Assembly: GCA_951813395.1 (NCBI GenBank)
Contig: OX638356.1
Location: 1,219,340 to 1,283,339, forward strand
Length of the DNA stretch: 64,000 bases
Reading direction: 5' to 3'
Source of the DNA: Longimicrobiales bacterium
GTDB taxonomy: Bacteria; Gemmatimonadota; Gemmatimonadetes; Longimicrobiales; Gaopeijiaceae
The translations under genes and the position numbers were made by a program. Below the pieces are notes generated by a model. That model was given only the letters and a program-made list of their open reading frames with translations, ran no database searches and had not been told where the DNA came from. Of the stretch, positions 1 to 64,000 are shown one piece after another (position 1 is the first letter of the stretch; each line of letters begins with the position of its first letter).

Positions 1-94
1 TCCTGGTGGAGCTCGATTAGCGGATGCTCGCGTTCGGCATCCGACGCGCCGTGTAGTATATTCGGGCCAATCACACCTTCGAATGGTAGCCTGA

Positions 95-2431
95 ATGAGA
101 AAAAGCCCAGAACGTTGTGTCCAGGACGGTGGTGGCACCGCCGTGTTTGCGTGGGTTCCCCGGTGCGCCTGCGTGATGGCCGCGCTGCTTGCCGCGGCTC
201 CCCTCTTCGCCCAGGACTCCGAGTCCGGCACCGCCGCCGGCGGTGCGGCCGGAACCCTGCCCGCGACCGCCACGGCCGTCGAGGTCACCGAATCCCCGAC
301 CGTGGACGGGCGGCTCGATGAATCCGTCTGGCGACAGGCGGGGGCCATGACCGGCTTCACCCAGCGCGTGCCCTTCGACGGACAGGCCGCCAGCGAGCGC
401 ACCGAAGTCCGCGTGATCTTTGACGACCAGGCGCTCTACATCGGCGTCTGGGCCTTCGACAGCCGGGCTGACGCCATCACCTACGGCGAACGCATTCGCG
501 ACTACGAAGTCAACCAGAGCGATGCCGTCGTCTTCGTGCTCGACACCTACAACGACGACCAGAACGGCTTCGTCTTCGGGACCACCCCGACCGGCATCGA
601 ATACGACGGTCAGGTCGCGAACGAAGGGCGCGGGGGAGGCCGCTTCCAGGGGGGCGGATTCAACTCGCGGCAGCGCTTTCAGTCCGGGTCAGGCGGCGGT
701 TTCAACAAGAACTGGGACGGAAGCTGGACGGTCGCCACCACCACCGACGACGAAGGCTGGTACGCCGAATTCCGCATCCCCTTCAACACGCTGCGGTACG
801 GGAACGACAACGCGACCTGGGGCTTCAACGTCAATCGCCGCATTCGGCGGCTCAACGAGGAGTCGTTCTGGACCCCGGTTCCGCGCGAATTCAACCTCTA
901 CCGCCTGAACTACGCGGGCGACCTGGAGGGACTCAGGCCGCCGCTTCGGCGCCTGGCCACCGTGACCCCGTACATGCTGGGCTCCACCGGGCGCGACTAC
1001 ACCACCGCCACCAGCTTCTCCCGTGACGGCAACCTCGGCGGCGAGGTGAAGTTCCAGGTCACGCAGGGCCTCACGCTGGACGTCACCTACAACACCGACT
1101 TCGCCCAGGTCGAGGTCGACGACCAGCAGCTCAACCTGACCCGCTTCTCGCTCGACTTCCCGGAAAAGCGGCCGTTCTTCCTCGAGAACGCCGGCTTCTT
1201 CAACGTCGGCGGAGGCGGTGCCGATCTCTTCTTCAGCCGCCGGATCGGGATTGCGAGCGGGCAGCCCGTGCCGATCCGGGGCGGGGCACGGCTCTCGGGA
1301 CGCGCCGCCGGGCTGAACGTCGGGCTCCTGCACATCCAGACCGACGCGGCCACCAGCCTGGCCGACGCGCACGGCTATTCCGTGGCTCGGCTGGCCAGGG
1401 AACTGCCCAACCGCTCGCGCATCGGGGGGCTGTTCGTCAACAAGAGCGGCCCCGACGGCGACTTCAACCGCACCTACGCGGCCGATGTCTCGGTGGGGGT
1501 CGGCGAGGCACTGACCTTCGGCAGCTTCGTCGCCCAGACCGACGACCCCGGATCGATCGACAACGAGTACGCCTGGGACTTCTCGGGCAACTGGAGCAGC
1601 CGGAGTGTGACCGTCACGGCCCAGGTCCGCGAGATCGGCGAAGGCTTCAACCCGGAGGTCGGGTTCCTGCCCAGACGCGGATATCGGTACTACCAGTACC
1701 ACACCATGTACAAGATCCGGCCGTCGTGGCTGCGGGAGATCCGGCCGCACGTTTCGTTCTACACCTACAACAGCCGCAAGACCGGCGTCGAGCACGGCTT
1801 CCAGGAATCCGCCCGCCTGCACATCGATTCGCACTGGGAGTGGCCCTCGGGCGCGCAGATCCACACGGGTGCGAACCTCAACACCGAGGGCATCTACGCT
1901 CCGTTCGAGATTTTCGGCACGGGGGTGGTCGTGCCGGAGGGGACCTACAGCGGCTGGGAGTCACAGCTCGTCTTCAACAGCAACCCGGCGGCCAGGTTCT
2001 CCGCTACGTCGCGGATCAACTTCGGGAGCTTCCTGAGCGGTTCGCGGTGGGGCGGCAACGGGTCGCTCACCTTCCGGCCCAACGCGTCGTTCAGCACCTC
2101 GGCGCGCATCAACTACTTCGACGTGAACCTCCCGCAGGGCGAGTTCGAGACCGTCCTGCTCGGCATGAACTTCGGCTACTTCTTCACCCCGCGCATCTAC
2201 CTGCAGTCGCTCGTCCAGTACAGCAACCAGGTCGACAGCTGGTCCGCGAATCTGCGCTTCGGCTGGCTCAACACGGCGGGCACCGGGCTGTTCATCGTCT
2301 ACAACGACGTGCAGGGCTTCGACTATCCGGACGGGCTCAACCCCGACGGAGGGCGGTTCGTGGAGAGGGGGACTCTGGCGCGCTCGTTCATCGTGAAGTT
2401 CACGCGGCAGTTCAATCTGTTGGGAGGGTAG
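95..2431 (+). CDS. DUF5916 outer-membrane protein with CBM9-like N-terminus
   Basis: The 778-residue product has a hydrophobic export segment ending near residue 40 ([12 protein letters not shown]). Residues about 60-200 look like a carbohydrate-binding CBM9-type beta sandwich ([39 protein letters not shown]). The rest alternates Tyr/Phe/Trp and polar residues as in a beta barrel, including [17 protein letters not shown], a phrase typical of the DUF5916 family. The family is common in Bacteroidota and Gemmatimonadota but its substrate is unknown. It ends one base before the copC start, so the two are probably co-transcribed. The family call is firm; any role in sugar or peptide metabolism would be guesswork. 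Confidence 0.85.
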
Positions 2432-2432
2432 G

Positions 2433-2876
2433 ATGAAGGGCGAAGGCGGCAGTTTCCGGAACCGACGGCCCATGGAGGCCGGGAACCGGGCGACGGGAGC
2501 GAGGAGAAGTCTCCTGATTCTGGCCCTTGTGGGCCTCATCACGGGTGCTGCCTGTGCCGCCATTGACCACGAAGCACTTCACTTCGCGCTCAGCAAGTCC
2601 GTGCCGGAGAAGGACGCGGCCATCGCCCCGCCCGGCGAATTGCGCCTCTGGTTCACGCAGGAGCCGCAGGACAACTCGATCTCGATTCGCCTGCTGGCGG
2701 GAGAGGAACTGGTCGAAACGGGACCCGCCGTGCAGGACCCCGATGACGGCACGGTCTTCAGCGTCGCCCTCGAAAACGCTCTCGCGGCCGGCGCGTATAC
2801 GATCGCGTGGCGCGGGCTGGGCCAGGACGGCCACGTGGTTCGGGGCGAGATTCCCTTCTCGGTCGTGGTCGAATAG
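2433..2876 (+). CDS. CopC-domain periplasmic copper-binding protein
   Basis: This 147-residue protein has a signal segment ([17 protein letters not shown]). The CopC/YcnJ immunoglobulin-like fold follows, starting at His after cleavage ([17 protein letters not shown]) and running through [10 protein letters not shown] and [20 protein letters not shown] to its end. CopC proteins bind copper in the periplasm and normally pair with the membrane protein CopD, which follows here in the same frame. The N-terminal His and the late DGHVVRG His fit copper ligands of the family. The start lies one base after the DUF5916 stop with a purine-rich stretch (gggaggg) ahead of it. Confidence 0.8.
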
Positions 2877-2894
2877 AGCAGCCGTGGAGACACA

Positions 2895-3812
2895 CTGAAC
2901 GCAGGGTCGATCCCGGAGGCCGCAGTCGGCTGGCTTCACTTCGCGGCGCTTGTCGCAGTCTGGGGGGCGGTCTCGAGCCGGTGGCTCATCGTTCCCCGCA
3001 CGCCCGAACGCCTGCAGGACGCGCTCGTCGATACGGCTCGGCGGTTGGGGCTGCTGGCGAGCGCCGTGCTCATCGTCGCGATGGGACTCGTGTTCTGGCG
3101 CCAGTTGGCGGACTTTCGCGACCCCTTCGTGCCGTGGCGGGAGGACGCGGCCATCCTGCTGGGCACGGGGTGGGGCCGGATCTGGATCCTTGGCATGGTC
3201 GGCTCGATCCTGATGCCGGTGCTGTTTCTGGCCGCGTCACCTGCCGTGCGGCGCGGGGCTGCTCGACGGCCATCCTGGGTTCTGGCCACGGTCCTCGCCC
3301 TTGCGATGTGTGTATTCCCCGCGCTCACGGGACACGCGGCCGGCAGCGAAAACCTGGGGGCGCTGCTGATCCCGGCCGACACACTCCATGTTTTGGCCGC
3401 CGGAAGCTGGATCGGCGGTCTCCTCTTCGTGCTGGTCGCCGATGGCAGGGAACGACGCCGAGATGGTCCGGATGGCAGCCTCCTCGCCGACCTGGTGCCG
3501 GTGTTTTCGCCGGTCGCACTCGTCTCCGCCGGTGTGCTCCTCGCGACGGGCACCCTGGCAGCTTTCGTTCACGTGGAGTCGGTGCGTGCGCTCTTCGCGT
3601 CCACCTATGGACGATTGCTGCTGGCGAAAGTCGCTCTCGTCCTGCTCGTGATGATCCTGGGCGCGGTCAACTGGCGGCGCCTGACGCCGCTGCTGCTGGA
3701 TGAGAAGGCCGATGTCCCGATCCGCCGAAACGCGATCCGGGAACTCGTCATCGCACAACTCGTGATCGTGGTCACGGCCCTGCTGGTGCACACCTCGCCG
3801 ATGGGCGGTTAG
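2895..3812 (+). CDS. CopD-family copper resistance membrane protein
   Basis: The product is polytopic, with about seven hydrophobic helices, for example LLASAVLIVAMGLVFW, LATVLALAMCVFPALTGHA and HVLAAGSWIGGLLFVLV. The motif HVLAAGSWIGG is the conserved CopD histidine region, and an expected first helix, WLHFAALVAVWGAV, lies upstream of the first TTG at 3045. To include that helix translation must begin at about 2895. The only start-like codon there is CTG, five bases after GGAGA at 2886-2890. CopD is thought to move copper across the inner membrane together with CopC, whose gene ends 18 bases upstream. The family is secure; the non-standard start is inferred. Confidence 0.75.
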   Translation: MNAGSIPEAAVGWLHFAALVAVWGAVSSRWLIVPRTPERLQDALVDTARRLGLLASAVLIVAMGLVFWRQLADFRDPFVPWREDAAILLGTGWGRIWILGMVGSILMPVLFLAASPAVRRGAARRPSWVLATVLALAMCVFPALTGHAAGSENLGALLIPADTLHVLAAGSWIGGLLFVLVADGRERRRDGPDGSLLADLVPVFSPVALVSAGVLLATGTLAAFVHVESVRALFASTYGRLLLAKVALVLLVMILGAVNWRRLTPLLLDEKADVPIRRNAIRELVIAQLVIVVTALLVHTSPMGG

Positions 3813-3845
3813 CGCCGCGCAACGTTTTCGCGTGCCAGTGTTGCG

Positions 3846-4853
3846 TCAACCGCTTGCCGCGCCGCATGAAGGCAGCTCGCTTGCGACACCCTCGTCGCCC
3901 GCCGCGCGCGACTCGACCGAGACCTTCCAGCGCACGCCGGTCCCGAACCAGCCCGTGCCGTCGCCGAAGACCGAGGGAACGGGAACTTCGCCGCCAAAGT
4001 CGATCCGGCCGAGGCGGACCCAGTTGGCCCAGTTGCGGTCGATCGCGCCGATCGCGACCTCCGCGCTGGAGCCTTCGGGAAGTCCCTCGCGAAGTGTCGT
4101 GTACAGGACCGTCGGCTCCAGATCGAGCTGGTCGAAAAGGAAACCGCGCGGAAAGGCGATTTGGGTCTGGTCGGCGCCTCGCAGTGTGACCTCGAGGTGC
4201 AGGGGGTACTCGCTGTCCCACAAATCCCCAAGCCCTGCGAATCTCGCTTCCGCGATGTAGCCCGAACTTCCCGCGGAGCGGGTCCAATCGAAACGATAAC
4301 CCGTGTCCGGATCCAGGCGGCAGCGTCCGTCCTCCAGGGACATTTGCGACGGAGCGAACAGACCTGGCATGCGGCTCTCTCCCGTCAGGACGCCGCCGTC
4401 AGGAAGCGTGACCGTAAGGGTCAACCGTTCCCCCGGCGCAAAGTGGAACGCCGGAGCGACGGCAAGGTGGCAGGATCCGGCAGGGGGGCGGGTGAACCCC
4501 CCCAAGAGTTGGGTCACGCATGTCGCAAGCGGGTCGGGAACCTCCGCCAGCTGCAGCACCCGCCCGGATTCGCCCGCGATCCGGACCGAAGCACCCGGCT
4601 CTTCGTGTTCCCAATCACGATGGAATCGGGTGATCAACGCGCTGGCGCGCGTGTCGACGCGGGACGGGTCGAGCGGATCGACGGTGAGCACAACGGTCAC
4701 ACCGGCCAGGATCAGATCCGGTATGGGTTCGGTCTGCACTTCGGCGAGTTCGCAGCCGCCCAGCAGGATCAGGACCCCCGGTGCCTGCCAACATCTCGGG
4801 CGGGTCCCGGCGGATCTCCAACGGACGCAACGCAACGACTTGTGCTGGCTCAT
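3846..4853 (-). CDS. putative lipoprotein downstream of TonB receptor (DUF4249-like position)
   Basis: The protein is about 335 residues. It starts at the ATG that overlaps the receptor stop by one base (TGATG) and carries a lipobox-like sequence (LILLGGC) near residue 35. The remainder is predicted beta-rich with no motif I can assign. In Bacteroidota and Gemmatimonadota a surface or periplasmic lipoprotein, often DUF4249, commonly follows this class of TonB receptor, so an accessory role in ligand capture is likely. That role is inferred from position, not sequence. The gene is convergent with copD. Confidence 0.55.
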   Translation of the reverse strand: MSQHKSLRCVRWRSAGTRPRCWQAPGVLILLGGCELAEVQTEPIPDLILAGVTVVLTVDPLDPSRVDTRASALITRFHRDWEHEEPGASVRIAGESGRVLQLAEVPDPLATCVTQLLGGFTRPPAGSCHLAVAPAFHFAPGERLTLTVTLPDGGVLTGESRMPGLFAPSQMSLEDGRCRLDPDTGYRFDWTRSAGSSGYIAEARFAGLGDLWDSEYPLHLEVTLRGADQTQIAFPRGFLFDQLDLEPTVLYTTLREGLPEGSSAEVAIGAIDRNWANWVRLGRIDFGGEVPVPSVFGDGTGWFGTGVRWKVSVESRAAGDEGVASELPSCGAASG

Positions 4854-7606
4854 CAGAATGACACCTCCACTCCGATGGTGGGCAGGATGGGGAGCATGGA
4901 AGTCCCCTGGCGAACAGGAACGTCCGTTCTGTAGTCGAACGAGTAGAAGAGCACATTCCTGCGGTTGTACAGGTTGATCACGTTGAGATAGGGCGTGATC
5001 CTGCCCCACGCCTTTTCCCACGTCCGGCGGACGGTGACGTCCATACGATGCCGTGCCGGGTAGCGATCTCCATTTCTGGGACCGAGAGCTACGGCCCTGG
5101 TAAAGGTAGGATCGACCAGCAGGTCGACCATCCGCGTACGATAGATGGCGAAGACACCGAGCGTTCGCGTGTACGGCAGTCCGGTGCCGAAGTTCCAGCG
5201 CAACCCGCCCTCGATGCCCCAGGGCAGTTGACGGCGAGCCACGAGATCGACGTCGAGGCGGCGGTCGAACACCGGCGGATACTGGATCAGGGGCGCCGGA
5301 TCCAGGCCCGACCCGGTATCACGGAAGGTGCGCTCCGCCTTGAGGAGCGACAGTGAGAGCCAGCCCGTGGTCTCGCCCAGGTCCCGGCGAATCATCAGGT
5401 CGGCCCCGTAGGCGCGCCCCTCGCCAGACATCAGGTCGTCCGTAGGATCGTCGGGATCGTCGGCCCAGTCCGGAGCCGCCAAACCCTCGAAGCGGCGATA
5501 ATATCCCTCGAGGCTGACAAACCAGGCATCGTCCGCCCCCACAAAGCCCTCGACACCTCCCTGCACGTGTTCCGAGACGACAACGGGGGCCATGCTTCCG
5601 GAGAGCATCCACCAGTCCGGACTGATGGGGAGCTTCTCGTCCCGCACCGAGAGAATGAACTGGGAGTACCGGCCTGCCGCAGCCCGCGCGGCCCAGGCAC
5701 CGCCGCCCAGAAAGCGCTTGATAGCGAATCGCGGCGAGACAACCGTGGCAGAAGGGGCATCGGCGGACCTCCAATGGTCCAGCCGCAGCCCGCCTTCCAG
5801 TAGCCAGCGCGAATTCGGAGTCCAGCGGACCTGTGAGTAGACGGCCGACTCGATGCCGTCTTCCCGTCCAGTCGGAAACGCCTCCGGTATCCCGCCTTCG
5901 AAGGCGTTATGGTGTTCCAGCCGGCCAATTGACCAGCCGGACTTCCAGCTCAGACGGGGTCGCGGCCTGCGTTCCAGATCGCCACCGAGGGAGAACTGGC
6001 TGATGCGGGTGGCGATCCGCACGTCCCCGAACTCGTCGAATTCGAACACTCCGTTGAAGCGCGAAAAGGAGCCGTACAGATCCACGGCGCCGCCACCCCG
6101 GAGGGGACGGGTCCAGGAACCTCCCACGGCATCGTTCCCCCACCGCCATTCCGGTTGGAATGAGTCACCGTCCGGGCCGTCGTCGATGTCGGATCCGTCC
6201 CAAATTGCGAGATCCCTGATGTCGACGATGTCCCGGCCCGAATACCCGGTAATGCTGATCCTGTCCCCCTTCTTCGTCCACGCCTCGAAACCGGTCTGCA
6301 GATCGTTGAGGCGATATGGGAAAGGAGCCTCCAGAAACGTTCTGGTGACCACGTCCAGATAGCTGCGGCGGCCGGACACTCTCCACCGTGCGCTCGCGAG
6401 GCCGAGCCGTTCCTTCAGACCATCCGACAGGCCGCCCTTCACCGCCGCGCGGCTCGCGATCAGGCTCACGCCCGCGTCGACTCCCAGCTCTCCGTCGCCC
6501 AGATCGGATTCGACCAGCAGCACCGACGACGTCCGTCCGCCGTACTCCGCGGGGAAACCACCGGTGTGCAGTTCGGCCCGCTGCACCATGTCGCCGTTGA
6601 AGACGGAGAACAGGCCCAAGGCGTGGAAGGGGTTGAAGATGGGCATCCCGTCCAGGAGGATCAGGTTCTGGTCGGCCGAGCCGCCCCGGACGTTGAAGGC
6701 AGCGTTGAAGTCGGAGACTCTGGTGACGCCGGGCAACACCTCGACGCTCTTGATCGGATCCGGCTCCGCGACGCCCGGAATCGCCTTGATTTCCCGGCGG
6801 TTCAGTTCCTGGACCGTTGTGCCGGCGGACTGCTCGAACCGATTGCGCTGCCGGCTACGTGAGCCTTCCGCCTGCACGCCCGGCAACTCGACGGCCTGTG
6901 GAGCCAGACTCACTTCCAACTGATGGTCGGACCCCGGCGTCACCTCGACGACCTGTTGATGGAGAGCATAACCGATACGAGTGACGGTCAGCAGATAGGC
7001 GCTCGGCGTGAGGTCGTGAAAGGCGAAGAAGCCCAGTCGGTCGCTGCCGCTCACCAGCTGTTCGGTAGTGTCCGCCGCCAACAACAGACGCACCGTGGCG
7101 TCCTCGATCGGGACGGCCACCTCGGACCTTACCCGCCCGCGCAGCACACCGTCGGCGTCGGGCATCTCGTATCCGGTCCTCGGTACCACGACGACCTGCG
7201 ACCCCAGCTCGACGTATCCCAGATCCGTGCTGGCCAGGAGGTGGTCGAGGGTCCGCGCCAGGTGCAGCGTCGCGCAGTCGCAATCGACGCGCAGGTCGGC
7301 CGGCAGCAGGCTGGGGCTGAAGGCGATCTGCACCTGCGCGCGCTCGGCAAGCTGGACCAGTGCGTCCTCGAGGAGGGCCCGCTCGATCGAAAGGCGGGAG
7401 ACGGTCGCCAGGAGGGTTCCCGGCTCGGGATCGATCCCGGTCTCGCCCCTGAGCGCAGCCAGCATTTGCTCGTCCTGGGCGGCGAGCGGCGGCGCGACGG
7501 CGCCGGTGAGGAGCGTGGCGAGCGCTGCAACGGTTGCCAGGCGCAGCCACGTTGGCCGAGCCGACCGCCCGGTCCTCCGCGCGCCCCGCGACCTGCCCCG
7601 GTCCAT
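4853..7606 (-). CDS. TonB-dependent receptor with STN signalling domain
   Basis: The roughly 917-residue product carries, in order, a signal peptide (LATVAALATLLTGAVAPPLAAQ), an STN (secretin/TonB short N-terminal) domain, a carboxypeptidase-like regulatory fold (GVLRGRVRSEVAVPIEDATV), a plug domain (FNVRGGSADQNLILLDG) and a C-terminal beta barrel ending in VEVSF, with the expected terminal Phe. The STN domain is the part that talks to a FecR-type anti-sigma factor, and fecR and the sigma gene lie immediately upstream. I chose the ATG at 7606 because GAAGG sits 8 bases ahead; an in-frame GTG at 7621 overlapping the fecR stop is the alternative. The ligand is unknown; a siderophore is the usual case. 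Confidence 0.88.
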   Translation of the reverse strand: MDRGRSRGARRTGRSARPTWLRLATVAALATLLTGAVAPPLAAQDEQMLAALRGETGIDPEPGTLLATVSRLSIERALLEDALVQLAERAQVQIAFSPSLLPADLRVDCDCATLHLARTLDHLLASTDLGYVELGSQVVVVPRTGYEMPDADGVLRGRVRSEVAVPIEDATVRLLLAADTTEQLVSGSDRLGFFAFHDLTPSAYLLTVTRIGYALHQQVVEVTPGSDHQLEVSLAPQAVELPGVQAEGSRSRQRNRFEQSAGTTVQELNRREIKAIPGVAEPDPIKSVEVLPGVTRVSDFNAAFNVRGGSADQNLILLDGMPIFNPFHALGLFSVFNGDMVQRAELHTGGFPAEYGGRTSSVLLVESDLGDGELGVDAGVSLIASRAAVKGGLSDGLKERLGLASARWRVSGRRSYLDVVTRTFLEAPFPYRLNDLQTGFEAWTKKGDRISITGYSGRDIVDIRDLAIWDGSDIDDGPDGDSFQPEWRWGNDAVGGSWTRPLRGGGAVDLYGSFSRFNGVFEFDEFGDVRIATRISQFSLGGDLERRPRPRLSWKSGWSIGRLEHHNAFEGGIPEAFPTGREDGIESAVYSQVRWTPNSRWLLEGGLRLDHWRSADAPSATVVSPRFAIKRFLGGGAWAARAAAGRYSQFILSVRDEKLPISPDWWMLSGSMAPVVVSEHVQGGVEGFVGADDAWFVSLEGYYRRFEGLAAPDWADDPDDPTDDLMSGEGRAYGADLMIRRDLGETTGWLSLSLLKAERTFRDTGSGLDPAPLIQYPPVFDRRLDVDLVARRQLPWGIEGGLRWNFGTGLPYTRTLGVFAIYRTRMVDLLVDPTFTRAVALGPRNGDRYPARHRMDVTVRRTWEKAWGRITPYLNVINLYNRRNVLFYSFDYRTDVPVRQGTSMLPILPTIGVEVSF

Positions 7607-7617
7607 CTGCACGGCCT

Positions 7618-8652
7618 TCACGAGCCCGCTCCCGAATCGGCGCTCTCCATCCTCACAACCCCTCCGGCGATGCTGCACCGCGCGTCGACGACGCTGCAAA
7701 CCACGGTCATCACTTCTTCAAGCGACTTGGACTCGAACCACATCGTCAGGGTGCGATCGAGCAGCACCGGGTCGCTGACCACCACTTCGGTGCGGTATCG
7801 CTCCTGGACCTCGGCCATCGCCACGCCCAGCGGAGTGTCGTGGAAGATCAGGAAGTCGTCCAGCCAGGCGGCGACGGTCTCCATCGGGGGCGCGGCCGCG
7901 AGATCCTGCGGCTGGCCGCGCAACAGCCTGGTCGTCTGCCCGGCCCCGACCTGCACTTCGTGACCCGGACCGGCCAGGGCAACCCGCCCTTCGATGACCG
8001 CGACGGCCAGCTCGTCGGCGCCCGCGGCCAGGTGGAACCGTGTTCCGAGTACCTGCGCCGTCCCCGCATCCGTGACGATGCGGAACGGCCGCGTCTCGTC
8101 GGTTGCGACGGCGAAGAAGGCCTCGCCCTGGAGCGTCACCTCGCGCGTCGATCCCTGGGGAGACTCCGCGGGCCAGGCAGCGCTCAGCCGGCTGACGGGC
8201 CCGAGGCGGATCACGCTACCGTCTGTCAGCCGCACCATCTCGGTCTCTCCCGGGCCGGTCGCGAACTCCTGGATCGGCATCATGGCGTCGCCGCCGCCCA
8301 ACTGGGCGACAACTCGCCACAGCACCGCGCACACGACGCCCACGACCCCCACCGCCGCCCAGTCGCTCCAACGAAGCCAGGAACGCCTGGGCCGCAGCCT
8401 CCGCCCGAGGCCCGCTCCACCACGCTCAACCGACCGGACCACACGCGCCTCCGCGCGCCAGATCAAGTCCTCGACCTCGGGCCTCTCGCCCGGATCCATC
8501 CGGCGATCCACCACGCTCCCCACCTCGACCATGCGGCGCAGTTCCGCCAACTCGCGCTGGCGTTCCGCCGAGCCGTCGAGCCAGGCGGTGACCGTCGCAT
8601 TCTCGTCTTCGCTCGCCTGCTTGCGCAGGTACCGGAGCAGCAACTCGTCCAT
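7618..8652 (-). CDS. fecR: FecR-type anti-sigma factor
   Basis: The 344-residue protein has an N-terminal cytoplasmic sigma-binding part (MDELLLRYLRKQASEDEN), one transmembrane helix (AAVGVVGVVCAVLWRVV, near residue 100) and the periplasmic FecR domain (VRLTDGSVIRLGPVSRL, REVTLQGEAFFAVATD, TRFHLAAGADELAVAVIEG). The C-terminus (TLTMWFESKSLEEVMTVV) resembles an STN fold. FecR proteins hold the ECF sigma factor and release it when the receptor signals substrate. The gene follows the sigma stop codon directly (TAGATG), and the receptor gene starts 11 bases beyond its own stop. The three genes form one signalling operon. Confidence 0.85.
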   Translation of the reverse strand: MDELLLRYLRKQASEDENATVTAWLDGSAERQRELAELRRMVEVGSVVDRRMDPGERPEVEDLIWRAEARVVRSVERGGAGLGRRLRPRRSWLRWSDWAAVGVVGVVCAVLWRVVAQLGGGDAMMPIQEFATGPGETEMVRLTDGSVIRLGPVSRLSAAWPAESPQGSTREVTLQGEAFFAVATDETRPFRIVTDAGTAQVLGTRFHLAAGADELAVAVIEGRVALAGPGHEVQVGAGQTTRLLRGQPQDLAAAPPMETVAAWLDDFLIFHDTPLGVAMAEVQERYRTEVVVSDPVLLDRTLTMWFESKSLEEVMTVVCSVVDARCSIAGGVVRMESADSGAGS

Positions 8653-9243
8653 CTAGTCCTCCTTGATTGCCTGCCGCACAGCTCGCAGCGCGGCGCTCAT
8701 CTGGTTCGCGACGGTAGGCACCGAGATTCCCATAACCGCGCCCGCTTCGGCGTGGCTGAGTCCGCGCTGGAAGACCAGCTCGAACACCTCGCGGCGCCGC
8801 TCGGGCAGCGACGCGACGGCCGCTTCGAAGGCATCGGCCAGGATCCTGGCGTCGAGCACTTCGGCAGGCGTGGCGGGCCGGGTGGTGTCCGCGGGATCCT
8901 GCCGCTCCAGCCACCGCCGCCGCACGCCGGACTTCCGTTTCTCATCGATCACCAGGTGCCGGACGATCCTGTACAGGTACGCGCGCGCTGATCCGCGCGG
9001 CCGCCACGAGCGCCGCCGCTCCCATACCTGAATGAACGCCTCCTGCACGACATCGCGGGCGATCTCCACATCGCGCAGCTGCCGCGCGGCGTAGCGCACG
9101 AGCTCGGGCCAGCAGAGATCCATCAGCTGGCCGAGCGCCCTCGACGACCCGCCCTTGATCGAGACCATGAGGGGCTCGATCCGGTGGGCTACGGCCGTGG
9201 CGGGCTTGTCGTCCGTGTCGCGCATGACGTGGATGTTTCGCAT
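8653..9243 (-). CDS. ECF-family RNA polymerase sigma factor (FecI-like)
   Basis: Sigma region 2 is visible (LVRYAARQLRDVEIARDVVQ, FIQVWERR, ARAYLYRIVRHLVIDEKRK) and region 4 follows (LPERRREVFELVFQRGLSH, AEAGAVMGISVPTVANQMS). There is no region 1 or 3, so it belongs to the ECF class. The start is uncertain: ATGs at 9243 and 9225 and a TTG at 9300 are possible, and none has a clear Shine-Dalgarno. I kept 9243. The fecR and receptor genes directly downstream indicate control by a TonB-receptor surface-signalling cascade. It is divergent from the amidohydrolase gene. Confidence 0.85.
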   Translation of the reverse strand: MRNIHVMRDTDDKPATAVAHRIEPLMVSIKGGSSRALGQLMDLCWPELVRYAARQLRDVEIARDVVQEAFIQVWERRRSWRPRGSARAYLYRIVRHLVIDEKRKSGVRRRWLERQDPADTTRPATPAEVLDARILADAFEAAVASLPERRREVFELVFQRGLSHAEAGAVMGISVPTVANQMSAALRAVRQAIKED

Positions 9244-9433
9244 TCGGGCGATCCGTGCATGTTCAGGTCGGGTCCGGGTCTCGCTCCGAGTTCCGTCCAA
9301 GTGATCTCGGTGCTTCTACAGGGACAAGCGCACAAGCAGCAGGTTCCTACTATGGCTCCTCCCGCGCGGTTTCCCTACGATGTCAGAAACCCGCAACCGA
9401 GCTGGAGGCCGCTCCCGACCCGGAGATCACCCC

Positions 9434-11137
9434 ATGACGACCAACCGCCCGAGGCCTTCCCGCCTCCTCATTCGCCGCTTGGCCCTGTCTTTTCCGGTTG
9501 TGGCGCTGGCGGCCGCCGCCTGCACCGACGCCGCTCCCCCAGCCGACGACGCCCCATTCGACGTCCTCATCACCGACGCCCGCGTGATCGACGGAACCGG
9601 CGCAGCGCCGTTCGACGCCGATGTCGGCCTTCGCGGCGACCGCATCATCGCGGTGGGCGCGCTGGCGGACCGCGAAGCCGCCCGCACCATCGACGCCGCC
9701 GGCCGAGTGGTCGCCCCGGGGTTCGTCGACATGATGGGCCAGGCCAGCCTCGTCCTCATCACCGACCCCCCGAGCGCCGAAAGCAAGCTGCGCCAGGGCA
9801 TCACCACCTACCTCTCCGGCGAAGGCGGCTCGCCCGCGCCCCAGAGCGACGCCACGCTGCGCAACCCGCCCGTGATCGACGGCGACACCCTCCGCTGGCG
9901 CCGCTACTCGGAGTACTTCGCGATCCTGGAGCGCTATGGCATCCCGATCAACGTGGTCCACGATGTCGGCCTGACCCAGGTGCGGCGCGTGGTGCTCGGC
10001 GACGAGGACGTTGCGCCGACGCCCGAGCAGCTCGAACAGATGAAGGCGCTCGTAAGAGAGGGGATGGAGGATGGAGCCGTCGGCGTGTCCACGTCCCTGA
10101 TCTATCCGCCGGCTATCTACGCATCCACGGAGGAGCTGGTAGCCCTCAGCGCGGTGGCCGGCGAGTACGGTGGCGTCTACTTCACGCACATGAGGAACGA
10201 GAGCCACGCGGTCCTCGAAGCCATCCGCGAGGCCATCACGATCGGCGAAGGAGCGGGCGTCCCCGTCCACATCTACCACCTCAAGGCAGCCGGCCAGCGC
10301 AACTGGCCCCTCATGGACGAGGCCCTCGCGCTGATCGACTCGGTCCGCACCGCCGGGATGGACGTAACCGCCGACATCTACCCGTATGTGCGCAACGGCA
10401 TCGGCCTGGGCTCGTTCCTGCACCCGCGCCACTACGCCCGCGGCACCGGGGCCTTCCTGGCGACACTCGGCGATCCCGACCTGCGCGCCCGGCTGCGCGA
10501 AGAGGTCGAAACCGATTCCGAGTGGGAGAACTGGTATCAGCACGTCGGGATGGACTGGAACAACGTGCTGATCGTCTCGGCCTCGGACGCCGTCGACCCG
10601 AACGTCGTCAACCGCTCGGTGGCCGAGGCGGCGGAGGTGCTCGGAACCGACCCCTGGAACGCCTTCTTCGACCTGGTGCAGGCGGGCGGCGTCAGCGTGA
10701 ACCCGCTCAGCATGAACGAGGAGCAGAAGTGGGCCGCCCTGCGCGCGCCGTTCGTCATGATCGACACCGACGCCTCGCCGGTGAACCCGGCGTCGGTCTC
10801 GGGCACGCACCCCCGGGCCTTCGGCGCGTTCCCGCGCGTGATTGCCAAGTACGTCCGTGAGGACGGCGTGATCTCGCTGGAGGAGGCGGTGCGCCGGATG
10901 ACCTCGCTGGCCGCGCGCCGCCTGGGATTCCAGGACCGCGGCACCGTCGAACCCGGTATGGTCGCCGACCTGGTCGTCTTCGACCCGGCGCGGCTGCGGG
11001 ACCGGGCCGACTTCGGGACCGACGCGACGCTGCAGTCCGAAGGCGTGGACTACCTGTTCGTGAACGGCGAGCTGGTCATCGACGACGGGGAGTTGACCGA
11101 CGCCAGGCCGGGGAGGCTGCTGAGGCGGACGGATTAG
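9434..11137 (+). CDS. lipoprotein amidohydrolase of the N-acyl-D-amino-acid deacylase family
   Basis: The 567-residue protein starts at MTTNRP and has a lipobox-like signal (VVALAAAAC). The amidohydrolase frame begins at FDVLITDARVIDGTG and includes the conserved VAPGFVDMMGQAS, GVSTSLIYPPAIYAS, FTHMRNES, VHIYHLKAAG and a late MIDTDASPVNP, with a terminal composite domain (GTVEPGMVADLVVFDPARL). Most deacylases of this family have a His-x-His after PGFID that binds zinc. Here it is Met-Met-Gly-Gln, so one metal site is altered. Lipid anchoring suggests periplasmic hydrolysis of acylated D-amino acids or related amides; the substrate is not shown. It is convergent with hipA, with overlapping stop codons. 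Confidence 0.78.
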   Translation: MTTNRPRPSRLLIRRLALSFPVVALAAAACTDAAPPADDAPFDVLITDARVIDGTGAAPFDADVGLRGDRIIAVGALADREAARTIDAAGRVVAPGFVDMMGQASLVLITDPPSAESKLRQGITTYLSGEGGSPAPQSDATLRNPPVIDGDTLRWRRYSEYFAILERYGIPINVVHDVGLTQVRRVVLGDEDVAPTPEQLEQMKALVREGMEDGAVGVSTSLIYPPAIYASTEELVALSAVAGEYGGVYFTHMRNESHAVLEAIREAITIGEGAGVPVHIYHLKAAGQRNWPLMDEALALIDSVRTAGMDVTADIYPYVRNGIGLGSFLHPRHYARGTGAFLATLGDPDLRARLREEVETDSEWENWYQHVGMDWNNVLIVSASDAVDPNVVNRSVAEAAEVLGTDPWNAFFDLVQAGGVSVNPLSMNEEQKWAALRAPFVMIDTDASPVNPASVSGTHPRAFGAFPRVIAKYVREDGVISLEEAVRRMTSLAARRLGFQDRGTVEPGMVADLVVFDPARLRDRADFGTDATLQSEGVDYLFVNGELVIDDGELTDARPGRLLRRTD

Positions 11138-12432
11138 GACCCGATGCCCGGCAACCTGCCCTCGATCCACCCAACCATCTCGCCGGGCACGCCGGCGCCG
11201 CGTGCAAGCCGCCGCCAACCCTGCACCGCCCCTGCCACCTGCTCGATGATCTCCCGGCCACCCTTCGGCACATCGAACACCTCTCCCACCTCGAGCAGAT
11301 CGCGGCGGCCGATCGCCCGGAACTTCCCGTTCACGGACATCTGGTGCTGGCGCGTCCACGCGTCGTTCTCCGCATAGGTCACGTCGTAGGCGGGCGCGAG
11401 GCGCCACCTCCCCGCCCGATTCATCAGGAACCCGAAGTTCTTCACGTGGTCGTCGAAGTTTACGGTGGTCACGGCGAAAACCATGCGTCGAAACGCTTCG
11501 TTCACCGAGCGCTGACCGAGTCCGATGGCGCGTATGGTGTCCAACCAGCCTTCATAGCTGAAGACGTACTGGTCGTGGAAGTCGACGTGCTGCAGCCCTC
11601 CGAGGCTGTGGAAGTGAAAGCGGCGTAAGGAGCCCGTCCCCTCGTCGGGTGCACGGTCGAAGCGCCGCACCATGAAGTGCGCCAGGGCTCCGTCACGGAG
11701 GAGATGCGTGTCGGGCATCTCGATCCCGGCATCCCTCGCCATGCACGAATAGGCGTACTCGATTCGCCCCCAGGGTCCCGGACCCCCGGCGGCAACCATA
11801 TTCTGCCCCGCGGCCTCTCGGGTTACCCCGTCGAATTTGATCAGCCATGGCTCATCGCCGGGCTCCGGGGAGGCGAATCCCGAACGCACCTGGCCGGTCC
11901 GGCGATTCCAGAGAACCAGCGCCTTCGCCCGGGCGCCTCCCGCACTGCCACCGACCTGCATGATCTCCGGCACCGCCACCGACACGTCTCCCTCGATCAC
12001 CCGCCGGGCCTGGTTCACGAGTTCCCGTACGTGCAGGGCCTCTTCGGTGCCTGGTCCGGGATCCAGGGGAGGGTGGAACTCCAGTGCGCCCATTGCGCGG
12101 TCACCGATGTACAGCAGTCTCTGCAACGGTGACATCGCGTCGCCCGGCCGCCCCCGCTCTTCGAAGTACCGGCGGATGACGGCGTTTCCGAACTGATCCG
12201 GCAGCGCATCGGCAAACACGCCTGGCAGGCCGATGAATGCGGGTTTTCGCGCCAGCTCCGGAAAGGAGACCGGGCCCTGACGGCCCGCGGGAAGATGAAT
12301 CGGCGAAACCTCGAGGCCCGAGGCCCGGAACCGGGAATCGAATTCGAAAGCGATCCGTCCGTCGGGACCTTCCCGAAGCATCCCGACCTCGTGTCCCCAG
12401 ATCCCGACCCGAACCCTGACGTCACCAGTCAC
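11134..12432 (-). CDS. hipA: HipA-like serine/threonine kinase toxin
   Basis: The product is about 432 residues from a GTG start that overlaps the end of hipB by 11 bases. HipA landmarks are clear: the N-subdomain 1 region (GHEVGMLREGP), GLPGVFADALPDQFGN, a nucleotide-binding GGSAGGARAKALV loop, HFMVRRFDR, the catalytic loop DDHVKNFGFL with its Asp and Asn, and APAYDVTY in place of a DFG motif. HipA phosphorylates a tRNA synthetase (GltX in E. coli) and causes growth arrest; the target here is unknown. The kinase looks intact. The overlap with the antitoxin gene means the two are co-translated. Confidence 0.88.
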   Translation of the reverse strand: MTGDVRVRVGIWGHEVGMLREGPDGRIAFEFDSRFRASGLEVSPIHLPAGRQGPVSFPELARKPAFIGLPGVFADALPDQFGNAVIRRYFEERGRPGDAMSPLQRLLYIGDRAMGALEFHPPLDPGPGTEEALHVRELVNQARRVIEGDVSVAVPEIMQVGGSAGGARAKALVLWNRRTGQVRSGFASPEPGDEPWLIKFDGVTREAAGQNMVAAGGPGPWGRIEYAYSCMARDAGIEMPDTHLLRDGALAHFMVRRFDRAPDEGTGSLRRFHFHSLGGLQHVDFHDQYVFSYEGWLDTIRAIGLGQRSVNEAFRRMVFAVTTVNFDDHVKNFGFLMNRAGRWRLAPAYDVTYAENDAWTRQHQMSVNGKFRAIGRRDLLEVGEVFDVPKGGREIIEQVAGAVQGWRRLARGAGVPGEMVGWIEGRLPGIGS

Positions 12433-12739
12433 GACCCCGCCTCGACGCGCGGCGCCTGATCTTCCCCCGCAACCTCTCGACATCGTACGGGGACACTTCG
12501 GGGACGGGGATGAACGCCTCGAACGCCTGTAGCCGCCCCAACGCACGCATGACCTGCACCAGGTTCTCGGTCCCGATGCTGTGTCCTGCTTCGAGGCGGT
12601 TGATCGTGCGCGGGCTCACTCCCGAGTCGGCGGCGAGGTCGCTGACCCGCCGATTCTGCTGCAGGCGAAGCGTCTTCAGCCGTGCGCCCACTTCGCGAAG
12701 CACATCCGGCGTCCGGCTCGTGGCGACGATGACTCCCAT
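12422..12739 (-). CDS. hipB: HipB-like XRE-family antitoxin and repressor
   Basis: This 105-residue protein has a helix-turn-helix of the XRE/Cro type, LKTLRLQQNRRVSDLAADSG followed by VSPRTINRLEAGHSIG. A short C-terminal tail (VSPYDVERLRGKIRRRASRR) may contact the kinase. HipB proteins bind DNA as dimers and neutralise HipA. AGGAGG-like sequence (gaaaggaggg) lies just ahead of the start. The likely operator is the inverted repeat about 60 bases upstream. Confidence 0.85.
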   Translation of the reverse strand: MGVIVATSRTPDVLREVGARLKTLRLQQNRRVSDLAADSGVSPRTINRLEAGHSIGTENLVQVMRALGRLQAFEAFIPVPEVSPYDVERLRGKIRRRASRRGRDW

Positions 12740-12798
12740 GACCCGGTGACCCTCCTTTCATCGCAAGGTAACCGGGTTGGAGTTGATTGTCTATAGCG

Positions 12799-12849
12799 TC
12801 AAATATGACGTATTATAATTGATTTCTGTCATTAGTACGTCATATTTGA
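12799..12849 (-). promoter_or_regulatory. probable hipBA operator/promoter: perfect 14-bp inverted repeat
   Basis: Left arm 12799-12812 (tcaaatatgacgta) and right arm 12836-12849 (tacgtcatatttga) are exact reverse complements, separated by 23 bases. The spacer contains TATAAT on both strands, at 12814-12819 (+) and 12817-12812 (-). The block is markedly AT-rich within high-GC surroundings. Paired palindromic half-sites around the -10 region fit autorepression by HipB, whose gene begins 60 bases downstream on the minus strand. No good -35 hexamer was found. Confidence 0.6.
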
Positions 12850-12885
12850 TCTATTCCAACGTACTCCTGGCAAGCCCTCCGTGGC

Positions 12886-14637
12886 TCAGCCCTTCGCTCC
12901 CACCGGATCCACGCGCACGGTCACGATGTCGGTGTCGTGGTACTTCTGGTGCCGCACCGCCGTGGCGATATGACGCAGCAGGCGCAGCGAGAAGTCGCGC
13001 TCGACCGGGACTTCCGTCACGTTCCCGCCGATGAAGGCCATGCGGTCCTCGATATTGCCCTCTCCGGCCGCGGCGAGGAACTCCAGTTCGGCCGCGCCGG
13101 CCTCGGCCCGGGCCGTGACGCGCAGCCGCCTCACCCCGTAGGCGTCGTCCTCGGCCACCTCGTCCAGAACGATCAGCAGCGTTTCCTCGGCTGCGAGGCT
13201 CAACCTCCGCGCCATCTCATCACCCAGTCCGGTGCGAGCGGCGAAGTCCTCCAAAAACTCCTGGATCTTCGGCTGGGCCTCGATGTCCAGCGTGGTTTCG
13301 ATGCGCCGCCGCCGGGGCCCCGCGAGCTCCATGAACGCGGAGAGCAGGATCGCCGTCAGTCCGCCGGAGGTCATCCCGTTTTCCAGCAGCTGCCCCGCCC
13401 AGCTGCCGAAGTACTCCGACGGGATCTGGCCGCTCTGAAAGCCGGCCCCGATCCAGAACGAGACGCCGATGATCGTCGCCTTCCGGTAGTCGATGCCGTC
13501 CTGGGTGACCATTTCGAGGCCGAGGACAAACAGGATCGCGATCAGGACGACGATGTAGGCGCCGACCACCGGGTTGGGAATGGCCAGAAGCACGGCAGTG
13601 GCCTTGGGAAAGAAGGCCAGCGCGATGAACGTGACCCCGATGCAGACGCCCACCCGCCGCGCGGCGATCCCGGTGATCTCGACGATCGAGACGCTGTTGG
13701 AGTAGGTCGTGTTGGGGACCGTGGCGAAGAGCCCCGACAGGAGGTTGCCCACCCCGTCGGCGGCCACGGCGCCCTGGACCGCGCGGAAGTCGGTCGCCCG
13801 CCGCCTTCGCCAGGAAACCCGCTGGATCGCCATCCCGTCCCCGATGGTCTCGATGGCGCCGACGAGCGTGACGAAGACGAAGGCCGGCAGCATCGCCCAG
13901 AACTCGGGGCTCAGGCGCAGGTCGAATCCCGGCCAGCCTGCCGCCGGCACGCCGAACCAGCGCGCATCGCCCACGATGCCCGTGTCGTAGATGCCGTACC
14001 CGGCCGCGACCAGGCATCCTCCGGCGGCGCCGATCACCGAGCCCCACAGGCGCAGGGCTCCTCTCGCCCGCAGGACGATCAGGATGGTGATGACCATCGT
14101 CGCCAGGGCGGTCATGGGGGCGGCCTCCGGGGCCGCGCCCGCCGGTGCCTGGAAGAGGAGGTCGAAGCCGATGGGCATGACCGTCACCGCGATCAGCATG
14201 ATGACGGTGCCCGCCACCGTCGGCGTGATGACGCGCCTGAGCAGCGAGAGCCGCGATGAAATCAGGAACTGGAACAGCGACGACGCCACGATCAGGGTGG
14301 CGAGCAGCGCGGGCCCACCGCGTTCCAGCGCCGCCACCGACACCGCGATGAAGACCCCCGACGTGCCCATGAGCAGGATGTATCCCGCACCGACCCGGCC
14401 GGCGATGGGTCTGGCCTGGATCAGGGTCGAGATCCCGCACACGATCAGCACGGCGAAGGCCGCCCACGTGAGGTAGGTCTCGCTGGCGCCGCCGGCGCGC
14501 ACCACGATCGCCACCGTGATCACGATCCCGGCGATGTTCAGGAGGACGTATTGGAAGGCCAGCCCGAACGATACGGGGTAGCTGGGCGTTTCGTCGGCCT
14601 GGAAGCGCAGCCCCCGGCGCGTGTCGTGAGAGGTCAT
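12886..14637 (-). CDS. NCS2-type nucleobase permease fused to an ATPase-like (RsbW-type) domain
   Basis: The 583-residue product starts with about 12-14 transmembrane helices of the uracil/xanthine permease fold (SFGLAFQYVLLNIAGIVITV, AIETIGDGMAIQR, NTTYSNSVSIVEITGIAARR, IPNPVVGAYIVVLIAILFV). Residues about 435-583 are soluble and resemble a GHKL/anti-sigma ATPase fold (GLGDEMARRLSLAAEETLL, SLRLLRHIATAVRHQKYHD). The N-box Glu is kept, but the Mg-binding Asn expected after it is replaced (EETLLIVLDE). A purine or pyrimidine substrate is expected from the family. The start codon overlaps the stop of the aminotransferase remnant (ATGA). Confidence 0.75.
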   Translation of the reverse strand: MTSHDTRRGLRFQADETPSYPVSFGLAFQYVLLNIAGIVITVAIVVRAGGASETYLTWAAFAVLIVCGISTLIQARPIAGRVGAGYILLMGTSGVFIAVSVAALERGGPALLATLIVASSLFQFLISSRLSLLRRVITPTVAGTVIMLIAVTVMPIGFDLLFQAPAGAAPEAAPMTALATMVITILIVLRARGALRLWGSVIGAAGGCLVAAGYGIYDTGIVGDARWFGVPAAGWPGFDLRLSPEFWAMLPAFVFVTLVGAIETIGDGMAIQRVSWRRRRATDFRAVQGAVAADGVGNLLSGLFATVPNTTYSNSVSIVEITGIAARRVGVCIGVTFIALAFFPKATAVLLAIPNPVVGAYIVVLIAILFVLGLEMVTQDGIDYRKATIIGVSFWIGAGFQSGQIPSEYFGSWAGQLLENGMTSGGLTAILLSAFMELAGPRRRRIETTLDIEAQPKIQEFLEDFAARTGLGDEMARRLSLAAEETLLIVLDEVAEDDAYGVRRLRVTARAEAGAAELEFLAAAGEGNIEDRMAFIGGNVTEVPVERDFSLRLLRHIATAVRHQKYHDTDIVTVRVDPVGAKG

Positions 14638-15106
14638 GGTGTCGGTCTGCTCTCAATGGCGGTCCCGTGCCGATCGAGGAAGGTTTCGAACTCGGTCACC
14701 AGCCTGTCGCAGTCCTCGTCGTCGTGATCGAGGGAAACCGTGATGAAGCCGCGCCGCAACGGCGTTGAGGGCGCCGCGCAGCGCATCGCCGATCCGCGCC
14801 TGTGAAGCTCAGGGGCCAACCGTGGTATCCGCCGCCGAACACGAGAACGCCATCGCGTCCCGTGACGGCGCGCGCCAGACTCACGGCCATCAGGTTCGCC
14901 TCGGTCCCGGAGTTCGTGAACCGCACCCGCTCGACCGACGGGAACACCGGGAAGGGCGCGTAGTGGTTTACCGTGCGGGTGTCGGCGCCGGGTAGGAATC
15001 CCGTGGACCGCTCGAAGCTGGCCTGGCTGAGTGGGTTCGCCGCCGTGTACCGGACGGCCGCCTCGGAGGCAAGATCCTGCAAGGTCGGCGTGATTACCGG
15101 AGTCAT
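14634..15106 (-). pseudogene. decayed class-III (glutamate-1-semialdehyde-type) aminotransferase
   Basis: One frame from 15106 reads a recognisable N-terminus ([20 protein letters not shown]) joined directly to the PLP phosphate-binding region ([17 protein letters not shown]) and [11 protein letters not shown]. About 70 residues normally lie between these parts, so an internal deletion is inferred. After about 14800 the frame shifts, and another frame reads a C-terminal segment ([20 protein letters not shown]). The PLP-lysine domain is absent. The final TGA overlaps the permease ATG, as expected from a once-coupled intact gene. The remnant cannot be an active aminotransferase. Confidence 0.7.
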
Positions 15107-15180
15107 GTTGGGATAATCGGTGCCGACCGGCGGGAATCGCAAGCCGCCAACCCACGGCAAGCCGGCAGGGGCTGCCCGTC

Positions 15181-17781
15181 CTACATCCCCGAAACAGTGC
15201 CTGCCTCGTCGCCGGCGCCCTTCACAAAGCGGTCGAACCACTCGATCCACCGGGCCCACATGTCCAGGTTGTTCTCGATCGCGCGCGGTGTGTGCGATTC
15301 GAACGGGTAGACGTATAGCACGGCGGTCTTGCCGAGCCCCGTCAGCGCGTGGATCATCCGCTCCGACTGGATGGGGTAGGTGCCCGAGTTGTTGTCGTCG
15401 GCGCCGTGGTAGAGGAGCAGCGGCGTGTTGATCTGGTCCGCCTTGAAGAACGGCGACATCTCCATGTACACGTGGGGCGCCTCCCAGATGTCGCGCGGCT
15501 CGGCCTGGAATCCCATCGGCGTAAGCGAGCGGTTGTAGGCGCCGTCGCCGGCGATCCCCGCCTTGAAGAACGGCGTGTGCGCGAGGAAGTTGGCGGTCGC
15601 GAACGCGCCGTAGCTGTGCCCTCCGTGCCCGATCCGGTCCATGTCGATCACGCCGAGGCCGTCGACCGCGCGGATCGCCGCGTACATCCCGTCGACCATG
15701 TTGGAGATATAGTAATCGTTGTAACTCGTCCCTACGATCGGGATGTCCGGGTATATCAGCGCGTAGCCCTGGGTCAGCCACAGGTCGGACCAGCGAAGCC
15801 AGGTAAGGCGCGTGTACGCGTTGTGGTTGCGCGCGCGGATGGTGGCGTTGTGGAAGTCGTCCTCGCTCCGGTACTCGCGCGGATAGGTCCAGAAGATGGC
15901 GGGCACCTTCGTCCCCTCCACGTAGTCGACGGGAAGCGAAACGCGGCCCTGGATCTCGAGCCCGTCACGCCGGGTGAACTCGAAGTCGATGCGGCGCGCG
16001 GCCGTCAGCTGCGGGAACGGGTCCACGTTGCGGGTCAGGTTTTCCAACGTGCCGCCCATGCCGCCTGAGGCTCCCCCGCCACGGGCGTCTGCACCCGCCG
16101 CGTCCCGAACCCACAGGTGGCTGTCCGGAAACGTATTCTTCCCCTCGCGGCTCACGATCATGCGTTCCAGATCGGGGTCGAGCGGCACGAGAGGCTGGTC
16201 GAAGGCGTCGCGCGACCCCTCGAAGAGCCGCTCCGTCGCGCCGTCGGCGATCGACAGACGGTCCACGAAGGGCTGCGGGCGGAAGTCCCCCTTCCACCCG
16301 TCGCCGCGCAGATACGCGCTCTCGCCGTCGGACGACATCCAGGCGTGCTCGATGCCGTTGGCGGTGCGGGCGGTCAGCAGTTCGCCGGGAAGCGCCAGCG
16401 CGTCGTCCGCGTCATGGAACGCCACCAGCATACGGCCCTCGGCCGGCATGGCGGGCGGGGCGCCGGCCGGATCGAGGGCGTAGTGGACGAGCCCCTCGTC
16501 GCCGTCCCGGCCGACCGACGCAAACGCATGGCGCCCGTCGCGAGAGTAGCTGACCGAGGCGACAGGGTGTTCGCTGCGCGCGATCTCGACTGCGTCCCCG
16601 TCTCCGAAGGGTTGGGGAAGGAGCATGATGCGGTCCTCGCGGGGCCCGTCCGCGCCGTCGGCCTCGTCATCGTCCGCCGCCACCCGGTGGAGGTAGGAGA
16701 TCCCGCTGCCGTCGGGACGCCAGCGCCAGTCGCGCGGCCCATCCTGCGACCCCCCGCCCCGGCCTTCCCGCAGTTCGCGCTCCTCCAGCGTGGCCAGGAC
16801 CTCGCCCGTTCCAATGTCCAGCACCTCGGTCACGCGCGGGAACCCCGTGTAGCTGTTGATGAAGGTGAAGGGGCGCTCGATGCGCGTGGCGATCAGGTGG
16901 CGTCCGTCGGGGCTGAGCGCGATGGCTTCATACATTCCGGGCTCACCGATCGGACGCGCGGCCCGGCCCGGCACCAGTTCGACGATCTGGCTGCGCGTGT
17001 AGTGCTCGAACAGGTCCGCTTCGTGGTCGTCCTGCAGCAGGAAGGGCATGGTGCGGTTGGGTGTGGGCGCGGCGCGAGTGTGGCGGATCGTGGGCCCGGA
17101 TGGGAGCGCGGGTGCGGGCGGTGGTGCGCCGCGGCCGGACGGCGCGGCCAGCGTGACGAGCGAGCCCGAGGGCGTCCACTGCAGCATTCGAGACGGAGCG
17201 GCTCCCTGGCCGCGCGAGGAAGTGCCGAGCGTGGTCATGACGTGCGCGTCGCCGGCCGGGCGCACGGTACCGTCGCCGGGCGAGGCGATCCAGACCTGCG
17301 TGGTCTGGTCGAGGTGCGCGAGGAAGGCGAGCTGCGAGCCGTCCAGCGACCACATCAGGTCGCTGATGTAGATGCCCTCGGGAAGATCGACGTCCGTGAA
17401 GGAACGCCCGCTGAGCGAATAGAAGCGCAGGCCGTACAGCCCGTAGATGTCCAGGTGCCACGGCCGGTCGGTACGCGCGCGGATCTCAAGCATCCCGAGA
17501 CGCAGCGTCTCCTCGCCGACTTCCTCCAGCGTGGAGAGCTCGGTCGAGAGCGGGATCACGAAGTGGTCGCCGTTCGGGCTGATATGATTCAGGGTGGCGA
17601 AATTGGGGTCCGCCGCGAACAGGTCGGCGACAGGGTCGGGCGGCAGGATGTAGCCGGTCGCAGGATCCAGGTGGCCGCCCTGCGGATTCGGGTTCTGCGC
17701 GGACAGCGCGGACGCGACGAGGAGCGGGATCGTGACGGGCAACAGGCGCGGGGAAACGCGAAGGCCTTGGAGAGTGGTCAT
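15181..17781 (-). CDS. exported S9-family serine peptidase, glutamyl-endopeptidase-like
   Basis: The roughly 866-residue protein has a signal peptide ([17 protein letters not shown]), then a long beta-propeller region, then an alpha/beta-hydrolase peptidase domain. The nucleophile lies in [18 protein letters not shown], the acid in [11 protein letters not shown] and the histidine in YPFESHTPR, so the Ser-Asp-His triad is complete. GHSYGAF and the size match the S9D glutamyl endopeptidase group rather than classical prolyl oligopeptidase. I used MTTLQG at 17781 because it precedes the signal peptide and avoids the divergent flavoprotein gene at 17829. It probably degrades peptides in the periplasm. 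Confidence 0.85.
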
Positions 17782-17828
17782 GCTGGCAGTCCTGACGGAG
17801 GGGTTCGGCGAGCCTGGCTGATGAAGAT

Positions 17829-18896
17829 ATGACCGCAAACTACGATGTCGCCGTGATCGGCGCCGGGTTCGCCGGGCTCGCGTGCGCCCGCCGGGCGGCC
17901 GAGCGGGGCCTTTCCGTGGTGGTCCTGGAGCGCAAGGCGGAGCCGGGCGAGCGGATCCACACGACGGGGATCCTGGTCCGGGAAGCGTGGGAGGAGTGGG
18001 CGGCTCCCAGTGCTCTGGTTCGCCGGATCGAGCGTGTCCGCGTCTACGCGCCCAGCCACCGCTTCGTCGAACTCAACGGCGACCGCTACTTCTTCATGGC
18101 CACCGACACGGCGCGCCTGATGGGCCATCTGGTCGAAGAGACCCGGCGCTCCGGTGCCGAGGTCCGGTTCGGAGAGAAGTTCCGGGGGATGGCGTCTGCG
18201 GGGAACGGAAAGCCGATGACGCTCAGGGACTCGCGAGTCGAATGCCGTTTCCTGGTCGGAGCCGATGGCGCCCGCTCCCGCGTAGCCGAGAGCTTCGGGC
18301 TCGACAGCAACCGCCGGCTGCTCAAGGGAGTGGAATGGGAATTCGAGCCGCTGCCCAACGCGGGGGACTGCCTCCACTGCTTCGTCGATTCCGAGTATGC
18401 TCCCGGGTACATCGGGTGGGTGGTGCCCGGGGTAGCGGCGACCCAGGTCGGCCTGGCCGTCCATCGGCATCGCCGCGCCGACATGCCGGGCTTCATCCGC
18501 AGAATCGATCCCCTGTTCGGGTTGTCGGGAAAACGCGTGCTGGAAAAGCGGGGCGGGATCATCCCGATCGGCGGACTGTTGCGAAACTTCCATGGCGAGG
18601 GCGTGGTCCTCATCGGAGATTCGGCCGGCATGGTGTCCCCGTTGACCGCCGGCGGCATTCACAACGCGTACCGGTTCGGCAGGCTCGCCGGTGACGCCAT
18701 CACGGACCATCTGGAGAGGGGCGGGCCCCACCCGGGCGACGTGATACGCAGAGCGTACACCAGGCGAAGGTGGAAACACGCCGCACGCTGGGGTTACGAC
18801 CACCTGCCCGTGGCCAGGGCCCTGGACGCGGGTCTGGTGACCTGGGGGATGTTCCGCAGACTTGCGGGCAAGGTCTTCTTCGACCGGATACGGTGA
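17829..18896 (+). CDS. FAD-dependent oxidoreductase, geranylgeranyl-reductase-like
   Basis: The 355-residue protein opens with a Rossmann dinucleotide-binding motif (YDVAVIGAGFAGLACARRAA) and an acidic strand end (VVVLERKAEPGERIHTTGI). The second FAD motif is FLVGADGARSRVAESFG and the third is GVVLIGDSAGMVSPLTAGGI. The last phrase is typical of the geranylgeranyl reductase/halogenase branch of flavoproteins, which reduce isoprenoid double bonds or act as monooxygenases. No transmembrane segment is evident. The substrate cannot be told from the sequence. It is divergent from the S9 peptidase gene, with under 50 bases between starts. Confidence 0.8.
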   Translation: MTANYDVAVIGAGFAGLACARRAAERGLSVVVLERKAEPGERIHTTGILVREAWEEWAAPSALVRRIERVRVYAPSHRFVELNGDRYFFMATDTARLMGHLVEETRRSGAEVRFGEKFRGMASAGNGKPMTLRDSRVECRFLVGADGARSRVAESFGLDSNRRLLKGVEWEFEPLPNAGDCLHCFVDSEYAPGYIGWVVPGVAATQVGLAVHRHRRADMPGFIRRIDPLFGLSGKRVLEKRGGIIPIGGLLRNFHGEGVVLIGDSAGMVSPLTAGGIHNAYRFGRLAGDAITDHLERGGPHPGDVIRRAYTRRRWKHAARWGYDHLPVARALDAGLVTWGMFRRLAGKVFFDRIR

Positions 18897-18948
18897 CTTG
18901 AGGCACATCCTTGCCGGACCCCGAGAATCGTCGCTAGTGTCACTCCCG

Positions 18949-20568
18949 ATGAACACGGCACGCTCACTCCGTTTCGCCACGGCCGCCGCAATGATCGGCC
19001 TGGCAGCGCCGGCACCGGGAGTCGGGACGGCTGTCTTCGCCCAGTCGACCCCGCTGTCGGAGGTCACGATCTCCGACCTCAACGCCGCCTTCGCATCGGG
19101 GTCGCTCAGCTCCGAGCAGCTGGTCTCGCTCTTCCTGGCGCGCATACGGGCGTACGACGATCAGGGGCCGCGCCTCAACGCGATGCTCACCCTCAATCCA
19201 CGTGCCCTGGAGACTGCGCGGGCCCTCGACGCGGAACGTCGGAGAACCGGGCCGCGCTCGCTCCTCCACGGGATCCCGGTCGTGCTCAAGGACAACGTCG
19301 ACACGCACGACATGCCGACGACCGCGGGCTCGATTCTGCTCCGCGGTTCGGTCCCGCCCGACGACGCCTACATCGTGCGGAAGCTGCGCGAAGCGGGTGC
19401 GATCATCCTGGGCAAGGCGAACATGAGCGAGCTCGCGTCGGGGGTGCAGATGAGCTCGATCGATGGCCCGATGCTCAACCCGCACCACCTCGGCCGCACG
19501 CCGTCGGGATCTTCCGGGGGCACCGGCGTGGCCATCGCCGCCTCGTACGCGCAGGTCGGCATCGGTACCGACACCGGCGGCTCGGTCCGCGGCCCCTCCA
19601 CCTCGAACGGCATTGCAGGGCTCAAGCCCACGCTCGGGCTGCTGAGCCGCGACGGGATCGTGCCCCTGGCGCTCTCCTTCGACACCGCGGGGCCGATGGC
19701 CCGCCACGTGTACGACGTGGCCGCCATGCTGAGCGCCATGGTGGGCGTCGATCCAGCGGACCCGGCGACGGCGGCCAGCGAGGGGCGCTACGAGACGGAC
19801 TACACCCGCTTTCTCGACTCTGGCGCACTCGACGGCGCCAGGATCGGCGTCGCGCGCGACTTCCTCGGCTACGACACCGAGGTCGACTGGATCATCGAGG
19901 CCGCCCTCGACCGCATGCGCGAGGGCGGCGCGACGACGGTCGACGTGCGCTACCCGCCGTGGCTTCTCGACGCCAAGGCCGAGTTCTACCAGACCATCCG
20001 CTGGCGCGAGTTCCCGGTGCAGATCGAGGACTACCTGGCCACACTGTCGCCGGGCTATCCGCGCACCCTGGAGGAGATGGTCGAGCGCGCGAAGCGGATC
20101 CTGGCCCCGATGCCCGACGGCGGCATGCCCAATCCCACCCGCTGGAGCTTCTTCGAGCAGGAGCTGGACGGCGGCTCGCTCGACGACTCCGAGTACACGG
20201 CGATGCGAGACCACGGTCTGCCGCTGGTTCGCGCCCTCCTGATCGGCGTGCTGGACGGCCACGGCCTGGACGCGATCGTGTACCCCACGTCGCCCACGCG
20301 GCCCGGCCCCGCGGGCGTCTACCGCGGCTCGTCGGCGCCCAATCCGGCTCCGTCCGCGACCAACCTGGCCAACCTGAGCGGCCTCCCCGACCTGATCGTG
20401 CCGGCCGGCTACACCGGCGACCGCCTCCCGGTCGGCATTTCGTTCCTGGGGCGCGAGTTCAGCGAGGCCCGGCTGCTCGCGCTGGGGTACGCGTTCGAGC
20501 AGGCGACGCGCGTGCGACGCGACCCGGTCCACGCGCCCGCGCTGGAAGGCGAGGCGATCCGGCGCTGA
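18949..20568 (+). CDS. exported amidase-signature enzyme
   Basis: The 539-residue product starts at MNTARSLRF with a signal peptide (AAPAPGVGTAVFAQ). The amidase signature is complete: the Lys of GIPVVLKDNVDTHDMPTTAG, the middle Ser of PSGSSGGTGVAIAAS, and the nucleophile Ser in TDTGGSVRGPSTSNG. These form the Ser-cisSer-Lys triad. A second amidase of this kind lies at 41.7 kb. The substrate is unknown; extracytoplasmic amide or peptide hydrolysis is likely. It is followed by a hairpin and a convergent GPP34 gene. Confidence 0.85.
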   Translation: MNTARSLRFATAAAMIGLAAPAPGVGTAVFAQSTPLSEVTISDLNAAFASGSLSSEQLVSLFLARIRAYDDQGPRLNAMLTLNPRALETARALDAERRRTGPRSLLHGIPVVLKDNVDTHDMPTTAGSILLRGSVPPDDAYIVRKLREAGAIILGKANMSELASGVQMSSIDGPMLNPHHLGRTPSGSSGGTGVAIAASYAQVGIGTDTGGSVRGPSTSNGIAGLKPTLGLLSRDGIVPLALSFDTAGPMARHVYDVAAMLSAMVGVDPADPATAASEGRYETDYTRFLDSGALDGARIGVARDFLGYDTEVDWIIEAALDRMREGGATTVDVRYPPWLLDAKAEFYQTIRWREFPVQIEDYLATLSPGYPRTLEEMVERAKRILAPMPDGGMPNPTRWSFFEQELDGGSLDDSEYTAMRDHGLPLVRALLIGVLDGHGLDAIVYPTSPTRPGPAGVYRGSSAPNPAPSATNLANLSGLPDLIVPAGYTGDRLPVGISFLGREFSEARLLALGYAFEQATRVRRDPVHAPALEGEAIRR

Positions 20569-20602
20569 GGGGCGACCGGCCCGATCCGCCCGCGCTCTCA
20601 GC
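20564..20602. terminator. hairpin between convergent amidase and GPP34 genes
   Basis: The outer stem is gctgag (20564-20569) with ctcagc (20597-20602), and the inner stem is gggcg (20570-20574) with cgccc (20587-20591). It spans the two facing stop codons. There is no T-tract on either side, so it is not a textbook intrinsic terminator, but its position between convergent genes fits a bidirectional one. Confidence 0.35.
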
Positions 20603-21329
20603 CGGACGCCGAAGACGCCGCGACCGCTGCCACAACCGCGGCATTCGTCGCCGCGACCGCCGCCTGAGCCGCCGCGACCGCGTTCCTGACCGCCTGTTGA
20701 GCCGCCACGGCGGACTGCGCGCTCGTCCGGAACGCCTCACCCGACGAGATCGCCTTGAGCCGCCTCTTGCGTGCCCGTAGCTCCTTGCGGTCGAAGTGGA
20801 TCCGGAGCGACCCGGTCGTGTGGGCGAGCGACAGCACCACGCCGAGACCCGGCTCGACCTCCTCGTCACCCATCACGGCTTCCCGGAGTGCCTCGATGAC
20901 GCGACGTTCGGGCTCGGGATCCACGGTCGGATAGACCTTGCGGCTGAAGATCAGCAGCAGCTGGGACTCGCGCGCGCGCAGGATGCCGCGGCGGCAGAGA
21001 CCCACGGCGGTACGGTGCCGGAGGCGCTTGAGAGCACCGAAGCGCTGGACCCACGACGCGGCCCCGCGCCGTTTGGATCCGCGGACCTTGTCGAGCGCCT
21101 CGTCCATGACCTCATCACGGACCCGGGCGATGCCGGGCGCGGCCTCGACCCACGCTCGCTTGCCCTCGTCGATCCGGATGTGGCCTTCCAGCGCCAGTTC
21201 GGCGAGAATGGCCCCGCCCATCGCCAGGTTGTAGTGACCCGCCCGGTAGTCTACGGTGCCCTTGCGGTCACGCAGGGCAAGGAGCAGGAGTTGTTCGTGA
21301 AGGTGGAGGTCGTGGCGGGATGAACTCAT
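20598..21329 (-). CDS. GOLPH3/VPS74 (GPP34) domain protein
   Basis: The 243-residue protein matches the GPP34 fold: LHEQLLLLALRDRKGTVDYR at the start, AGHYNLAMGGAILAELALEG, then helical blocks (GALKRLRHRTAVGLCRRGIL) and PTVDPEPERRVIEALREAV. In eukaryotes GOLPH3 binds phosphatidylinositol-4-phosphate at the Golgi. Bacterial members, best known in actinomycetes, have no established role. The last 40 residues are almost only Ala, Val and Ser (a low-complexity helix) and are not part of the family fold. No signal peptide is seen, so a cytoplasmic or peripheral membrane location is expected. It stands alone between a convergent amidase and a divergent NHL gene. Confidence 0.75.
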   Translation of the reverse strand: MSSSRHDLHLHEQLLLLALRDRKGTVDYRAGHYNLAMGGAILAELALEGHIRIDEGKRAWVEAAPGIARVRDEVMDEALDKVRGSKRRGAASWVQRFGALKRLRHRTAVGLCRRGILRARESQLLLIFSRKVYPTVDPEPERRVIEALREAVMGDEEVEPGLGVVLSLAHTTGSLRIHFDRKELRARKRRLKAISSGEAFRTSAQSAVAAQQAVRNAVAAAQAAVAATNAAVVAAVAASSASG

Positions 21330-21474
21330 GGACGAGGTATTCGCGGTGAACGCGTGGTGTGGGAGGGGTGGCCGCGGTCGGGTGCGGGAGCTAAGGTGCC
21401 CACAAATGTTAGGTACGTTCCCCCGCGCACGCCTCTTCAGCAGGGAACGCCCCCTTCAATACGGAGACGAAGGA

Positions 21475-22509
21475 ATGATCAGACAGTTTTGTGCAGCGAG
21501 CGCCGGAATCATCGCGGCCACGGCCGTCATTGCCGCGACCGGGCCCCTCCACGCCCAGCACGACACCAGCAACCCGTTCCGCCCCGTCTACGGATGGGGT
21601 GAACTCCCCGAGGGCCGCGAGTGGGGATCGACCAGTGCCATCGAGATCGCGCTGGACGGCAACATCTGGGTCGCGGAGCGCTGCGGGCGCAATACCTGTG
21701 TCGGCTCCGACGTCGATCCGATCCTGCTCTTCGACACCGACGGCAACCTGCTGCGCAGCTTCGGCGGCGGGATGTTCGCCTGGCCGCACGGCATCGACGT
21801 CGACCACGAGGGCAACGTGTGGGTGACCGACGCCTGGGCCAACGGCGCCACCACGACCGGCCACTCCGTGCTCAAGTTTTCGCCCGAGGGCGAACTGCTC
21901 ATGACCATCGGCACCCCGGGCGAGGCTGGCGACCCGCCCGGCCACCTCACCCGCCCCTCAGACGTGGTGGTCGCGCCCAACGGACAGATCTACGTGGTGG
22001 ATGCGCACGATCGCACCCGGGGTCGGGTCATCCGCTACGACGCCGACGGGAACTACATGGAAACGTGGGGCGAACTCGGCTACGGTCCGGGGCAGTTCCG
22101 CGATCCGCACGCGCTGGCCATGGACTCGCAGGGCCGGATCTTCGTGGGCGACCGCTATAACAACCGCATCCAGATCTTCGACCAGGAGGGCGAGTTCCTC
22201 GCGATCTGGACGCAGTTCGGCCGCCCGAGCGGCATCTACATCGACGCCGACGACAACATCTACGTGGCCGATTCGGAGTCGAGCCCCGCGCCCAACGAGT
22301 TCACCGGGCAGCGCAACGCCGGCTGGGAGAAGGGGATCCGGATCGGGGACGCGCGCATGGGGTGGGTGCATCACTTCCTGCCCGACGACCGCGCGAACGT
22401 GATGGGGTTCAGCGGCCCCGAAGGCGTGGCCGTGGACAGCGACGGGAACGTGTACGGCGCCGAGGTGTCCCAGCGGCGCATCACGAAGTGGGTGCGCTTC
22501 AGGAGGTAG
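21475..22509 (+). CDS. secreted NHL-repeat beta-propeller protein
   Basis: The 344-residue protein starts at MIRQF after a strong ribosome site (ggagacgaagga), with a signal peptide (IIAATAVIAATGPLHAQ). At least five NHL-like repeats follow, each with a turn of the form DxxGN and a strand such as IWVAE, VWVTDAW, IYVVDAH, IFVGDRYNNRIQIFD and IYVADSES. The fold resembles peptidyl-alpha-hydroxyglycine lyase and other six-bladed propellers, but I see no basis for a specific reaction. A shortened paralogue lies at 26.7-27.3 kb beyond the molybdenum hydroxylase operon. Its 3' end overlaps the convergent FAD-subunit gene by 11 bases. Confidence 0.8.
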   Translation: MIRQFCAASAGIIAATAVIAATGPLHAQHDTSNPFRPVYGWGELPEGREWGSTSAIEIALDGNIWVAERCGRNTCVGSDVDPILLFDTDGNLLRSFGGGMFAWPHGIDVDHEGNVWVTDAWANGATTTGHSVLKFSPEGELLMTIGTPGEAGDPPGHLTRPSDVVVAPNGQIYVVDAHDRTRGRVIRYDADGNYMETWGELGYGPGQFRDPHALAMDSQGRIFVGDRYNNRIQIFDQEGEFLAIWTQFGRPSGIYIDADDNIYVADSESSPAPNEFTGQRNAGWEKGIRIGDARMGWVHHFLPDDRANVMGFSGPEGVAVDSDGNVYGAEVSQRRITKWVRFRR

Positions 22510-23509
22510 CCCGCACCGCCCGCTTCACCAGGTTCCCGAGCAGCGGAATCTTGAAGTGGTTGTAGTCGAGCGGATCGGCGCCCCTGACCGCGAGCTCGCC
22601 GGCCATCTCGGCGGTCTCCTCGTCGCGGGGGCGTCCCCGCACGAGGTCCTCGACCGCGGTCATGCGGCGCGGGACGCACTGCACGGCCCCGGCCACGATA
22701 CGGGCGTCCTCGATGACGCCGCCGTTCACCCGCACCGCCGCGGCCACGCTGACCAGCGCGAAGTCCCAGGTCTTCCGGTCCGCGACCTTCTCGAAGTGGA
22801 AGTCGGCGCCCGCCCAGCGGCCCGGGACGCGGATCGCGGTGAGCAGGTCGCGCTCTCCCAGCACGGTCATGCGCGTGATGTCGACGCCGGGCGGCATGAA
22901 GAACTCCGCCGCGGGGACCACCGTCTCGCGGCGCGCGTTCCGCACGATCATCTCGGCGTCGAGCGCCACAAGCGCCGGAGCCACATCGGACGGGGTGACG
23001 GCCACGCAGCGGTCGGCGCCGAAGATGGCGTGCTCGCGGTTCATCGCGCCCGGGGCGCCCGCGTAGCAGGTGTTGCCGCCCGCGCGGTAGCAGGTCATGC
23101 CGTAGCGGTAGTACCAGCAGCGCGTGTCCTGGCAGACGTTGCCCCCGATGGTGCCCGCGTTTCGGATCTGGGGACTCGCGACCTGCGCCGCGGCCGCGGC
23201 CAGGAGCGCGTACCGTGACCGGATGAGGGGGTCAGCCTCCACCGCGGCCAGCGTGGTCATCGCGCCGATCGTGACCCCGCGGTCGCCGTCGGGGCCGGGG
23301 CCGCCCTCCCTTACCCCCCTGAGCTCTTCGATCCCCTCGAGGTCGATCACCACGGCGGGCTGCTTGCCTCGGTTCTTGAACCAGTCGAAGCTGTCGTAGC
23401 CGCCGGCCAGCGGCCACGCGTCGGCCCCGTGGCGGCTCAGCAGATCGAGTGCGCTGCTCAGGTCGGTCGGCTGCAGCAGGTCGAAGCCGGTCATCATGTC
23501 GTTCATCAT
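22499..23509 (-). CDS. molybdenum hydroxylase FAD-binding subunit (PaoB-like)
   Basis: The 336-residue product has the FAD-binding PCMH pattern (WPLAGGYDSFDWFKNRGKQP and QIRNAGTIGGNVCQDTRCW). Four cysteines in the order CQDTRC, C, C (near residues 125-150) resemble the extra [4Fe-4S] loop of E. coli PaoB and 4-hydroxybenzoyl-CoA reductase. A CO-dehydrogenase flavoprotein C-terminal domain completes it. It passes electrons from the molybdenum subunit via 2Fe-2S centres. It is the last gene of a three-gene operon and begins 10 bases after the large-subunit stop. Confidence 0.85.
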   Translation of the reverse strand: MMNDMMTGFDLLQPTDLSSALDLLSRHGADAWPLAGGYDSFDWFKNRGKQPAVVIDLEGIEELRGVREGGPGPDGDRGVTIGAMTTLAAVEADPLIRSRYALLAAAAAQVASPQIRNAGTIGGNVCQDTRCWYYRYGMTCYRAGGNTCYAGAPGAMNREHAIFGADRCVAVTPSDVAPALVALDAEMIVRNARRETVVPAAEFFMPPGVDITRMTVLGERDLLTAIRVPGRWAGADFHFEKVADRKTWDFALVSVAAAVRVNGGVIEDARIVAGAVQCVPRRMTAVEDLVRGRPRDEETAEMAGELAVRGADPLDYNHFKIPLLGNLVKRAVRATS

Positions 23510-23519
23510 GGCCGCCTCC

Positions 23520-25928
23520 TCACTGCGTGTTGACCTCGAGCGGCCCGTGCGACTGGGCCTGCTCGGCGAGCACGTTGACGATCATGTCCGGGACGACGGG
23601 GGTGCGGTTGAAGTAGTGGCCGCCGAGCGCGTCGGAGATGGCGCACAGCAGCGCGGCGGCGGAACAGCCCATCAGCGGCTCGCCGACGCCTTTCGCGCCC
23701 ACCGGATTCTGGGGGTCGGCGATGTCGGTGGCGGCCCAGTCGAGATGCGAGGGCACGTCCAGATACGACGGCGGCTTGGCCTGGTGGAACCCGATGTTTC
23801 CCGCGACCCCGTAGCGCCGGTCATAGACGTGCCGCTCGAGCGCCGCCATGCCGAAGCCCATCACCGCGCCACCCTTGACCTGCGCGGCCAGCCCCTGCGG
23901 GTGCACGACGGTGCCGCAGTCGGCGACGCCCAGGTAGTCGACGATCTCGAAGGCGCCGGTCTCGACGTCGATCTCGATCTCCATGAACCCCGCCGCGAGC
24001 GCGGGCACGGTGCCGTCACGGGGCAGATTGTCGCGCGCGACGCCGATCAGGCCGGTGCCGGCGAGGTTGGCGACCGAGGCTGCGGTGATCGGGTTGAGGT
24101 CGTCGGGCACGTCGTGTCCGCTGAAGCGCCCGCCCAGCCGGATCGCCCGCTCCGCCGCCCGCGCGTAGCTGATGCGGCGGGACGGGTTGGCGCGCGCGAA
24201 GACGGCCTCGCCGATGTCGCCGCCGATGTCGTAGTCCTCCGGCGAGCCGCCCATCTCCATCGCCGCGATCGCTTTGAGCTTCTCGACCGCGTCGACCGCT
24301 GCCACGTACGCTGCCCGCGTCATGGTGAACGTCGTGTTGCTTCCCACCTGCGGGCTGCTCGACGCCAGATTGCGCGACGAGTTCCCGCGCACGATCACGC
24401 AGTTCTCCCAGTCGTACCCCAGCACCTCGGCTGCCGCCCGCGAGACGCCGGCATACGAGTACGTGCCGAGGTTCCCCACACCGCAGTGGATGTGCAGCTT
24501 GCCGTCGGGCGTAATCCGCACCAGGCCGTCCTGCCCGCTCATCCCGGCCGAGTGAAAGGCCTGGCCAACGGCGACGCCGGTCACCTTCGACCCGCGCCGG
24601 ATACCGCTCCGGGCGAGCCTTTCGTCCCATCCGAACCTGTCGGCTCCCAGATCGAGCGCTTCACGCAGGTGCGCGCTCGTGACCGGGCCCTGGTTGCCGC
24701 CGTAGCGCGAATCGCTGTCGGGCGCGTTGATGCGCCGGATCGCCACCCGGTCGATCCCGAGCTGCGCCGCCGCCTTGTCGAGAAGCGGCTCGACCGCGCA
24801 GGCGATCTGGTTCTGGCCCGGACCGCGCTGGGCCCCCCGCGCGGGCGTGTTGGTGAGCACCGGGATCCCGCGAAAGCGCATGGCCAGGGGGGTATAGACG
24901 ATGGAGACGGCGCCGGCCGCGCTGCCGAGGTCGCCGAACCCGCTGTTGGGTCCGTTTTCCTGCACGATGAAGAGGTCCACCGCCGTGATCCGGCCGTCAT
25001 CCCCGAACCCCATGCGGATCCGTCCCTGGAAGCCCGCCCGGGCCGACCCGATCGCGTATTCCTCCGCCCGGCTGATGCGCATCATGACCGGACGGCCGGT
25101 CTTGCGCGACATGTGGGCCGGAATCGACATGACCGGGTACGCGCTGCCCTTCGAGCCGAACCCGCCGCCGCAGAACTCTGCCACGAAGACCAGATCTGCG
25201 GGCTCGATCCCGATGTAGCGTGCCAGGCTCCCGAGCGCCGCGCTCTGGCTTTGGCTGGAGCCGAACACATGACACTTCCCGTTCTGCCAGTAGGCCATCG
25301 CCGAGCGCGGCTCCATGGAGTGGTGCGACGTGCCCGCCGTGACGAAGCTCTCGTCGAGCACCACCGCCGCGTCCCGGAAGCCGGCGTCGAGGTCGCCGTA
25401 GGACCACTCGTTGTTGACCTTGCCCATCGGCAACTCGCCGTCGGCTGCGGCGGCGAAGTCCGCGTCCGTCCACTTGATCTCGGAGACGCCCTCGCGGCGC
25501 ACCACGGTGTTGCCGTCCAGGCGGGCGTTCGGGCCGTCGGGGCGCAGGCTCTCGAGCGGATCGAGCACGAACGGCAGCGGCTCGAGGTCCAGCCTGACCT
25601 TCCTGATCGCGTCCTGCGCGGTGGTCTCGTCCACCGCCGCCAGCGCGGCGACCGGCTCGCCCACGAAGTGCGGCGTATTGGTGAGGATGGGATTCCCCGG
25701 CGCGGGGATCCCGGGGACGTCGTCGGCGGTGAGGATCGCGACCACCCCCTCCATCGCGAGCGCCTCCGAGGCGTCGATGCCGAGCACTCGGGCATGCGGC
25801 ATGGGACTCGTGATGAGGCGGCAGAAGAGCATCCCGTCGGCGCGGAAGTCCTCGGCGTACCTGGCGCGCCCGGTGACTTTCGCGATCACGTCCGGGGGCG
25901 TGAAGTCCTTGCCGATCAGCTCAGCCAT
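23520..25928 (-). CDS. molybdenum hydroxylase large subunit, molybdopterin-binding (PaoC/xanthine dehydrogenase family)
   Basis: The 802-residue protein starts at MAELIG. The substrate-entry domain is at the start (DVIAKVTGRARYAEDFRADG) and the molybdopterin-binding part follows (EFCGGGFGSKGSAYPVMSI, ARGAQRGPGQNQIACAVEPL). The catalytic Glu lies in the late motif GAKGVGEPLMGCS. It has no signal peptide, so it would be carried out folded by the Tat signal of its small-subunit partner. The family oxidises aldehydes, purines or aromatic heterocycles using water; the substrate here is not evident. Its start overlaps the small-subunit stop by 8 bases. Confidence 0.88.
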   Translation of the reverse strand: MAELIGKDFTPPDVIAKVTGRARYAEDFRADGMLFCRLITSPMPHARVLGIDASEALAMEGVVAILTADDVPGIPAPGNPILTNTPHFVGEPVAALAAVDETTAQDAIRKVRLDLEPLPFVLDPLESLRPDGPNARLDGNTVVRREGVSEIKWTDADFAAAADGELPMGKVNNEWSYGDLDAGFRDAAVVLDESFVTAGTSHHSMEPRSAMAYWQNGKCHVFGSSQSQSAALGSLARYIGIEPADLVFVAEFCGGGFGSKGSAYPVMSIPAHMSRKTGRPVMMRISRAEEYAIGSARAGFQGRIRMGFGDDGRITAVDLFIVQENGPNSGFGDLGSAAGAVSIVYTPLAMRFRGIPVLTNTPARGAQRGPGQNQIACAVEPLLDKAAAQLGIDRVAIRRINAPDSDSRYGGNQGPVTSAHLREALDLGADRFGWDERLARSGIRRGSKVTGVAVGQAFHSAGMSGQDGLVRITPDGKLHIHCGVGNLGTYSYAGVSRAAAEVLGYDWENCVIVRGNSSRNLASSSPQVGSNTTFTMTRAAYVAAVDAVEKLKAIAAMEMGGSPEDYDIGGDIGEAVFARANPSRRISYARAAERAIRLGGRFSGHDVPDDLNPITAASVANLAGTGLIGVARDNLPRDGTVPALAAGFMEIEIDVETGAFEIVDYLGVADCGTVVHPQGLAAQVKGGAVMGFGMAALERHVYDRRYGVAGNIGFHQAKPPSYLDVPSHLDWAATDIADPQNPVGAKGVGEPLMGCSAAALLCAISDALGGHYFNRTPVVPDMIVNVLAEQAQSHGPLEVNTQ

Positions 25929-26592
25929 GGGAGACCTCCCCGGCACCGGTCGCGCGGGCGGCGCCCGATGCCTCCCGTGCCGCCCGCATCACCCCGTTCA
26001 GGTAGTGGTCGTAGGCGCCGCATCGGCAGAGGTTGCCGGACATCGCGCGGCGGGCTGCGTCCCGGGTGGGGTTCGGGTTGGCGCGGAGCAGCGCGGCGGC
26101 CGCCATCACCTGCCCCGGCGTGCAGAATCCGCACTGCGGGCCCAGCTCGTCGATAAACGCCCGCTGCACGGGATGGAGCTCGCCGCCGGGGCCCTCCAGC
26201 CCCTCGACCGTCGTGATCTCGCGCCCGCGCACCCGTTGCGTGAGCGTCGAGCAGGAGTAGTGCGCCACTCCGTCGATCATGACCGTGCAGGCCCCGCACT
26301 CGGCACGATCACAGCCGAGTTTCGTGCCGGTGAGTCCCAGCTTGTAGCGAAGCGTCATCGCGAGCGTCTCCTGCGGGAGAACGTCGACGCGGCGCGTGCG
26401 TCCGTTCACCTCCAGCGAGATCAGCCGGCCGACCGCGCCTCGCGCGGCCCCCTGAGGCGCCGGGAACCACGACATCGCCGACACCGAGGCACCGGTCGCG
26501 ATCACGCTCTTGATGAAGCCGCGGCGCGAGAGGGCGTCGCCGCCCGGAAGTGGCGAAAGCAACCCCTGCCAGGACGGGTCGTGTCCGCTCAA
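25921..26592 (-). CDS. molybdenum hydroxylase 2Fe-2S subunit with Tat signal (PaoA-like)
   Basis: The 223-residue product has a twin-arginine signal (LSRRGFIKSVIATG), then two iron-sulfur domains. The plant-ferredoxin-type cluster is CDRAECGACTVMIDG with a later Cys (SCSTLT), and the second is CGFCTPGQVM with LCRCGAYDHY. It exports the heterotrimer to the periplasm, as in E. coli PaoABC. The best start is TTG at 26592, 7 bases after GAGGAGG. An out-of-frame ATG-AAT-TGA lies across this start. It is the first gene of the operon. Confidence 0.88.
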   Translation of the reverse strand: MSGHDPSWQGLLSPLPGGDALSRRGFIKSVIATGASVSAMSWFPAPQGAARGAVGRLISLEVNGRTRRVDVLPQETLAMTLRYKLGLTGTKLGCDRAECGACTVMIDGVAHYSCSTLTQRVRGREITTVEGLEGPGGELHPVQRAFIDELGPQCGFCTPGQVMAAAALLRANPNPTRDAARRAMSGNLCRCGAYDHYLNGVMRAAREASGAARATGAGEVSHG

Positions 26593-26675
26593 TTCATCGC
26601 CTCCTCTGCGACAAGGGGATTCCGGCTGCGAGAATGGTCATGGTACGGCCGTGACAGGGCCCGGACAACCTGAGA

Positions 26676-27338
26676 GTGGCGATGCGTCCGCTCGGCGGGT
26701 TAACCTTGGGTTCCATCCCCTTCAACTTGGGTTCCATCCCCTTCGAGGAGTCAACCCGGAATGACGAATCGAGCCACATTCGCTGGGACTCTGGCCGCCG
26801 CAACTCATGCGTCGGGTCGAATGTCGATCCGATCCTGCTCTTCGACCACGAGGGCAACGTGTGGGTGACCGACGCGTGGCGGACGGGCGCCACTACGACG
26901 GGCCACTCCGTGCTCAAGTTCTCCCCCGAGGGTGAACTGCTGATGACGATCGGCACTCCCGGCGAGGCCGGCGACCCGCCCACCCACCTGACCCAGCCGT
27001 CGGACGTGCTGGTTGCGCCGAACTTCCTCGCGATCTGGACGCAGTTCGGGCGCCCGAGCGGCCTCTACATCGACGGCGACGACAACATCTACGTGGCCGA
27101 TTCCGAGTCGAGTCCCGCGCCCAACGAGTTCACCGGGCAGCGCAATGCAGGATGGGAAAAAGGGATCCGCATCGGCGACGCCCGCAATGGCTGGGTCCAC
27201 CACTTCCTGCCGGACGACCGTGCCAACGTGATGGGGTTCAGCGGGCCCGAGGGTGTGGCGGTCGACCGCGAAGGCAACGTGTACGGCGCCGAAGTTTCGC
27301 AGCGGCGGATCACGAAGTGGGTGAGGTTCCGCCGGTGA
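26676..27338 (+). CDS. shortened paralogue of the NHL propeller protein (probably decaying)
   Basis: From about residue 50 the protein matches the 21.5 kb NHL protein closely. Relative to that copy it lacks the signal peptide and N-terminal blade, about 23 residues between DPILLFD and HEGNVWV, and about 71 residues between VAPN and FLAIWTQFG. Both gaps are in frame. The remaining identical residues are often encoded by different synonymous codons, so the duplication is not recent. With blades missing it is unlikely to form a closed propeller. Its stop overlaps the GTG start of the M16 peptidase gene (GTGA). I list it as a CDS because the frame is open. Confidence 0.55.
   Translation: MAMRPLGGLTLGSIPFNLGSIPFEESTRNDESSHIRWDSGRRNSCVGSNVDPILLFDHEGNVWVTDAWRTGATTTGHSVLKFSPEGELLMTIGTPGEAGDPPTHLTQPSDVLVAPNFLAIWTQFGRPSGLYIDGDDNIYVADSESSPAPNEFTGQRNAGWEKGIRIGDARNGWVHHFLPDDRANVMGFSGPEGVAVDREGNVYGAEVSQRRITKWVRFRR
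26706..26745. repeat. 21-bp tandem repeat, about two copies
   Basis: The unit ttgggttccatccccttc occurs at 26707-26724 and again at 26728-26745, a period of 21 bases. It lies inside the 5' part of the shortened NHL paralogue and adds seven codons in frame. It may be replication slippage in a gene no longer under tight selection. Confidence 0.8.
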
Positions 27339-29317
27339 GCGGTATCCGGGCCGCGGTGCCGCTCCTGCTGCTGGCCGCGTCGGTGACCGCGCAGGAGCCC
27401 GAGCCCCAGTCCACGTCACCCAACCCGTTCGCAGACTTCGAAACCCACCACCTGTCCAACGGGGTCAAGGTCTGGTTCAAGCACCTGCCTGGAGTCCCCA
27501 ACGTTTCGGTGAGCGCGGGCGTTCCGGTGGGTTCCGACGCCGATCCGCCCGGCAAGGAGCAGTTGGCGCATTTCACCGAACACATGCTCTTCTCCGACCA
27601 CGACGGGCGCACGGAGCAGGAGATCAAGGACGCCGTCGAGGGGCTCGGCGGGCGGCGCAACGGTGTGACCTACCGCGATCACACCTGGTACTACGTCACG
27701 ATCGGCCGGGAGCACGGACTCTTCGCCATCGAATGGCTTGCCGGCATCCTGTCGCCGCACGCCATGGATCCCGCTGTGGTGGACCGGGGCCGCCAGCCCG
27801 TGGAGAACGAGATCGGTGCCCGGCCCCGCGAGCTGTTCGATCACCTGGGAGCGCTCTTCACGGCTTCCTGGCTGGTGCCTCCGGACTTCTGGGAGGCCGA
27901 GTTCGGCATATCGCGGCTGCGCGACCCGAACCGCGACGTCTGGCGCAGCCTGCAGGGCATCACGCCGGACGACCTGCGCGGCTTCTACGACCAGCATTAC
28001 GCGCCGGGACAGATCACGGTCACCATCGTCGGCGACCTCGACGCGGCCGACGCGCTGGCCACCGCCGAGCGCACCTTCGGCACCATCCCCGCCCGTTCGT
28101 TCGAGCCCTGGACGATACCGGTCGTTGATCCGGAACGGGGGAAGTCCACCTACGGCTGGGGCTTTCAGTCCACGGCCCGGTACCAGTCGCGGCACAAGCT
28201 CTTCGACCCGACGGCCGACGACGTGCTGACCGCGCTGTTCATCCGCGACCTCCTGAACCGGCGACTCAACCAGCGCCTTCGCTACGGCGAACGCAAGGCC
28301 GTGTACGGCGCGAGTGCCGGCCTCACGAGACGCGGTGCCGCCGTGTACCTGCAGATCAGCAGCCGCATCGACGAGGACGATTTCGACTTCGCAACCGGGG
28401 TGATCGCCGAGGAGATCGAGTTCCTGCGGACAGGGACCCTGGATCCCGCCGAGTTCGAGGCCGACCGGGCGGCGGTGGTGGCAAGGCTGCGCGGTTCCAA
28501 CCAGACGTCGGAGTCACTCAACTTCTGGACGCGCACGACCTTCTACGATCCCGCGACCTTCACGGACTTCCCCGACGTGCTCTCCTTCTACGAGAACCTG
28601 ACCCAGGACCAGGTCGCGGCATTCGCCGAGACAGCGTTTGACCCGTCGCGGCAGGTGCTCGACATCAGCCGGCGGCAGCCCGTGAGCCAGGGCACCATGG
28701 TCGTCGCGGTCGCCGTGCTGATCGCGCTTACCCTGCAGGGGCTGAAGAGGCTCCTCACAAAGCCGGTGCGGATGAGGGAGATTCGCTACATCGCGCATTT
28801 CAAGCTGCCGGTTGCCTTGCGCACGGCATACGTCATCGGGGTCGTGGGAGTCGCGGTGGCGGCGGTCGTGCTGGCAACGTTCGGGATTGAACGGCTGACC
28901 GACCGGTGGATCGAGAGCGTCGACAGCTACGTCTTCCAGTACGCGTGCAATGCGGTCATCCTCGCTTTCCTTGTGGCGGCCCCGACCCTGATCGTCACGT
29001 CCTCCCCGCGTAAACTGCTCGTCTTCAGCGACCACCTGCGGATCAAGAGGCGCGCCTGGCACTCCCGCATACTCGAGCCCGAAGATATCGCCGACATCTC
29101 GATCCGCCGATTTCCGGGGGTCTGGCTGTCACGCGAAGTGCTCCGGGGCGCCCCGCTGGCCTTCGGTTTCCTCCGCCCGGGCATCCATCTGCGTCCGGTC
29201 AAGGGCCGGAGCTACTTCTTTCGCAGCCGCGACACCGAGGAGCTTGCCGAGGTGCTGAGCGAGTGGTGGGGACGGCCAGCCGCGAGCGAGTCAGACGATC
29301 CGAATGGATCCGGCTGA
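27335..29317 (+). CDS. M16-family zinc peptidase fused to a membrane anchor and PH-like tail
   Basis: The 660-residue protein starts at a GTG overlapping the upstream TGA and has a signal peptide (AAVPLLLLAASVTAQ). The inverted zinc motif is HFTEH in QLAHFTEHMLFSD, with the third ligand in PVENEIGARP, so the catalytic M16 domain is complete. The companion M16 domain follows (YAPGQITVTIVGDLD to about residue 440). The C-terminal 200 residues hold three hydrophobic helices (GTMVVAVAVLIALTLQGLK, AYVIGVVGVAVAAVVLAT, ACNAVILAFLVAAPTLIV) and a short beta-rich domain (LLVFSDHLRIKRRAWHSRIL). Such a membrane-anchored tail is unusual for M16. Confidence 0.82.
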   Translation: MSGIRAAVPLLLLAASVTAQEPEPQSTSPNPFADFETHHLSNGVKVWFKHLPGVPNVSVSAGVPVGSDADPPGKEQLAHFTEHMLFSDHDGRTEQEIKDAVEGLGGRRNGVTYRDHTWYYVTIGREHGLFAIEWLAGILSPHAMDPAVVDRGRQPVENEIGARPRELFDHLGALFTASWLVPPDFWEAEFGISRLRDPNRDVWRSLQGITPDDLRGFYDQHYAPGQITVTIVGDLDAADALATAERTFGTIPARSFEPWTIPVVDPERGKSTYGWGFQSTARYQSRHKLFDPTADDVLTALFIRDLLNRRLNQRLRYGERKAVYGASAGLTRRGAAVYLQISSRIDEDDFDFATGVIAEEIEFLRTGTLDPAEFEADRAAVVARLRGSNQTSESLNFWTRTTFYDPATFTDFPDVLSFYENLTQDQVAAFAETAFDPSRQVLDISRRQPVSQGTMVVAVAVLIALTLQGLKRLLTKPVRMREIRYIAHFKLPVALRTAYVIGVVGVAVAAVVLATFGIERLTDRWIESVDSYVFQYACNAVILAFLVAAPTLIVTSSPRKLLVFSDHLRIKRRAWHSRILEPEDIADISIRRFPGVWLSREVLRGAPLAFGFLRPGIHLRPVKGRSYFFRSRDTEELAEVLSEWWGRPAASESDDPNGSG

Positions 29318-29802
29318 CGCCGCCGCAGCCATCGACAGGGTCGCCCCCCCGCAGGCCGACCCCGTCGCGGTACGGGCACACCTCGACACGCTGACCAGGC
29401 TGGCTCGCCCACCGTCCCGTCGAGAAACTCCAGCTCCTCGACCAGCACCGAGACCGCCGCGTCCCCCGTGTTGCCGTCCGCGTCCGTCGCCGTCAGCGTG
29501 ATCATGTGAACGCCCGCCGACGGCAGGGTCACCTTCAGCGCCGAGCCGGTACCGAGAGCCCCGTCGATCGAGCTGGCCCAGGCCAGCGCCGCGCCCCCGA
29601 GCGGACCGTCCTGCGGATCGATGGCACTGCCGGCCAGCGGAACCGGCGCACCCTCCAGCACCGCCAGCCCGGAAGCCGGCGCGGTGATAACGGCGGTTGG
29701 TGCGTTCGGGCCGGTCGGCATCTCCTCCGAGCATGCCGTGAGCGTCAGCATGAGATTAGAGACCCAGACTGAACGGTTGCCTTGGGGCTGCGGTTCCGTC
29801 AC
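29212..29802 (-). pseudogene. remnant of an Ig/PKD-domain lipoprotein
   Basis: Residues about 34-120 form a PKD/Ig-like domain (APVPLAGSAIDPQDGPLGGA, HMITLTATDADGNTGDAAVS) after a poor lipobox (MLTLTAC) that lacks a proper hydrophobic signal. After VEELEFLDGT the frame becomes Arg/Pro-rich and runs into the opposite strand of the M16 gene, so the original C-terminus seems lost. Another minus frame may carry the continuation, which would imply a frameshift. Expression and function are doubtful. Confidence 0.4.
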
Positions 29803-29905
29803 TGCTAACTCCTACTGCCCCCGCGACCGGATGCCGCATCGGCCCTCCGGCGGGGTCGGTCACGCCAGGAAACGGCCACAATCACGCTGCCTTTCAGCAT
29901 CAGGG

Positions 29906-29935
29906 TTGACAGGGCGCGTGCTATTCGGTTAGCCT
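29906..29935 (+). promoter_or_regulatory. possible promoter for the small-peptide/propeller operon
   Basis: TTGACA at 29906-29911 is followed 18 bases later by tagcct at 29930-29935. The -35 is perfect, the -10 is weak. It lies about 90 bases ahead of the peptide start at 30024, and nothing else fits it. Confidence 0.3.
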
Positions 29936-30023
29936 CTTTGGTCCGCTTTCTCCGTCCACGCCATCTGCCTTGGCCTGTCTGCCGGGGAAAGACCGCAACA
30001 GTAACCCTTTGGAGGTCACCAAG

Positions 30024-30221
30024 ATGTTTGCGATTCAACCCCTGAAGCGCGCCGTTCTCACGATCCTGTTTCTCGCAGTTGCAACGCCGATGGTGGCGCA
30101 GGGCCCACCGCCAGCCTGTTTCGATTTCTGTCACTTCTGGGCGATGGTCCGGTACGATGCGGGTATGAACTGGTCGGACAACAATGCGCTTTTCCTGCGG
30201 TGCATTGACCGCACGTGCTGA
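30024..30221 (+). CDS. small secreted four-cysteine peptide
   Basis: This 65-residue ORF has a strong ribosome site (ttTGGAGGtcaccaag) before its ATG. The first 26 residues are a classic signal peptide (RAVLTILFLAVATPMVAQ). The mature part is about 39 residues, with exactly four cysteines arranged as two pairs (CFDFC and CIDRTC, the last Cys being C-terminal), so two disulfides are plausible. I do not recognise a family. Its stop overlaps the GTG start of the next gene by 7 bases, which couples it to a propeller lipoprotein. In Bacteroidota, NVEALA-type leader peptides precede similar propeller genes; an analogy with that arrangement is inference only. Confidence 0.7.
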   Translation: MFAIQPLKRAVLTILFLAVATPMVAQGPPPACFDFCHFWAMVRYDAGMNWSDNNALFLRCIDRTC

Positions 30222-31258
30222 TAGGTCGAATCTCTGGCCACGAACGACTACTTGCGATCGCCGCTATGGCGGTTGTGGCGAGTTGCAATTGGGGTGATTA
30301 TGACTGGACTACTCATGCGCTCGACCACGTCGGGTCCACCCAGGCGCCGTTTACCGGGATCTATGATATTGCCCTTGTGACTGAACACACGGCCTGCCTA
30401 ACCAATAGTTACCAGCGCCAAGTTCATTGCGTTACCCGCGAGGGTAATGTAGTTGGGGTATTCGGAGCCGAGGGTGAGGGACCAGGGGAGTTCACAAGCG
30501 GGCCCGCCGTTACACGTGGACCAGATGGCACGGTTGCAACAATTTCTGAAGACCGGCTGGCCCTTTTCAAGTCAGATGGGCGCATGGTGTCTGAGATCAC
30601 GCTACCCATTGCATTCCTTGAGCTTGCCGCCCCGGTTGGGGAGACGATTCTGGCGCAGCACTTTGCAGGCGGCATGCATTTGACCCCAGTGGAAATCGAT
30701 GTGGCCACGGGCGACCTGGTTTGGGAGCGTCAAGGGCTCCATGAAGTCGTGCGAACCGAGTGTGAAAGGTTAGCATTAGGTGTCGCTTCTCCCGAGGGCG
30801 GATGGGCCTTTCCAGCTTGTCAGCGCGAACTGGTGTTCCTTGCGAATCGGGACGACAGGTCAGCCCTTGTTGTAACATCGCCGACCCATTCTTTGGAACT
30901 GCCCAACGACCGCGACATTGCCGAGGCCGAGTGGGTGAATTCACAATACCAGTGGTATGACGTAGACTCGTTCAAGGAAACGCCTAAGCGTAATCATCTG
31001 AGGAGAGGGTCACTAGTATACGACGACCAGCGCCGACTTTGGGTGGCGACCGAGAGGGATCGAGCCAAGTATTCCCACTTCGATGTCTATCGAGACGGCG
31101 AACATGTTGGGTCGGTGAGGATCCGTGATCGGATCCTCGCCTACGACATCTATGGCCCGACCCTTACGGCGTTAGTAGAGCGACCCCCGGACTTAGACGG
31201 AATCGCGCATCTGGCCACGGATTGGTACGACATATCTTCTATCGATTTCGAACGTTGA
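30215..31258 (+). CDS. six-bladed beta-propeller lipoprotein
   Basis: The 347-residue product from a GTG start has a lipobox (AAMAVVASC) and a six-bladed propeller signature (GVFGAEGEGPGEFTSG), with later blades such as DGTVATISEDRLALFKSDGR and SLVYDDQRRLWVATERD. The base composition is clearly less GC-rich, with more A/T-ending codons than its neighbours, which suggests it was acquired. It is translationally coupled to the small cysteine peptide upstream. A surface or periplasmic binding role is likely, but no ligand can be named. The next 300 bases downstream are non-coding. Confidence 0.7.
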   Translation: MLIGRISGHERLLAIAAMAVVASCNWGDYDWTTHALDHVGSTQAPFTGIYDIALVTEHTACLTNSYQRQVHCVTREGNVVGVFGAEGEGPGEFTSGPAVTRGPDGTVATISEDRLALFKSDGRMVSEITLPIAFLELAAPVGETILAQHFAGGMHLTPVEIDVATGDLVWERQGLHEVVRTECERLALGVASPEGGWAFPACQRELVFLANRDDRSALVVTSPTHSLELPNDRDIAEAEWVNSQYQWYDVDSFKETPKRNHLRRGSLVYDDQRRLWVATERDRAKYSHFDVYRDGEHVGSVRIRDRILAYDIYGPTLTALVERPPDLDGIAHLATDWYDISSIDFER

Positions 31259-31560
31259 TTCAAGCACGTCCATTGTGAAGACGTTGAGGATGCAGTTCAA
31301 GCGGCGACGCTGAGGATGTTGAAGAGGCTTCACATGTCGTGAATGAACAGCGGTGTAGGCGTTGGTCTACTCCACGGGAGTGCTGGTGCGGGACCTGGAC
31401 GCGCGGCGGGACGTGGATCCGCTACGTGCGGGGCATCTTGGCGATTGCTTTGCGGTGGAACTTTCTGAGGTCGTTATGGCGGCGCGTTTTCGGAGAGTTA
31501 GGAGTCATCGTTGCCTCTAGTACCGATTCCGGTTTTCTGGACAAGTGGATGGCCTAAGCA
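31259..31560. other. non-coding or decayed stretch before insertion sequences
   Basis: No convincing gene is seen. An open frame at 31339-31557 is Trp/Arg-rich with no family resemblance and looks like chance. At about 31535-31550 the minus strand reads ttgtccagaaaaccgg just beyond the end of the decayed transposase, which could be the remains of its terminal repeat. Confidence 0.4.
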
Positions 31561-31757
31561 TCATGCTGCCCTCCGGCTGAACTTCTCGCGGGCCCGGTCA
31601 CGTACCCGTGCCGTTGCAGGAGGCAGCCGTTGTTGTAGGGCTCGACGAAGGCCCGGATCAGGCCTCCTCGAGGGTTTCGAAGTGGTGGAGATTAGATGCA
31701 ACTCCTCCTTGAGCGTGCGGATGAAGCGCTTCGCGACGCTGTTGCACTTCGGCTCGT
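31561..31757 (-). pseudogene. 3' part of a decayed IS3-type transposase (interrupted by the IS1182-like element)
   Basis: The minus strand reads DEPKCNSVAKRFIRTLKEEL, the end of an integrase-core (rve) transposase. It then needs two frameshifts to continue as FETLEEA and IRAFVEPYNNGCLLQRHGYV. The preceding portion lies on the far side of the inserted element at 33266-33705. Deleting the inserted element together with one CTAG joins RSTPAYL to DEPKCNS in frame. The catalytic frame is broken, so it is inactive. Confidence 0.75.
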
Positions 31758-31761
31758 CTAG

Positions 31762-33265
31762 CAGGCCGTGGATAAAATCCGCCCCACGAGGCTCTTGTGA
31801 ATGAGTTAAATTAGGAGGACACTCGGACCTCAGCGAGAGGTGACGGCGATGGCGATAGGCAAGATGCCGGGTGAGCGGCAGGAGGAGCTGTTCATCGCGG
31901 CCAGTGCGGTCGGGGCGCTGGACAACCCGTTCTACGCGGCGCTGGACAAGCTGCTGCGCAAGAGCGGTTTCGACGAGTTCGCGGAGGAGACGTGCCGGGA
32001 GTTTTACGCGGAGCGGATGGGTAGGCCGGGCCTCGCGCCGGGCGTGTACTTCCGGATGCTGATGGTGGGATACCTGGAGGGGATCGGCTCGGAGCGGGGT
32101 ATCGCGTGGCGGTGCAGGGACTCGATCTCGTTGCGGGAGTTTCTGGGCTACGGTCTGGCGAAGACGCCGCCGGAGCATTCCACGCTGTCGAAGACGCGCA
32201 AGCGGCTGAGCCTGGAAGCCCACGGGGCGGTGTTCGGCTGGGTGCTGGAACGGCTGCAGGAGTCGGGGCTGCTGCGAGGCAAGACGGTGGGGGTGGATTC
32301 GACGACGCTGGAGGCGAACGCGGCGATGCGCGCGATCGTGAGGCGTGATGAGGGGACGGAGTACGACGCGTGGCTGGAGCAGTTGGCGAAAGCGTCGGGG
32401 ATCGAGACGCCGACGCGGCAGGACCTTGCGAAGATGGACCGCAAGCGCCCGAAGAAGGGGTCGAACAAGGACTGGAAGCATCCGCACGACCCGGAGGCGC
32501 GGATCACGAAGATGAAGGATGGCCGCACCCGCTTGGCGCACAAGCTCGAGGTGGGGGTGGACATGGAGACCGGTGCGGTGGCCGCCGTCACGGTGCAGAC
32601 GATGGACGGTGGCGACACCGCGTCGCTGCCGGTGACGCTGGACGAGACGGAGCAGCGGCTGGCGGATGTGGGAGCGGAGCCGAAGGAAGTGGTGGGCGAC
32701 AAGGGCTACCACTCGAACGCGACCATGACGGGCGTGAAGAAGCGGGGACTGCGAACCTATGTGAGCGAGCCGAACCGGGGCCGCCGGAAATGGAAGGGCA
32801 AGCGGGAGGCGCAGCAGGCCGTGTACGGCAACCGCCGCCGCATCAAGGGCGAGCGGGGAAAGCGGCTGCTGCGCGAGCGAGGGGAAAAGCTGGAGCGGAC
32901 GTTCGCGCACCTGCTCGGCAGCGGAGGGTTGCGCCGCGTCCACGTTCACGGACACGAGGAGATCCGAAAACGGATGCTCGTTCACGCCGCGGCCTTCAAC
33001 CTCTCGCTGGTGATGCGCACATGTTTCGGCTTCGGCACCCCGCGTGGCCTGCAGGGCCTCGCAGCGGCGGCCGCGGCTCTCGCCGACGCGTCCGCACACA
33101 GTCTTGCCGCCTTTTTTCGCCACATCGGGCGCGTTCTCGGCCTCCAGGGCACACAGGTCGGCCCCGTCCGCCGCTCAGCCGCCTGATGCACAACAAAACC
33201 GCAATCACGTCGTTCTTGCCGCTTCCACCACCGGCTTCCCAGCGAGCCACTTCTTCCACGGCCTG
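31762..33265 (+). mobile_element. IS1182-like insertion sequence with CTAG target duplication
   Basis: The ends carry an imperfect terminal inverted repeat: the left end begins caggccgtggataaaat and the right end, read inward on the other strand, begins caggccgtggaagaagt (11 exact bases, then partial). CTAG flanks both sides, at 31758-31761 and 33266-33269, as a 4-bp direct (and palindromic) target duplication. The 1504-bp element encodes a single transposase. It sits inside an older, decayed IS3-type transposase gene, and precise excision would restore that local reading frame. The element looks recent and possibly active. Confidence 0.85.
31849..33186 (+). CDS. IS1182/IS5-type DDE transposase
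   Basis: The 445-residue product begins at ATG 31849 (an in-frame GTG lies at 31840). The N-terminal domain shows the usual transposase start (GFDEFAEETCREFYAERMGR, PGVYFRMLMVGYLEGIGSER). The DDE core has the first Asp in VGVDSTTLEANA and the second in VVGDKGYHSN. A probable Glu lies in LERTFAHLLGSGGLRR near the C-terminus. Basic residues are frequent and there is no frameshift, so the enzyme looks intact. The IS1182 assignment rests on domain layout and the CTAG duplication; IS5-group alternatives are possible. Confidence 0.85.
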   Translation: MAIGKMPGERQEELFIAASAVGALDNPFYAALDKLLRKSGFDEFAEETCREFYAERMGRPGLAPGVYFRMLMVGYLEGIGSERGIAWRCRDSISLREFLGYGLAKTPPEHSTLSKTRKRLSLEAHGAVFGWVLERLQESGLLRGKTVGVDSTTLEANAAMRAIVRRDEGTEYDAWLEQLAKASGIETPTRQDLAKMDRKRPKKGSNKDWKHPHDPEARITKMKDGRTRLAHKLEVGVDMETGAVAAVTVQTMDGGDTASLPVTLDETEQRLADVGAEPKEVVGDKGYHSNATMTGVKKRGLRTYVSEPNRGRRKWKGKREAQQAVYGNRRRIKGERGKRLLRERGEKLERTFAHLLGSGGLRRVHVHGHEEIRKRMLVHAAAFNLSLVMRTCFGFGTPRGLQGLAAAAAALADASAHSLAAFFRHIGRVLGLQGTQVGPVRRSAA

Positions 33266-33705
33266 CTAGGTAGGCGGGTGTGGAGCGGATGCCGAGCCAT
33301 TGGATCTCGGCCTGGAACTGGCTGGCCCGGTACTGCGAGGCCCAGCCGTGCCGCAGACCGATGCCCAGGGCGGTCGCCTTGTCAAAGCCGCAGTTGTCCG
33401 CACCCACTGTCGGACCGGCTTCGGCGCCGCCCAGCGTCACCCTTCTTCGCAACGTGCCAACCGCACGACGTCCGAGGCGCAGTGGTCGACGGCCGCGAAG
33501 GACCAGCACCAGCCCTCCGCATTCGTCCAGAACCGCGACGCGTCCATGCCCCCTGAGTTCGTTCGGCCTCTCGGTGCGGATCCGGCCGCCGTGGGTCCGG
33601 TCCCCGCGGGGATGGCTCTTGCCGTACCGGCGGCCGCAGGCCGTGCTCCCGCATCAGCCTCAGCACCCGGTCGGCCGCCATTCTCGACGCGCTCATCGAG
33701 CGCAC
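33266..33705 (-). pseudogene. 5' part of a decayed IS3-type transposase
   Basis: Pieces of an IS3-family orfB product can be read in alternating minus-strand frames: RVLRLMREHGLRPPVRQ, RTERPNELRG, CWSFAAVDHCASDVV, and the best run ALGIGLRHGWASQYRASQFQ followed by EIQWLGIRSTPAY. The frame must change several times, so the gene was dead before the IS1182-like element landed at the CTAG at 33266-33269. The remaining C-terminal part is at 31561-31757. Confidence 0.7.
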
Positions 33706-33724
33706 CGTGCGGGAGGGTGCGAAA

Positions 33725-33993
33725 GGTGGTGCGATGGAATTCGCTCTATTACGGCATCGAGGTGTGGGGCCGGTTCCTCTCGTTCCACTGTTTCACGAAG
33801 TACATCAAGGTGACCCTTGCTCAACGGCGGCTCGCTGCGGCCTGTACCACCGGTGGCCACCAAGCACGAGCACGTGCCGTATTTCCACATTCATGAGGAC
33901 GACGAGCCCGCCGAGGGGTTGCCAGACGCGGCCCCGCGACGGCAAATGACGACCAAGAGGCCACAGGGCGCGGAAACACGGGATGAGGTGTAG
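33725..33993 (+). pseudogene. possible DUF1801-like remnant
   Basis: One frame reads WNSLYYGIEVWGRFLSF and another continues TLLNGGSLRPVPPVATKHEH then VPYFHIHEDDEPAEGLPDAA to a stop at 33991. The combination resembles the C-terminal half of DUF1801 proteins, which have a short beta-alpha fold and end with an acidic IREGDE-type motif. A frameshift is needed near 33810 and no start or N-terminal half was found. The identification is tentative. Confidence 0.35.
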
Positions 33994-34415
33994 GTAATCT
34001 TGAGTTGAGTTTACCTTGCGATGAGCGGAGGGGTAGTCGCGCCGCTCATGCCTTTGCACCGTGAGCATTCGGCCGGCGTTGGAAGGAAGTGGGCGTGACC
34101 GTCGGACGCCTGACGGTGCATCGAAAACCGAGGGGAGGGACGCTAGTGGGCCCGTGTCGAGGGTCACAGCAGAGATGCGCAGCCCAGTGGCTGCCTGATC
34201 GCAACCCTCGCAACCGCAAGGCGGAAGCACGGCGGCAGGGCCTGCCGGGAATGGGTCTTGGAGATGGCCGCCAACGAGCGTCTGGCCGTAGGCACCAGCA
34301 GTTGACATCATCCCTAGAGCGACCGAAAGCCTCGCGAAGCCTTTACGCCGCAGCCCAGTAGACTTGCTCTGCAAGCGTTGCCAGTGCACAATCAGCATCC
34401 CTCGTTGTCAAGACC
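33994..34415. other. stretch without recognisable genes
   Basis: About 420 bases with moderate GC and no frame that resembles a protein on either strand. Reading frames at 34089-34361 (+) and 33805-34398 (-) are Arg/Gly-rich and family-less. It probably is debris of the mobile-element region. Confidence 0.4.
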
Positions 34416-34592
34416 ATGACCTGCTTCACCGAGTTCCCGATGACCACAACACCATCCCCCCTGTTCCGACCCATTCTTGACCGCGTCGCTCTAGAGAGCG
34501 AGGACGGCGACCAGGGCTATTTTCATGCCCTGTTATATGAGTATTGTGGAAACAAGCGCGACGCGGGTTTTCAGAACGTTGTTCATAGTTAA
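34416..34592 (+). pseudogene. short N-terminal gene fragment (unknown family)
   Basis: A 58-codon frame from ATG 34416 (or 34440) reads MTTTPSPLFRPILDRVALES, then EDGDQGYFHALLYEYCGNKR, ending at TAA 34590. The first 30 residues look like the start of a real, longer, helical protein, and the last 20 do not. The tail overlaps the non-coding edge before the truncated TonB receptor, so the fragment may have been cut by rearrangement. I could not assign a family with confidence. Base composition is lower in GC than the core genome. Confidence 0.35.
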
Positions 34593-34636
34593 CCTGTTGG
34601 TTAAGTGTTGTGTGCGGGACGAGTAGAGGTCCGCCT

Positions 34637-35700
34637 TCACGGCCCTGCTCCGATCCGTATCCGGGTGGACCAGCCGCGGCCCGGCAGGGGGTAGTCGGCG
34701 AGAAGCGAGGCGCGCTCGTCGAGGAGGTTGTTCACGGCGAATTCGAGCCGTCCCGGCGCCTTGCCGAGCGCCACCGGAATCGCGATGCCGGCGTCGAGCA
34801 CGGTGTAGCCGCCGAGCGCGTTCAGCGTTGATCCGGGCAGGGTGCGCCGCTCTCCCACGTGGGTGGCAGCGGGCACGAGAGTGACGCCGCGAACCGTCAG
34901 GCGCAGCGAGAGGTCGGCCGTGAAACGGGGACGGTACGCGACCTGGCCATCGAGCACGGGGCCGGTGTACTCGACCTCCGACCAGGCGGCGCCGGCGGAC
35001 AGGGAGTGCGTGCCCGCGAACGTGCTCAGGTCGACGGTGGCGCCCAGTTCCAAGCCGCGCCGCGTCACGTCGTAGTTGTCGGGGCTCCAGACGAAGCGAT
35101 GATCCGGGAACCAGAGGATCATGTCGTCGAGATCCGCCCGGTAGACCATTCCGTGCAGCCGCCCCGCCGCCCGGCCCAGCGACCACGCGTGCGTCACCGA
35201 GGCGGACAACTCCCCGCGAACGCGTTCCGGCCGGAGATCCGGGTTCGGCTCTACGAGCACGCCCTCCTGGAAGAAGAGGTCGCCGAGCCCGGGGGGCGAG
35301 AAGCCACGGCTCCAGCGCAGGTCGAGAGTGAGCCCCTCGTGCGCGAGCGTGGCGTCCACGGCGGGCGAGACCGTGGTGCCGTTCAAGAGGTCGTGGCGGT
35401 CGGCGCGAACGGCCGCGCCGAAATCGAGGCGGACGCCGTGCCCCAGTTCGCGGACGTGTCCGGCGCGCGCCCATGCGCCCAGTTCGCCAAGCTCGACTGC
35501 TGGAGACGCCAGCACGTTGGACTCGATGTCGAGCCGGGCCGCATCGAGACCGAGCCGCAGAGATGGCCCCCACCATCCCTCCACCGCGACTTCGGCGCGG
35601 CGCGGCTCGCGGACGGCGCGGTCCCGTGGGCGATCGAGACCGCGGCCCGCGAGGCGGTCGAGGAGGGGCTGGATTCGCCTTCCACGTTTCCTATGAAACC
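34637..35700 (-). pseudogene. 5'-truncated TonB-dependent receptor, probably btuB
   Basis: About 350 residues of a C-terminal beta barrel are readable (TLDLRWSRGFSPPGLGDLFF, VEPNPDLRPERVRGELSASV, LEFAVNNLLDERASLLADYP). The signal peptide, TonB box, plug and first barrel strands are missing. Upstream sequence ends at about 35700, where the IS110 element begins. SPPGLGDLFFQEG and the NNLLDERASLLADYPLPGRG ending resemble BtuB/siderophore receptors. The riboswitch-controlled btuFCD genes lie just beyond the IS110 element, which favours a lost vitamin B12 receptor. That link is inference. Confidence 0.65.
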
Positions 35701-35772
35701 TATCGGTCTTGGATCAAGTGTAACCCATGATACAGGAACGGGTTGTGGTATTGGCGACCTCTGAGAGCAGAT

Positions 35773-37005
35773 TCACGCCGCGGCTGCAGCTTCCACCGTG
35801 TATCCGAGCTTGTGGAGTTGGCGCATGTGATAGCGGCGGCGGCGCTCCTTGTCGCGCCGGAGGAAGAAATCGTCGCCCAGATCTTCGTGCGACGCACCCG
35901 TCGAGAGCATGTGCCAGAGTGCCACCAGAATGGCGTGTTGCACGACCGAGATGGCCTTTCGGGGGCCGCCTCGAGCCTTATGGCGATGGTAGAGCGCCGA
36001 GTAATAGCTGCCCCGGGTCCGTGCCGCCGACCACGCCACCTGTCCAAGCGTCGCGCGCAGCCAGGCATTGCCCTTGCCGGTGGACACGGACTTGCGCTTT
36101 CCGGCGCTCTCGTGGTTGCCCGGACAGACCCGGGCCCAGGAAGCCAGGTGCCCGGCTGTCGGGAAGCACGTCATGTCCGGCCCGATCTCGGCCAGAATCG
36201 TCTGGGCGGCACGCTGCGCGATACCCGGCATGCTCTCGATGATGTCAACAGCCCGTGAAAAAGGGCGCGTACGCTCCTCGATGCGGGCGTCGAGTTCGTC
36301 GATGTGCTGCGACAGCTCGTCGATCAGCCGGAGATGCCGGCCCAGCATGAAGCGGTAGTGTTCCGTCATCCGGCCGGCGGTAGCTTCGGCCAGCTCCTTG
36401 CGCTTCTTCTTCAGCGACCCCTGTGCCAGCCGGGCGAGCGCTTCCGGGGCTTCGACGCCTGCCGCCAGAGCATCCAGGATCCCCCGCCCCGTCTTCCCCA
36501 TGATGTCCGTCACGACCGAGCCCAGCTTGATGTTGGCCATCTCGAGCGTCTTCGCCACCCGGTTGATCTGGCGGCTCCGCTCGCCGATCAGCGACTTCCG
36601 CAGACGGGTCAGGTCTCGCAGATCGCGGATCTCCGGCGGCGGAACGAAGCTCCCTCTGAGCAGGCCGCACTCCAGCAGCCGCGCGACCCACTCGCAATCA
36701 CGGACATCCGTCTTCCTCCCCGGAACGTGCTTGATGTGGCGGGCGTTGACGAGCAACAGCTCGAAGTCGTCCTCAAGCACGACGTAGACCGGCCTCCAGT
36801 ACACGCCCGTCGACTCCATCGCCACATGGGTCACGCCGTTGCCCCGAAGCCACTCCCGGAGCGCCTCCAGTCCCGCCAGCGTCGTCGCGAACGTGCGGAC
36901 AGCCTTGTGCCGGCCGGCCACCTCCCTGCCCGGCGTACGAACGCACGCCACCACGGTCTTCTTGTGCACGTCGAGGCCCGCGCACCGTTCGATCATGACA
37001 TCCAT
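35773..37005 (-). CDS. IS110-family DEDD transposase
   Basis: The 410-residue protein has the RuvC-like DEDD domain: first Asp in AGLDVHKKTVVACV, Glu in HVAMESTGVYWRPV, and Asp residues in GRKTDVRDCEWVARLL. The C-terminal Tnp_20 domain carries the serine region (AGHLASWARVCPGNHESAGK) with a helix-hairpin-helix-like MPGIAQRAAQTILAEIGPD. AGGAGG lies six bases before the ATG. No frameshift or stop interrupts it, so it may be active. Enzymes of this family are guided by a bridge RNA from the element's own non-coding end. Confidence 0.9.
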   Translation of the reverse strand: MDVMIERCAGLDVHKKTVVACVRTPGREVAGRHKAVRTFATTLAGLEALREWLRGNGVTHVAMESTGVYWRPVYVVLEDDFELLLVNARHIKHVPGRKTDVRDCEWVARLLECGLLRGSFVPPPEIRDLRDLTRLRKSLIGERSRQINRVAKTLEMANIKLGSVVTDIMGKTGRGILDALAAGVEAPEALARLAQGSLKKKRKELAEATAGRMTEHYRFMLGRHLRLIDELSQHIDELDARIEERTRPFSRAVDIIESMPGIAQRAAQTILAEIGPDMTCFPTAGHLASWARVCPGNHESAGKRKSVSTGKGNAWLRATLGQVAWSAARTRGSYYSALYHRHKARGGPRKAISVVQHAILVALWHMLSTGASHEDLGDDFFLRRDKERRRRYHMRQLHKLGYTVEAAAAA

Positions 37006-37330
37006 TCCCGCCTCCTTTCACGGGCTCCAGTGGATCGGGGAGGGCGTTCATGGTTGTCGAATTTCCTATACGCGATTGCGGCCGCTCGGGCCGGTCAGCA
37101 CTACGGGGTCCCTCGGAACGCCCAGGTCAGGTTCCGCGTCGGGCTTTCAATGCACCAGAAACGCTTACGACCTCTGTCCCCAGACTCCAGCTTAGTTTCC
37201 AGACTATGGGGTGGCCAGAAGGGCCATGGAGGTTCCGCGGCAAAAGCAGGGACACGAGCATGAAGCTACGGGACAGGCTGAAGTCTGCACGCGGCCGAGC
37301 CCGGGCCGCCTGACTGCGGGCAGAGTCGGC
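37006..37330 (-). ncRNA. candidate IS110 bridge-RNA region
   Basis: This stretch upstream of the IS110 transposase holds no credible gene. In IS110-group elements the non-coding end upstream of the transposase gene encodes the structured bridge RNA, which recognises donor and target DNA. Several short inverted repeats occur here, for example ggccagaagggcc near 37212. The exact limits, loops and guide sequences were not worked out. Confidence 0.3.
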
Positions 37331-37394
37331 GGGCCGCTCAGGGGATGGGGCGCACGCTCCCAACAACGGGTTGCCCTCGACTCCCGTTCTGACT

Positions 37395-37640
37395 AACGTG
37401 CCGGCTGTAGCGAGGGGGCCACCGGAAGTCGGTCCGAAGCCGACGCGGCCCCGCCACTGTAGGAGGCCCGGATCCCGAGCGGATCCGGCACGGCGCGCTC
37501 GATAGCCACTGGGATTCCGCCGCGGGCGACTGCGGGCGGATCTTGCGGATGCCGCGGATCACACTTGCGGCTTGCTGGTCCCCGGGAAGGCGAGCGTCGT
37601 CGCCTCGAGCCAGGAGACGCGGCTCCCTCGGCCTTGCACC
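37395..37640 (+). promoter_or_regulatory. cobalamin (adenosylcobalamin) riboswitch
   Basis: The conserved core is visible in order: a GAGGGGGCCACCGGAAGTCG segment, gacgcggccccgccactgta, then gccactggg (37504-37512), cgggaaggcg (about 37577-37586) and finally gagccaggagac, the B12 box. The arrangement and spacing match cobalamin riboswitches that control btu genes in Gram-negative bacteria. It lies just upstream of btuF, whose ribosome site is 10-20 bases after the last conserved helix, so translation or transcription of btuFCD is likely lowered by vitamin B12. Confidence 0.85.
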
Positions 37641-37662
37641 AACCTTCGAGGGAGGGAAGCCG

Positions 37663-38655
37663 GTGTACCTGGAGATCCAGACCGCGCGCATCCACGCTGG
37701 CGGCACTCCGCCCCGGCGGCGCACACGTCCCGTCTTGCCGGCCGCGCTGGCCCTGCTCGCGTCGTGCGCACCGGTCGACAGGACCGGCCCGTCAGGGGTC
37801 TCCGTCACGGACGACACCGGGCGCGCCGTTTCGCTGTCCGCGCCCGCCGCACGGGTATTCTCGGTCCTCCCTTCGCTTACCGAGTCGGTGGCCGCCCTCG
37901 ACGCTGATGTGCTCATCGCGCGCACGCGCTTCGATCAGGCGCCCGAACTCGCGCACCTCCCGGTCCTGGGCGGCACCATCCGCCCGAACCTGGAGGCGCT
38001 GGCGCGGCTGGAGCCCGACCTCTTCATCAGCTGGGACGATCCGGGTCAGCGCACCGTGGCCGACCGCGTCGAGGCGCTCGGGATCCCGGTCTACCGCGCC
38101 AACGTGCAGACGATCGCCGACGTGCGCAGTCACCTGCGTCGGTTGGGGGTGCTGCTTGGCCGCGTCGAGCGTGCTGATCAAGTGGTCGACGCGCTGGATC
38201 AGGCACTCGCGCGCGTGGCGGGAGCCGTCCGGGGGCGCGACCGAGTGTCCGTCTACTACTCCGTCTGGCATGATCCGCCACAGACCACCGGTCCGGGTAC
38301 CTTCATCGACCAGGTCATCGAGCACGCCGGAGGCCGCAACGTCTTCAGCGACGCCTCGCGCCCGTGGCCGCGGCTGTCCCTGGAGGCGATCGTACAGCGC
38401 AACCCGGACGCCCTGGTGATCGCGCGCCATTCGGCAGACGAAGCGGGAGCACCCTGGCTCGACGGGCCGGGTTGGCGGGAACTGGAGGCGGTTCGCACAG
38501 GGCGGTATCTGGTGGTCGACGGGGACCTGTTCAATCGTCCGGGCCCCCGCGTGGCCGAGGCGGCCGTGCTGCTGACCCGCTTTCTGCACCCGGGGTCAGG
38601 ACTGCTTCCCGATGACGGCGCCCCGCAGTGGGCTCGCCCGGCACCGCGCCCATGA
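37663..38655 (+). CDS. btuF: vitamin B12-type ABC transporter substrate-binding lipoprotein
   Basis: The product of about 330 residues starts at GTG after GGAGGG (six-base gap) and has a lipobox (LPAALALLASC). The periplasmic-binding fold of the BtuF/FhuD/TroA type is seen in ARVFSVLPSLTESVAALDAD, LEALARLEPDLFISWDDPGQ, HAGGRNVFSDASRPWPRLS and RNPDALVIARHS. The riboswitch in front and the permease and ATPase genes behind (each overlapping by a start/stop) show it serves cobalamin uptake. A frame open upstream to 37543 runs through the riboswitch and is not used. Confidence 0.85.
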   Translation: MYLEIQTARIHAGGTPPRRRTRPVLPAALALLASCAPVDRTGPSGVSVTDDTGRAVSLSAPAARVFSVLPSLTESVAALDADVLIARTRFDQAPELAHLPVLGGTIRPNLEALARLEPDLFISWDDPGQRTVADRVEALGIPVYRANVQTIADVRSHLRRLGVLLGRVERADQVVDALDQALARVAGAVRGRDRVSVYYSVWHDPPQTTGPGTFIDQVIEHAGGRNVFSDASRPWPRLSLEAIVQRNPDALVIARHSADEAGAPWLDGPGWRELEAVRTGRYLVVDGDLFNRPGPRVAEAAVLLTRFLHPGSGLLPDDGAPQWARPAPRP

Positions 38656-39695
38656 GCACTGACGGGTCTGCCGGCGGACCCGGCCAGCCCCGCGGGACAC
38701 CGTCGCATACTCCCCGCCGCCTCGCGCTCCTGGCCCTGGCCGCCCTGGTCGCGCTGGCCCTCAGCGTCTCGTTCGGCGCGTCCGGCCTGGGGCCCGGTGA
38801 CCTCTGGCGCACCCTTGCCGGCGAGGCGGACCCGGCGACGCGAACCATCCTCCTGCAACTGCGCCTGCCTCGCGCTGCGCTGGCCGCACTCGTGGGGGGA
38901 GCGCTCGGAATCGCCGGCTGCACATTTCAGGCGCTCCTGCGCAATCCGCTTGCCGAACCGTACGTGCTGGGCGTCTCGGGCGGGGCGGCTGTGGGCGCGG
39001 TGGCCGTGACGGTGACCGGCATCGGAATCATCCTCCCCTGGACGCTTCCGCTCGGAGCCTTCGCAGGCGCGCTCGCGGCGATGGCGCTGGTCCTGCAGAT
39101 CGCCCGCCGCGCTTCGCCGGGCGGCATGGACACGCGCGTCCTGATCCTCGCGGGCGTGATCGCCGGCGCCTTCTTCAACGCGATCATCCTCCTCCTGCTG
39201 TCCATGGCCGATGTCGAGTCCTTTCGCTCGGCGATCTTCTGGATGATGGGCAACCTCTCGGCGTCCGGCTGGGGATCCACGGCGATCCTTGCCGGGTTGC
39301 TGCTGCCCGCCACGGCCGTGGTGCTTTCGCTGGCGCGTGCCTTCAACCTGCTCTCGCGCGGCGAGGAAGTCGCGTACTACCTCGGCGCCTCGGTCGAGCG
39401 GGTGAAGCTCATCGCGTACGTGGCCGCATCGCTCATGGTGGCGGCGTCGGTCGCGGCCGGGGGAGTGATCGGCTTCGTCGGGCTGATCGTGCCGCACGCC
39501 GTCCGGATTGCCTGGGGGAACGACCATCGCTTGCTGCTGCCCGCATCGTTCCTCGCCGGGACGGCCTTCCTCCTGCTGGCGGACACGGCGGCGCGGATCG
39601 TGGTCGCGCCGGCCGAGCTGCCGACCGGCGTGGTCACGGCAGTGGCCGGGGTGCCGTTCTTTGTGATTCTGCTGATGCGCGGGGGGCGGCGGTGA
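38652..39695 (+). CDS. btuC: cobalamin ABC transporter permease
   Basis: The 347-residue product has nine or ten transmembrane helices with FecCD/BtuC landmarks: LRLPRAALAALVGGALGIAG, LRNPLAEPYVLGVSGGAAVG, and GVIGFVGLIVPHAVRI, and late VAGVPFFVILLMRGG. The ATG overlaps the btuF stop (ATGA), so the two are translated together. It forms the membrane channel with BtuD. Confidence 0.9.
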   Translation: MSTDGSAGGPGQPRGTPSHTPRRLALLALAALVALALSVSFGASGLGPGDLWRTLAGEADPATRTILLQLRLPRAALAALVGGALGIAGCTFQALLRNPLAEPYVLGVSGGAAVGAVAVTVTGIGIILPWTLPLGAFAGALAAMALVLQIARRASPGGMDTRVLILAGVIAGAFFNAIILLLLSMADVESFRSAIFWMMGNLSASGWGSTAILAGLLLPATAVVLSLARAFNLLSRGEEVAYYLGASVERVKLIAYVAASLMVAASVAAGGVIGFVGLIVPHAVRIAWGNDHRLLLPASFLAGTAFLLLADTAARIVVAPAELPTGVVTAVAGVPFFVILLMRGGRR

Positions 39696-40549
39696 AGCGG
39701 GCGGTGGGGGAAGGCGTGGCGTCGGCTGACTGGCGTCCCGTCCTGCGCGGAGACGGCCTGGCCTACACCCACCCGCGCGCTCCCCAGCCCGCCGTGCGCG
39801 ACATCTCGCTGTCGGTCGCACCGGGACGCCTTCTCGCGGTCGTCGGGCCGAACGGGGCGGGGAAGACCACGCTGCTGCGCCTCCTGTCCGGAGCGCTTGT
39901 CCCCCAGGCGGGTCAGGTGCGTCTCGATGCCCGCCCGTTGCACAAGCTGCACGACCGGCTGCGCGCCCGCGCACTCGCCGTGGTCCCGCAGTCCGAGTCT
40001 TCGCCCTTCCCGGTCACGGTGCGCGAGATGGTCGGCATGGGACGCTATCCTCACCTGGGCCCCTGGGAGCGTGCGGGAAGTCTCGATCATGCGGTCGTCG
40101 AGCGGGCGCTCGATCGTTGCGCGGCCGGCCACCTCGCCGAACGCCAGCTCGCCAGGCTCTCGGGGGGCGAGCGGCAACGCGCCCGGATTGCACGGGCACT
40201 CGCCCAGGAAGCGCCGGTCCTGCTGCTCGACGAGCCCACCGGAGGACTCGACCTGCGTTTCCGGATGGAGCTCTTCCACCTGCTGCGCGAACTCCGCGCG
40301 GACGGACTCGCCGTGCTGGTGATCACCCACGACCTCAACCTTGCGGCCAGGTTCGCCGACCGGCTGCTTCTCCTCGACCAGGGGCGCGCGCGTGCCCGCG
40401 GAACGCCGGAGGAGGTGCTGTCGGGCGACACGCTCGAGGAGGTGTACGAATGGCCGCTCAGGCTGGTCCCGCACCCCGGCCCCGGCAGCGACACCGGCGC
40501 GCCTCAGACCGTTCCGCTGCGGAAGGACGCTGCGGATCGAGCCGAATGA
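39692..40549 (+). CDS. btuD: cobalamin ABC transporter ATPase
   Basis: The 285-residue protein has Walker A GPNGAGKTTLL, Q-loop VVPQSE, signature LSGGERQRARIARAL, Walker B VLLLDEPTGGLD and the switch His in VITHDLNLAA. The FecE/BtuD-type sequence VTVREMVGMGRYPHLGPW is present. The GTG start overlaps the btuC stop (GTGA). It powers uptake via BtuC. The stop is followed 57 bases later by the RidA-domain gene, which may be read from the same transcript. Confidence 0.92.
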   Translation: MKRAVGEGVASADWRPVLRGDGLAYTHPRAPQPAVRDISLSVAPGRLLAVVGPNGAGKTTLLRLLSGALVPQAGQVRLDARPLHKLHDRLRARALAVVPQSESSPFPVTVREMVGMGRYPHLGPWERAGSLDHAVVERALDRCAAGHLAERQLARLSGGERQRARIARALAQEAPVLLLDEPTGGLDLRFRMELFHLLRELRADGLAVLVITHDLNLAARFADRLLLLDQGRARARGTPEEVLSGDTLEEVYEWPLRLVPHPGPGSDTGAPQTVPLRKDAADRAE

Positions 40550-40608
40550 CAACTTTACTTTCCATTGTGTCAACTACAGTATTCATCACCCTTACAGGAA
40601 TCATCGCC

Positions 40609-41739
40609 ATGAGCGTCCCGTTTCGCGCCACCATTCCATTCCCTGTAGCGGCCGCGGTCCTGGCTTTTCTGCTCGCGGCGCCCGTTTCCGCGCAGACGCC
40701 GGAACTCGTCTACCTGTCCAACATCACGGGAACCTCGCGCGACGGCGCGCCGCTGACGGCAGTCGAGGAGCAGACCGCTGCCACCCTGGACGCGCTCGGC
40801 GAGCAGCTGGCGGCGCACGGGCTCGGCTACGAGGACGTTGTCGCAGTCAACGTGTTTCTCAGGGACACGCGCCACTTCCAGGCAATGAACGGCGTCTACC
40901 GCGGCTACTTCACAACAGACCCGCCGACGCGTGCAACCGTAGAGGCCGATCTCCCCGACCGGAACGCGCACGTGCAGATCTCGGCCGTGGCCACGCCGGA
41001 CGACACCGAGATCATCTCGCCGTCGGGACTGCAGTCGCCGGCGCTGCCGTATTCGTGGGGCGTCCGCGCGGGCGACGTGCTGTTCATCGCGGGCGCGACG
41101 AGCCGCGATCCCGACACCTATCAACCCGTCGGAGGCGACGTGCAGGCCCAGACGCGGCGCGTTTTCGGGAACATCGGCATGATCCTCGAGGAGGCGGGCA
41201 TGGGTTACGGCGATCTTGTCGGCTGCAAGGTCTTCCTGGACGACGTGCGCCTGTGGGGCGACATGAACGAAGCCTACCGCGAGTTCGTCACCGCCGACGA
41301 TCCGCCCGCCCGGGCGGCAGTGCGCGGCGGGCTCATGAACCCGGCGTTCCTGGTCGAGATCCAGTGCGTGGCCGAGCGGTCGGACGAACGGCGGGTCGTG
41401 CTGCGAGAGGGTCAGCGGCGGGGACGGTCGCCGCTGTCGCCCGCGATCGCGACGGGTGAACGGGTCTGGCTGGCCGGCATGCTCGCGCGCGGAGAGGACG
41501 CGCGGGCCGAGGCCCGCAACACGCTGGCCAGCCTCGGCGGCACGCTGGAAGCTGCGGGGCTGGGGTTCGCCGACGTCGAGGACGTGTGGGTCTACCTCAC
41601 CGACGTGCGAGACGCGGACGCCGTGCTCCAGGTGCTGGCAGAGGTCATGCCCGGCGACATGCCGCCGGTGACCATCGCCGGGCTGCCGCTGGTGGGACGC
41701 CTGGGCGTCGAGATCCAGATGACGGCGGTGGCGCGGTGA
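40609..41739 (+). CDS. exported protein with three tandem RidA domains
   Basis: The 376-residue protein has a signal peptide (FPVAAAVLAFLLAAPVSAQ). It then shows three RidA/YjgF units of about 105-115 residues: LVYLSNITGTSRDGAP to ISAVATP, ALPYSWGVRAGDVLFIAGAT to QCVAERS, and SPAIATGERVWLAGML to the end. The catalytic-type Arg is present in the first two (PTRATVEADLP, PARAAVRGGL), but the third has PVTIAGLPLVG without it. Cytoplasmic RidA removes reactive imines; a periplasmic, fused form is unusual. I chose ATG 40609 (AGGA upstream); an ATG at 40546 overlaps the btuD stop. Confidence 0.8.
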   Translation: MSVPFRATIPFPVAAAVLAFLLAAPVSAQTPELVYLSNITGTSRDGAPLTAVEEQTAATLDALGEQLAAHGLGYEDVVAVNVFLRDTRHFQAMNGVYRGYFTTDPPTRATVEADLPDRNAHVQISAVATPDDTEIISPSGLQSPALPYSWGVRAGDVLFIAGATSRDPDTYQPVGGDVQAQTRRVFGNIGMILEEAGMGYGDLVGCKVFLDDVRLWGDMNEAYREFVTADDPPARAAVRGGLMNPAFLVEIQCVAERSDERRVVLREGQRRGRSPLSPAIATGERVWLAGMLARGEDARAEARNTLASLGGTLEAAGLGFADVEDVWVYLTDVRDADAVLQVLAEVMPGDMPPVTIAGLPLVGRLGVEIQMTAVAR

Positions 41740-41744
41740 AGATC

Positions 41745-43367
41745 ATGACACCTTCCGCCCGACACGCACCAACCGCCAAGCCGTTCCTCGCCGCCCTGGG
41801 CCTGGCCGCGCTCGGGCTCACCGCCTGCGACCGTCCCCCGCCCACGCCGATCCCCGTCGTCGAAGCCACCATCGCCGGGGTCCAGGAGGCCATCTTCTCC
41901 GGCCGCACGACCTGCCGCATGGTCGTGCAGGCGTACCTGGACCGCATCGAGGCCCATGAGGATCAGATCAACGCGATCACCGTGGTCAACCCGGCCGCCC
42001 TCAACCGCGCCGACGAGCTCGACGCCGCGCTGGCCGCGGGCGACGAGCCCGGCCCGCTCTTCTGCGTGCCCATGCTCGTGAAGGACAACTTCGACACCCA
42101 CGATATGATCACCACGGCGGGCTCGATCGCGCTCGCCACCAGCATCCCTCCCGACGACGCGTTCATGGTGCGCCGCATCCGCGAGGCGGGGGCAATCGTG
42201 CTTGCCAAAACGAACATGGCCGAATGGGCGTTCAGCGCGCGCCAGTCGGTGAGTTCATCCTTCGACACCACGCGCAACGCCTACGCGCTCGACCGCGTCC
42301 CGGCGGGTTCAAGCGGCGGCACCGCGTCCGGCGTCGCGGCCAGCTTCGGGCTCATCGGGCTGGGCAGCGACACCGGCAACTCGATCCGCGGCCCGTCCTC
42401 GCGGCTGGCGCTCGTCGGCATCCGCTCCACGATCGGTCTCACCAGCCGCGACGGGGTGGTGCCGCTCTCCTTCGATCGGGACATCGCCGGTCCGATGGGG
42501 CGGACCGTCGAGGACGTGGTGCGCGTCTTCAACGTCGTCGCCGGCCATGATCCCGCCGATCCCTACACCGAGGCCGGGCGCGGCCGCCGTGAAGACGACT
42601 ACACGACGTTCCTCGATCCGGACGGCCTGCAGGACGCGCGCATCGGAGTGCTCCGCGCACTGGTCGACACGGAAGATGCGGATTCGGCCGTCGTCGCGGT
42701 CTTCGAGCGCGCGCTCACCGAGCTTGCCGCGCTCGGCGCCGAAGTCGTCGATCCGTTCGACTTCGACGTGCAGGCCCAGCTGGACCGCGAGAACATGTTC
42801 TGCGGCCGCTTCCGCTACGACATGCACGTCTACCTGAACTCGCTCGGCGACGCCCCGTTCACCGACGTGCTACACGTCCTGGAGACCGGCGAGTACTCCG
42901 ACTACGTCGAGAACTCGTTGCGCCGAGCCGGGGAAACGCCCCTCGACCTGCACCCCGCCGAACGGGATCCGCCGTGCCCGGACTACCTCGAAAACGAGGG
43001 GCGCCAGGCGTATCTGGCCGACCTCGTGGCCGCCATGGATGCCGCGGACGTCGACGCGCTCGTCTACCCCTCCTGGCTCAGCCCGCCGGCGCACATCGAC
43101 CGGGGGCGCGAGGAGTACAGCGGCGACAACAGCCAGCGCGTTGCGCCCGCCACCGGAATGCCCGCGATCACCGTCCCCATGGGGTTCACGGAGGACACGC
43201 ACCCGGCCGGCCTGCAGATCCTGGTGCGGCCCTACGCGGAGGGCCTGCTGTTCCGGCTCGCCTACGCGTACGAACAGGGTACGCGGCACCGCCGCCCGCC
43301 ACCGGGATTCGAGGAGCTGGCGCCCGCTGCGGTGCCCGCTGCTGCGCCCGCCGCAGACCAACCATGA
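41745..43367 (+). CDS. lipoprotein amidase-signature enzyme
   Basis: The 540-residue product has a lipobox (LGLAALGLTAC). Its amidase triad lies in FCVPMLVKDNFDTHDMITTA (Lys), PAGSSGGTASGVAAS (cis-Ser) and GSDTGNSIRGPSSRLALVG (nucleophile Ser; the usual GG is GN). A GTG at 41736, overlapping the RidA-protein stop, is an alternative start. The direct coupling suggests amidase and RidA proteins act on a shared product, perhaps an amide that yields a reactive enamine or imine; that is inference. A similar exported amidase is at 18.9 kb. Confidence 0.85.
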   Translation: MTPSARHAPTAKPFLAALGLAALGLTACDRPPPTPIPVVEATIAGVQEAIFSGRTTCRMVVQAYLDRIEAHEDQINAITVVNPAALNRADELDAALAAGDEPGPLFCVPMLVKDNFDTHDMITTAGSIALATSIPPDDAFMVRRIREAGAIVLAKTNMAEWAFSARQSVSSSFDTTRNAYALDRVPAGSSGGTASGVAASFGLIGLGSDTGNSIRGPSSRLALVGIRSTIGLTSRDGVVPLSFDRDIAGPMGRTVEDVVRVFNVVAGHDPADPYTEAGRGRREDDYTTFLDPDGLQDARIGVLRALVDTEDADSAVVAVFERALTELAALGAEVVDPFDFDVQAQLDRENMFCGRFRYDMHVYLNSLGDAPFTDVLHVLETGEYSDYVENSLRRAGETPLDLHPAERDPPCPDYLENEGRQAYLADLVAAMDAADVDALVYPSWLSPPAHIDRGREEYSGDNSQRVAPATGMPAITVPMGFTEDTHPAGLQILVRPYAEGLLFRLAYAYEQGTRHRRPPPGFEELAPAAVPAAAPAADQP

Positions 43368-43374
43368 CGGTGGC

Positions 43375-43560
43375 TCAGAACGTCGTCGCGATCCCCGCCT
43401 GGATGCTGAAGACGCGGTGCCTGGCCGTCTCGCCGACGAACTTGTTGATGTCCTGGACGAGATCGACGGCCGCGCAATTGTCGCTGACGCTGAGCTCCTC
43501 CTCTTCGGCCACGACGTCAAAGGACACGCGGCAATCCAGTTCGAAGGACCGCCGCCGCCG
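43375..43560 (-). pseudogene. C-terminal remnant of an outer-membrane protein
   Basis: A minus-strand frame without a start codon reads VSFDVVAEEEELSVSDNCAA, then VDLVQDINKFVGETARHRVF and ends IQAGIATTF at the TGA 43377-43375. Alternating residues and the terminal Phe are the hallmark of the last strand of an outer-membrane beta barrel recognised by BamA. Upstream sequence soon meets stops. It sits between the amidase and the large BNR protein. I judge it the tail of a deleted gene. Confidence 0.45.
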
Positions 43561-43645
43561 CGGCCAGCCACGGATTCGGTCTGCCCATCGCTGCTCTCTC
43601 CGGTCGAATGTGGTTCAGCAGGGTCGCCGCAATGTACCGAACGGC

Positions 43646-46600
43646 CTACTCCGGCGGCCACCTCGGCAGCGCCCGTCCCGTCGTCCACGGCACGCCCGCC
43701 TCCTCCAGCCGCGCCTCGAGCGCCGGCAGGTCGGTTTCCACGAGTTGCTGCAGGTCGGGGTAAAGCCCTCCGAACAACCTCCGGGCGATCCTGTACTGCT
43801 CGCGATGCGTCCCCGTCGGCCCGTGCATGCCGTTCCAGTGCCCGCGCACGATCTGGTTCACGCGCCCCGTGATCCCCGGCAGGTCGGGCTCCGCACGCGA
43901 AGTCCGCGTTCGCGATCCTTCCAGCGTTTCCCGCAGGTCGAGAAGTCTCAGCTCGATCGCGCGGGCCTCGGTCATGAGCTCGCCCGGCGCAGCGGGCCAG
44001 CGCTGCAGCGCCTGCTTGATGGCCGAGATCCGTTGCGCGGCTTCCGCTGCCACGCGCTGGCTGCCCGTGACCGCGCGGAGAAGCTCGCCCGTCTCGCGCT
44101 GGAACGCGAGGATCCCCGCCCGGTCCTGCTGCGCAATCGCGGGCCGGTTGAGCGGCGCGATCGTGAACGGCACCGGCCCGGCCAGCTCCGTCACCTCGCC
44201 GTCGACGCGCTGCGCCAGCGACACCGTGTAGTCGCCCGGGAGCGCCATCGGCCCGTTCCCGCCGCCACCGAAACCGCCGAAGCCGCCGAACCCACCGCCT
44301 CCCCCGCCGCCCCCGGCCGTCACCGGGTTGTAGCCCGGGTAGCGGTAGTTCCATACGGCCCTGTGAACGCCCCGGGACGTCGAACCCGACACTACATTCA
44401 CGACGGCGCCCATCTCGTCGCGGACCGTGAGGAACACGCGCGGCGCCTCCTCCCGATCCTCCTCCTCCAACTCCTCCCAGCTGGGATACGGCGTGTCCTC
44501 GCCCGCGCGCTGCGCCCTCCGCTCGGCTGCGCGTCTCTCCGCCTCACGCGTCCGCAGCGTCTCGCCCATCCAGTAGGTGAACGTCACGCCCAGCGGTGGG
44601 TTGTCGGCCTGGTAGAAGTCGCTGCCGTTCGCACCGCCGGGGTTCCAGGGCACGTACATGTCTCCATCGGCCACCTCGAAGATGTGACCGCCGCCGGCCA
44701 GGATCTCGGCCGAGGCACGCGCCAGCTCGCGGAGCGGCGTGTAGTCGTCGACCACGTAGAAGCTGCGGCCGAACGTCGCGGCGACCAGGTCGCCCTCGCG
44801 CTTCTGGATCTCGAGCTCGCGCACGGCGATCGTGGGCAGCCCGTTGTCGAAGTCCATCCACGACTCGCCCCCGTCGACCGACACGAAGGCCCCGAACTCG
44901 GCGCCCAGGAAGAGCAGCCCCGGCTCGACGTGGTCCTGCACGATCGAGAAGGACGGGCTGTTGTCCGGCAGACCTCCGGCGATCATGGTCCAGTCCACGC
45001 CGCGGTTTGTGGACTTGAGCACGTAGGGGCGGAAATCGTTGCGCTTGAAGTTGTTCACCACCACGAACACCTCGTCGGGGTTGTGCAGTGAGGCCTCGAC
45101 GTCGTGCACGAAGCTCGTGTCCGGCACACCGGGCAGGCTTGACACCTCCCGCCAGTTCTCGCCCCCGTCCTCGGTCACCTGCACCAGCCCGTCGTCGGTG
45201 CCCACGTAGATCAGCCCCTCGACCAGCGGCGATTCCGAGACCGCCACGATGTGTCCGAACGATGACGTCGACCGGTTCTTGGCGACCGCGTCGACGCTCC
45301 ACACGCGCCCCATGACCTCGAGCTGGTTGCGGTCGATGTTGCGCGACAGGTCGTCCGAAATCGCCCGCCAGCTCGTTCCCTGGTCGTCGCTCTGGAAGAG
45401 GATCTGCGCGCCGAAGTAGATGCGGTTGTTGTCGTGGGGCGACATGTGCAGCCCGGCGTCCCAGTACCAGCGCAGCGGCGGTCCGTCGGGGTCCGGCTGC
45501 GGCTGAATGTCCAGCCGCTCCTTGCTGGACCGGTCGAAGCGCGACAGCACCCCGTACTGGAGCTGCGAAATGATGATGTCGGGGTTCTCGGGATCGATCA
45601 CCGGGTCGAAGCCGTCGCCGCCGAGGGTCACGTACCAGTCCGAATTGCGTATGCCGCCGCCCAGCGTCTGCGACGGGCCGCCCAGCGTGTTGTTGTCCTG
45701 CGTACCGCCGTAGACGTAGTAGAACGGCTCGTCGTTGGAGGTTGCGACCTTGTAGAACTGGGTCAGCGGCAGGTTGGGGAAGAAGTGCCAGCTTTCGCCG
45801 AAGTCGTGAGTCTCGTACAGCCCCCCGTCGTTGCCCAGAATCAGGTGCTCGGGGTCGTCCGGGTCGAAAGCGAGTGCGTGATGGTCGACATGGACGCCCT
45901 GCGTGGGCAGCCGGCCCCAGGTCTCGCCCCCGTCGTCGGACATCTGGACGAAGGTGTCGAGCGAATAGATGCGGTCGAAGCGGTGCGGATCGGCGTAGAG
46001 CTCGTGGTAGTACATCGCCGCGCCCGACTGGTAGCGCGAGGTGCGGCTCCAGTTCTCGCCCATGTTCTCGGACCGGAAGGTACCGCCGTTGTTCCCGGAT
46101 GCCTCGACGATGGCATACAGCACGTCCGGGTCGATCGGCGAGATCGCCATCCCGATCCGCCCCTTGTCGCCCGACGGCAGCCCGCGGTCGATCGCGCGCC
46201 AGGTATCTCCGCCGTCGGTGGACTTGTGGACGCCCGACCCCGGCCCGCCGTCGATCATCGTCCACTGGTGCCGGCGGCGCTGCCACGACGACGCGTACAT
46301 CACGTCCGGGTTGCGCGGGTCGAAGTAGACCTCGTTGACGCCGGTGTGCTCGTCGATCTCGAGAACCGGCTCCCAGGTCTCGCCGCCGTCGGTGGTGCGG
46401 TAGAGCCCGCGCTCGCCACCTGCGGCCCACAGCGGTCCCTGCGCCGCGACGAACACCGTGCGCGAATCGTCGGGATGCACCGCGATCATGCCTATGTGCC
46501 GCGACGTCTCGAGCCCCATGTTCGTGAACGAACGCCCGCCGTCGACCGACTTGTAGACGCCGTCGCCGTATCCGACCGAGCGCTGCCCGTTGTTCTCGCC

Positions 46601-46990
46601 GGTGCCGACCCAGAGGGTCAGGTGGTCGTTCGGATCGAGCGTGATCGCGCCGATCGAATACGAGCCGTAGTTGTCGAAAATCGGCGTCCAGGTGGTCCCG
46701 GCGTTGGTCGTCTTCCACACGTTCCCCGACGAGGCCGCGACGTACCAGGTGCTGCGGTCGGTGGGGTCGACCGCGATGTCCGCGATGCGCCCCGAGGCGA
46801 CCGCCGGGCCGATGCTCCGCCAGCGGAAGGAGGAGAGGAGGCCGGCGTTGAGCTCGGCGGGAGCGTCCTCGTCGCCGCCGGGACCGCCCCCGCGCTGCTG
46901 GGCGGGGAGGGTCGGGGGGGCGGCGAGGGAGACGAGCAGGGTCGTGGCGAAAAGGGCCGCGAGGGGCGTGCGGAAGCGATGGTCGTGCAT
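43646..46990 (-). CDS. large exported BNR/VPS10-type propeller protein
   Basis: The 1114-residue product has a signal peptide (FATTLLVSLAAPPTLPAQ). Many BNR (Asp-box) repeats follow, such as KTTNAGTTWTPIFDN, KSVDGGRSFTNM, RTTDGGETWEPVLE, KSTDGGDTWRAID and SVDGGESWMDFDNG, which form the ten-bladed VPS10/sortilin-type propeller. A linker rich in Gly and Phe (GGFGGFGGFGGGG) lies near residue 900, followed by a helical C-terminal domain. Relatives are abundant in Gemmatimonadota and Acidobacteriota; peptide or glycan binding is likely, function unproven. The neighbouring six-bladed propeller gene is in the same direction. Confidence 0.82.
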   Translation of the reverse strand: MHDHRFRTPLAALFATTLLVSLAAPPTLPAQQRGGGPGGDEDAPAELNAGLLSSFRWRSIGPAVASGRIADIAVDPTDRSTWYVAASSGNVWKTTNAGTTWTPIFDNYGSYSIGAITLDPNDHLTLWVGTGENNGQRSVGYGDGVYKSVDGGRSFTNMGLETSRHIGMIAVHPDDSRTVFVAAQGPLWAAGGERGLYRTTDGGETWEPVLEIDEHTGVNEVYFDPRNPDVMYASSWQRRRHQWTMIDGGPGSGVHKSTDGGDTWRAIDRGLPSGDKGRIGMAISPIDPDVLYAIVEASGNNGGTFRSENMGENWSRTSRYQSGAAMYYHELYADPHRFDRIYSLDTFVQMSDDGGETWGRLPTQGVHVDHHALAFDPDDPEHLILGNDGGLYETHDFGESWHFFPNLPLTQFYKVATSNDEPFYYVYGGTQDNNTLGGPSQTLGGGIRNSDWYVTLGGDGFDPVIDPENPDIIISQLQYGVLSRFDRSSKERLDIQPQPDPDGPPLRWYWDAGLHMSPHDNNRIYFGAQILFQSDDQGTSWRAISDDLSRNIDRNQLEVMGRVWSVDAVAKNRSTSSFGHIVAVSESPLVEGLIYVGTDDGLVQVTEDGGENWREVSSLPGVPDTSFVHDVEASLHNPDEVFVVVNNFKRNDFRPYVLKSTNRGVDWTMIAGGLPDNSPSFSIVQDHVEPGLLFLGAEFGAFVSVDGGESWMDFDNGLPTIAVRELEIQKREGDLVAATFGRSFYVVDDYTPLRELARASAEILAGGGHIFEVADGDMYVPWNPGGANGSDFYQADNPPLGVTFTYWMGETLRTREAERRAAERRAQRAGEDTPYPSWEELEEEDREEAPRVFLTVRDEMGAVVNVVSGSTSRGVHRAVWNYRYPGYNPVTAGGGGGGGGFGGFGGFGGGGNGPMALPGDYTVSLAQRVDGEVTELAGPVPFTIAPLNRPAIAQQDRAGILAFQRETGELLRAVTGSQRVAAEAAQRISAIKQALQRWPAAPGELMTEARAIELRLLDLRETLEGSRTRTSRAEPDLPGITGRVNQIVRGHWNGMHGPTGTHREQYRIARRLFGGLYPDLQQLVETDLPALEARLEEAGVPWTTGRALPRWPPE

Positions 46991-47100
46991 TGTGGTTCCT
47001 GATTGCGTGGTGAGGGTAGCCGTGCGCAGTGAGTCTAGGGCATTCGGGGGGACGGGACCACCTGAAGGGGCCGGCCCGGGGAAGCCGCTTGGCCAGTGCT

Positions 47101-48351
47101 CTACCTCACCTCTGACGGCAGGCGCTTCACCACCACCCGGGATGCATCGAACTCGTCCCGCTCCACGAAGGCGACCAACCCGTCAGGACCAAACGCGGAT
47201 GGCATCGCCGTGGCTTCGGCAGCATAGGTGCCGACGTAACGGCCATCCGGGGTCAACAGGTCAATCGGGCCATCGCCCGTGGGTTCCTCGCCGCGCCGAT
47301 GCACCCAGATGGTACCTTCCCAGCTGGTCTGCAGCCCGCGAACCACCGGCACCTCGTGGTAGAACTCCATGGACTCGATGCGCCGGCGCCCCAATTCGGC
47401 CCGGGCGGCGGCAAACCGATCATCCGACCTCGCGGCGCGCTCCTCGTTTTCAGTCAACTGGCGCCGGACCTCTTCTTCCCTGATGCGGTCGGTGACCGGC
47501 TCAGGCTGAAACGGCCGGGTGAGCACCCGTGTCAACTCTCCGTCCCGGGTAGCGATCTTGATCGCATAGGCGGACGAGTCGGTGTAGACGAGCCCACCGT
47601 CCGGCAGCGCTCTGGCTATCAGGTTCGGGCTGAAGCCGTCGGCATCTCCCGCCGGCTTCCACGCTCGGATCACCGTGTCCTGAACGGCCTCATCGTCGGT
47701 CAGGACCAATCGATAGACGGGGCGAAACGCTGGCTCGGGGTCGTCGGAAGGCCCTCCCATGCCGAAGGCGCCCACGCTTGTCGTGATGACGTTTGCACCG
47801 TCCCTCGCGGGCGCCAGGGTCCGGATCAGGTAGAGTGAGCTGCCGGCCATTCGGACGGATCTCTCGAACTCGCCGTTCGATCCGAACAGCTGGAATGCAC
47901 TGTGGCCCGGGTCGAACACCACCGTACGCCCGTCACGGAGCACGGTGAATCCGACCGCTGTATTGGTGGTCGCGGAAAACTCCCCCGGACCATCACCGAT
48001 CCGCCCGAACTCGCGGACGAATTCTCCCGTCTGGCTCACAACCACGATCCGTCCGCCCTGGTCGTCCATCACATACAGGTCGCCGGACTGGCCAAAGCCG
48101 ACTGCGCTTACCCTGCCGAACACCTCCCACCCGTCACCACTGATCGACCCGACTTGGTAAACCTCCTCGAACCCCGCCTCGAGGCTCCGGTCGTCTGCCG
48201 GGAGCTCGATCACCAACTGTGCGGCGAGCGCCGGTGCCCTGGCCGCGGGCGAGCCCGCGAGAAAGACAGTCGCGATAGCGGTTGCCCGGGACCACGCCCA
48301 GGCGGGACGACGTGGACTGGCCGGGCAACGCCGGAATCGCAAGTCGGTCAT
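47101..48351 (-). CDS. exported six-bladed beta-propeller protein
   Basis: The 416-residue protein has a signal peptide ([20 protein letters not shown]). Propeller blades show the typical turns [32 protein letters not shown] and [30 protein letters not shown] is the same signature seen in the 30.2 kb lipoprotein, but the two proteins are only distantly alike. A charged helical insertion ([20 protein letters not shown]) interrupts the blades near residue 285. Its ATG overlaps the end of the acyl-CoA dehydrogenase gene by four bases. Confidence 0.75.
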
Positions 48352-50696
48352 GGTCGGCTCGTCGCGCCAATCGGCGCCTGAATCAACTCATCCGGTATCC
48401 GGAACGCATCCACCAGTTCCACCGCCCTCGGGGCAAGCTCGCGGCACCGGCGGTTGACCTCGCTCCGGATGGCCTCGCTCTTCGCGGCCTCGAAGTAGCC
48501 CGCTTCCAGGTACCACGCGCGGTGCTTCTCGAGCGTGGCCAGGCCGTAGAGGGCCACAACATCGGCCACGAGTTCCTCGCCGTCACCTCCCGGCGACTCC
48601 GCCAGCGCCGCCGCCGAGGCCTCCATCGCGATCCGGTCCACATGCGCGCGCGCAAGATTGATCAGGTGATCCTGGCACTCGTTCACCGCCTCGAAGCTGT
48701 CCATCCCCCCGTCCATGCGGGACTTGAGACGGCGGGCGGCGGAACGCAGGAGTCGCTGCTCCCGGTAGCAAAGCGCGGACAGATGGAACTCGCGGCTGGC
48801 CAGATGCCCGGGATCGGTCCTTCGGGTCACTACCGGGTTCATGTCCGCCAGACGAGTGCCCGCCAACTCCGCCAGGTACCGGGCCATTCCCCACATGGTG
48901 AGATCACCGACGTGCCTGCGGTAGCGGGACAGCAGACCCTTGGCCACGAGCTGAAGCAGAACGGGGTTGGCGCCTTCGAAAGTGACGAAGACGTCCGTGT
49001 CCGCCATGAGGCGGCCGAACCGGTTTTCGGCCAGGTACCCCTGCCCTCCGCACGCCTCTCTGCAGGCCTGCAGCGTCTCGAGCGCGTGGCGGGACGCAAC
49101 GGCCTTCAGAGCGGCGGCGATGACTTCCAGCTCGCGGGGCTCCGTCCTGGAGTCCCCGTAGCGACGGGTGAGGTCGCGAATCGCGAAGCCCGTGGCGTAG
49201 GTGGTGGCAAGCCGCGGCAGGAGTTCACGCTGGAGCGCGAGGTAGTCCAGGATCGGCACCTCCTGCCCTCCGGCGGGGCCGAACTGCCGGCGCCCGGCAG
49301 CGTAGCGGATCGCGATGGTGAGCGCCTTCTTCGTCACGGCGTGCGAAGCTGCGGCGATGCTGATCCGGCCCGACACCAGGGTGCCGAGCATGGTGAAGAA
49401 ACGCCGGCCCGGACTCGGGATCGGACTATGGTAGTCGCCGTCGGCACTCACCTGCGCAAAGCGGTCCAGCAGGGCGTCCCGCGGCACCCGCACGTTGTCG
49501 AACCGGATGCGGCCGTTGTCCACACCGTTCAGCCCCTCCTTGGCGCCGCAGTCCTCGATGCGGACACCCGGCCGAGTCGCCCCGTCTGCATCCCGGATTG
49601 GCACCAGGAAGGCGTGGACGCCATGGTCTTGCGTTGGCGAACCGCCGTTGGCCGCCGCGTCTCCACGGTTGGGCATGCAAAGCCGGGCGAAGACGGTCGC
49701 CATCTGTCCGTGCAGCGCGGCGTTGCCGATGTAGTCCTTCCGCGCGTCCTCGTCGGGGGTGTCGATCACGAACTCCCGGGCCGCGGTGTCCCAGGTGGCT
49801 GTCGTGCGGATGTCGCGGACGTTCGACCCGTGGCCGCGCTCGGTCATGGCGAAGCACCCGGGCAGCTCCAGCGAGGCCACGCGCGACAGATATCGGCGGT
49901 GGTGCCTGTCCGTGCCCAACTGCGCGATGCTGCCGCCGAACAGCCCGAACTGCACCCCGTACTTCACGAGCACGCTCAGGTCTCCCAGCGCGAGTTCCTC
50001 GAAGACGGCGACCGCCCCGCAGACGTCGCCCCGACCCCCGAATTCGCGCGGATAGGAGATCGCCCCCAGACCCAGCTCCGCCAGCACGCGCACCGCGGCG
50101 AGCGTCCGCTCCCGGTACTCTTCACGCGGGATTTCGTCCGGTATGTTCAGCTCGGGCCGAAGGAGGGCCTCCCGTACGCGCCGCCGAAGTTCGGCGTGGT
50201 CGCCGGCGATGAGCCGCGCGGCGCCGTCGGCCGGTGGGGGGACGTGGTCCTCCGCTTCGAGCACTTCGCACTCGGCCCCGGTGATCTCCCGGAGTGCCTC
50301 TGCCCCGGCAATGCCCAGTGCCAGCTCCACGCGTTCCAGCGTCGCCAGAGCGGCGCCGCGCCAGGGCGCCTGGCGGCCCGGCACGCCCCGCTCGTGACCC
50401 TCGGCGACGGCCAATCCGGCCCGAGTCAGCGTCAGGGTGCCCCCTCCGGCGGCCTGGTGCACCATCGCGACAGCCTGGCCGAAGACGGCGGGCGCCGGCG
50501 GGGCGCCCGGGCTCAGCCAGTCCCGCACCCGGGCCCGGCCCTCGGGCGTCATCCAGTCCGCCTCCCGGAGCGCATTGTCGACGGCGCTCAGTTCATCGTC
50601 CTCCATCAGCCCGTCCGCCCACACCGCGCACAGGATGGGCAGGAACGCGAGGAAGGTCGGGTCGGTCGAGAGAATCGGCGGCGGCGAAGCCGGCAT
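48348..50696 (-). CDS. acyl-CoA dehydrogenase/oxidase with N-terminal extension
   Basis: The 782-residue product has a roughly 190-residue N-terminal helical extension, then the acyl-CoA dehydrogenase fold ([55 protein letters not shown]). Near the C-terminus lie [20 protein letters not shown] and [20 protein letters not shown], where the catalytic Glu is expected in FEG. The size and the [10 protein letters not shown] motif resemble peroxisomal-type acyl-CoA oxidases more than short-chain dehydrogenases. FAD-dependent oxidation of fatty acyl-CoA is the expected reaction. I used the in-frame ATG after AGGAG (50696). Confidence 0.82.
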
Positions 50697-50871
50697 GGCA
50701 TGAAGACTCCTTGGGGACTTTGCTTCCGAAAGATACCCCGCATCCCAACGGGGGGTCAGCGGGAGGTGCCGGCGCGCCATCGCTCCGCCCGCTCCCCTTG
50801 ATATCCGGCGTCCGGCACGGCAGAATCGACTCTTTCCCGATCCATCGATCCCTCAGAACCGAACACCGCCG

Positions 50872-51375
50872 ATGACCCGACCTCTGGTGGGCGTGATCAT
50901 GGGATCCCGCAGCGACTGGGACACCATGAAGCACGCGTGCGACGTGCTGGACGACCTGGGCGTGCCGCACGAGGCACGGGTGGTGTCGGCGCACCGGACG
51001 CCCGACCGCCTGTACGAATACGCCTCCGGGGCCGAAGAAAGGGGTCTGAGGGTGATCATCGCCGGGGCCGGCGGGGCGGCGCATCTGCCGGGAATGGTGG
51101 CCTCGAAGACGGTGCTCCCCGTTCTGGGGGTGCCGGTACAGTCACGCGCGCTGCGGGGGCTCGACTCTCTGCTCTCGATCGTGCAGATGCCCGGAGGGGT
51201 GCCCGTTGGCACCATGGCGATCGGAGTTGCGGGCGCGACCAACGCGGGGCTGCTGGCGGCCCGCATCCTGGGAGGGGACGACCCCGGCATACGGGATGCC
51301 GTCCGTGCGTACGCGCGTACACGCACCGAAGCGGTGATGCGGGACCTGGATCCGCGCCAGCCTCCCCCTCGGTGA
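50872..51375 (+). CDS. purE: N5-carboxyaminoimidazole ribonucleotide mutase
   Basis: The 167-residue protein is class I Pur[32 protein letters not shown] (with the catalytic His), [18 protein letters not shown] and [16 protein letters not shown]. It converts N5-CAIR to CAIR in purine synthesis. The stop overlaps the purK start by a GTGA junction, so PurK makes its substrate from the same message. Confidence 0.97.
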
Positions 51376-52460
51376 GAGTCGGCGTTCTCGGCGGCGGGCA
51401 GCTGGCCCGCATGCTGGCGCTGGAAGGCATCCCCCTCGGGCACCGCTTCACCTTTCTGGAACCGGCCCCCGACCCGCCCGCCGGTGCGCTCGGCAGGGTG
51501 GTGGACACGGCGTACGACGATCCGGCGGGCCTCGCGCGCATCGCGGCGGCTTCGGATGTCGTCACCTACGAGTTCGAGAACGTCCCCGCCTCCAGCGCAG
51601 CCTACCTTGCGGCCCGGCTGCCCGTTCTGCCCCCCCCGCCGGCGCTGGAGGCCACGCAGGACCGGCTGGCCGAGAAACGGCTGTTTCGGGAACTGGCCAT
51701 TCCAACCGCCCCCTTTCACCGCGTCGACACGCCCGACGATCTCGATGCCGCCCTCGCCGTCGCCGGCTTGCCCGCCGTGCTCAAGACCCGGCGGTTCGGC
51801 TACGACGGCAAGGGGCAGGCGGTCGTGCGTTCGGCCGAAGAAGCGGCAGCCGCCATGGCCGCGCTGGGACCCGGGCTCATCGCGGAGAGGTTCGTCGAGT
51901 TCTCGCGGGAACTCAGCGTCCTCGGCGTTGGGGCCCGCGATGGCAGCCGGGTATTCTACCCGTTGACCGAGAACCACCACCGCGAAGGGATCCTGCGGGT
52001 CAGCCATGGACCGGCGCCGGGGGTGACGCCGGAGCTGCAGGCCCGCGCGGAACGACTCGCCACGGGCATCATGGACCGGCTCGGCTACGTCGGCGTGCTG
52101 GCGATCGAACTCTTCCAGGTCGGCGACGATCTGCTGGCCAACGAGATGGCTCCGCGCGTCCACAATTCCGGGCACTGGACGCTCGACGGCGCCACGGTCA
52201 GCCAGTTCGAGAACCACATCCGGGCCGTCACGGGACTTCCCCTGGCCCCGCCCCGCGTCCCGGGTCCGGCCGCCATGGTCAACATCATCGGCGAGCTCCC
52301 CGATCCGGCCGCCATCAGCGCTCTCCCGTTCGCGCACCTTCACCTCTACGGCAAGTCGCCCCGCCCCGGCCGCAAGCTGGGCCACGTGAACATCACCGGC
52401 CGCGATGCCGACGAGGTGGCGGAAGGCATCGCGCGGGTCTGCGCGGCGCTGCCCCGCTGA
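51372..52460 (+). CDS. purK: N5-carboxyaminoimidazole ribonucleotide synthase
   Basis: The 362-residue ATP-grasp enzyme starts at GTG 51372: [48 protein letters not shown] and [20 protein letters not shown]. It carboxylates AIR using ATP and bicarbonate. A longer open frame upstream overlaps purE entirely and is not used. Confidence 0.95.
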
Positions 52461-52532
52461 GAGGCTCGCTTGCTCCGGACTTGGCCCGCGCCCATGGTTG
52501 TACGCCACGGCTCCAACAGAACGGAGGGCCCA

Positions 52533-55500
52533 TTGGATCCCCGCCCGGCGAAGCACCTCTATCGCATCGCCACCGCCTTGGCCTTGCTGCTACCGGGCGC
52601 GGCGTTGCTCCATCCTGTCGTCGGCCCTCGGCCCGTGTTCGCCCAGGAAACCGAAGACATCCTTGCGCGCATGGAGTACGACCGCTTGCGGCTGTATTCC
52701 GGCAGCGGCGTCAACCTGTCGGAGCGCCTGCAGTTCGCCCGGCGGCGGGTGGAGGCGATGGCCGGAACCGGCCCGTATCCGATGTCGGTGCGCTCGTCGC
52801 GGTGGCGCGCGCTGGGGCCGGATCGAACGGAAAACCGTGGCCTCTGGACTTCTGGCCGTGTATCGGCGATCGCGATCCACCCCCGCAATCCCGACATCAT
52901 ATACATCGGGGCCGCGCACGGCGGGGTCTGGCGGACCGACAACGCCGGAGCGTCATGGCGGCCCCTGACCGACGGGGAGTGCTCGCTTGCCATGGGGTCG
53001 ATCGCCATCGATCCGGTGAATCCGGACATCGTCTACGCGGGGACCGGCGAGCAGCACTTCTCGGGCGACAGCTACTACGGGTGCGGCGTGTTGCGGTCGG
53101 TCAACGGGGGCGCCTCGTGGGCGCATCTTGGGTCGGACGCATTCGTTGGCAACCGCGGCGGGGCAAAGATATCCCGTGTGCACATCGATCCGGTCACGGC
53201 CGGATCCACGGGTTCGACGGTCGTCCTGGTTGCATCGACCTTCGGGCTGTTTCGATCGGAGAACAGCGGCAGAACCTGGAGAAGGGTCCTGGAAGCAACG
53301 GTGACGGACCTGGTCATGCGGCCCGGCGATCCGTCGCGCCTCTACGCGGCGGTACGCGGAGAGGGTGTCTACCGTTCGATGGACGGCGGCGTCTCCTGGA
53401 CCGCGGCGTCGACGGGCTGGACCGATACCAGGTTCGGAAGGATCAATCTGGCGGTGGCGCCTGCGGCACCGGACATGATCTACGCGAGCGTCCACGACTG
53501 GTCGGAAGATGCACTGCTGGACGGTCTCATGGTGTACCGCAGCGACGACGGTGCCGAGACCTGGCGGCAGCTGGCGGCCGAGGGCGCCAGCTGCCACCAC
53601 CAGTGCTGGTACGACATGACGCTGGCGGTCCATCCCGAGGACCCGGAGCGGGTCCACCTCGGCACTCTTCTGCTGTACCTGTCGGAGGACGGCGGTCTGA
53701 CGTTTCGAGAACACCACCCGCGCGGGACCTACGTCGATCAGCACCTGATGGTCTTCGACACGCTGAGCGGGAGCGATGTGCTGTACCTCGCCAACGACGG
53801 AGGCATGTACCGTTCGACGGATGCCGGCATGAGCTTCACGTCTCTTTCCACGAATCTGGCCATCACCCAGTTCTACTCGGGTATCGCCCTGCATCCGTCG
53901 GATCCGGCGGTGACGCTCGGCGGGACACAGGACCAGGGTACGCAGCGGTCGGCCGCGGGCACGGGAATCTGGACCAAGGTGATGGGTGGCGATGGCGGAT
54001 CCACGGCCTTCGATGCGGAGGATCCTGATACATGGTACGCCGAAACCCAGTGGGTTACGGGACAAGAATACATCGGACCCAGGAAAAACGGTTCTCTGGC
54101 GACGGTCGGAATCGACCGTGACGAAGCGGCACTATTCATTCCGCCATTCGTCATGGATCCGGTCGACTCCCGGCGCCTCTATTTCGGTACGACCCGGCTC
54201 TACAGGACGGATGACTCTGCCGAGACCTGGACCGCGATCTCCGATAGTCCCGAGCAACGGCGGGTGGTCACGGCCATAGCACCTTCGCCTTCCGACCCGA
54301 ACACGGTGTATTTCGCCATCGGCGGATGGCCGTACGCCGGGAGTTCCGGAGCGCGAGCGGGCGTGTTCACGACCCGCGATGGCGGCGCGACGTGGTCCAG
54401 GGACGGTGCCGGCCTGCCCGACGAGCGCTACATCACCGACCTGGCGGTCCACCCGACCGATCCGGAGCGCGCCTACGCCGTCGTCGGCGGGTTCCTCACG
54501 GGGCATGTGTTCGAGACGACGGACGGCGGGGCAACATGGCGGGACCGGTCCGGCAATCTTCCCGACATGCCGGTCAATGCGGTGCTCTACGATCCCGCCG
54601 AGGCCGACGGGGTTTATGTCGGGACCGACCTCGGCGTCTTCCATTCCTCGACGGGTGGAGGGCTGTGGACACCCCTGGATGATGGATTCCCGATGGTTGC
54701 GGTATTCGATCTGGCGGCACAGCCGGGGACCGGCCGCCTGGTGGCGGCCACGCACGGACGCGGGATGTTCGAGATTCCGATCGACATTCCGCTTGTAGCG
54801 CGGACGCGCCCCGAGGCCGTGGTCGACACGGTGTTCGCGGCAGTGGACACGTCGCTCGCCGGGACCGTCATCGTGGCTCCGCGCGGCCGGAGCGACTACG
54901 CCGCTTCCTGGAACGCGGCTGCGGCTGGTCCGGAGTGGCTCTCGCTGGCCGGCACCGATGGCACGGGCCGGGGTCGCTTCCAATACGAAATCGCGACGGC
55001 ACCAGATCTCCTGCCGGGCAACCACAGGGGGACAATCACCGTGGCCGTCGCAGGGACCGATCCGGTGGAGATCCCCGTGTCGCTGCACGCCGCCTATTGG
55101 AGCCGGATTGCGGCCGCGCGTACTGGTGCCCGGACGCGGGTGCCGGTCGGCTACGCCACACCGGTGGCGGATTCCATGGAGATTGCGTTCACAGGTCCCC
55201 GCGCGGAGCAAACCGAGTGGACGGCAAACCGGGTCGGTTCCGGCTGGGCCCAGCTCGTGCGTGCGTCGGGCACCGGCACCGGCGCGGTCACATGGACGGG
55301 GCACGTTGGTGATCTGGCGGTGGGCGTCTATGTCGACACGGTGCTGGCGTCGGCGCAGTTGGCGTCGGGGAGCCCGGTGGTGTTCATGGACACATTGGCG
55401 GTTGAGCCGCGGCTGGCTGTGCAGCTCCTGCAAGACAGGGAAGCCGTCGGCGTCGAGGGCCTGGCACTTGCCGCGGGGGACACGGCGTATGCCGGATTCA

Positions 55501-55943
55501 CCGGATTCGGAGCGGAATCGGCGGTGTGGACGGCAGCGGCGACGGCGCCCTGGATTGCGTTGGAAGAGACCGCGGGGCAAGGGATGGACCCGATCGCGTG
55601 GAGCCGTTCCGCCGCAACGCTGGCCGCCGGCGTCCACGAGGACACGATTGCGATCGGTGTCGCGAACCATCCGGATCTGCGAGGCCTGGTCGTGGACCGT
55701 TTCGACGTGCAGCAGGCCATCGCCGTCGCGGCCGCCGCGCATCAGCTCCTCGGAGAGGAGGGGCTCGTTTCCGGGCAGACGCGTTTCCTTGACTGGCTTG
55801 GCAACAGGGACGGCGAATTCAACGCCGGCGACGTGCTGAGGTGGCTCGATCACTGCGCGGACCCCGCTGCGGGCGGCGGCTGCGCGTCCATGCCGGCGAC
55901 AACCGCGGAGCAGCCGGAGACCCGCGGAGGCAGGCGGCCATGA
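52533..55943 (+). CDS. large exported BNR propeller protein with dockerin-like tail
   Basis: The 1136-residue product has a signal peptide (IATALALLLPGAALL... FAQ). BNR repeats such as RTDNAGASWRPLTDG, RSENSGRTWRRVLE, RSMDGGVSWTAAST and TTDGGATWRDRSG build a VPS10-type propeller over about 730 residues. Three Ig/BACON-like repeats follow. The last segment (FLDWLGNRDGEFNAGDVLRW) resembles a half dockerin/EF-hand found on secreted proteins of this phylum. The chosen TTG start has GGAGGG just upstream (52523-52528); the ATG at 52494 has none. The next gene overlaps its stop. Confidence 0.78.
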   Translation: MDPRPAKHLYRIATALALLLPGAALLHPVVGPRPVFAQETEDILARMEYDRLRLYSGSGVNLSERLQFARRRVEAMAGTGPYPMSVRSSRWRALGPDRTENRGLWTSGRVSAIAIHPRNPDIIYIGAAHGGVWRTDNAGASWRPLTDGECSLAMGSIAIDPVNPDIVYAGTGEQHFSGDSYYGCGVLRSVNGGASWAHLGSDAFVGNRGGAKISRVHIDPVTAGSTGSTVVLVASTFGLFRSENSGRTWRRVLEATVTDLVMRPGDPSRLYAAVRGEGVYRSMDGGVSWTAASTGWTDTRFGRINLAVAPAAPDMIYASVHDWSEDALLDGLMVYRSDDGAETWRQLAAEGASCHHQCWYDMTLAVHPEDPERVHLGTLLLYLSEDGGLTFREHHPRGTYVDQHLMVFDTLSGSDVLYLANDGGMYRSTDAGMSFTSLSTNLAITQFYSGIALHPSDPAVTLGGTQDQGTQRSAAGTGIWTKVMGGDGGSTAFDAEDPDTWYAETQWVTGQEYIGPRKNGSLATVGIDRDEAALFIPPFVMDPVDSRRLYFGTTRLYRTDDSAETWTAISDSPEQRRVVTAIAPSPSDPNTVYFAIGGWPYAGSSGARAGVFTTRDGGATWSRDGAGLPDERYITDLAVHPTDPERAYAVVGGFLTGHVFETTDGGATWRDRSGNLPDMPVNAVLYDPAEADGVYVGTDLGVFHSSTGGGLWTPLDDGFPMVAVFDLAAQPGTGRLVAATHGRGMFEIPIDIPLVARTRPEAVVDTVFAAVDTSLAGTVIVAPRGRSDYAASWNAAAAGPEWLSLAGTDGTGRGRFQYEIATAPDLLPGNHRGTITVAVAGTDPVEIPVSLHAAYWSRIAAARTGARTRVPVGYATPVADSMEIAFTGPRAEQTEWTANRVGSGWAQLVRASGTGTGAVTWTGHVGDLAVGVYVDTVLASAQLASGSPVVFMDTLAVEPRLAVQLLQDREAVGVEGLALAAGDTAYAGFTGFGAESAVWTAAATAPWIALEETAGQGMDPIAWSRSAATLAAGVHEDTIAIGVANHPDLRGLVVDRFDVQQAIAVAAAAHQLLGEEGLVSGQTRFLDWLGNRDGEFNAGDVLRWLDHCADPAAGGGCASMPATTAEQPETRGGRRP

Positions 55944-56635
55944 GACGCATCGGAATGTTCCTGGCCGCGGTCTCCGTTGTCGCACTGGTCTACTCCTGTG
56001 GCGACGGCGGTGGCGGTGTCGTGCCCGAGCCGGTCAACCAGCCGCCCGTGCCCGTCGGTGCCATCCCCTCGCAGGAAGTGCCCGCGACGGACACCGTGAC
56101 CGTCAACGTATCGGCGTACTTCAATGATCCGGACGGCGACCGCCTCGTCTATTCGGCCTCGACGTCGAATGCGGCCGTCGTGACCGCTTCGGTGGCGGCC
56201 AGCACTCTGTCGATGGTCGCGACCGGGAAGGGCACTGCCCTGGTCACGGTTACCGCGCGGGATCCGGGCGGCCTGACGGCGACCCAGAGCGTCGACGTCA
56301 CGGTCGTCGGGAAGCCGGGATTCCTGCAGCTCGTTCTCCAGCATCCCGAGCCGAACATCGGCGCTGTGGTCGTCCAGGTCACCGGCCCTTCCCTGGACTC
56401 GCTGCGGGCCGTGCCGGACCTGGTGCTCTACCATCTGGCGGTGCCGTCCGGATTCCGGGCCTTTGTCGCTGGGCCCGTCCAAACCGGAGGAACCGTACCT
56501 GGTAACCCGATCCTTCGATTCTGGACCGAGGACATCTCCGAGTCGGGCAGCTACACTGCCACGGTGGAACAGGCTGCAGCGACGACCTACGAGCAGCGTT
56601 CGGTCGAATTCGCGAGGGCAACCGTCGTCCGGTAG
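55940..56635 (+). CDS. Ig/cadherin-like lipoprotein
   Basis: The 231-residue protein has a lipobox (VVALVYSC) and a Gly-rich linker. A cadherin/Ig-like domain follows ([32 protein letters not shown]), and a C-terminal beta domain. Its ATG overlaps the BNR-protein stop (ATGA), so the two are co-translated and probably share a surface complex. No enzymatic motif is seen. Confidence 0.72.
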
Positions 56636-56652
56636 GGTCCCCAAAATCACGT

Positions 56653-56681
56653 TTGACTTTTTTTCGCCCTTTTCCTACCTT
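56653..56681 (+). promoter_or_regulatory. promoter of the ribosomal-protein str operon
   Basis: TTGACT at 56653-56658 is separated by 17 bases from tacctt at 56676-56681, which extends as TAccTTTT, similar to the -7 motif used in Bacteroidota and relatives. The sequence between is unusually T-rich for this genome. It lies about 135 bases upstream of rpsL. Confidence 0.6.
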
Positions 56682-56683
56682 TT

Positions 56684-56709
56684 CCAGGCTGTCCAGGAAA
56701 CGAGCCTGG
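56684..56709 (+). promoter_or_regulatory. first rpsL leader hairpin
   Basis: Arms ccaggct (56684-56690) and agcctgg (56703-56709) are exact inverted repeats with a 12-base loop. It follows the promoter directly and would form in the 5' end of the transcript. Confidence 0.5.
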
Positions 56710-56734
56710 AGGGTTTCCACTTCCGGGCAACACG

Positions 56735-56764
56735 GCGCGCCTTGATCGACCAGGCGCGCTTTTG
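56735..56764 (+). terminator. attenuator-like hairpin in the rpsL leader
   Basis: An exact 8-bp GC-rich stem (gcgcgcct 56735-56742 with aggcgcgc 56752-56759) with a 9-base loop is followed by TTTTGTT. This has the form of an intrinsic terminator placed before the first ribosomal gene, which suggests premature termination control of the operon. No leader peptide was found. Confidence 0.5.
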
Positions 56765-56813
56765 TTCGCCCGGTCGCTGGAGCAGCCGACATGAACTCAC
56801 GAACCCGGGTCCG

Positions 56814-57185
56814 ATGCCCACACTGAATCAACTGGTGCGAAAGGGGCGCGCGCGGCAGGCGAAGAAGAACAAGTCGCCCGCGCTCCAGAAGAACCCCCAG
56901 AAGCGGGGGGTCTGCACCCGTGTGTACACGACCACGCCGAAGAAGCCGAATTCGGCGCTCCGGAAGGTCGCCCGCGTCCGCCTCACCAACGGCTACGAAG
57001 TGACGGCCTACATCGGCGGCGAGGGTCACAACCTTCAGGAGCACTCGATCGTGCTGATTCGCGGCGGCCGCGTCCGGGACCTTCCCGGAGTGCGTTACCA
57101 CATCGTTCGCGGCACGCTCGACACCTCGGGTGTCGCCGAGCGCCGGCAGGGGCGGTCCAAATACGGAGCGAAGCGGCCCAGGTAA
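56814..57185 (+). CDS. rpsL: 30S ribosomal protein S12
   Basis: The 123-residue sequence is nearly invariant across bacteria: [40 protein letters not shown] and [12 protein letters not shown]. Position 43 is Lys as usual, but position 88 is Arg (RVRDLPG; codon CGG at 57075-57077) where most bacteria have Lys. Asp89, the residue that can be methylthiolated, is kept. S12 lies at the decoding site. The start at 56814 gives the normal length; the frame open to 56463 is not used. Confidence 0.97.
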
Positions 57186-57208
57186 GGCCGCATCGATGGA
57201 GTAGCCTC

Positions 57209-57679
57209 ATGAGCCGACGTACCCGGGCGGTCCGCCGACAGATTCCCGATGATCCGCGCTACGGGTCGGCGGTCGTGCAGAAGTTCATCAACGGCTTGAT
57301 GCTGGACGGCAAGAAATCGCTCGCCGAGCGGATCTTCTACGAGGCGATGGGGATCGTGGAGACGAAGTCCGGGCAACCGGCCGTCAACGTCTTTCAACAG
57401 GCGCTGAACAACTCGAAGCCGGCCCTGGAGGTGAAGAGCCGGCGCGTCGGGGGCGCCACGTACCAGGTCCCGATCGAAGTGCGCCCGGAACGCCGGCAGG
57501 CGCTTGCAATCAAGTGGCTGATCGGCTTCGCGCGCTCCCGCGGAGAACGGACCATGGCGCAGCGGCTGGCGAGCGAGCTTCTCTCCGCAAGCCGTGGCGA
57601 AGGTGCCACTGTGAAGAAAAAGGACGACACGCATCGGATGGCCGAAGCCAACAAAGCCTTCGCGCACTACCGCTGGTAA
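57209..57679 (+). CDS. rpsG: 30S ribosomal protein S7
   Basis: The 156-residue protein has the S7 signature [20 protein letters not shown] and [20 protein letters not shown]. It binds the head of the 30S subunit and in other bacteria represses its own operon. It starts 23 bases after rpsL. Confidence 0.97.
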
Positions 57680-57686
57680 TCCTCCA

Positions 57687-57741
57687 CCCCGCCGTCGCCG
57701 TCCCTCCGGGGCCGGGGCGAATGGGAGGGATCCCGGCGGGG
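57687..57741 (+). promoter_or_regulatory. large hairpin in the rpsG-fusA spacer
   Basis: Two nested stems are exact: ccccgccg (57687-57694) with cggcgggg (57734-57741), and tccctcc (57701-57707) with ggaggga (57724-57730). There is no T-tract, so it is not a clear terminator. It may control fusA/tuf expression or mRNA stability, possibly by a ribosomal protein. Confidence 0.5.
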
Positions 57742-57787
57742 ACGCTGTTTGAAAAGGCCTGAAACAACCAGAGTTGCGAAATAGATA

Positions 57788-59878
<2,091 letters not shown>

Positions 59879-59914
59879 TGTCGCCGCGCACAACTCAATT
59901 CAAACGGGGGTAGA

Positions 59915-61105
59915 ATGGCCAAGGAGACCTTCGAGCGGACGAAGCCGCACGTGAACGTGGGGACGATCGGCCACGTGGACCACGGGAAGACGACGTTGAC
60001 GGCGGCGATCACGCTGTCGCAGGCGAAGAAGTTTGGTGGGGACGCGATCGCGTTCGACGAGATCGACAAGGCGCCTGAGGAGCGGGAGCGTGGGATCACG
60101 ATTGCGACGGCGCACGTGGAGTACGAGACGGCGAATCGGCACTACGCGCACGTGGACTGTCCGGGGCACGCGGACTACGTGAAGAACATGATCACGGGTG
60201 CGGCGCAGATGGACGGGGCGATTCTGGTGGTGAGCGCGGCGGACGGACCGATGCCGCAGACGCGGGAGCACGTGCTGTTGGCGCGGCAGGTGAACGTGCC
60301 GCACATCGTGGTGTTCCTGAACAAGGTGGACATGGTGGACGACGAGGAGCTCCTGGAGCTGGTGGAGCTGGAGGTACGGGAGCTGCTGAGCGAGCAGGGG
60401 TTTCCGGGGGATGATCTGCCGGTGGTGCACGGGAGCGCTCTGGAGGCGTTGGAGGCGGGGGGCGAGGGGGAAGCGGCGGGGTGCATCGAAGAGCTGATGG
60501 ACGCGATCGATGCGTACATTCCGGAGCCGGAGCGGGACATCGACAAGCCGTTCCTGATGCCTGTGGAGGACGTGTTCTCGATCACGGGCCGGGGGACGGT
60601 GGCGACGGGCCGGATCGAGCGGGGGTTGATCAAGAAGGGTGAGCAGGTGGAGATCGTGGGGATGGGAGCGGACCGCAAGACGGTGGTGACGGGGGTGGAG
60701 ATGTTCCGGAAGCTCCTGGACGAGGGGCAGGCGGGAGACAACGCGGGTCTGCTGCTGCGTGGGGTGGGGAAGACGGAGATCAGCCGGGGCCAGGTACTGG
60801 CGATTCCGGGGTCGATCACGCCGCACACGAAGTTCAAGGGCGAGGTGTACGTGCTGACGAAGGAGGAGGGGGGCCGTCACACGCCGTTCTTCAACGGATA
60901 CCGGCCGCAGTTCTACTTCCGTACGACGGACGTGACGGGCTCGGCGATGCTGCCCGATGGGGTGGAGATGGTGATGCCGGGCGACAACGTGCAGATGGAA
61001 GTGGAACTGATCACGCCGATCGCGATGGACGAGGAGCTTCGTTTCGCGATCCGCGAGGGCGGCCGCACCGTCGGTGCCGGCGTCGTTACCTCCATCATCG
61101 AGTAG
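59915..61105 (+). CDS. tuf: translation elongation factor Tu
   Basis: The 396-residue GTPase carries [35 protein letters not shown] and [16 protein letters not shown], and the C-terminal domain ends [16 protein letters not shown]. It delivers aminoacyl-tRNA to the ribosome. Codon use is peculiar: from about codon 9 to about codon 372 nearly all Val, Ala, Thr and Gly codons end in G, while the first few and the last 22 codons use C-ending forms like its neighbours. This hints at gene conversion with another tuf copy. Confidence 0.97.
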
Positions 61106-61150
61106 AGCATCATGGCAGCGAACACCGGCTCGGCGGAAGGGCAGCAAGGG

Positions 61151-61462
61151 ATGACGAACAGGATACGGATTCGCCTGAAGGCGTTCGATCACTGGGTGGT
61201 GGACCAGACCGCCGCCGACATCGTGCGCACGGCGCAGAAGACCGGTGCCACGATCCGAGGCCCGATCCCCCTGCCGACGCGCCGCCAGCGCTGGACGGTT
61301 CTGCGTTCTCCCCACATCGACAAGAAGAGCCGGGAGCAGTTCGAGCTCAGGACCCACAAGCGCCTGATCGACATCGTCAGGTACAGGCGCCCGCAGACGA
61401 TCGACGCGCTAACCAAGCTCGACCTCCCCGCCGGGGTGGATGTCGAGATCAAGGTGTACTGA
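61151..61462 (+). CDS. rpsJ: 30S ribosomal protein S10
   Basis: The 103-residue product reads [20 protein letters not shown] and [20 protein letters not shown]. The usual length is reached from ATG 61151, with gaaggg and caaggg ahead of it. An ATG at 61112 would add 13 residues not found in other S10 proteins. It is the first gene of the S10 cluster and directly follows tuf. Confidence 0.95.
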
Positions 61463-61465
61463 CAG

Positions 61466-62086
61466 ATGCCAGGCTTGATTGGCCGCAAGCTCGGGATGAC
61501 CCGCGTATTCGCGGAGGAGGGCCCTGCGGTGCCGGTGACGGTGCTCATGGCCGGACCCTGCACGGTGCTCCAGGTCAAGACCGAGGAGACGGACGGCTAC
61601 GAGGCGGTTCAGGTCGGCTTCGGCGCCATGAAGCACAAGAGGGCCAGCAAGGCCCGGCTCGGTCACGCAGCAAAGGCGGGCCTCGAAGCGGCCCCCCGCC
61701 TGATCCGCGAATTTCCGCCCGGCGACGGAGACAGCTACGAACCGGGCCAGGCCCTCACGGTCGACCTGTTCGCCGCGGGCCAGCGGGTCCGGGTTACCGG
61801 TGTCACGAAGGGGCGCGGCTTCCAGGGCGTCGTGAAGCGTCACGGCTTCAGCGGCAGGCCGGCCAGCCACGGACACCCCATGTCCCGCACCCCCGGCTCC
61901 ATGGGCCCGGGCACCGACCCCTCGCGCGTCATCAAGGGAAAGAAGCTGCCCGGCCGCATGGGCGGGAACCGAAAGACGCTCCGCAACCTGGAAGTCGTGC
62001 GGGTCGATTCGGAGCGCAACCTGCTGTTTATCAAGGGCGGGATTCCGGGCAGCAGGAACAGCTACGTCCTGATCCGGAAACAGTGA
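61466..62086 (+). CDS. rplC: 50S ribosomal protein L3
   Basis: The 206-residue protein shows GLIGRKLGMTRVFAEEG, VTKGRGFQGVVKRHGFSG and the L3 signature RMGGNRKTLRNLEVVRVD. It starts three bases after rpsJ and helps start 50S assembly. Confidence 0.97.
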   Translation: MPGLIGRKLGMTRVFAEEGPAVPVTVLMAGPCTVLQVKTEETDGYEAVQVGFGAMKHKRASKARLGHAAKAGLEAAPRLIREFPPGDGDSYEPGQALTVDLFAAGQRVRVTGVTKGRGFQGVVKRHGFSGRPASHGHPMSRTPGSMGPGTDPSRVIKGKKLPGRMGGNRKTLRNLEVVRVDSERNLLFIKGGIPGSRNSYVLIRKQ

Positions 62087-62087
62087 C

Positions 62088-62756
62088 ATGTATAAGGCCA
62101 CCTACTTCAAGACGGACGGCTCCGCGGGTTCGGAGGTCACGCTCCCGAGCGCGATCTTCGACGGCGTGATTCACGAAGCGGTGCTCCACCAGGTCATCAA
62201 GGCTCATTTGGCCAATCGTCGCCAGGGCACGGCATCCAGGAAGAACCGGAGCGCCGTCGCCGGCGGGAGCCGCAAGCCGTGGAGGCAGAAAGGCACCGGG
62301 CGGGCGCGCCAGGGCACCATACGCGCGGTTCAGTGGAGAGGCGGCGGGAGGGCGTTTCCGCCCCGGCCCCATTCGTGGAATCAGAAGATTCCCAGGCGGT
62401 TGCGCGCTCTCGCTCGCAGCTCCGCGTACAACAGCCGGGCCGAGGCGGGACGAGTGGCGATCATCGAGGGCTTCGACTTCGAGGCGCCCGGGACCCGCCG
62501 ACTGACGCAACTGCTCGGCAAGATCGACCGCCCCGGCAAGATCCTGTTCCTCACCAACGGGTTGAATCGCGAATTGTACCTTTCGGGACGCAACCTGCCC
62601 GACGTAAGAGTCATGCCGTTCGGGCTGGAGTCGACCTACGATGTCGTCTGGTCCGGCACGGTCATCATCGAGGAGGGAGCGCTCGCTTCCGTTGGCGACA
62701 CGGCGGCCCGCGACGAGCGTCCGCGGCGGCGTCCCTTCGGGCGGGAGGAGGCGTGA
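62088..62756 (+). CDS. rplD: 50S ribosomal protein L4
   Basis: The 222-residue product has the exit-tunnel loop GGSRKPWRQKGTGRARQGTI and RGGGRAFPPRPHSWNQKI. A charged tail of about 20 residues (RDERPRRRPFGREEA) extends beyond the usual end. The stop overlaps the rplW start. L4 also controls this operon in some bacteria. Confidence 0.96.
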   Translation: MYKATYFKTDGSAGSEVTLPSAIFDGVIHEAVLHQVIKAHLANRRQGTASRKNRSAVAGGSRKPWRQKGTGRARQGTIRAVQWRGGGRAFPPRPHSWNQKIPRRLRALARSSAYNSRAEAGRVAIIEGFDFEAPGTRRLTQLLGKIDRPGKILFLTNGLNRELYLSGRNLPDVRVMPFGLESTYDVVWSGTVIIEEGALASVGDTAARDERPRRRPFGREEA

Positions 62757-63064
62757 TGCGCGAAGCCTATGACGTGATCGTCGCGCCGGTGGTCACCGAG
62801 AAGACGACCGGCCAGATGGAGACAAGTCAGTACACCTTCGTCGTGAACGAGCGCTCCAACAAGCACGAGATTGCGAGAGCGGTGGAGTCGCTGTGGGACG
62901 TGAAGGTCACCGACGTGCGTACCATGCGGTATCCCGGCAAGGCGAAGCGGGCCCTCCTGGGACGAATGGTCAAGAACTGGGAACTCGGCCGGCGGCCATC
63001 ATACAAGAAGGCGGTGGTGCAGCTGGTCGAGGGCGATCAGATCGAATTCTACGAGATGGGTTGA
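62756..63064 (+). CDS. rplW: 50S ribosomal protein L23
   Basis: The 102-residue protein reads VIVAPVVTEKTTGQMETSQY, TFVVNERSNKHEIARAVESL and YKKAVVQLVEGDQIEFYE. L23 sits at the exit of the peptide tunnel and docks trigger factor and SRP. It starts on the ATG overlapping the rplD stop (TGATG). Confidence 0.96.
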   Translation: MREAYDVIVAPVVTEKTTGQMETSQYTFVVNERSNKHEIARAVESLWDVKVTDVRTMRYPGKAKRALLGRMVKNWELGRRPSYKKAVVQLVEGDQIEFYEMG

Positions 63065-63067
63065 TCC

Positions 63068-63907
63068 ATGGCGCTCAAGAAATTCAGACCCGTGACGCCC
63101 GGAACCCGGTTCCGTTCGGTCACGGCCAAGGACGTGGTCACCCGCAAGGAGCCCGAGAAGTCCCTCACCGAGCCTCTGAAGAGGTCCGGCGGACGCAACC
63201 ACCACGGCCGGATCACGATCAGGCGCCGGGGCGGGGGCAACAAGCGCAGGTACCGCAAGGTGGACTTCCGGCGCAACAAGCACGGCGTCCCGGGCCGGAT
63301 CGCCGAGATCGAGTACGATCCGAACCGATCCGCGTTCATCGCCCTGGTGCACTACGAGGACGGCGATAAGCGCTATATCCTGTACGTGCGGGGAATGGGC
63401 GTCGGGGATGTGGTTGTGTCCGGTTCCGATGTCGACATTCGACCGGGCAACGCGCTGCCCCTCGAGCGCATTCCGCTCGGCACCACGGTCCACAATGTGG
63501 AGATGAAGCCGGGCAAGGGCGGGCAGATGGCGCGTTCGGCCGGCTCGGGAGTGCAGGTGGTGGCGAGGGAGGGGGACTACGTCACCCTTCGGCTGCCGTC
63601 CACGGAGGTCCGGCGCATCCACAAACGGTGTCTGGCCACCGTGGGTCAGGTCGGCAACGCGGATCACAACCTCCGGTCGCTGGGCAAGGCGGGCGCCAAC
63701 CGCTGGCGGGGCCGGCGTCCCAAGGTGCGGGGGGTTGCCATGAATCCCGTGGACCATCCGCTCGGCGGTGGCGAGGGCAAGGCGTCCGGAGGGCGCCCGC
63801 CGGTCACGCCGTGGGGCAAGCCGGAGGGTACCAAGACCCGCAAGAAGAGGAAGCAGTCAAACAAGTTCATCGTCCGTGGGCGCAAGCGCGGCAAGGCGAC
63901 GCGCTGA
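63068..63907 (+). CDS. rplB: 50S ribosomal protein L2
   Basis: The 279-residue protein has [20 protein letters not shown], the RNA-binding core, and the peptidyl-transferase-near motif [20 protein letters not shown], with the His important for activity. The length is normal. Confidence 0.97.
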
Positions 63908-63909
63908 CC

Positions 63910-63933
63910 ATGGGCCGCACGAAGACCGGGTAG
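63910..63933 (+). other. eight-codon mini-ORF between rplB and rpsS
   Basis: ATG at 63910 follows the rplB stop by two bases and reads MGRTKTG then TAG. Translating ribosomes from rplB could reinitiate on it before rpsS, which starts 7 bases after its stop. MGR is also the common start of S19 in other bacteria, so it could be a relic of an older start. Confidence 0.4.
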
Positions 63934-63939
63934 GGAGCC

Positions 63940-64000
63940 ATGCCGCGAAGCGTCAAGAAGGGTCCGTTCATCGACGACAAGCTGTTGCGAAGGGTGGAGC
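63940..64000 (+). CDS. rpsS: 30S ribosomal protein S19 (5' part only)
   Basis: The first 20 codons read MPRSVKKGPFIDDKLLRRVE, the universal start of S19. GGGAG lies just ahead of the ATG. The gene runs off the end of the window. It continues the S10 operon. Confidence 0.93.
   Translation, partial: MPRSVKKGPFIDDKLLRRVE

Follow-up and report, generated by a model that had tools for sequence, protein, structure and literature searches.

The 64-kb stretch of DNA analyzed here (the window) contains a two-gene unit in which the gene for a tiny exported protein ends with a stop codon overlapping the start of the gene for a membrane-anchored six-bladed propeller. We estimate at about one half the probability that this cassette makes a binary envelope complex, in which a helical-hairpin peptide is the dedicated cis partner of its propeller. 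The helical-hairpin peptide family is new to Pfam and NCBIfam, and the architecture of the pair has a known relative in Bacteroidota.

The founder of the family is a small exported four-Cys protein of 65 residues encoded on the + strand (positions 30024 to 30221, ATG to TGA), with a Shine-Dalgarno sequence (GGAGG; 30011 to 30015, + strand) read directly 8 nt 5' of the ATG. The gene for the NHL-type propeller lipoprotein (30215 to 31258, + strand; 347 residues) starts with a GTG codon, resulting in a 7-nt overlap with the peptide gene. No Shine-Dalgarno sequence is visible before this GTG. A stop codon in the same frame lies shortly 5' of it, so that no longer start exists. Translation of the propeller therefore probably depends on translation of the peptide, i.e., translational coupling of the two genes is likely. 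Of the ORFs on both strands of the window, exactly one combines a ribosome site with a hydrophobic stretch and three or more Cys: the peptide ORF at 30024. The GC contents of the peptide and propeller genes are 0.581 and 0.564, respectively, versus 0.678 for the window and 0.62 to 0.66 for paralogous propellers in the same genome. The neighboring genes include a DDE transposase (31840 to 33186, + strand; PF05598, PF01609, and PF13751) and an IS110-family transposase (35773 to 37005, − strand; PF01548 and PF02371). An earlier note on this DNA had described a secreted 65-residue peptide with a strong ribosome site and two Cys pairs (CFDFC and CIDRTC), its overlap with the start of a six-bladed propeller lipoprotein gene, and the location of the pair in an island with mobile elements and deviating base composition; all three descriptions were confirmed. 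Scans for promoters and terminators gave results no better than those obtained with shuffles. Elsewhere in the window, a shorter NHL ORF (26676 to 27338) looks like a truncated copy of the NHL protein encoded at 21328 to 22509 and abuts the frame of an M16 peptidase (27152 to 29317).

In the peptide precursor, a classical n-region containing KR precedes a hydrophobic core and an AxA-like end, features that together predict a Sec (type I) signal peptide (MFAIQPLKRAVLTILFLAVATPMVA; 30024 to 30098, + strand). This pattern is common to the family, most members ending in A↓Q. From its sequence, the window peptide is expected to be cleaved before Gln26 (MVA↓Q), leaving a mature peptide of about 40 residues (QGPPPACFDFCHFWAMVRYDAGMNWSDNNALFLRCIDRTC; 30099 to 30218, + strand) with a net charge of approximately −1. 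AlphaFold2 predicted two antiparallel helices (model residues 4 to 19 and 24 to 38) with a mean pLDDT of 92.3, from an alignment of two rows only, the window peptide and one relative. The Cys residues (positions 32, 36, 60, and 65) form one pair in each helix of the model: CFDFC (CX3C; 30117 to 30131, + strand) in helix 1 and CIDRTC (CX4C; 30201 to 30218, + strand) in helix 2. In the family alignments (A3 and A6), the first pair is invariant and the second is invariant as CX3C or CX4C. The model fits two disulfides that would cross-link the helices, with a presumed pairing. Since the genome encodes VKOR, periplasmic disulfide formation is plausible. Pfam and NCBIfam searches with the peptide family gave no match, nor did searches of phages with the peptide or of plasmids with the propeller.

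Plant alpha-hairpinins are defense peptides with a C-X3-C-X4-20-C-X3-C motif (PMC11591084). These peptides, including the vicilin-buried peptides, consist of two antiparallel helices with two Cys pairs, as predicted for the window peptide. The best PDB match of the peptide family profile was the vicilin-like entry 7uv2, with an E value that was not significant (0.028). The spacing of the window peptide, C-X3-C-X23-C-X4-C, falls outside the alpha-hairpinin motif, and some relatives display CX3C at both ends. Foldseek found no PDB match for the 39-residue model, a helix-loop-helix predicted at pLDDT 92 that would carry two disulfides, and the single VIA row for this model (8jxm, Z 4) was uninformative. 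Unlike alpha-hairpinins, the peptide family is mostly acidic, bacterial, and tied to a propeller gene. The likeness is best read as convergent.

The earlier note staked its proposal on the presence of homologous small ORFs upstream of other propeller genes in the phylum, and four-Cys peptides were found there. Small ORFs were gathered from these upstream regions by pattern and by profile. Approximately a dozen related genomes have four-Cys peptides preceding propellers of this family, as does the window's own genome, where L004 (...DDCGEECHEEAMEICGSC...WQDCHEDCGA) is a second copy; the pair is found in several families of Gemmatimonadota. The peptides share a signal peptide, an invariant C-X3-C...C-X3/4-C pattern, and, four residues after the second Cys, an Ala that is likewise invariant; the resulting C-C-A-C-C series is invariant in the alignment of 14 family members. 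Most mature peptides are acidic (net charge between −3 and −16), and one has a net charge of +1. In other members, the peptide and propeller genes lie up to ~80 nt apart. The pattern CX3C...CX3-4C following a hydrophobic stretch was detected 10 times in 49.9 kb of sense DNA upstream of propellers, never on the opposite strand of the same regions, and once in 178 kb elsewhere in the loci.

Because the peptide seeds came from regions upstream of propellers, the association was tested in reverse, starting from the peptide profile, in samples of 98, 395, and 394 genomes that overlap. The full-length profile returned many weak matches due to signal-peptide noise, a problem that was solved by mature-only profiles. 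The peptide-first searches gave three new peptides (L147, L150, and L118, the last from another family of the order) and two degraded ones (L149 and L153), each adjoining a propeller of the same family. All significant matches with a readable flank were adjacent to a propeller; the flank of the match L151 runs off the contig. A relaxed scan added the peptide L179, and a search of genome contigs with a single protein sequence gave no match. Weak mature-profile matches having neither a propeller nor a signal peptide (L152, E value of 6.6e-5, and L154 to L157) were rejected as noise. Comparison of 17 cassette neighborhoods revealed the propeller as the sole shared gene: no third gene is conserved, and no modification enzyme or dedicated exporter recurs beside the precursor as it would for a RiPP. 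At one locus (L085/L261, G011:C75), two tandem CX3C-type small proteins, the first with a possible lipobox (LLAGC), precede a single propeller. Propellers of the same family at L167, L170, and L179 are found in bins labeled Gammaproteobacteria, for which mislabeling or contamination is likely.

Comparison of close pairs gave dN/dS ratios of 0.28 to 0.44 for the full precursor and of 0.24 to 0.32 for the mature part, indicating that the peptides are under purifying selection. About 85 to 88% of the propeller copies examined lack the peptide. The carriers are scattered over the 96-row propeller tree, a distribution that requires 12 changes, and at least 11 even when only well-supported branches are considered. 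L035 and L054 retain the start of the peptide (MSFLTRSFRG) and have lost its body, the peptide being intact in their relative L147, and only the C-terminal FYECLEECEEEEEGSSTC is left in L039. As seen in these remnants, the peptide was lost repeatedly, by deletion or truncation. Purifying selection on the propeller persists where the peptide has been lost (e.g., dN/dS of 0.36 for L035/L054), indicating that the propeller has a role of its own and that the peptide is a losable addition. The dependence is one-way, the peptide being found only beside a propeller and the propeller often alone. Peptide and propeller distances were correlated for 14 pairs (Mantel r of 0.80), but not significantly with one representative per deep clade (r of 0.14; p of 0.22). 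The correlation therefore rests on close pairs, and no deep coevolution is demonstrated.

The propeller sequence contains a lipobox (VAS-C) followed by Cys24 (30284 to 30286, + strand) after a short hydrophobic stretch, which predicts lipidation of this residue, the invariant first Cys in an alignment of 26 mature sequences (A4). Members of the family carry the lipobox and four further invariant Cys (C38, C49, C160, and C179 in A4). The AlphaFold2 model of the window propeller (pLDDT of 90.0; pTM of 0.90) matched the Brat NHL domain (5ex7) with a VIA Z of 23.9 over 254 residues (rmsd of 3.0 Å) and the sensor domain of PknD (1rwi) with a Z of 18.0, and the propeller profile matched the NHL domain of Thin at 2.5e-27. 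Because the resemblance to solved NHL propellers spans the whole domain, the modeled structure is assigned to the NHL-type six-bladed beta-propeller fold. Identity to the propellers of Brat/TRIM NHL proteins and PknD is only 8 to 14%; unlike these proteins, the window propeller is a free lipoprotein with four invariant internal Cys and no attached domains. None of the family members exceeded a Pfam cut-off. The genome, a single contig of 4.09 Mb, contains a very large expansion of DUF5128 (PF17170), with 63 matches at E ≤ 0.01, ~40 of which are over the cut-off. The window propeller is absent from these 63 matches and thus falls short of the gathering cut-off, and PF17170 was not listed for any of 16 propeller members at E ≤ 0.1. 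The best NCBIfam similarity was to ScyF (NF035926), an NHL protein of scytonemin biosynthesis, and was sub-threshold in 15/16 members (best 3.6e-6); the equivalog cut-off is 350 bits versus 15 for the propeller, and neither a PEP-CTERM nor a scytonemin context was seen. Besides the window propeller, the genome encodes at least four good relatives of it (53%, 43%, 37%, and 36% identity). Of the 98 related genomes, 28 have the propeller at E ≤ 1e-15, the majority of these belonging to the same genus, and the public records with propeller relatives are mostly Gemmatimonadota metagenome bins. In one clade, peptide-less propellers (L071, L079, L100, and L102) are preceded by an exported protein of ~200 residues (MIVSTDTR.PAP.WLR...).

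The earlier note stated that Bacteroidota place NVEALA peptides beside propeller genes, and this held for the loci inspected, 10/10 of which were directly upstream of a propeller-type lipoprotein ORF. In one Rikenella genome, each of the five NVEALA matches over the cut-off immediately precedes a propeller lipoprotein gene (PF15869 or PF17170), and one of the NVEALA genes overlaps the propeller start, as in the window. Five more loci in three related genomes display the same layout; there, the downstream lipoproteins were recognized from their size, their lipobox, and glycine-rich motifs typical of propellers rather than from Pfam. The profile of the Gemmatimonadota propellers detected three of the five Rikenella propellers, with E values of 1e-4 to 1e-7. 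The NVEALA pairs thus share the layout of the window pair: a small exported Cys-bearing peptide 5' of a propeller lipoprotein, in the same orientation and sometimes overlapping it. The window peptide differs from NVEALA peptides in lacking the NVEALA motif, in its plain A↓Q signal peptide, in the fixed CX3C...CX3-4C pattern, and in the predicted helical hairpin, and the Gemmatimonadota propeller does not reach the Pfam cut-off of either PF17170 or PF15869, the families of the NVEALA-pair propellers. None of 11 peptide members matched PF14055 at E ≤ 1, and a whole-genome search with this profile gave one chance match elsewhere (12.8 versus 27 bits). The proposal of a Gemmatimonadota counterpart of the NVEALA pair therefore stands for the architecture and the conserved cassette but not for the peptide, which is not of PF14055. 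The openly accessible literature, which covers few subscription journals, yielded no paper on the peptide family, none combining small secreted proteins, beta-propeller, Bacteroides, and operon, and no occurrence of the word NVEALA.

In the mechanism that we favor, Sec would export the small precursor, and periplasmic thiol oxidation would close two disulfides across the helix-loop-helix hairpin. Translational coupling would yield the hairpin alongside the lipid-anchored propeller, and the hairpin would dock in cis on the propeller of the same cell, in the periplasm or at the outer surface, where it would set or block the binding face of the propeller as a small subunit or ligand. Both partners carry export signals to the same compartment. 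The peptide never occurs without a propeller, the propeller is the sole shared gene, and the stop/start overlap is devoid of a propeller Shine-Dalgarno sequence. These observations argue for a cis partner, as do the invariant C-C-A-C-C, the dN/dS ratios of 0.24 to 0.44, the confident hairpin and propeller models, the presence of VKOR, the unit of the window's own genome that includes a DsbA-like gene (see below), and the selection on propellers after peptide loss. Since the propeller keeps its own function after this loss, the peptide would tune or specialize the propeller rather than be required by it. The cis-partner reading is weakened by the ~85 to 88% of propellers that are peptide-less, by the distance correlation lost with clade representatives, by the two-row alignment behind the peptide model, and by the presumed character of the disulfide pairing.

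The earlier note had proposed a signaling or an antagonistic peptide, and we keep both as less probable alternatives. A hairpin that is released as a signal, to be sensed in kin or in the host niche by propeller lipoproteins, including the peptide-less paralogues, would account for the coexistence in one genome of several paralogous propellers, some with and some without the peptide. Extracellular NHL propellers can be sensors, as exemplified by PknD (1rwi) among the structural matches, and the layout is the same as that of the NVEALA pairs. We nevertheless consider this reading unlikely, since no transmembrane kinase or transporter is linked, the Sec signal would leave the outer membrane still to be crossed, and the propeller, a stand-alone lipoprotein, lacks an output domain. 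The orphan-propeller pattern also keeps alive a toxin-immunity reading, in which the hairpin would harm competitors and the propeller would protect the producer, peptide-less propellers being orphan immunity genes. The distribution is toxin-like in that the peptide never occurs without the propeller whereas the reverse is frequent, the peptide was lost repeatedly, mobile elements surround the window pair, and CX3C hairpins are plant defense peptides (PMC11591084). However, the acidity of most mature peptides argues against an antagonist of the membrane-lytic kind, selection is purifying rather than diversifying, there is no dedicated exporter, and a propeller of 347 residues, conserved even in the absence of the peptide, is large for an immunity protein. 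We therefore regard a toxin as quite unlikely.

Translational coupling and the constant presence of a propeller beside the peptide would also be expected if the propeller helped the peptide to mature, fold, or be exported. The suggestion of a modification or export factor, also made in the earlier note, was not upheld: no such gene travels with the cassette, the fold is a plain NHL type with no catalytic signature, the peptide has its own signal sequence, no modification enzyme is encoded nearby, and propellers persist under selection without the peptide, making this role improbable. A mere translated leader, coupling translation to the propeller through a product that is irrelevant, would explain the 7-nt overlap and the lack of a separate propeller Shine-Dalgarno sequence. 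This is hardly reconcilable with Cys residues that are invariant across deep divergence, dN/dS ratios of ~0.3, a fold predicted with high confidence, a signal peptide, and intergenic gaps of up to ~80 nt in other members, and we give it very little credence.

Beyond the cassette, single observations of other Cys-rich small proteins beside propellers point to a wider architecture. We tentatively propose, as a possibility short of our favored reading for the window pair, that small exported Cys proteins and propeller lipoproteins form a general envelope system of the FCB group, in which unrelated peptide families (NVEALA in Bacteroidota, the CX3C hairpins and other small Cys-rich proteins in Gemmatimonadota, and candidates from Rhodothermales and Krumholzibacteriia) would serve one propeller superfamily as exchangeable and losable specificity modules. 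Gemmatimonadota are rich in propellers of unassigned role, for which a small, foldable, and genetically coupled partner provides a concrete binding question, and the NVEALA parallel suggests that one experiment could illuminate an uncharacterized envelope system in two phyla. The helical-hairpin peptides also add a family of small proteins missed by annotation pipelines.

Several loci of the window's own genome combine other types of small proteins with more distantly related propellers. L293 and L329 (G000:C1:3195191-3197100 and 1122813-1124800) are near-identical three-gene units encoding, in this order, a 75-residue exported Cys-rich protein, a DsbA-like thioredoxin (PF13462/PF01323), and a propeller lipoprotein. 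At L330 (G000:C1:158508-160800), an 81-residue exported Cys-rich protein (...LLCENACTPGWCCFWVGGDA), ending in CENACTPGWCCFWVGGDA, is encoded directly before a distant propeller, and the preceding ORF looks thioredoxin-like, with no Pfam match. At L297 (G000:C1:775000-776958), a 161-residue exported protein with a Cys-rich half is encoded immediately upstream of a propeller ORF. Outside Gemmatimonadota, candidate small exported Cys-rich proteins are encoded upstream of six-bladed propellers at L195, from a Rhodothermales bin, and at L228, from a Krumholzibacteriia bin.

Follow-up and report, generated by a model that had tools for sequence, protein, structure and literature searches.

Within the genus, an exported triple-RidA protein (3x-RidA) is most strongly associated with genes for taking up and salvaging B12 and with cobalamin riboswitches. 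In the window, that is, the whole stretch of 64,000 nucleotides analysed here, the 3x-RidA gene and a lipoprotein amidase gene look like members of a B12 uptake operon behind a B12-sensing riboswitch, as judged from gene order and profile matches. The favoured reading, held at a rough probability of 0.4, is that of a riboswitch-controlled operon with a two-site periplasmic 3x-RidA deaminase and an amidase, tied to B12-limited growth.

RidA is a cytoplasmic damage-control protein directed against imines from PLP and flavin enzymes. If an exported RidA is conserved, reactive enamines and imines would be dealt with outside the cytoplasm too, and the findings suggest that 3x-RidA has a job there which is not yet described and is tied to B12 supply. 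Its repeated position by cobT or in riboswitch-led btu operons is a lead to a step of B12 acquisition or starvation, in a lineage represented mostly by metagenome-assembled genomes according to the record titles. A bolder version is rather unlikely: 3x-RidA, which in many genus genomes is coupled to cobTUSC and in others stands behind cobalamin riboswitches, would belong, so far unrecognised, to the extracytoplasmic machinery for acquiring B12 or for responding to B12 starvation. It would be a periplasmic deaminase with one dead and two functional sites, and together with the lipoprotein amidase it would act on a substrate linked to corrinoids or to B12 limitation. A literature search for RidA, cobalamin and riboswitch as whole words in one paper found none.

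The riboswitch-led gene run

The run is headed by a cobalamin riboswitch aptamer (RF00174) at 37424–37618 on the plus strand, which scores 37.9 bits against a gathering score of 31.5, contains both core elements, GCCACTG and GAGCCAGGAGAC, and is the only match found in its genome under strict filters. On the same strand there follow the genes of a BtuF-like periplasmic binding protein (37663–38655; PF01497, E 3e-22), a BtuC-like permease (38628–39695; PF01032 FecCD, E 1e-90) and a BtuD-like ABC ATPase (39692–40549; PF00005, E 3e-32), and then 3x-RidA and the amidase, that is, five close-packed genes in the order btuF-btuC-btuD-3xRidA-amidase, separated by 59 bp at most. The transporter names denote likeness: the BtuF-like protein reaches 95 bits with the NCBIfam BtuF model, below its cut-off of 234, and another transporter model ranks first; the top two NCBIfam models for the permease are both BtuC, each below cut-off; and for the ATPase the heme and corrinoid transporter models are nearly tied, again below cut-off. 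The sequence-only reading had recognised the 3x-RidA/amidase pair and overlooked the riboswitch and the btuFCD-like genes upstream of it.

Weak terminator-like patterns occur within the run on the plus strand at 39641 (in btuC) and 40650 (in 3x-RidA), the total of such patterns being 4 against 1.8 expected by chance, and none lies in the 59 bp gap. A consensus scan of this gap found no promoter belonging to 3x-RidA itself, although one may still be present. The riboswitch would turn the operon off at plentiful cobalamin, so that 3x-RidA and the amidase would be produced alongside the importer under B12 scarcity.

Non-transport genes beside btuFCD have a precedent: in the portions of PMC3541065 available, the DUF71-B12 and CbiZ corrinoid-salvage genes are described as clustering with btuFCD, as in the window operon, but they belong to protein families other than 3x-RidA and the amidase. 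According to the same portions, many DUF71 proteins of eukaryotes carry a fusion to two RidA-like domains.

Upstream, on the minus strand at 34640–35602, lies the C-terminal part of a truncated TonB-dependent receptor (PF00593), located by tblastn with three relatives and matching, for example, residues 403–734 of the 735 of one relative. In several relatives such a receptor is divergent to or near btuF, and a cobalamin riboswitch lies 5′ of the receptor gene. By eye, small genes at the locus resemble toxin–antitoxin pairs.

The triple-RidA protein and its predicted sites

The 3x-RidA gene (40609–41739, plus strand) encodes 376 amino acids, comprising a signal at about residues 1–29 and three RidA copies at about 31–129, 134–257 and 262–375. 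The Pfam search finds PF01042 (RidA/Ribonuc_L-PSP) three times in tandem in the chain (E 2e-56; total score 189.6 bits against a cut-off of 27.3), and in the profile search of the genome copies 1, 2 and 3 score 94, 61 and 42 bits, each above the curated cut-off. Near full-length relatives are found in 19 of 59 near genomes (its own counted) and, across the phylum, in 36 of 395, so the reading frame is not a product of chance.

The N-terminus shows a hydrophobic core followed by AxAQ and reads as a Sec-type export signal, in agreement with the earlier claim of three RidA copies fused in one exported chain. A simple script found a Met and a hydrophobic stretch before the first RidA domain in 39 of 57 rows of relatives, several genomes being entered twice in this set. 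Among the other 18 rows, a contig end truncates two, six come from acidobacteria and begin in a lipobox-like manner, and ten have the hydrophobic stretch with the Met beyond the range of the script.

The three-domain RidA fusion itself is an already known kind of protein, and the unusual feature is the export. It has been reported, in the accessible part of Niehaus et al. (2015, PMC4433059), that 3x-RidA proteins such as EF_0115 of Enterococcus faecalis carry tandem triple RidA domains and are presumed covalently linked trimers, a description that fits the present protein. To it the window protein adds an export signal, one degenerate site of three and a B12 locus, and the lipobox-like start of its acidobacterial relatives likewise contrasts with the EF_0115-type description; in the main text of that paper neither "signal peptide" nor "secreted" occurs. 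The literature search on tandem, secreted or periplasmic RidA returned only PMC4433059, PMC3541065 and PMC9537276.

As for the active-site residues, the catalytic Arg, which belongs to the PxR motif, is kept in copy 1 (Arg108, 40930–40932) and in copy 2 (Arg235, 41311–41313), each being Arg in 51 of 51 aligned rows, while in copy 3 its place is taken by Val354 (41668–41670), as had been noticed before; Arg stands there in only 6 of the 51 rows. The residue equivalent to Glu120 is present in copies 2 and 3 only, as Glu250 and Glu368, copy 1 having Gln123 (40975–40977, all on the plus strand), with Gln in 45 and Glu in 6 of 51 rows. The six rows with Arg in copy 3 are the same six that have Glu in copy 1. 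This joint variation is what two live sites and a single dead one would give, and the Arg and Glu of both predicted live sites do not vary in any of the 51 rows. The residues are complete for two predicted composite sites, though not for every domain taken singly.

In Arabidopsis RidA the Glu is contributed by the neighbouring subunit (PMC4960622, from the portion seen). A cyclic pairing of sites from copy to copy is deduced here from the residue pattern: the chain would close on itself like a RidA homotrimer, Arg of copy 1 would join Glu of copy 2 and Arg of copy 2 would join Glu of copy 3 in preserved deaminase sites, and the third site, between copy 3 and copy 1, would have lost both. 3x-RidA may thereby show how a fused symmetric trimer loses one of its three shared active sites. 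Its substrates in the periplasm would be small enamines or imines, which it would hydrolyse.

The AF2 model (pLDDT 89, pTM 0.86) bears out the expected pseudo-trimer at the level of prediction, a trimer-like assembly within one chain that aligns end to end with chorismatases (VIA-align, Z 26.8, 281–282 residues). These enzymes (5ag3, 5a3k, 4bps), which also hold RidA-like folds in one chain, are the top full-length matches by fold; they differ in that identity is only 14–17% and that 3x-RidA retains the RidA-type Arg and Glu, and no chorismate link was seen in its genomic context. Two further end-to-end matches lie far below the chorismatases: FBXO22 chains (Z 14.6–15.3, 244–258 residues, 7% identity) and cyanuric acid hydrolase 5t13 (Z 12.1, 272 residues, rmsd 5.0).

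Gene neighbourhood within and beyond the genus

In 16 of 18 genus genomes 3x-RidA has genes for B12 uptake or salvage close by, in several gene orders, and in 15 of the 18 a riboswitch is found no more than 12 kb away; random placement would give about 0.2, a contrast that carries no p-value because the genomes are related. An uninterrupted same-strand run from riboswitch to 3x-RidA is found in only 4 of 18, the gene being elsewhere upstream of the riboswitch or apart from it. Riboswitch-headed orders in relatives include btuF-RID-cobTUSC-btuCD (G003, G016) and btuCD-RID-amidase (G005). Nine genus genomes have a cobT match, and in eight of them an intact or remnant cobT comes immediately after 3x-RidA, the gap being 7 bp in five.

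The main competitor of the B12-linked operon is that 3x-RidA and the amidase serve a general periplasmic clean-up and merely share a rearranging region with B12 genes in this genus. Transposases are present at the locus, and since it holds these together with toxin–antitoxin-like genes and reshuffles, such hitch-hiking is a serious possibility, though on the unlikely side. It agrees with the varying contexts of 3x-RidA among genera and with the five of 23 sampled genus genomes that are without 3x-RidA and still have at least one cobalamin riboswitch match each. However, association with B12 genes in 16 of 18 genomes in various arrangements, with 7 bp to cobT in five, is more than is usual for a passive neighbour.

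Outside the genus, no cobalamin riboswitch was found near 3x-RidA in L043, L047 and L049, in L053–L056, L058, L059, L061, L062 and L064, or in L150–L155, L161, L066 and L060, the scan leaving out L063 and several g12-type loci. Nor was a B12 gene set seen beside it in genera g12, g34, g37 and g47, in family f4 or in the acidobacterial group. The BtuD cluster, formed by clustering, did take in a generic ABC ATPase 8 kb from 3x-RidA in L147 and a molybdate-type transporter ATPase beside the acidobacterial loci; neither is read as a B12 gene. As the loci examined have no riboswitch and no B12 locus, B12 is not the general function of 3x-RidA, and a B12 role for the whole family was rejected.

The lipoprotein amidase and alternative functions

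The amidase gene (41736–43367, plus strand) starts with GTG and overlaps the 3x-RidA stop by 4 bp, and its product belongs to the amidase-signature family (PF01425, E 6e-86, 289.8 bits). The lipobox Cys31 is present in 23 of 26 aligned rows and gapped in the other three, which supports the earlier description of the amidase as a lipoprotein. Lys116, Ser192/Ser193 and Ser216 are invariant in all 26 rows, the window protein being counted twice in this alignment; we take them to be the Ser-cisSer-Lys triad of the family.

An orthologue of the amidase is found in 18 of 19 3x-RidA genomes, within 11 kb on one contig in 11 of the 19 and adjoining 3x-RidA in two (own genome counted). A conserved RidA-amidase operon as a general rule was therefore rejected. 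What stands of the expected recurrence is a tendency of 3x-RidA to be found close to exported amide hydrolases in several genera: an amidase-signature enzyme with an export signal near 3x-RidA in two genera, and creatininase and formamidase with export signals in another.

In the favoured reading the amidase may supply or share nitrogenous substrates in the periplasm, and the two proteins might then work jointly outside the cytoplasm, cleaning up amides and imines or salvaging nitrogen in a step tied to B12-limited growth, a weaker part of the proposal. A dedicated pathway of the kind first proposed, in which the product of the amidase is an enamine or imine hydrolysed at once by 3x-RidA, is plainly unlikely. 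The gene overlap and the exported hydrolases of three superfamilies speak for it, and in the part of PMC9537276 available one oxidised-chitin pathway is described as requiring both a RidA protein and a deacetylase (putative D-aminoacylase), at a step thought to be cytoplasmic and with the role of RidA not established. Against this, direct pairing is confined to the 2 of 19 genomes, the amidase also occurs without 3x-RidA in the genome (G004, G018, G026, G028, G030 and others), and an imine is not a product of simple amide hydrolysis.

It is improbable that 3x-RidA is chiefly a binding or chaperone-like protein and not a deaminase, its ligand then being a corrinoid precursor, a base that serves as lower ligand or some other small acid; RidA folds do have non-enzymatic roles, HOCl-modified E. 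coli RidA being a chaperone (PMC4284807, in the part seen), one site appears dead and cobT adjoins the gene, but the invariance of Arg and Glu in the two predicted sites is an enzyme-like pattern.

That the amidase takes the place of CbiZ in the periplasm, cutting corrinoids to cobyrate for remodelling, is highly improbable and was rejected as the main reading: although it directly follows btuD, with no 3x-RidA between, in 8 of the 19 genus genomes having the amidase and follows btuD-RID in two more, and none of the 23 genus genomes yielded a CbiZ match (the own genome has no match to PF01955, the amidase being PF01425), cobyrate use needs CbiB (PF03186), which was not found in the own genome or 19 others of the 23, and the three genomes that possess CbiB have it, not the amidase, after btuD. 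The nearest solved relative, moreover, is the peptide amidase Pam (PDB 1m21, E 5e-76), which matches over residues 37–525 with the Lys/Ser/Ser machinery kept, the window enzyme differing from it as a predicted lipoprotein apparently encoded in a cobalamin operon.

A putative B12 uptake operon in the window

The triple RidA, a 376 aa protein that carries its three RidA domains in one frame behind a Sec-type signal, is encoded by an ORF at 40609–41739 (+), and the amidase, an amidase-signature (PF01425) lipoprotein, by an ORF at 41736–43367 (+) that overlaps it by 4 bp. The ORFs and domain matches thus bear out the sequence-only reading of three RidA copies in one signal-bearing chain and of a lipoprotein amidase partner, the closest solved structure to the latter being peptide amidase 1m21. 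That reading overlooked what lies upstream: a cobalamin riboswitch (37424–37618, +; 37.9 bits against a gathering score of 31.5, core motifs intact) is followed on the + strand by BtuF-, BtuC- and BtuD-like genes, a 59 bp gap, the triple RidA and the amidase. Because of this same-strand run, the last two are read as the distal end of a putative operon for B12 uptake, in which the BtuFCD names are based on Pfam families and the riboswitch, the B12-specific NCBIfam models matching below their cut-offs. In a consensus scan, no terminator-like site was found in the 59 bp gap; two terminator-like + strand patterns occur elsewhere in the run, at 39641 and 40650, and the total was 4 versus 1.8 (sd 1.7) in shuffles.

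The B12 locus of this genome (G000) is decayed, since cobT has no match there and the TonB-dependent receptor is truncated. Only the C-terminal part of the receptor is left (34640–35602, −), adjoining an IS110 transposase (35773–37005), and about the first third of its partner gene remains (29401–29754, −), with a second transposase (31849–33186) between the two. Outer-membrane uptake may proceed via another receptor. In addition, a large sortilin/VPS10-BNR repeat protein is encoded at 43646–46990 (−), convergent with the amidase, and its relatives often occur at the same locus in other genomes, at times in two copies. A three-gene molybdenum hydroxylase cluster of the xanthine/CO dehydrogenase type is located at 22499–26562 (−), and the N-terminus of its 2Fe-2S subunit looks twin-arginine-like by eye.

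Association with B12 genes across the genus

In the genus, the triple RidA belongs to the B12 locus. In our own gene calls, a B12 uptake or salvage gene lies on the same strand within 6 kb of it in 16 of the 18 genus genomes that carry it, the exceptions being G008 and G022. The order is riboswitch-btuFCD-triple RidA-amidase in G000, riboswitch-btuCD-triple RidA-amidase in G005, and riboswitch-btuF-triple RidA-cobTUSC-btuCD in G003 and G016; in these four genomes alone does an unbroken same-strand run lead from the riboswitch to the triple RidA. It is followed by cobTUSC in G001, G009, G015, G020 and G019 (the last cut by a contig end) and by a riboswitch and btu genes in G006, G007, G011, G012 and G021, with looser arrangements in G013 and G017. 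The names CobT, CobU and CobS come from Pfam matches of one representative each, and CobC is a histidine phosphatase for which the alpha-ribazole phosphatase model falls below its cut-off.

Under strict filters, each genus genome has one or two RF00174 matches, and in 15 of the 18 (exceptions G008, G019 and G022) the triple RidA has such a match no more than 12 kb away, versus 0.18 expected from random placement, a count that is descriptive because the genomes are related. Of the 23 genus genomes, 9 have a cobT match, and in all of these but G008 it is the next gene after the triple RidA on the same strand, with gaps of 7 bp in five and of 25 and 99 bp in two. In the remaining one, G011 (L157), all that is left of cobT is a short stretch matching 45 profile positions, placed after the triple RidA and before the riboswitch-btu genes, which suggests that cobTUSC was lost there.

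The amidase could also be read as a periplasmic stand-in for CbiZ, turning corrinoids into cobyrate. This is unlikely, because searches of the 23 genus genomes found no CbiB in G000 and 19 others and no CbiZ in any.

Distribution and partners of the triple RidA

Near full-length relatives were found in 19 of 59 near genomes (search query P0001), that is, in 18 of the 23 of the genus, G000 included, and in one of another genus. At E ≤ 1e-80, the triple RidA occurs in 36 of 395 phylum genomes (35-row alignment A1). Scanning named genome contigs yielded 38 loci, the majority under Gemmatimonadetes/Gemmatimonadota MAG titles and some under Acidobacteria or Gammaproteobacteria titles. Judged by these sequences, the triple RidA with its export signal is real and conserved.

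The tight pair with the amidase is not conserved as a recurring unit: the genes abut or almost do so in 2 of the 19 genomes (G000 and G005). The pairing is one local arrangement in the genus. The amidase itself (E ≤ 1e-100) is present in 34 of the 59 near genomes, among them 18 of the 19 that carry the triple RidA (exception G012); within the genus, it is found in 17 of 18 genomes with triple RidA versus 2 of 5 without (Fisher p 0.02, uncorrected for kinship). Both genes lie on one contig and strand within 11 kb in 11 of the 19, five of them at 0.8–2.3 kb (G006, G017, G021, G022, G033) and four at 7–11 kb (G003, G009, G013, G016); in seven further genomes they are on separate contigs. A second gene resembling the amidase, 6 kb away from the triple RidA in G019, was left out as a paralogue, because an amidase match of like size in L029, which has the same triple RidA, reaches 288 bits. 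In 8 of the 19 amidase-bearing genus genomes (G004, G006, G009, G013, G015, G018, G020, G021), the amidase directly follows btuD without triple RidA. CbiB takes this place after btuD at L163 (G001), L162 (G008) and L159 (G019); L159 also has a CobD-like gene there, which scores below the cut-off of its model.

Outside the genus, the order triple RidA-MocA oxidoreductase-amidase is found in G033 (genus g12; 1 bp gap before MocA), in L161 (G128, g12) and in nine named-contig loci (L042–L047, L049, L051, L065), and L041 ends after MocA. In g34 and its named-contig look-alikes, a creatininase with an export-like N-terminus is divergent to the triple RidA in 4/4 loci (L054, L055, L056, L059), and a formamidase-family gene follows on the opposite strand in all three reaching that far. 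Pfam identifications cover the L055 genes and the L053 creatininase, the other g34-type neighbours being assigned by same-cluster membership. A creatininase is likewise divergent in L053 and lies a few genes away in G163 (g37), and none was seen near the triple RidA of G151; since three g34 genomes have seven creatininase matches apiece, a single such neighbour is in itself no great rarity. In the six acidobacterial loci, the adjacent gene is represented by a PLP decarboxylase of the LysA/ornithine type. Among the partly annotated neighbours, no adjacent partner-cluster member was seen in G254, G070, G253, G324, L058 or the acidobacterial loci. Cobalamin riboswitch scans of L043, L047, L049, six of L053–L059, L060–L062, L064, L066, L150–L155 and L161 gave no match that reached the gathering score.

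Fold, predicted active sites and known relatives

The AF2 model of the triple RidA (pLDDT 89.2, pTM 0.86) has chorismatases, single chains of about equal size, as its top full-length structural matches in Foldseek and VIA-align (VIA-align Z 26.8, 281–282 aligned, rmsd about 3). End-to-end alignments at far lower Z were also obtained with chains of FBXO22 and cyanuric acid hydrolase, and most of the listed single RidA chains match copy 2.

Across 47 distinct sequences (51 rows), Arg in copies 1 and 2 and Glu in copies 2 and 3 are invariant. The absence of Arg from copy 3, noted earlier from the sequence alone, holds in the alignment: copy 3 Arg and copy 1 Glu are both missing in 41 and both kept in 6, all acidobacterial. 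In Arabidopsis RidA, as described in PMC4960622, Arg holds the acid group and a neighbouring subunit contributes Glu; one interface site would then be without both its residues and two would still be complete. The simplest reading is therefore two complete predicted sites and one that lost Arg and Glu, and with the opposite cyclic direction of the copies just one site would be complete. Because both residues may have been lost in one evolutionary event, the co-loss is consistent with the two-site reading rather than proof of it. In the Gemmatimonadota forms, the N-terminal strand with the Tyr17-type residue is also missing from copy 1, and at that position most sequences have Leu or Phe in copy 3. 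The acidobacterial proteins (L060–L064, L066) have lipobox-like N-termini and keep Arg and Glu in all three copies.

The fusion is not new, because Niehaus et al. 2015 (PMC4433059) had already defined 3x-RidA proteins, in a main text that contains neither 'signal peptide' nor 'secreted'; the exported triple RidA is a variant of this known type, with putative chemistry. No paper linking RidA to cobalamin riboswitches was found in the library searched, where RidA domains and B12 salvage come together only indirectly, in the DUF71 paper (PMC3541065). RidA export may extend beyond the triple form, as G000 also has a single-domain RidA whose N-terminus, by eye, resembles that of a lipoprotein (L002, G000:C1, about 856092–856421).
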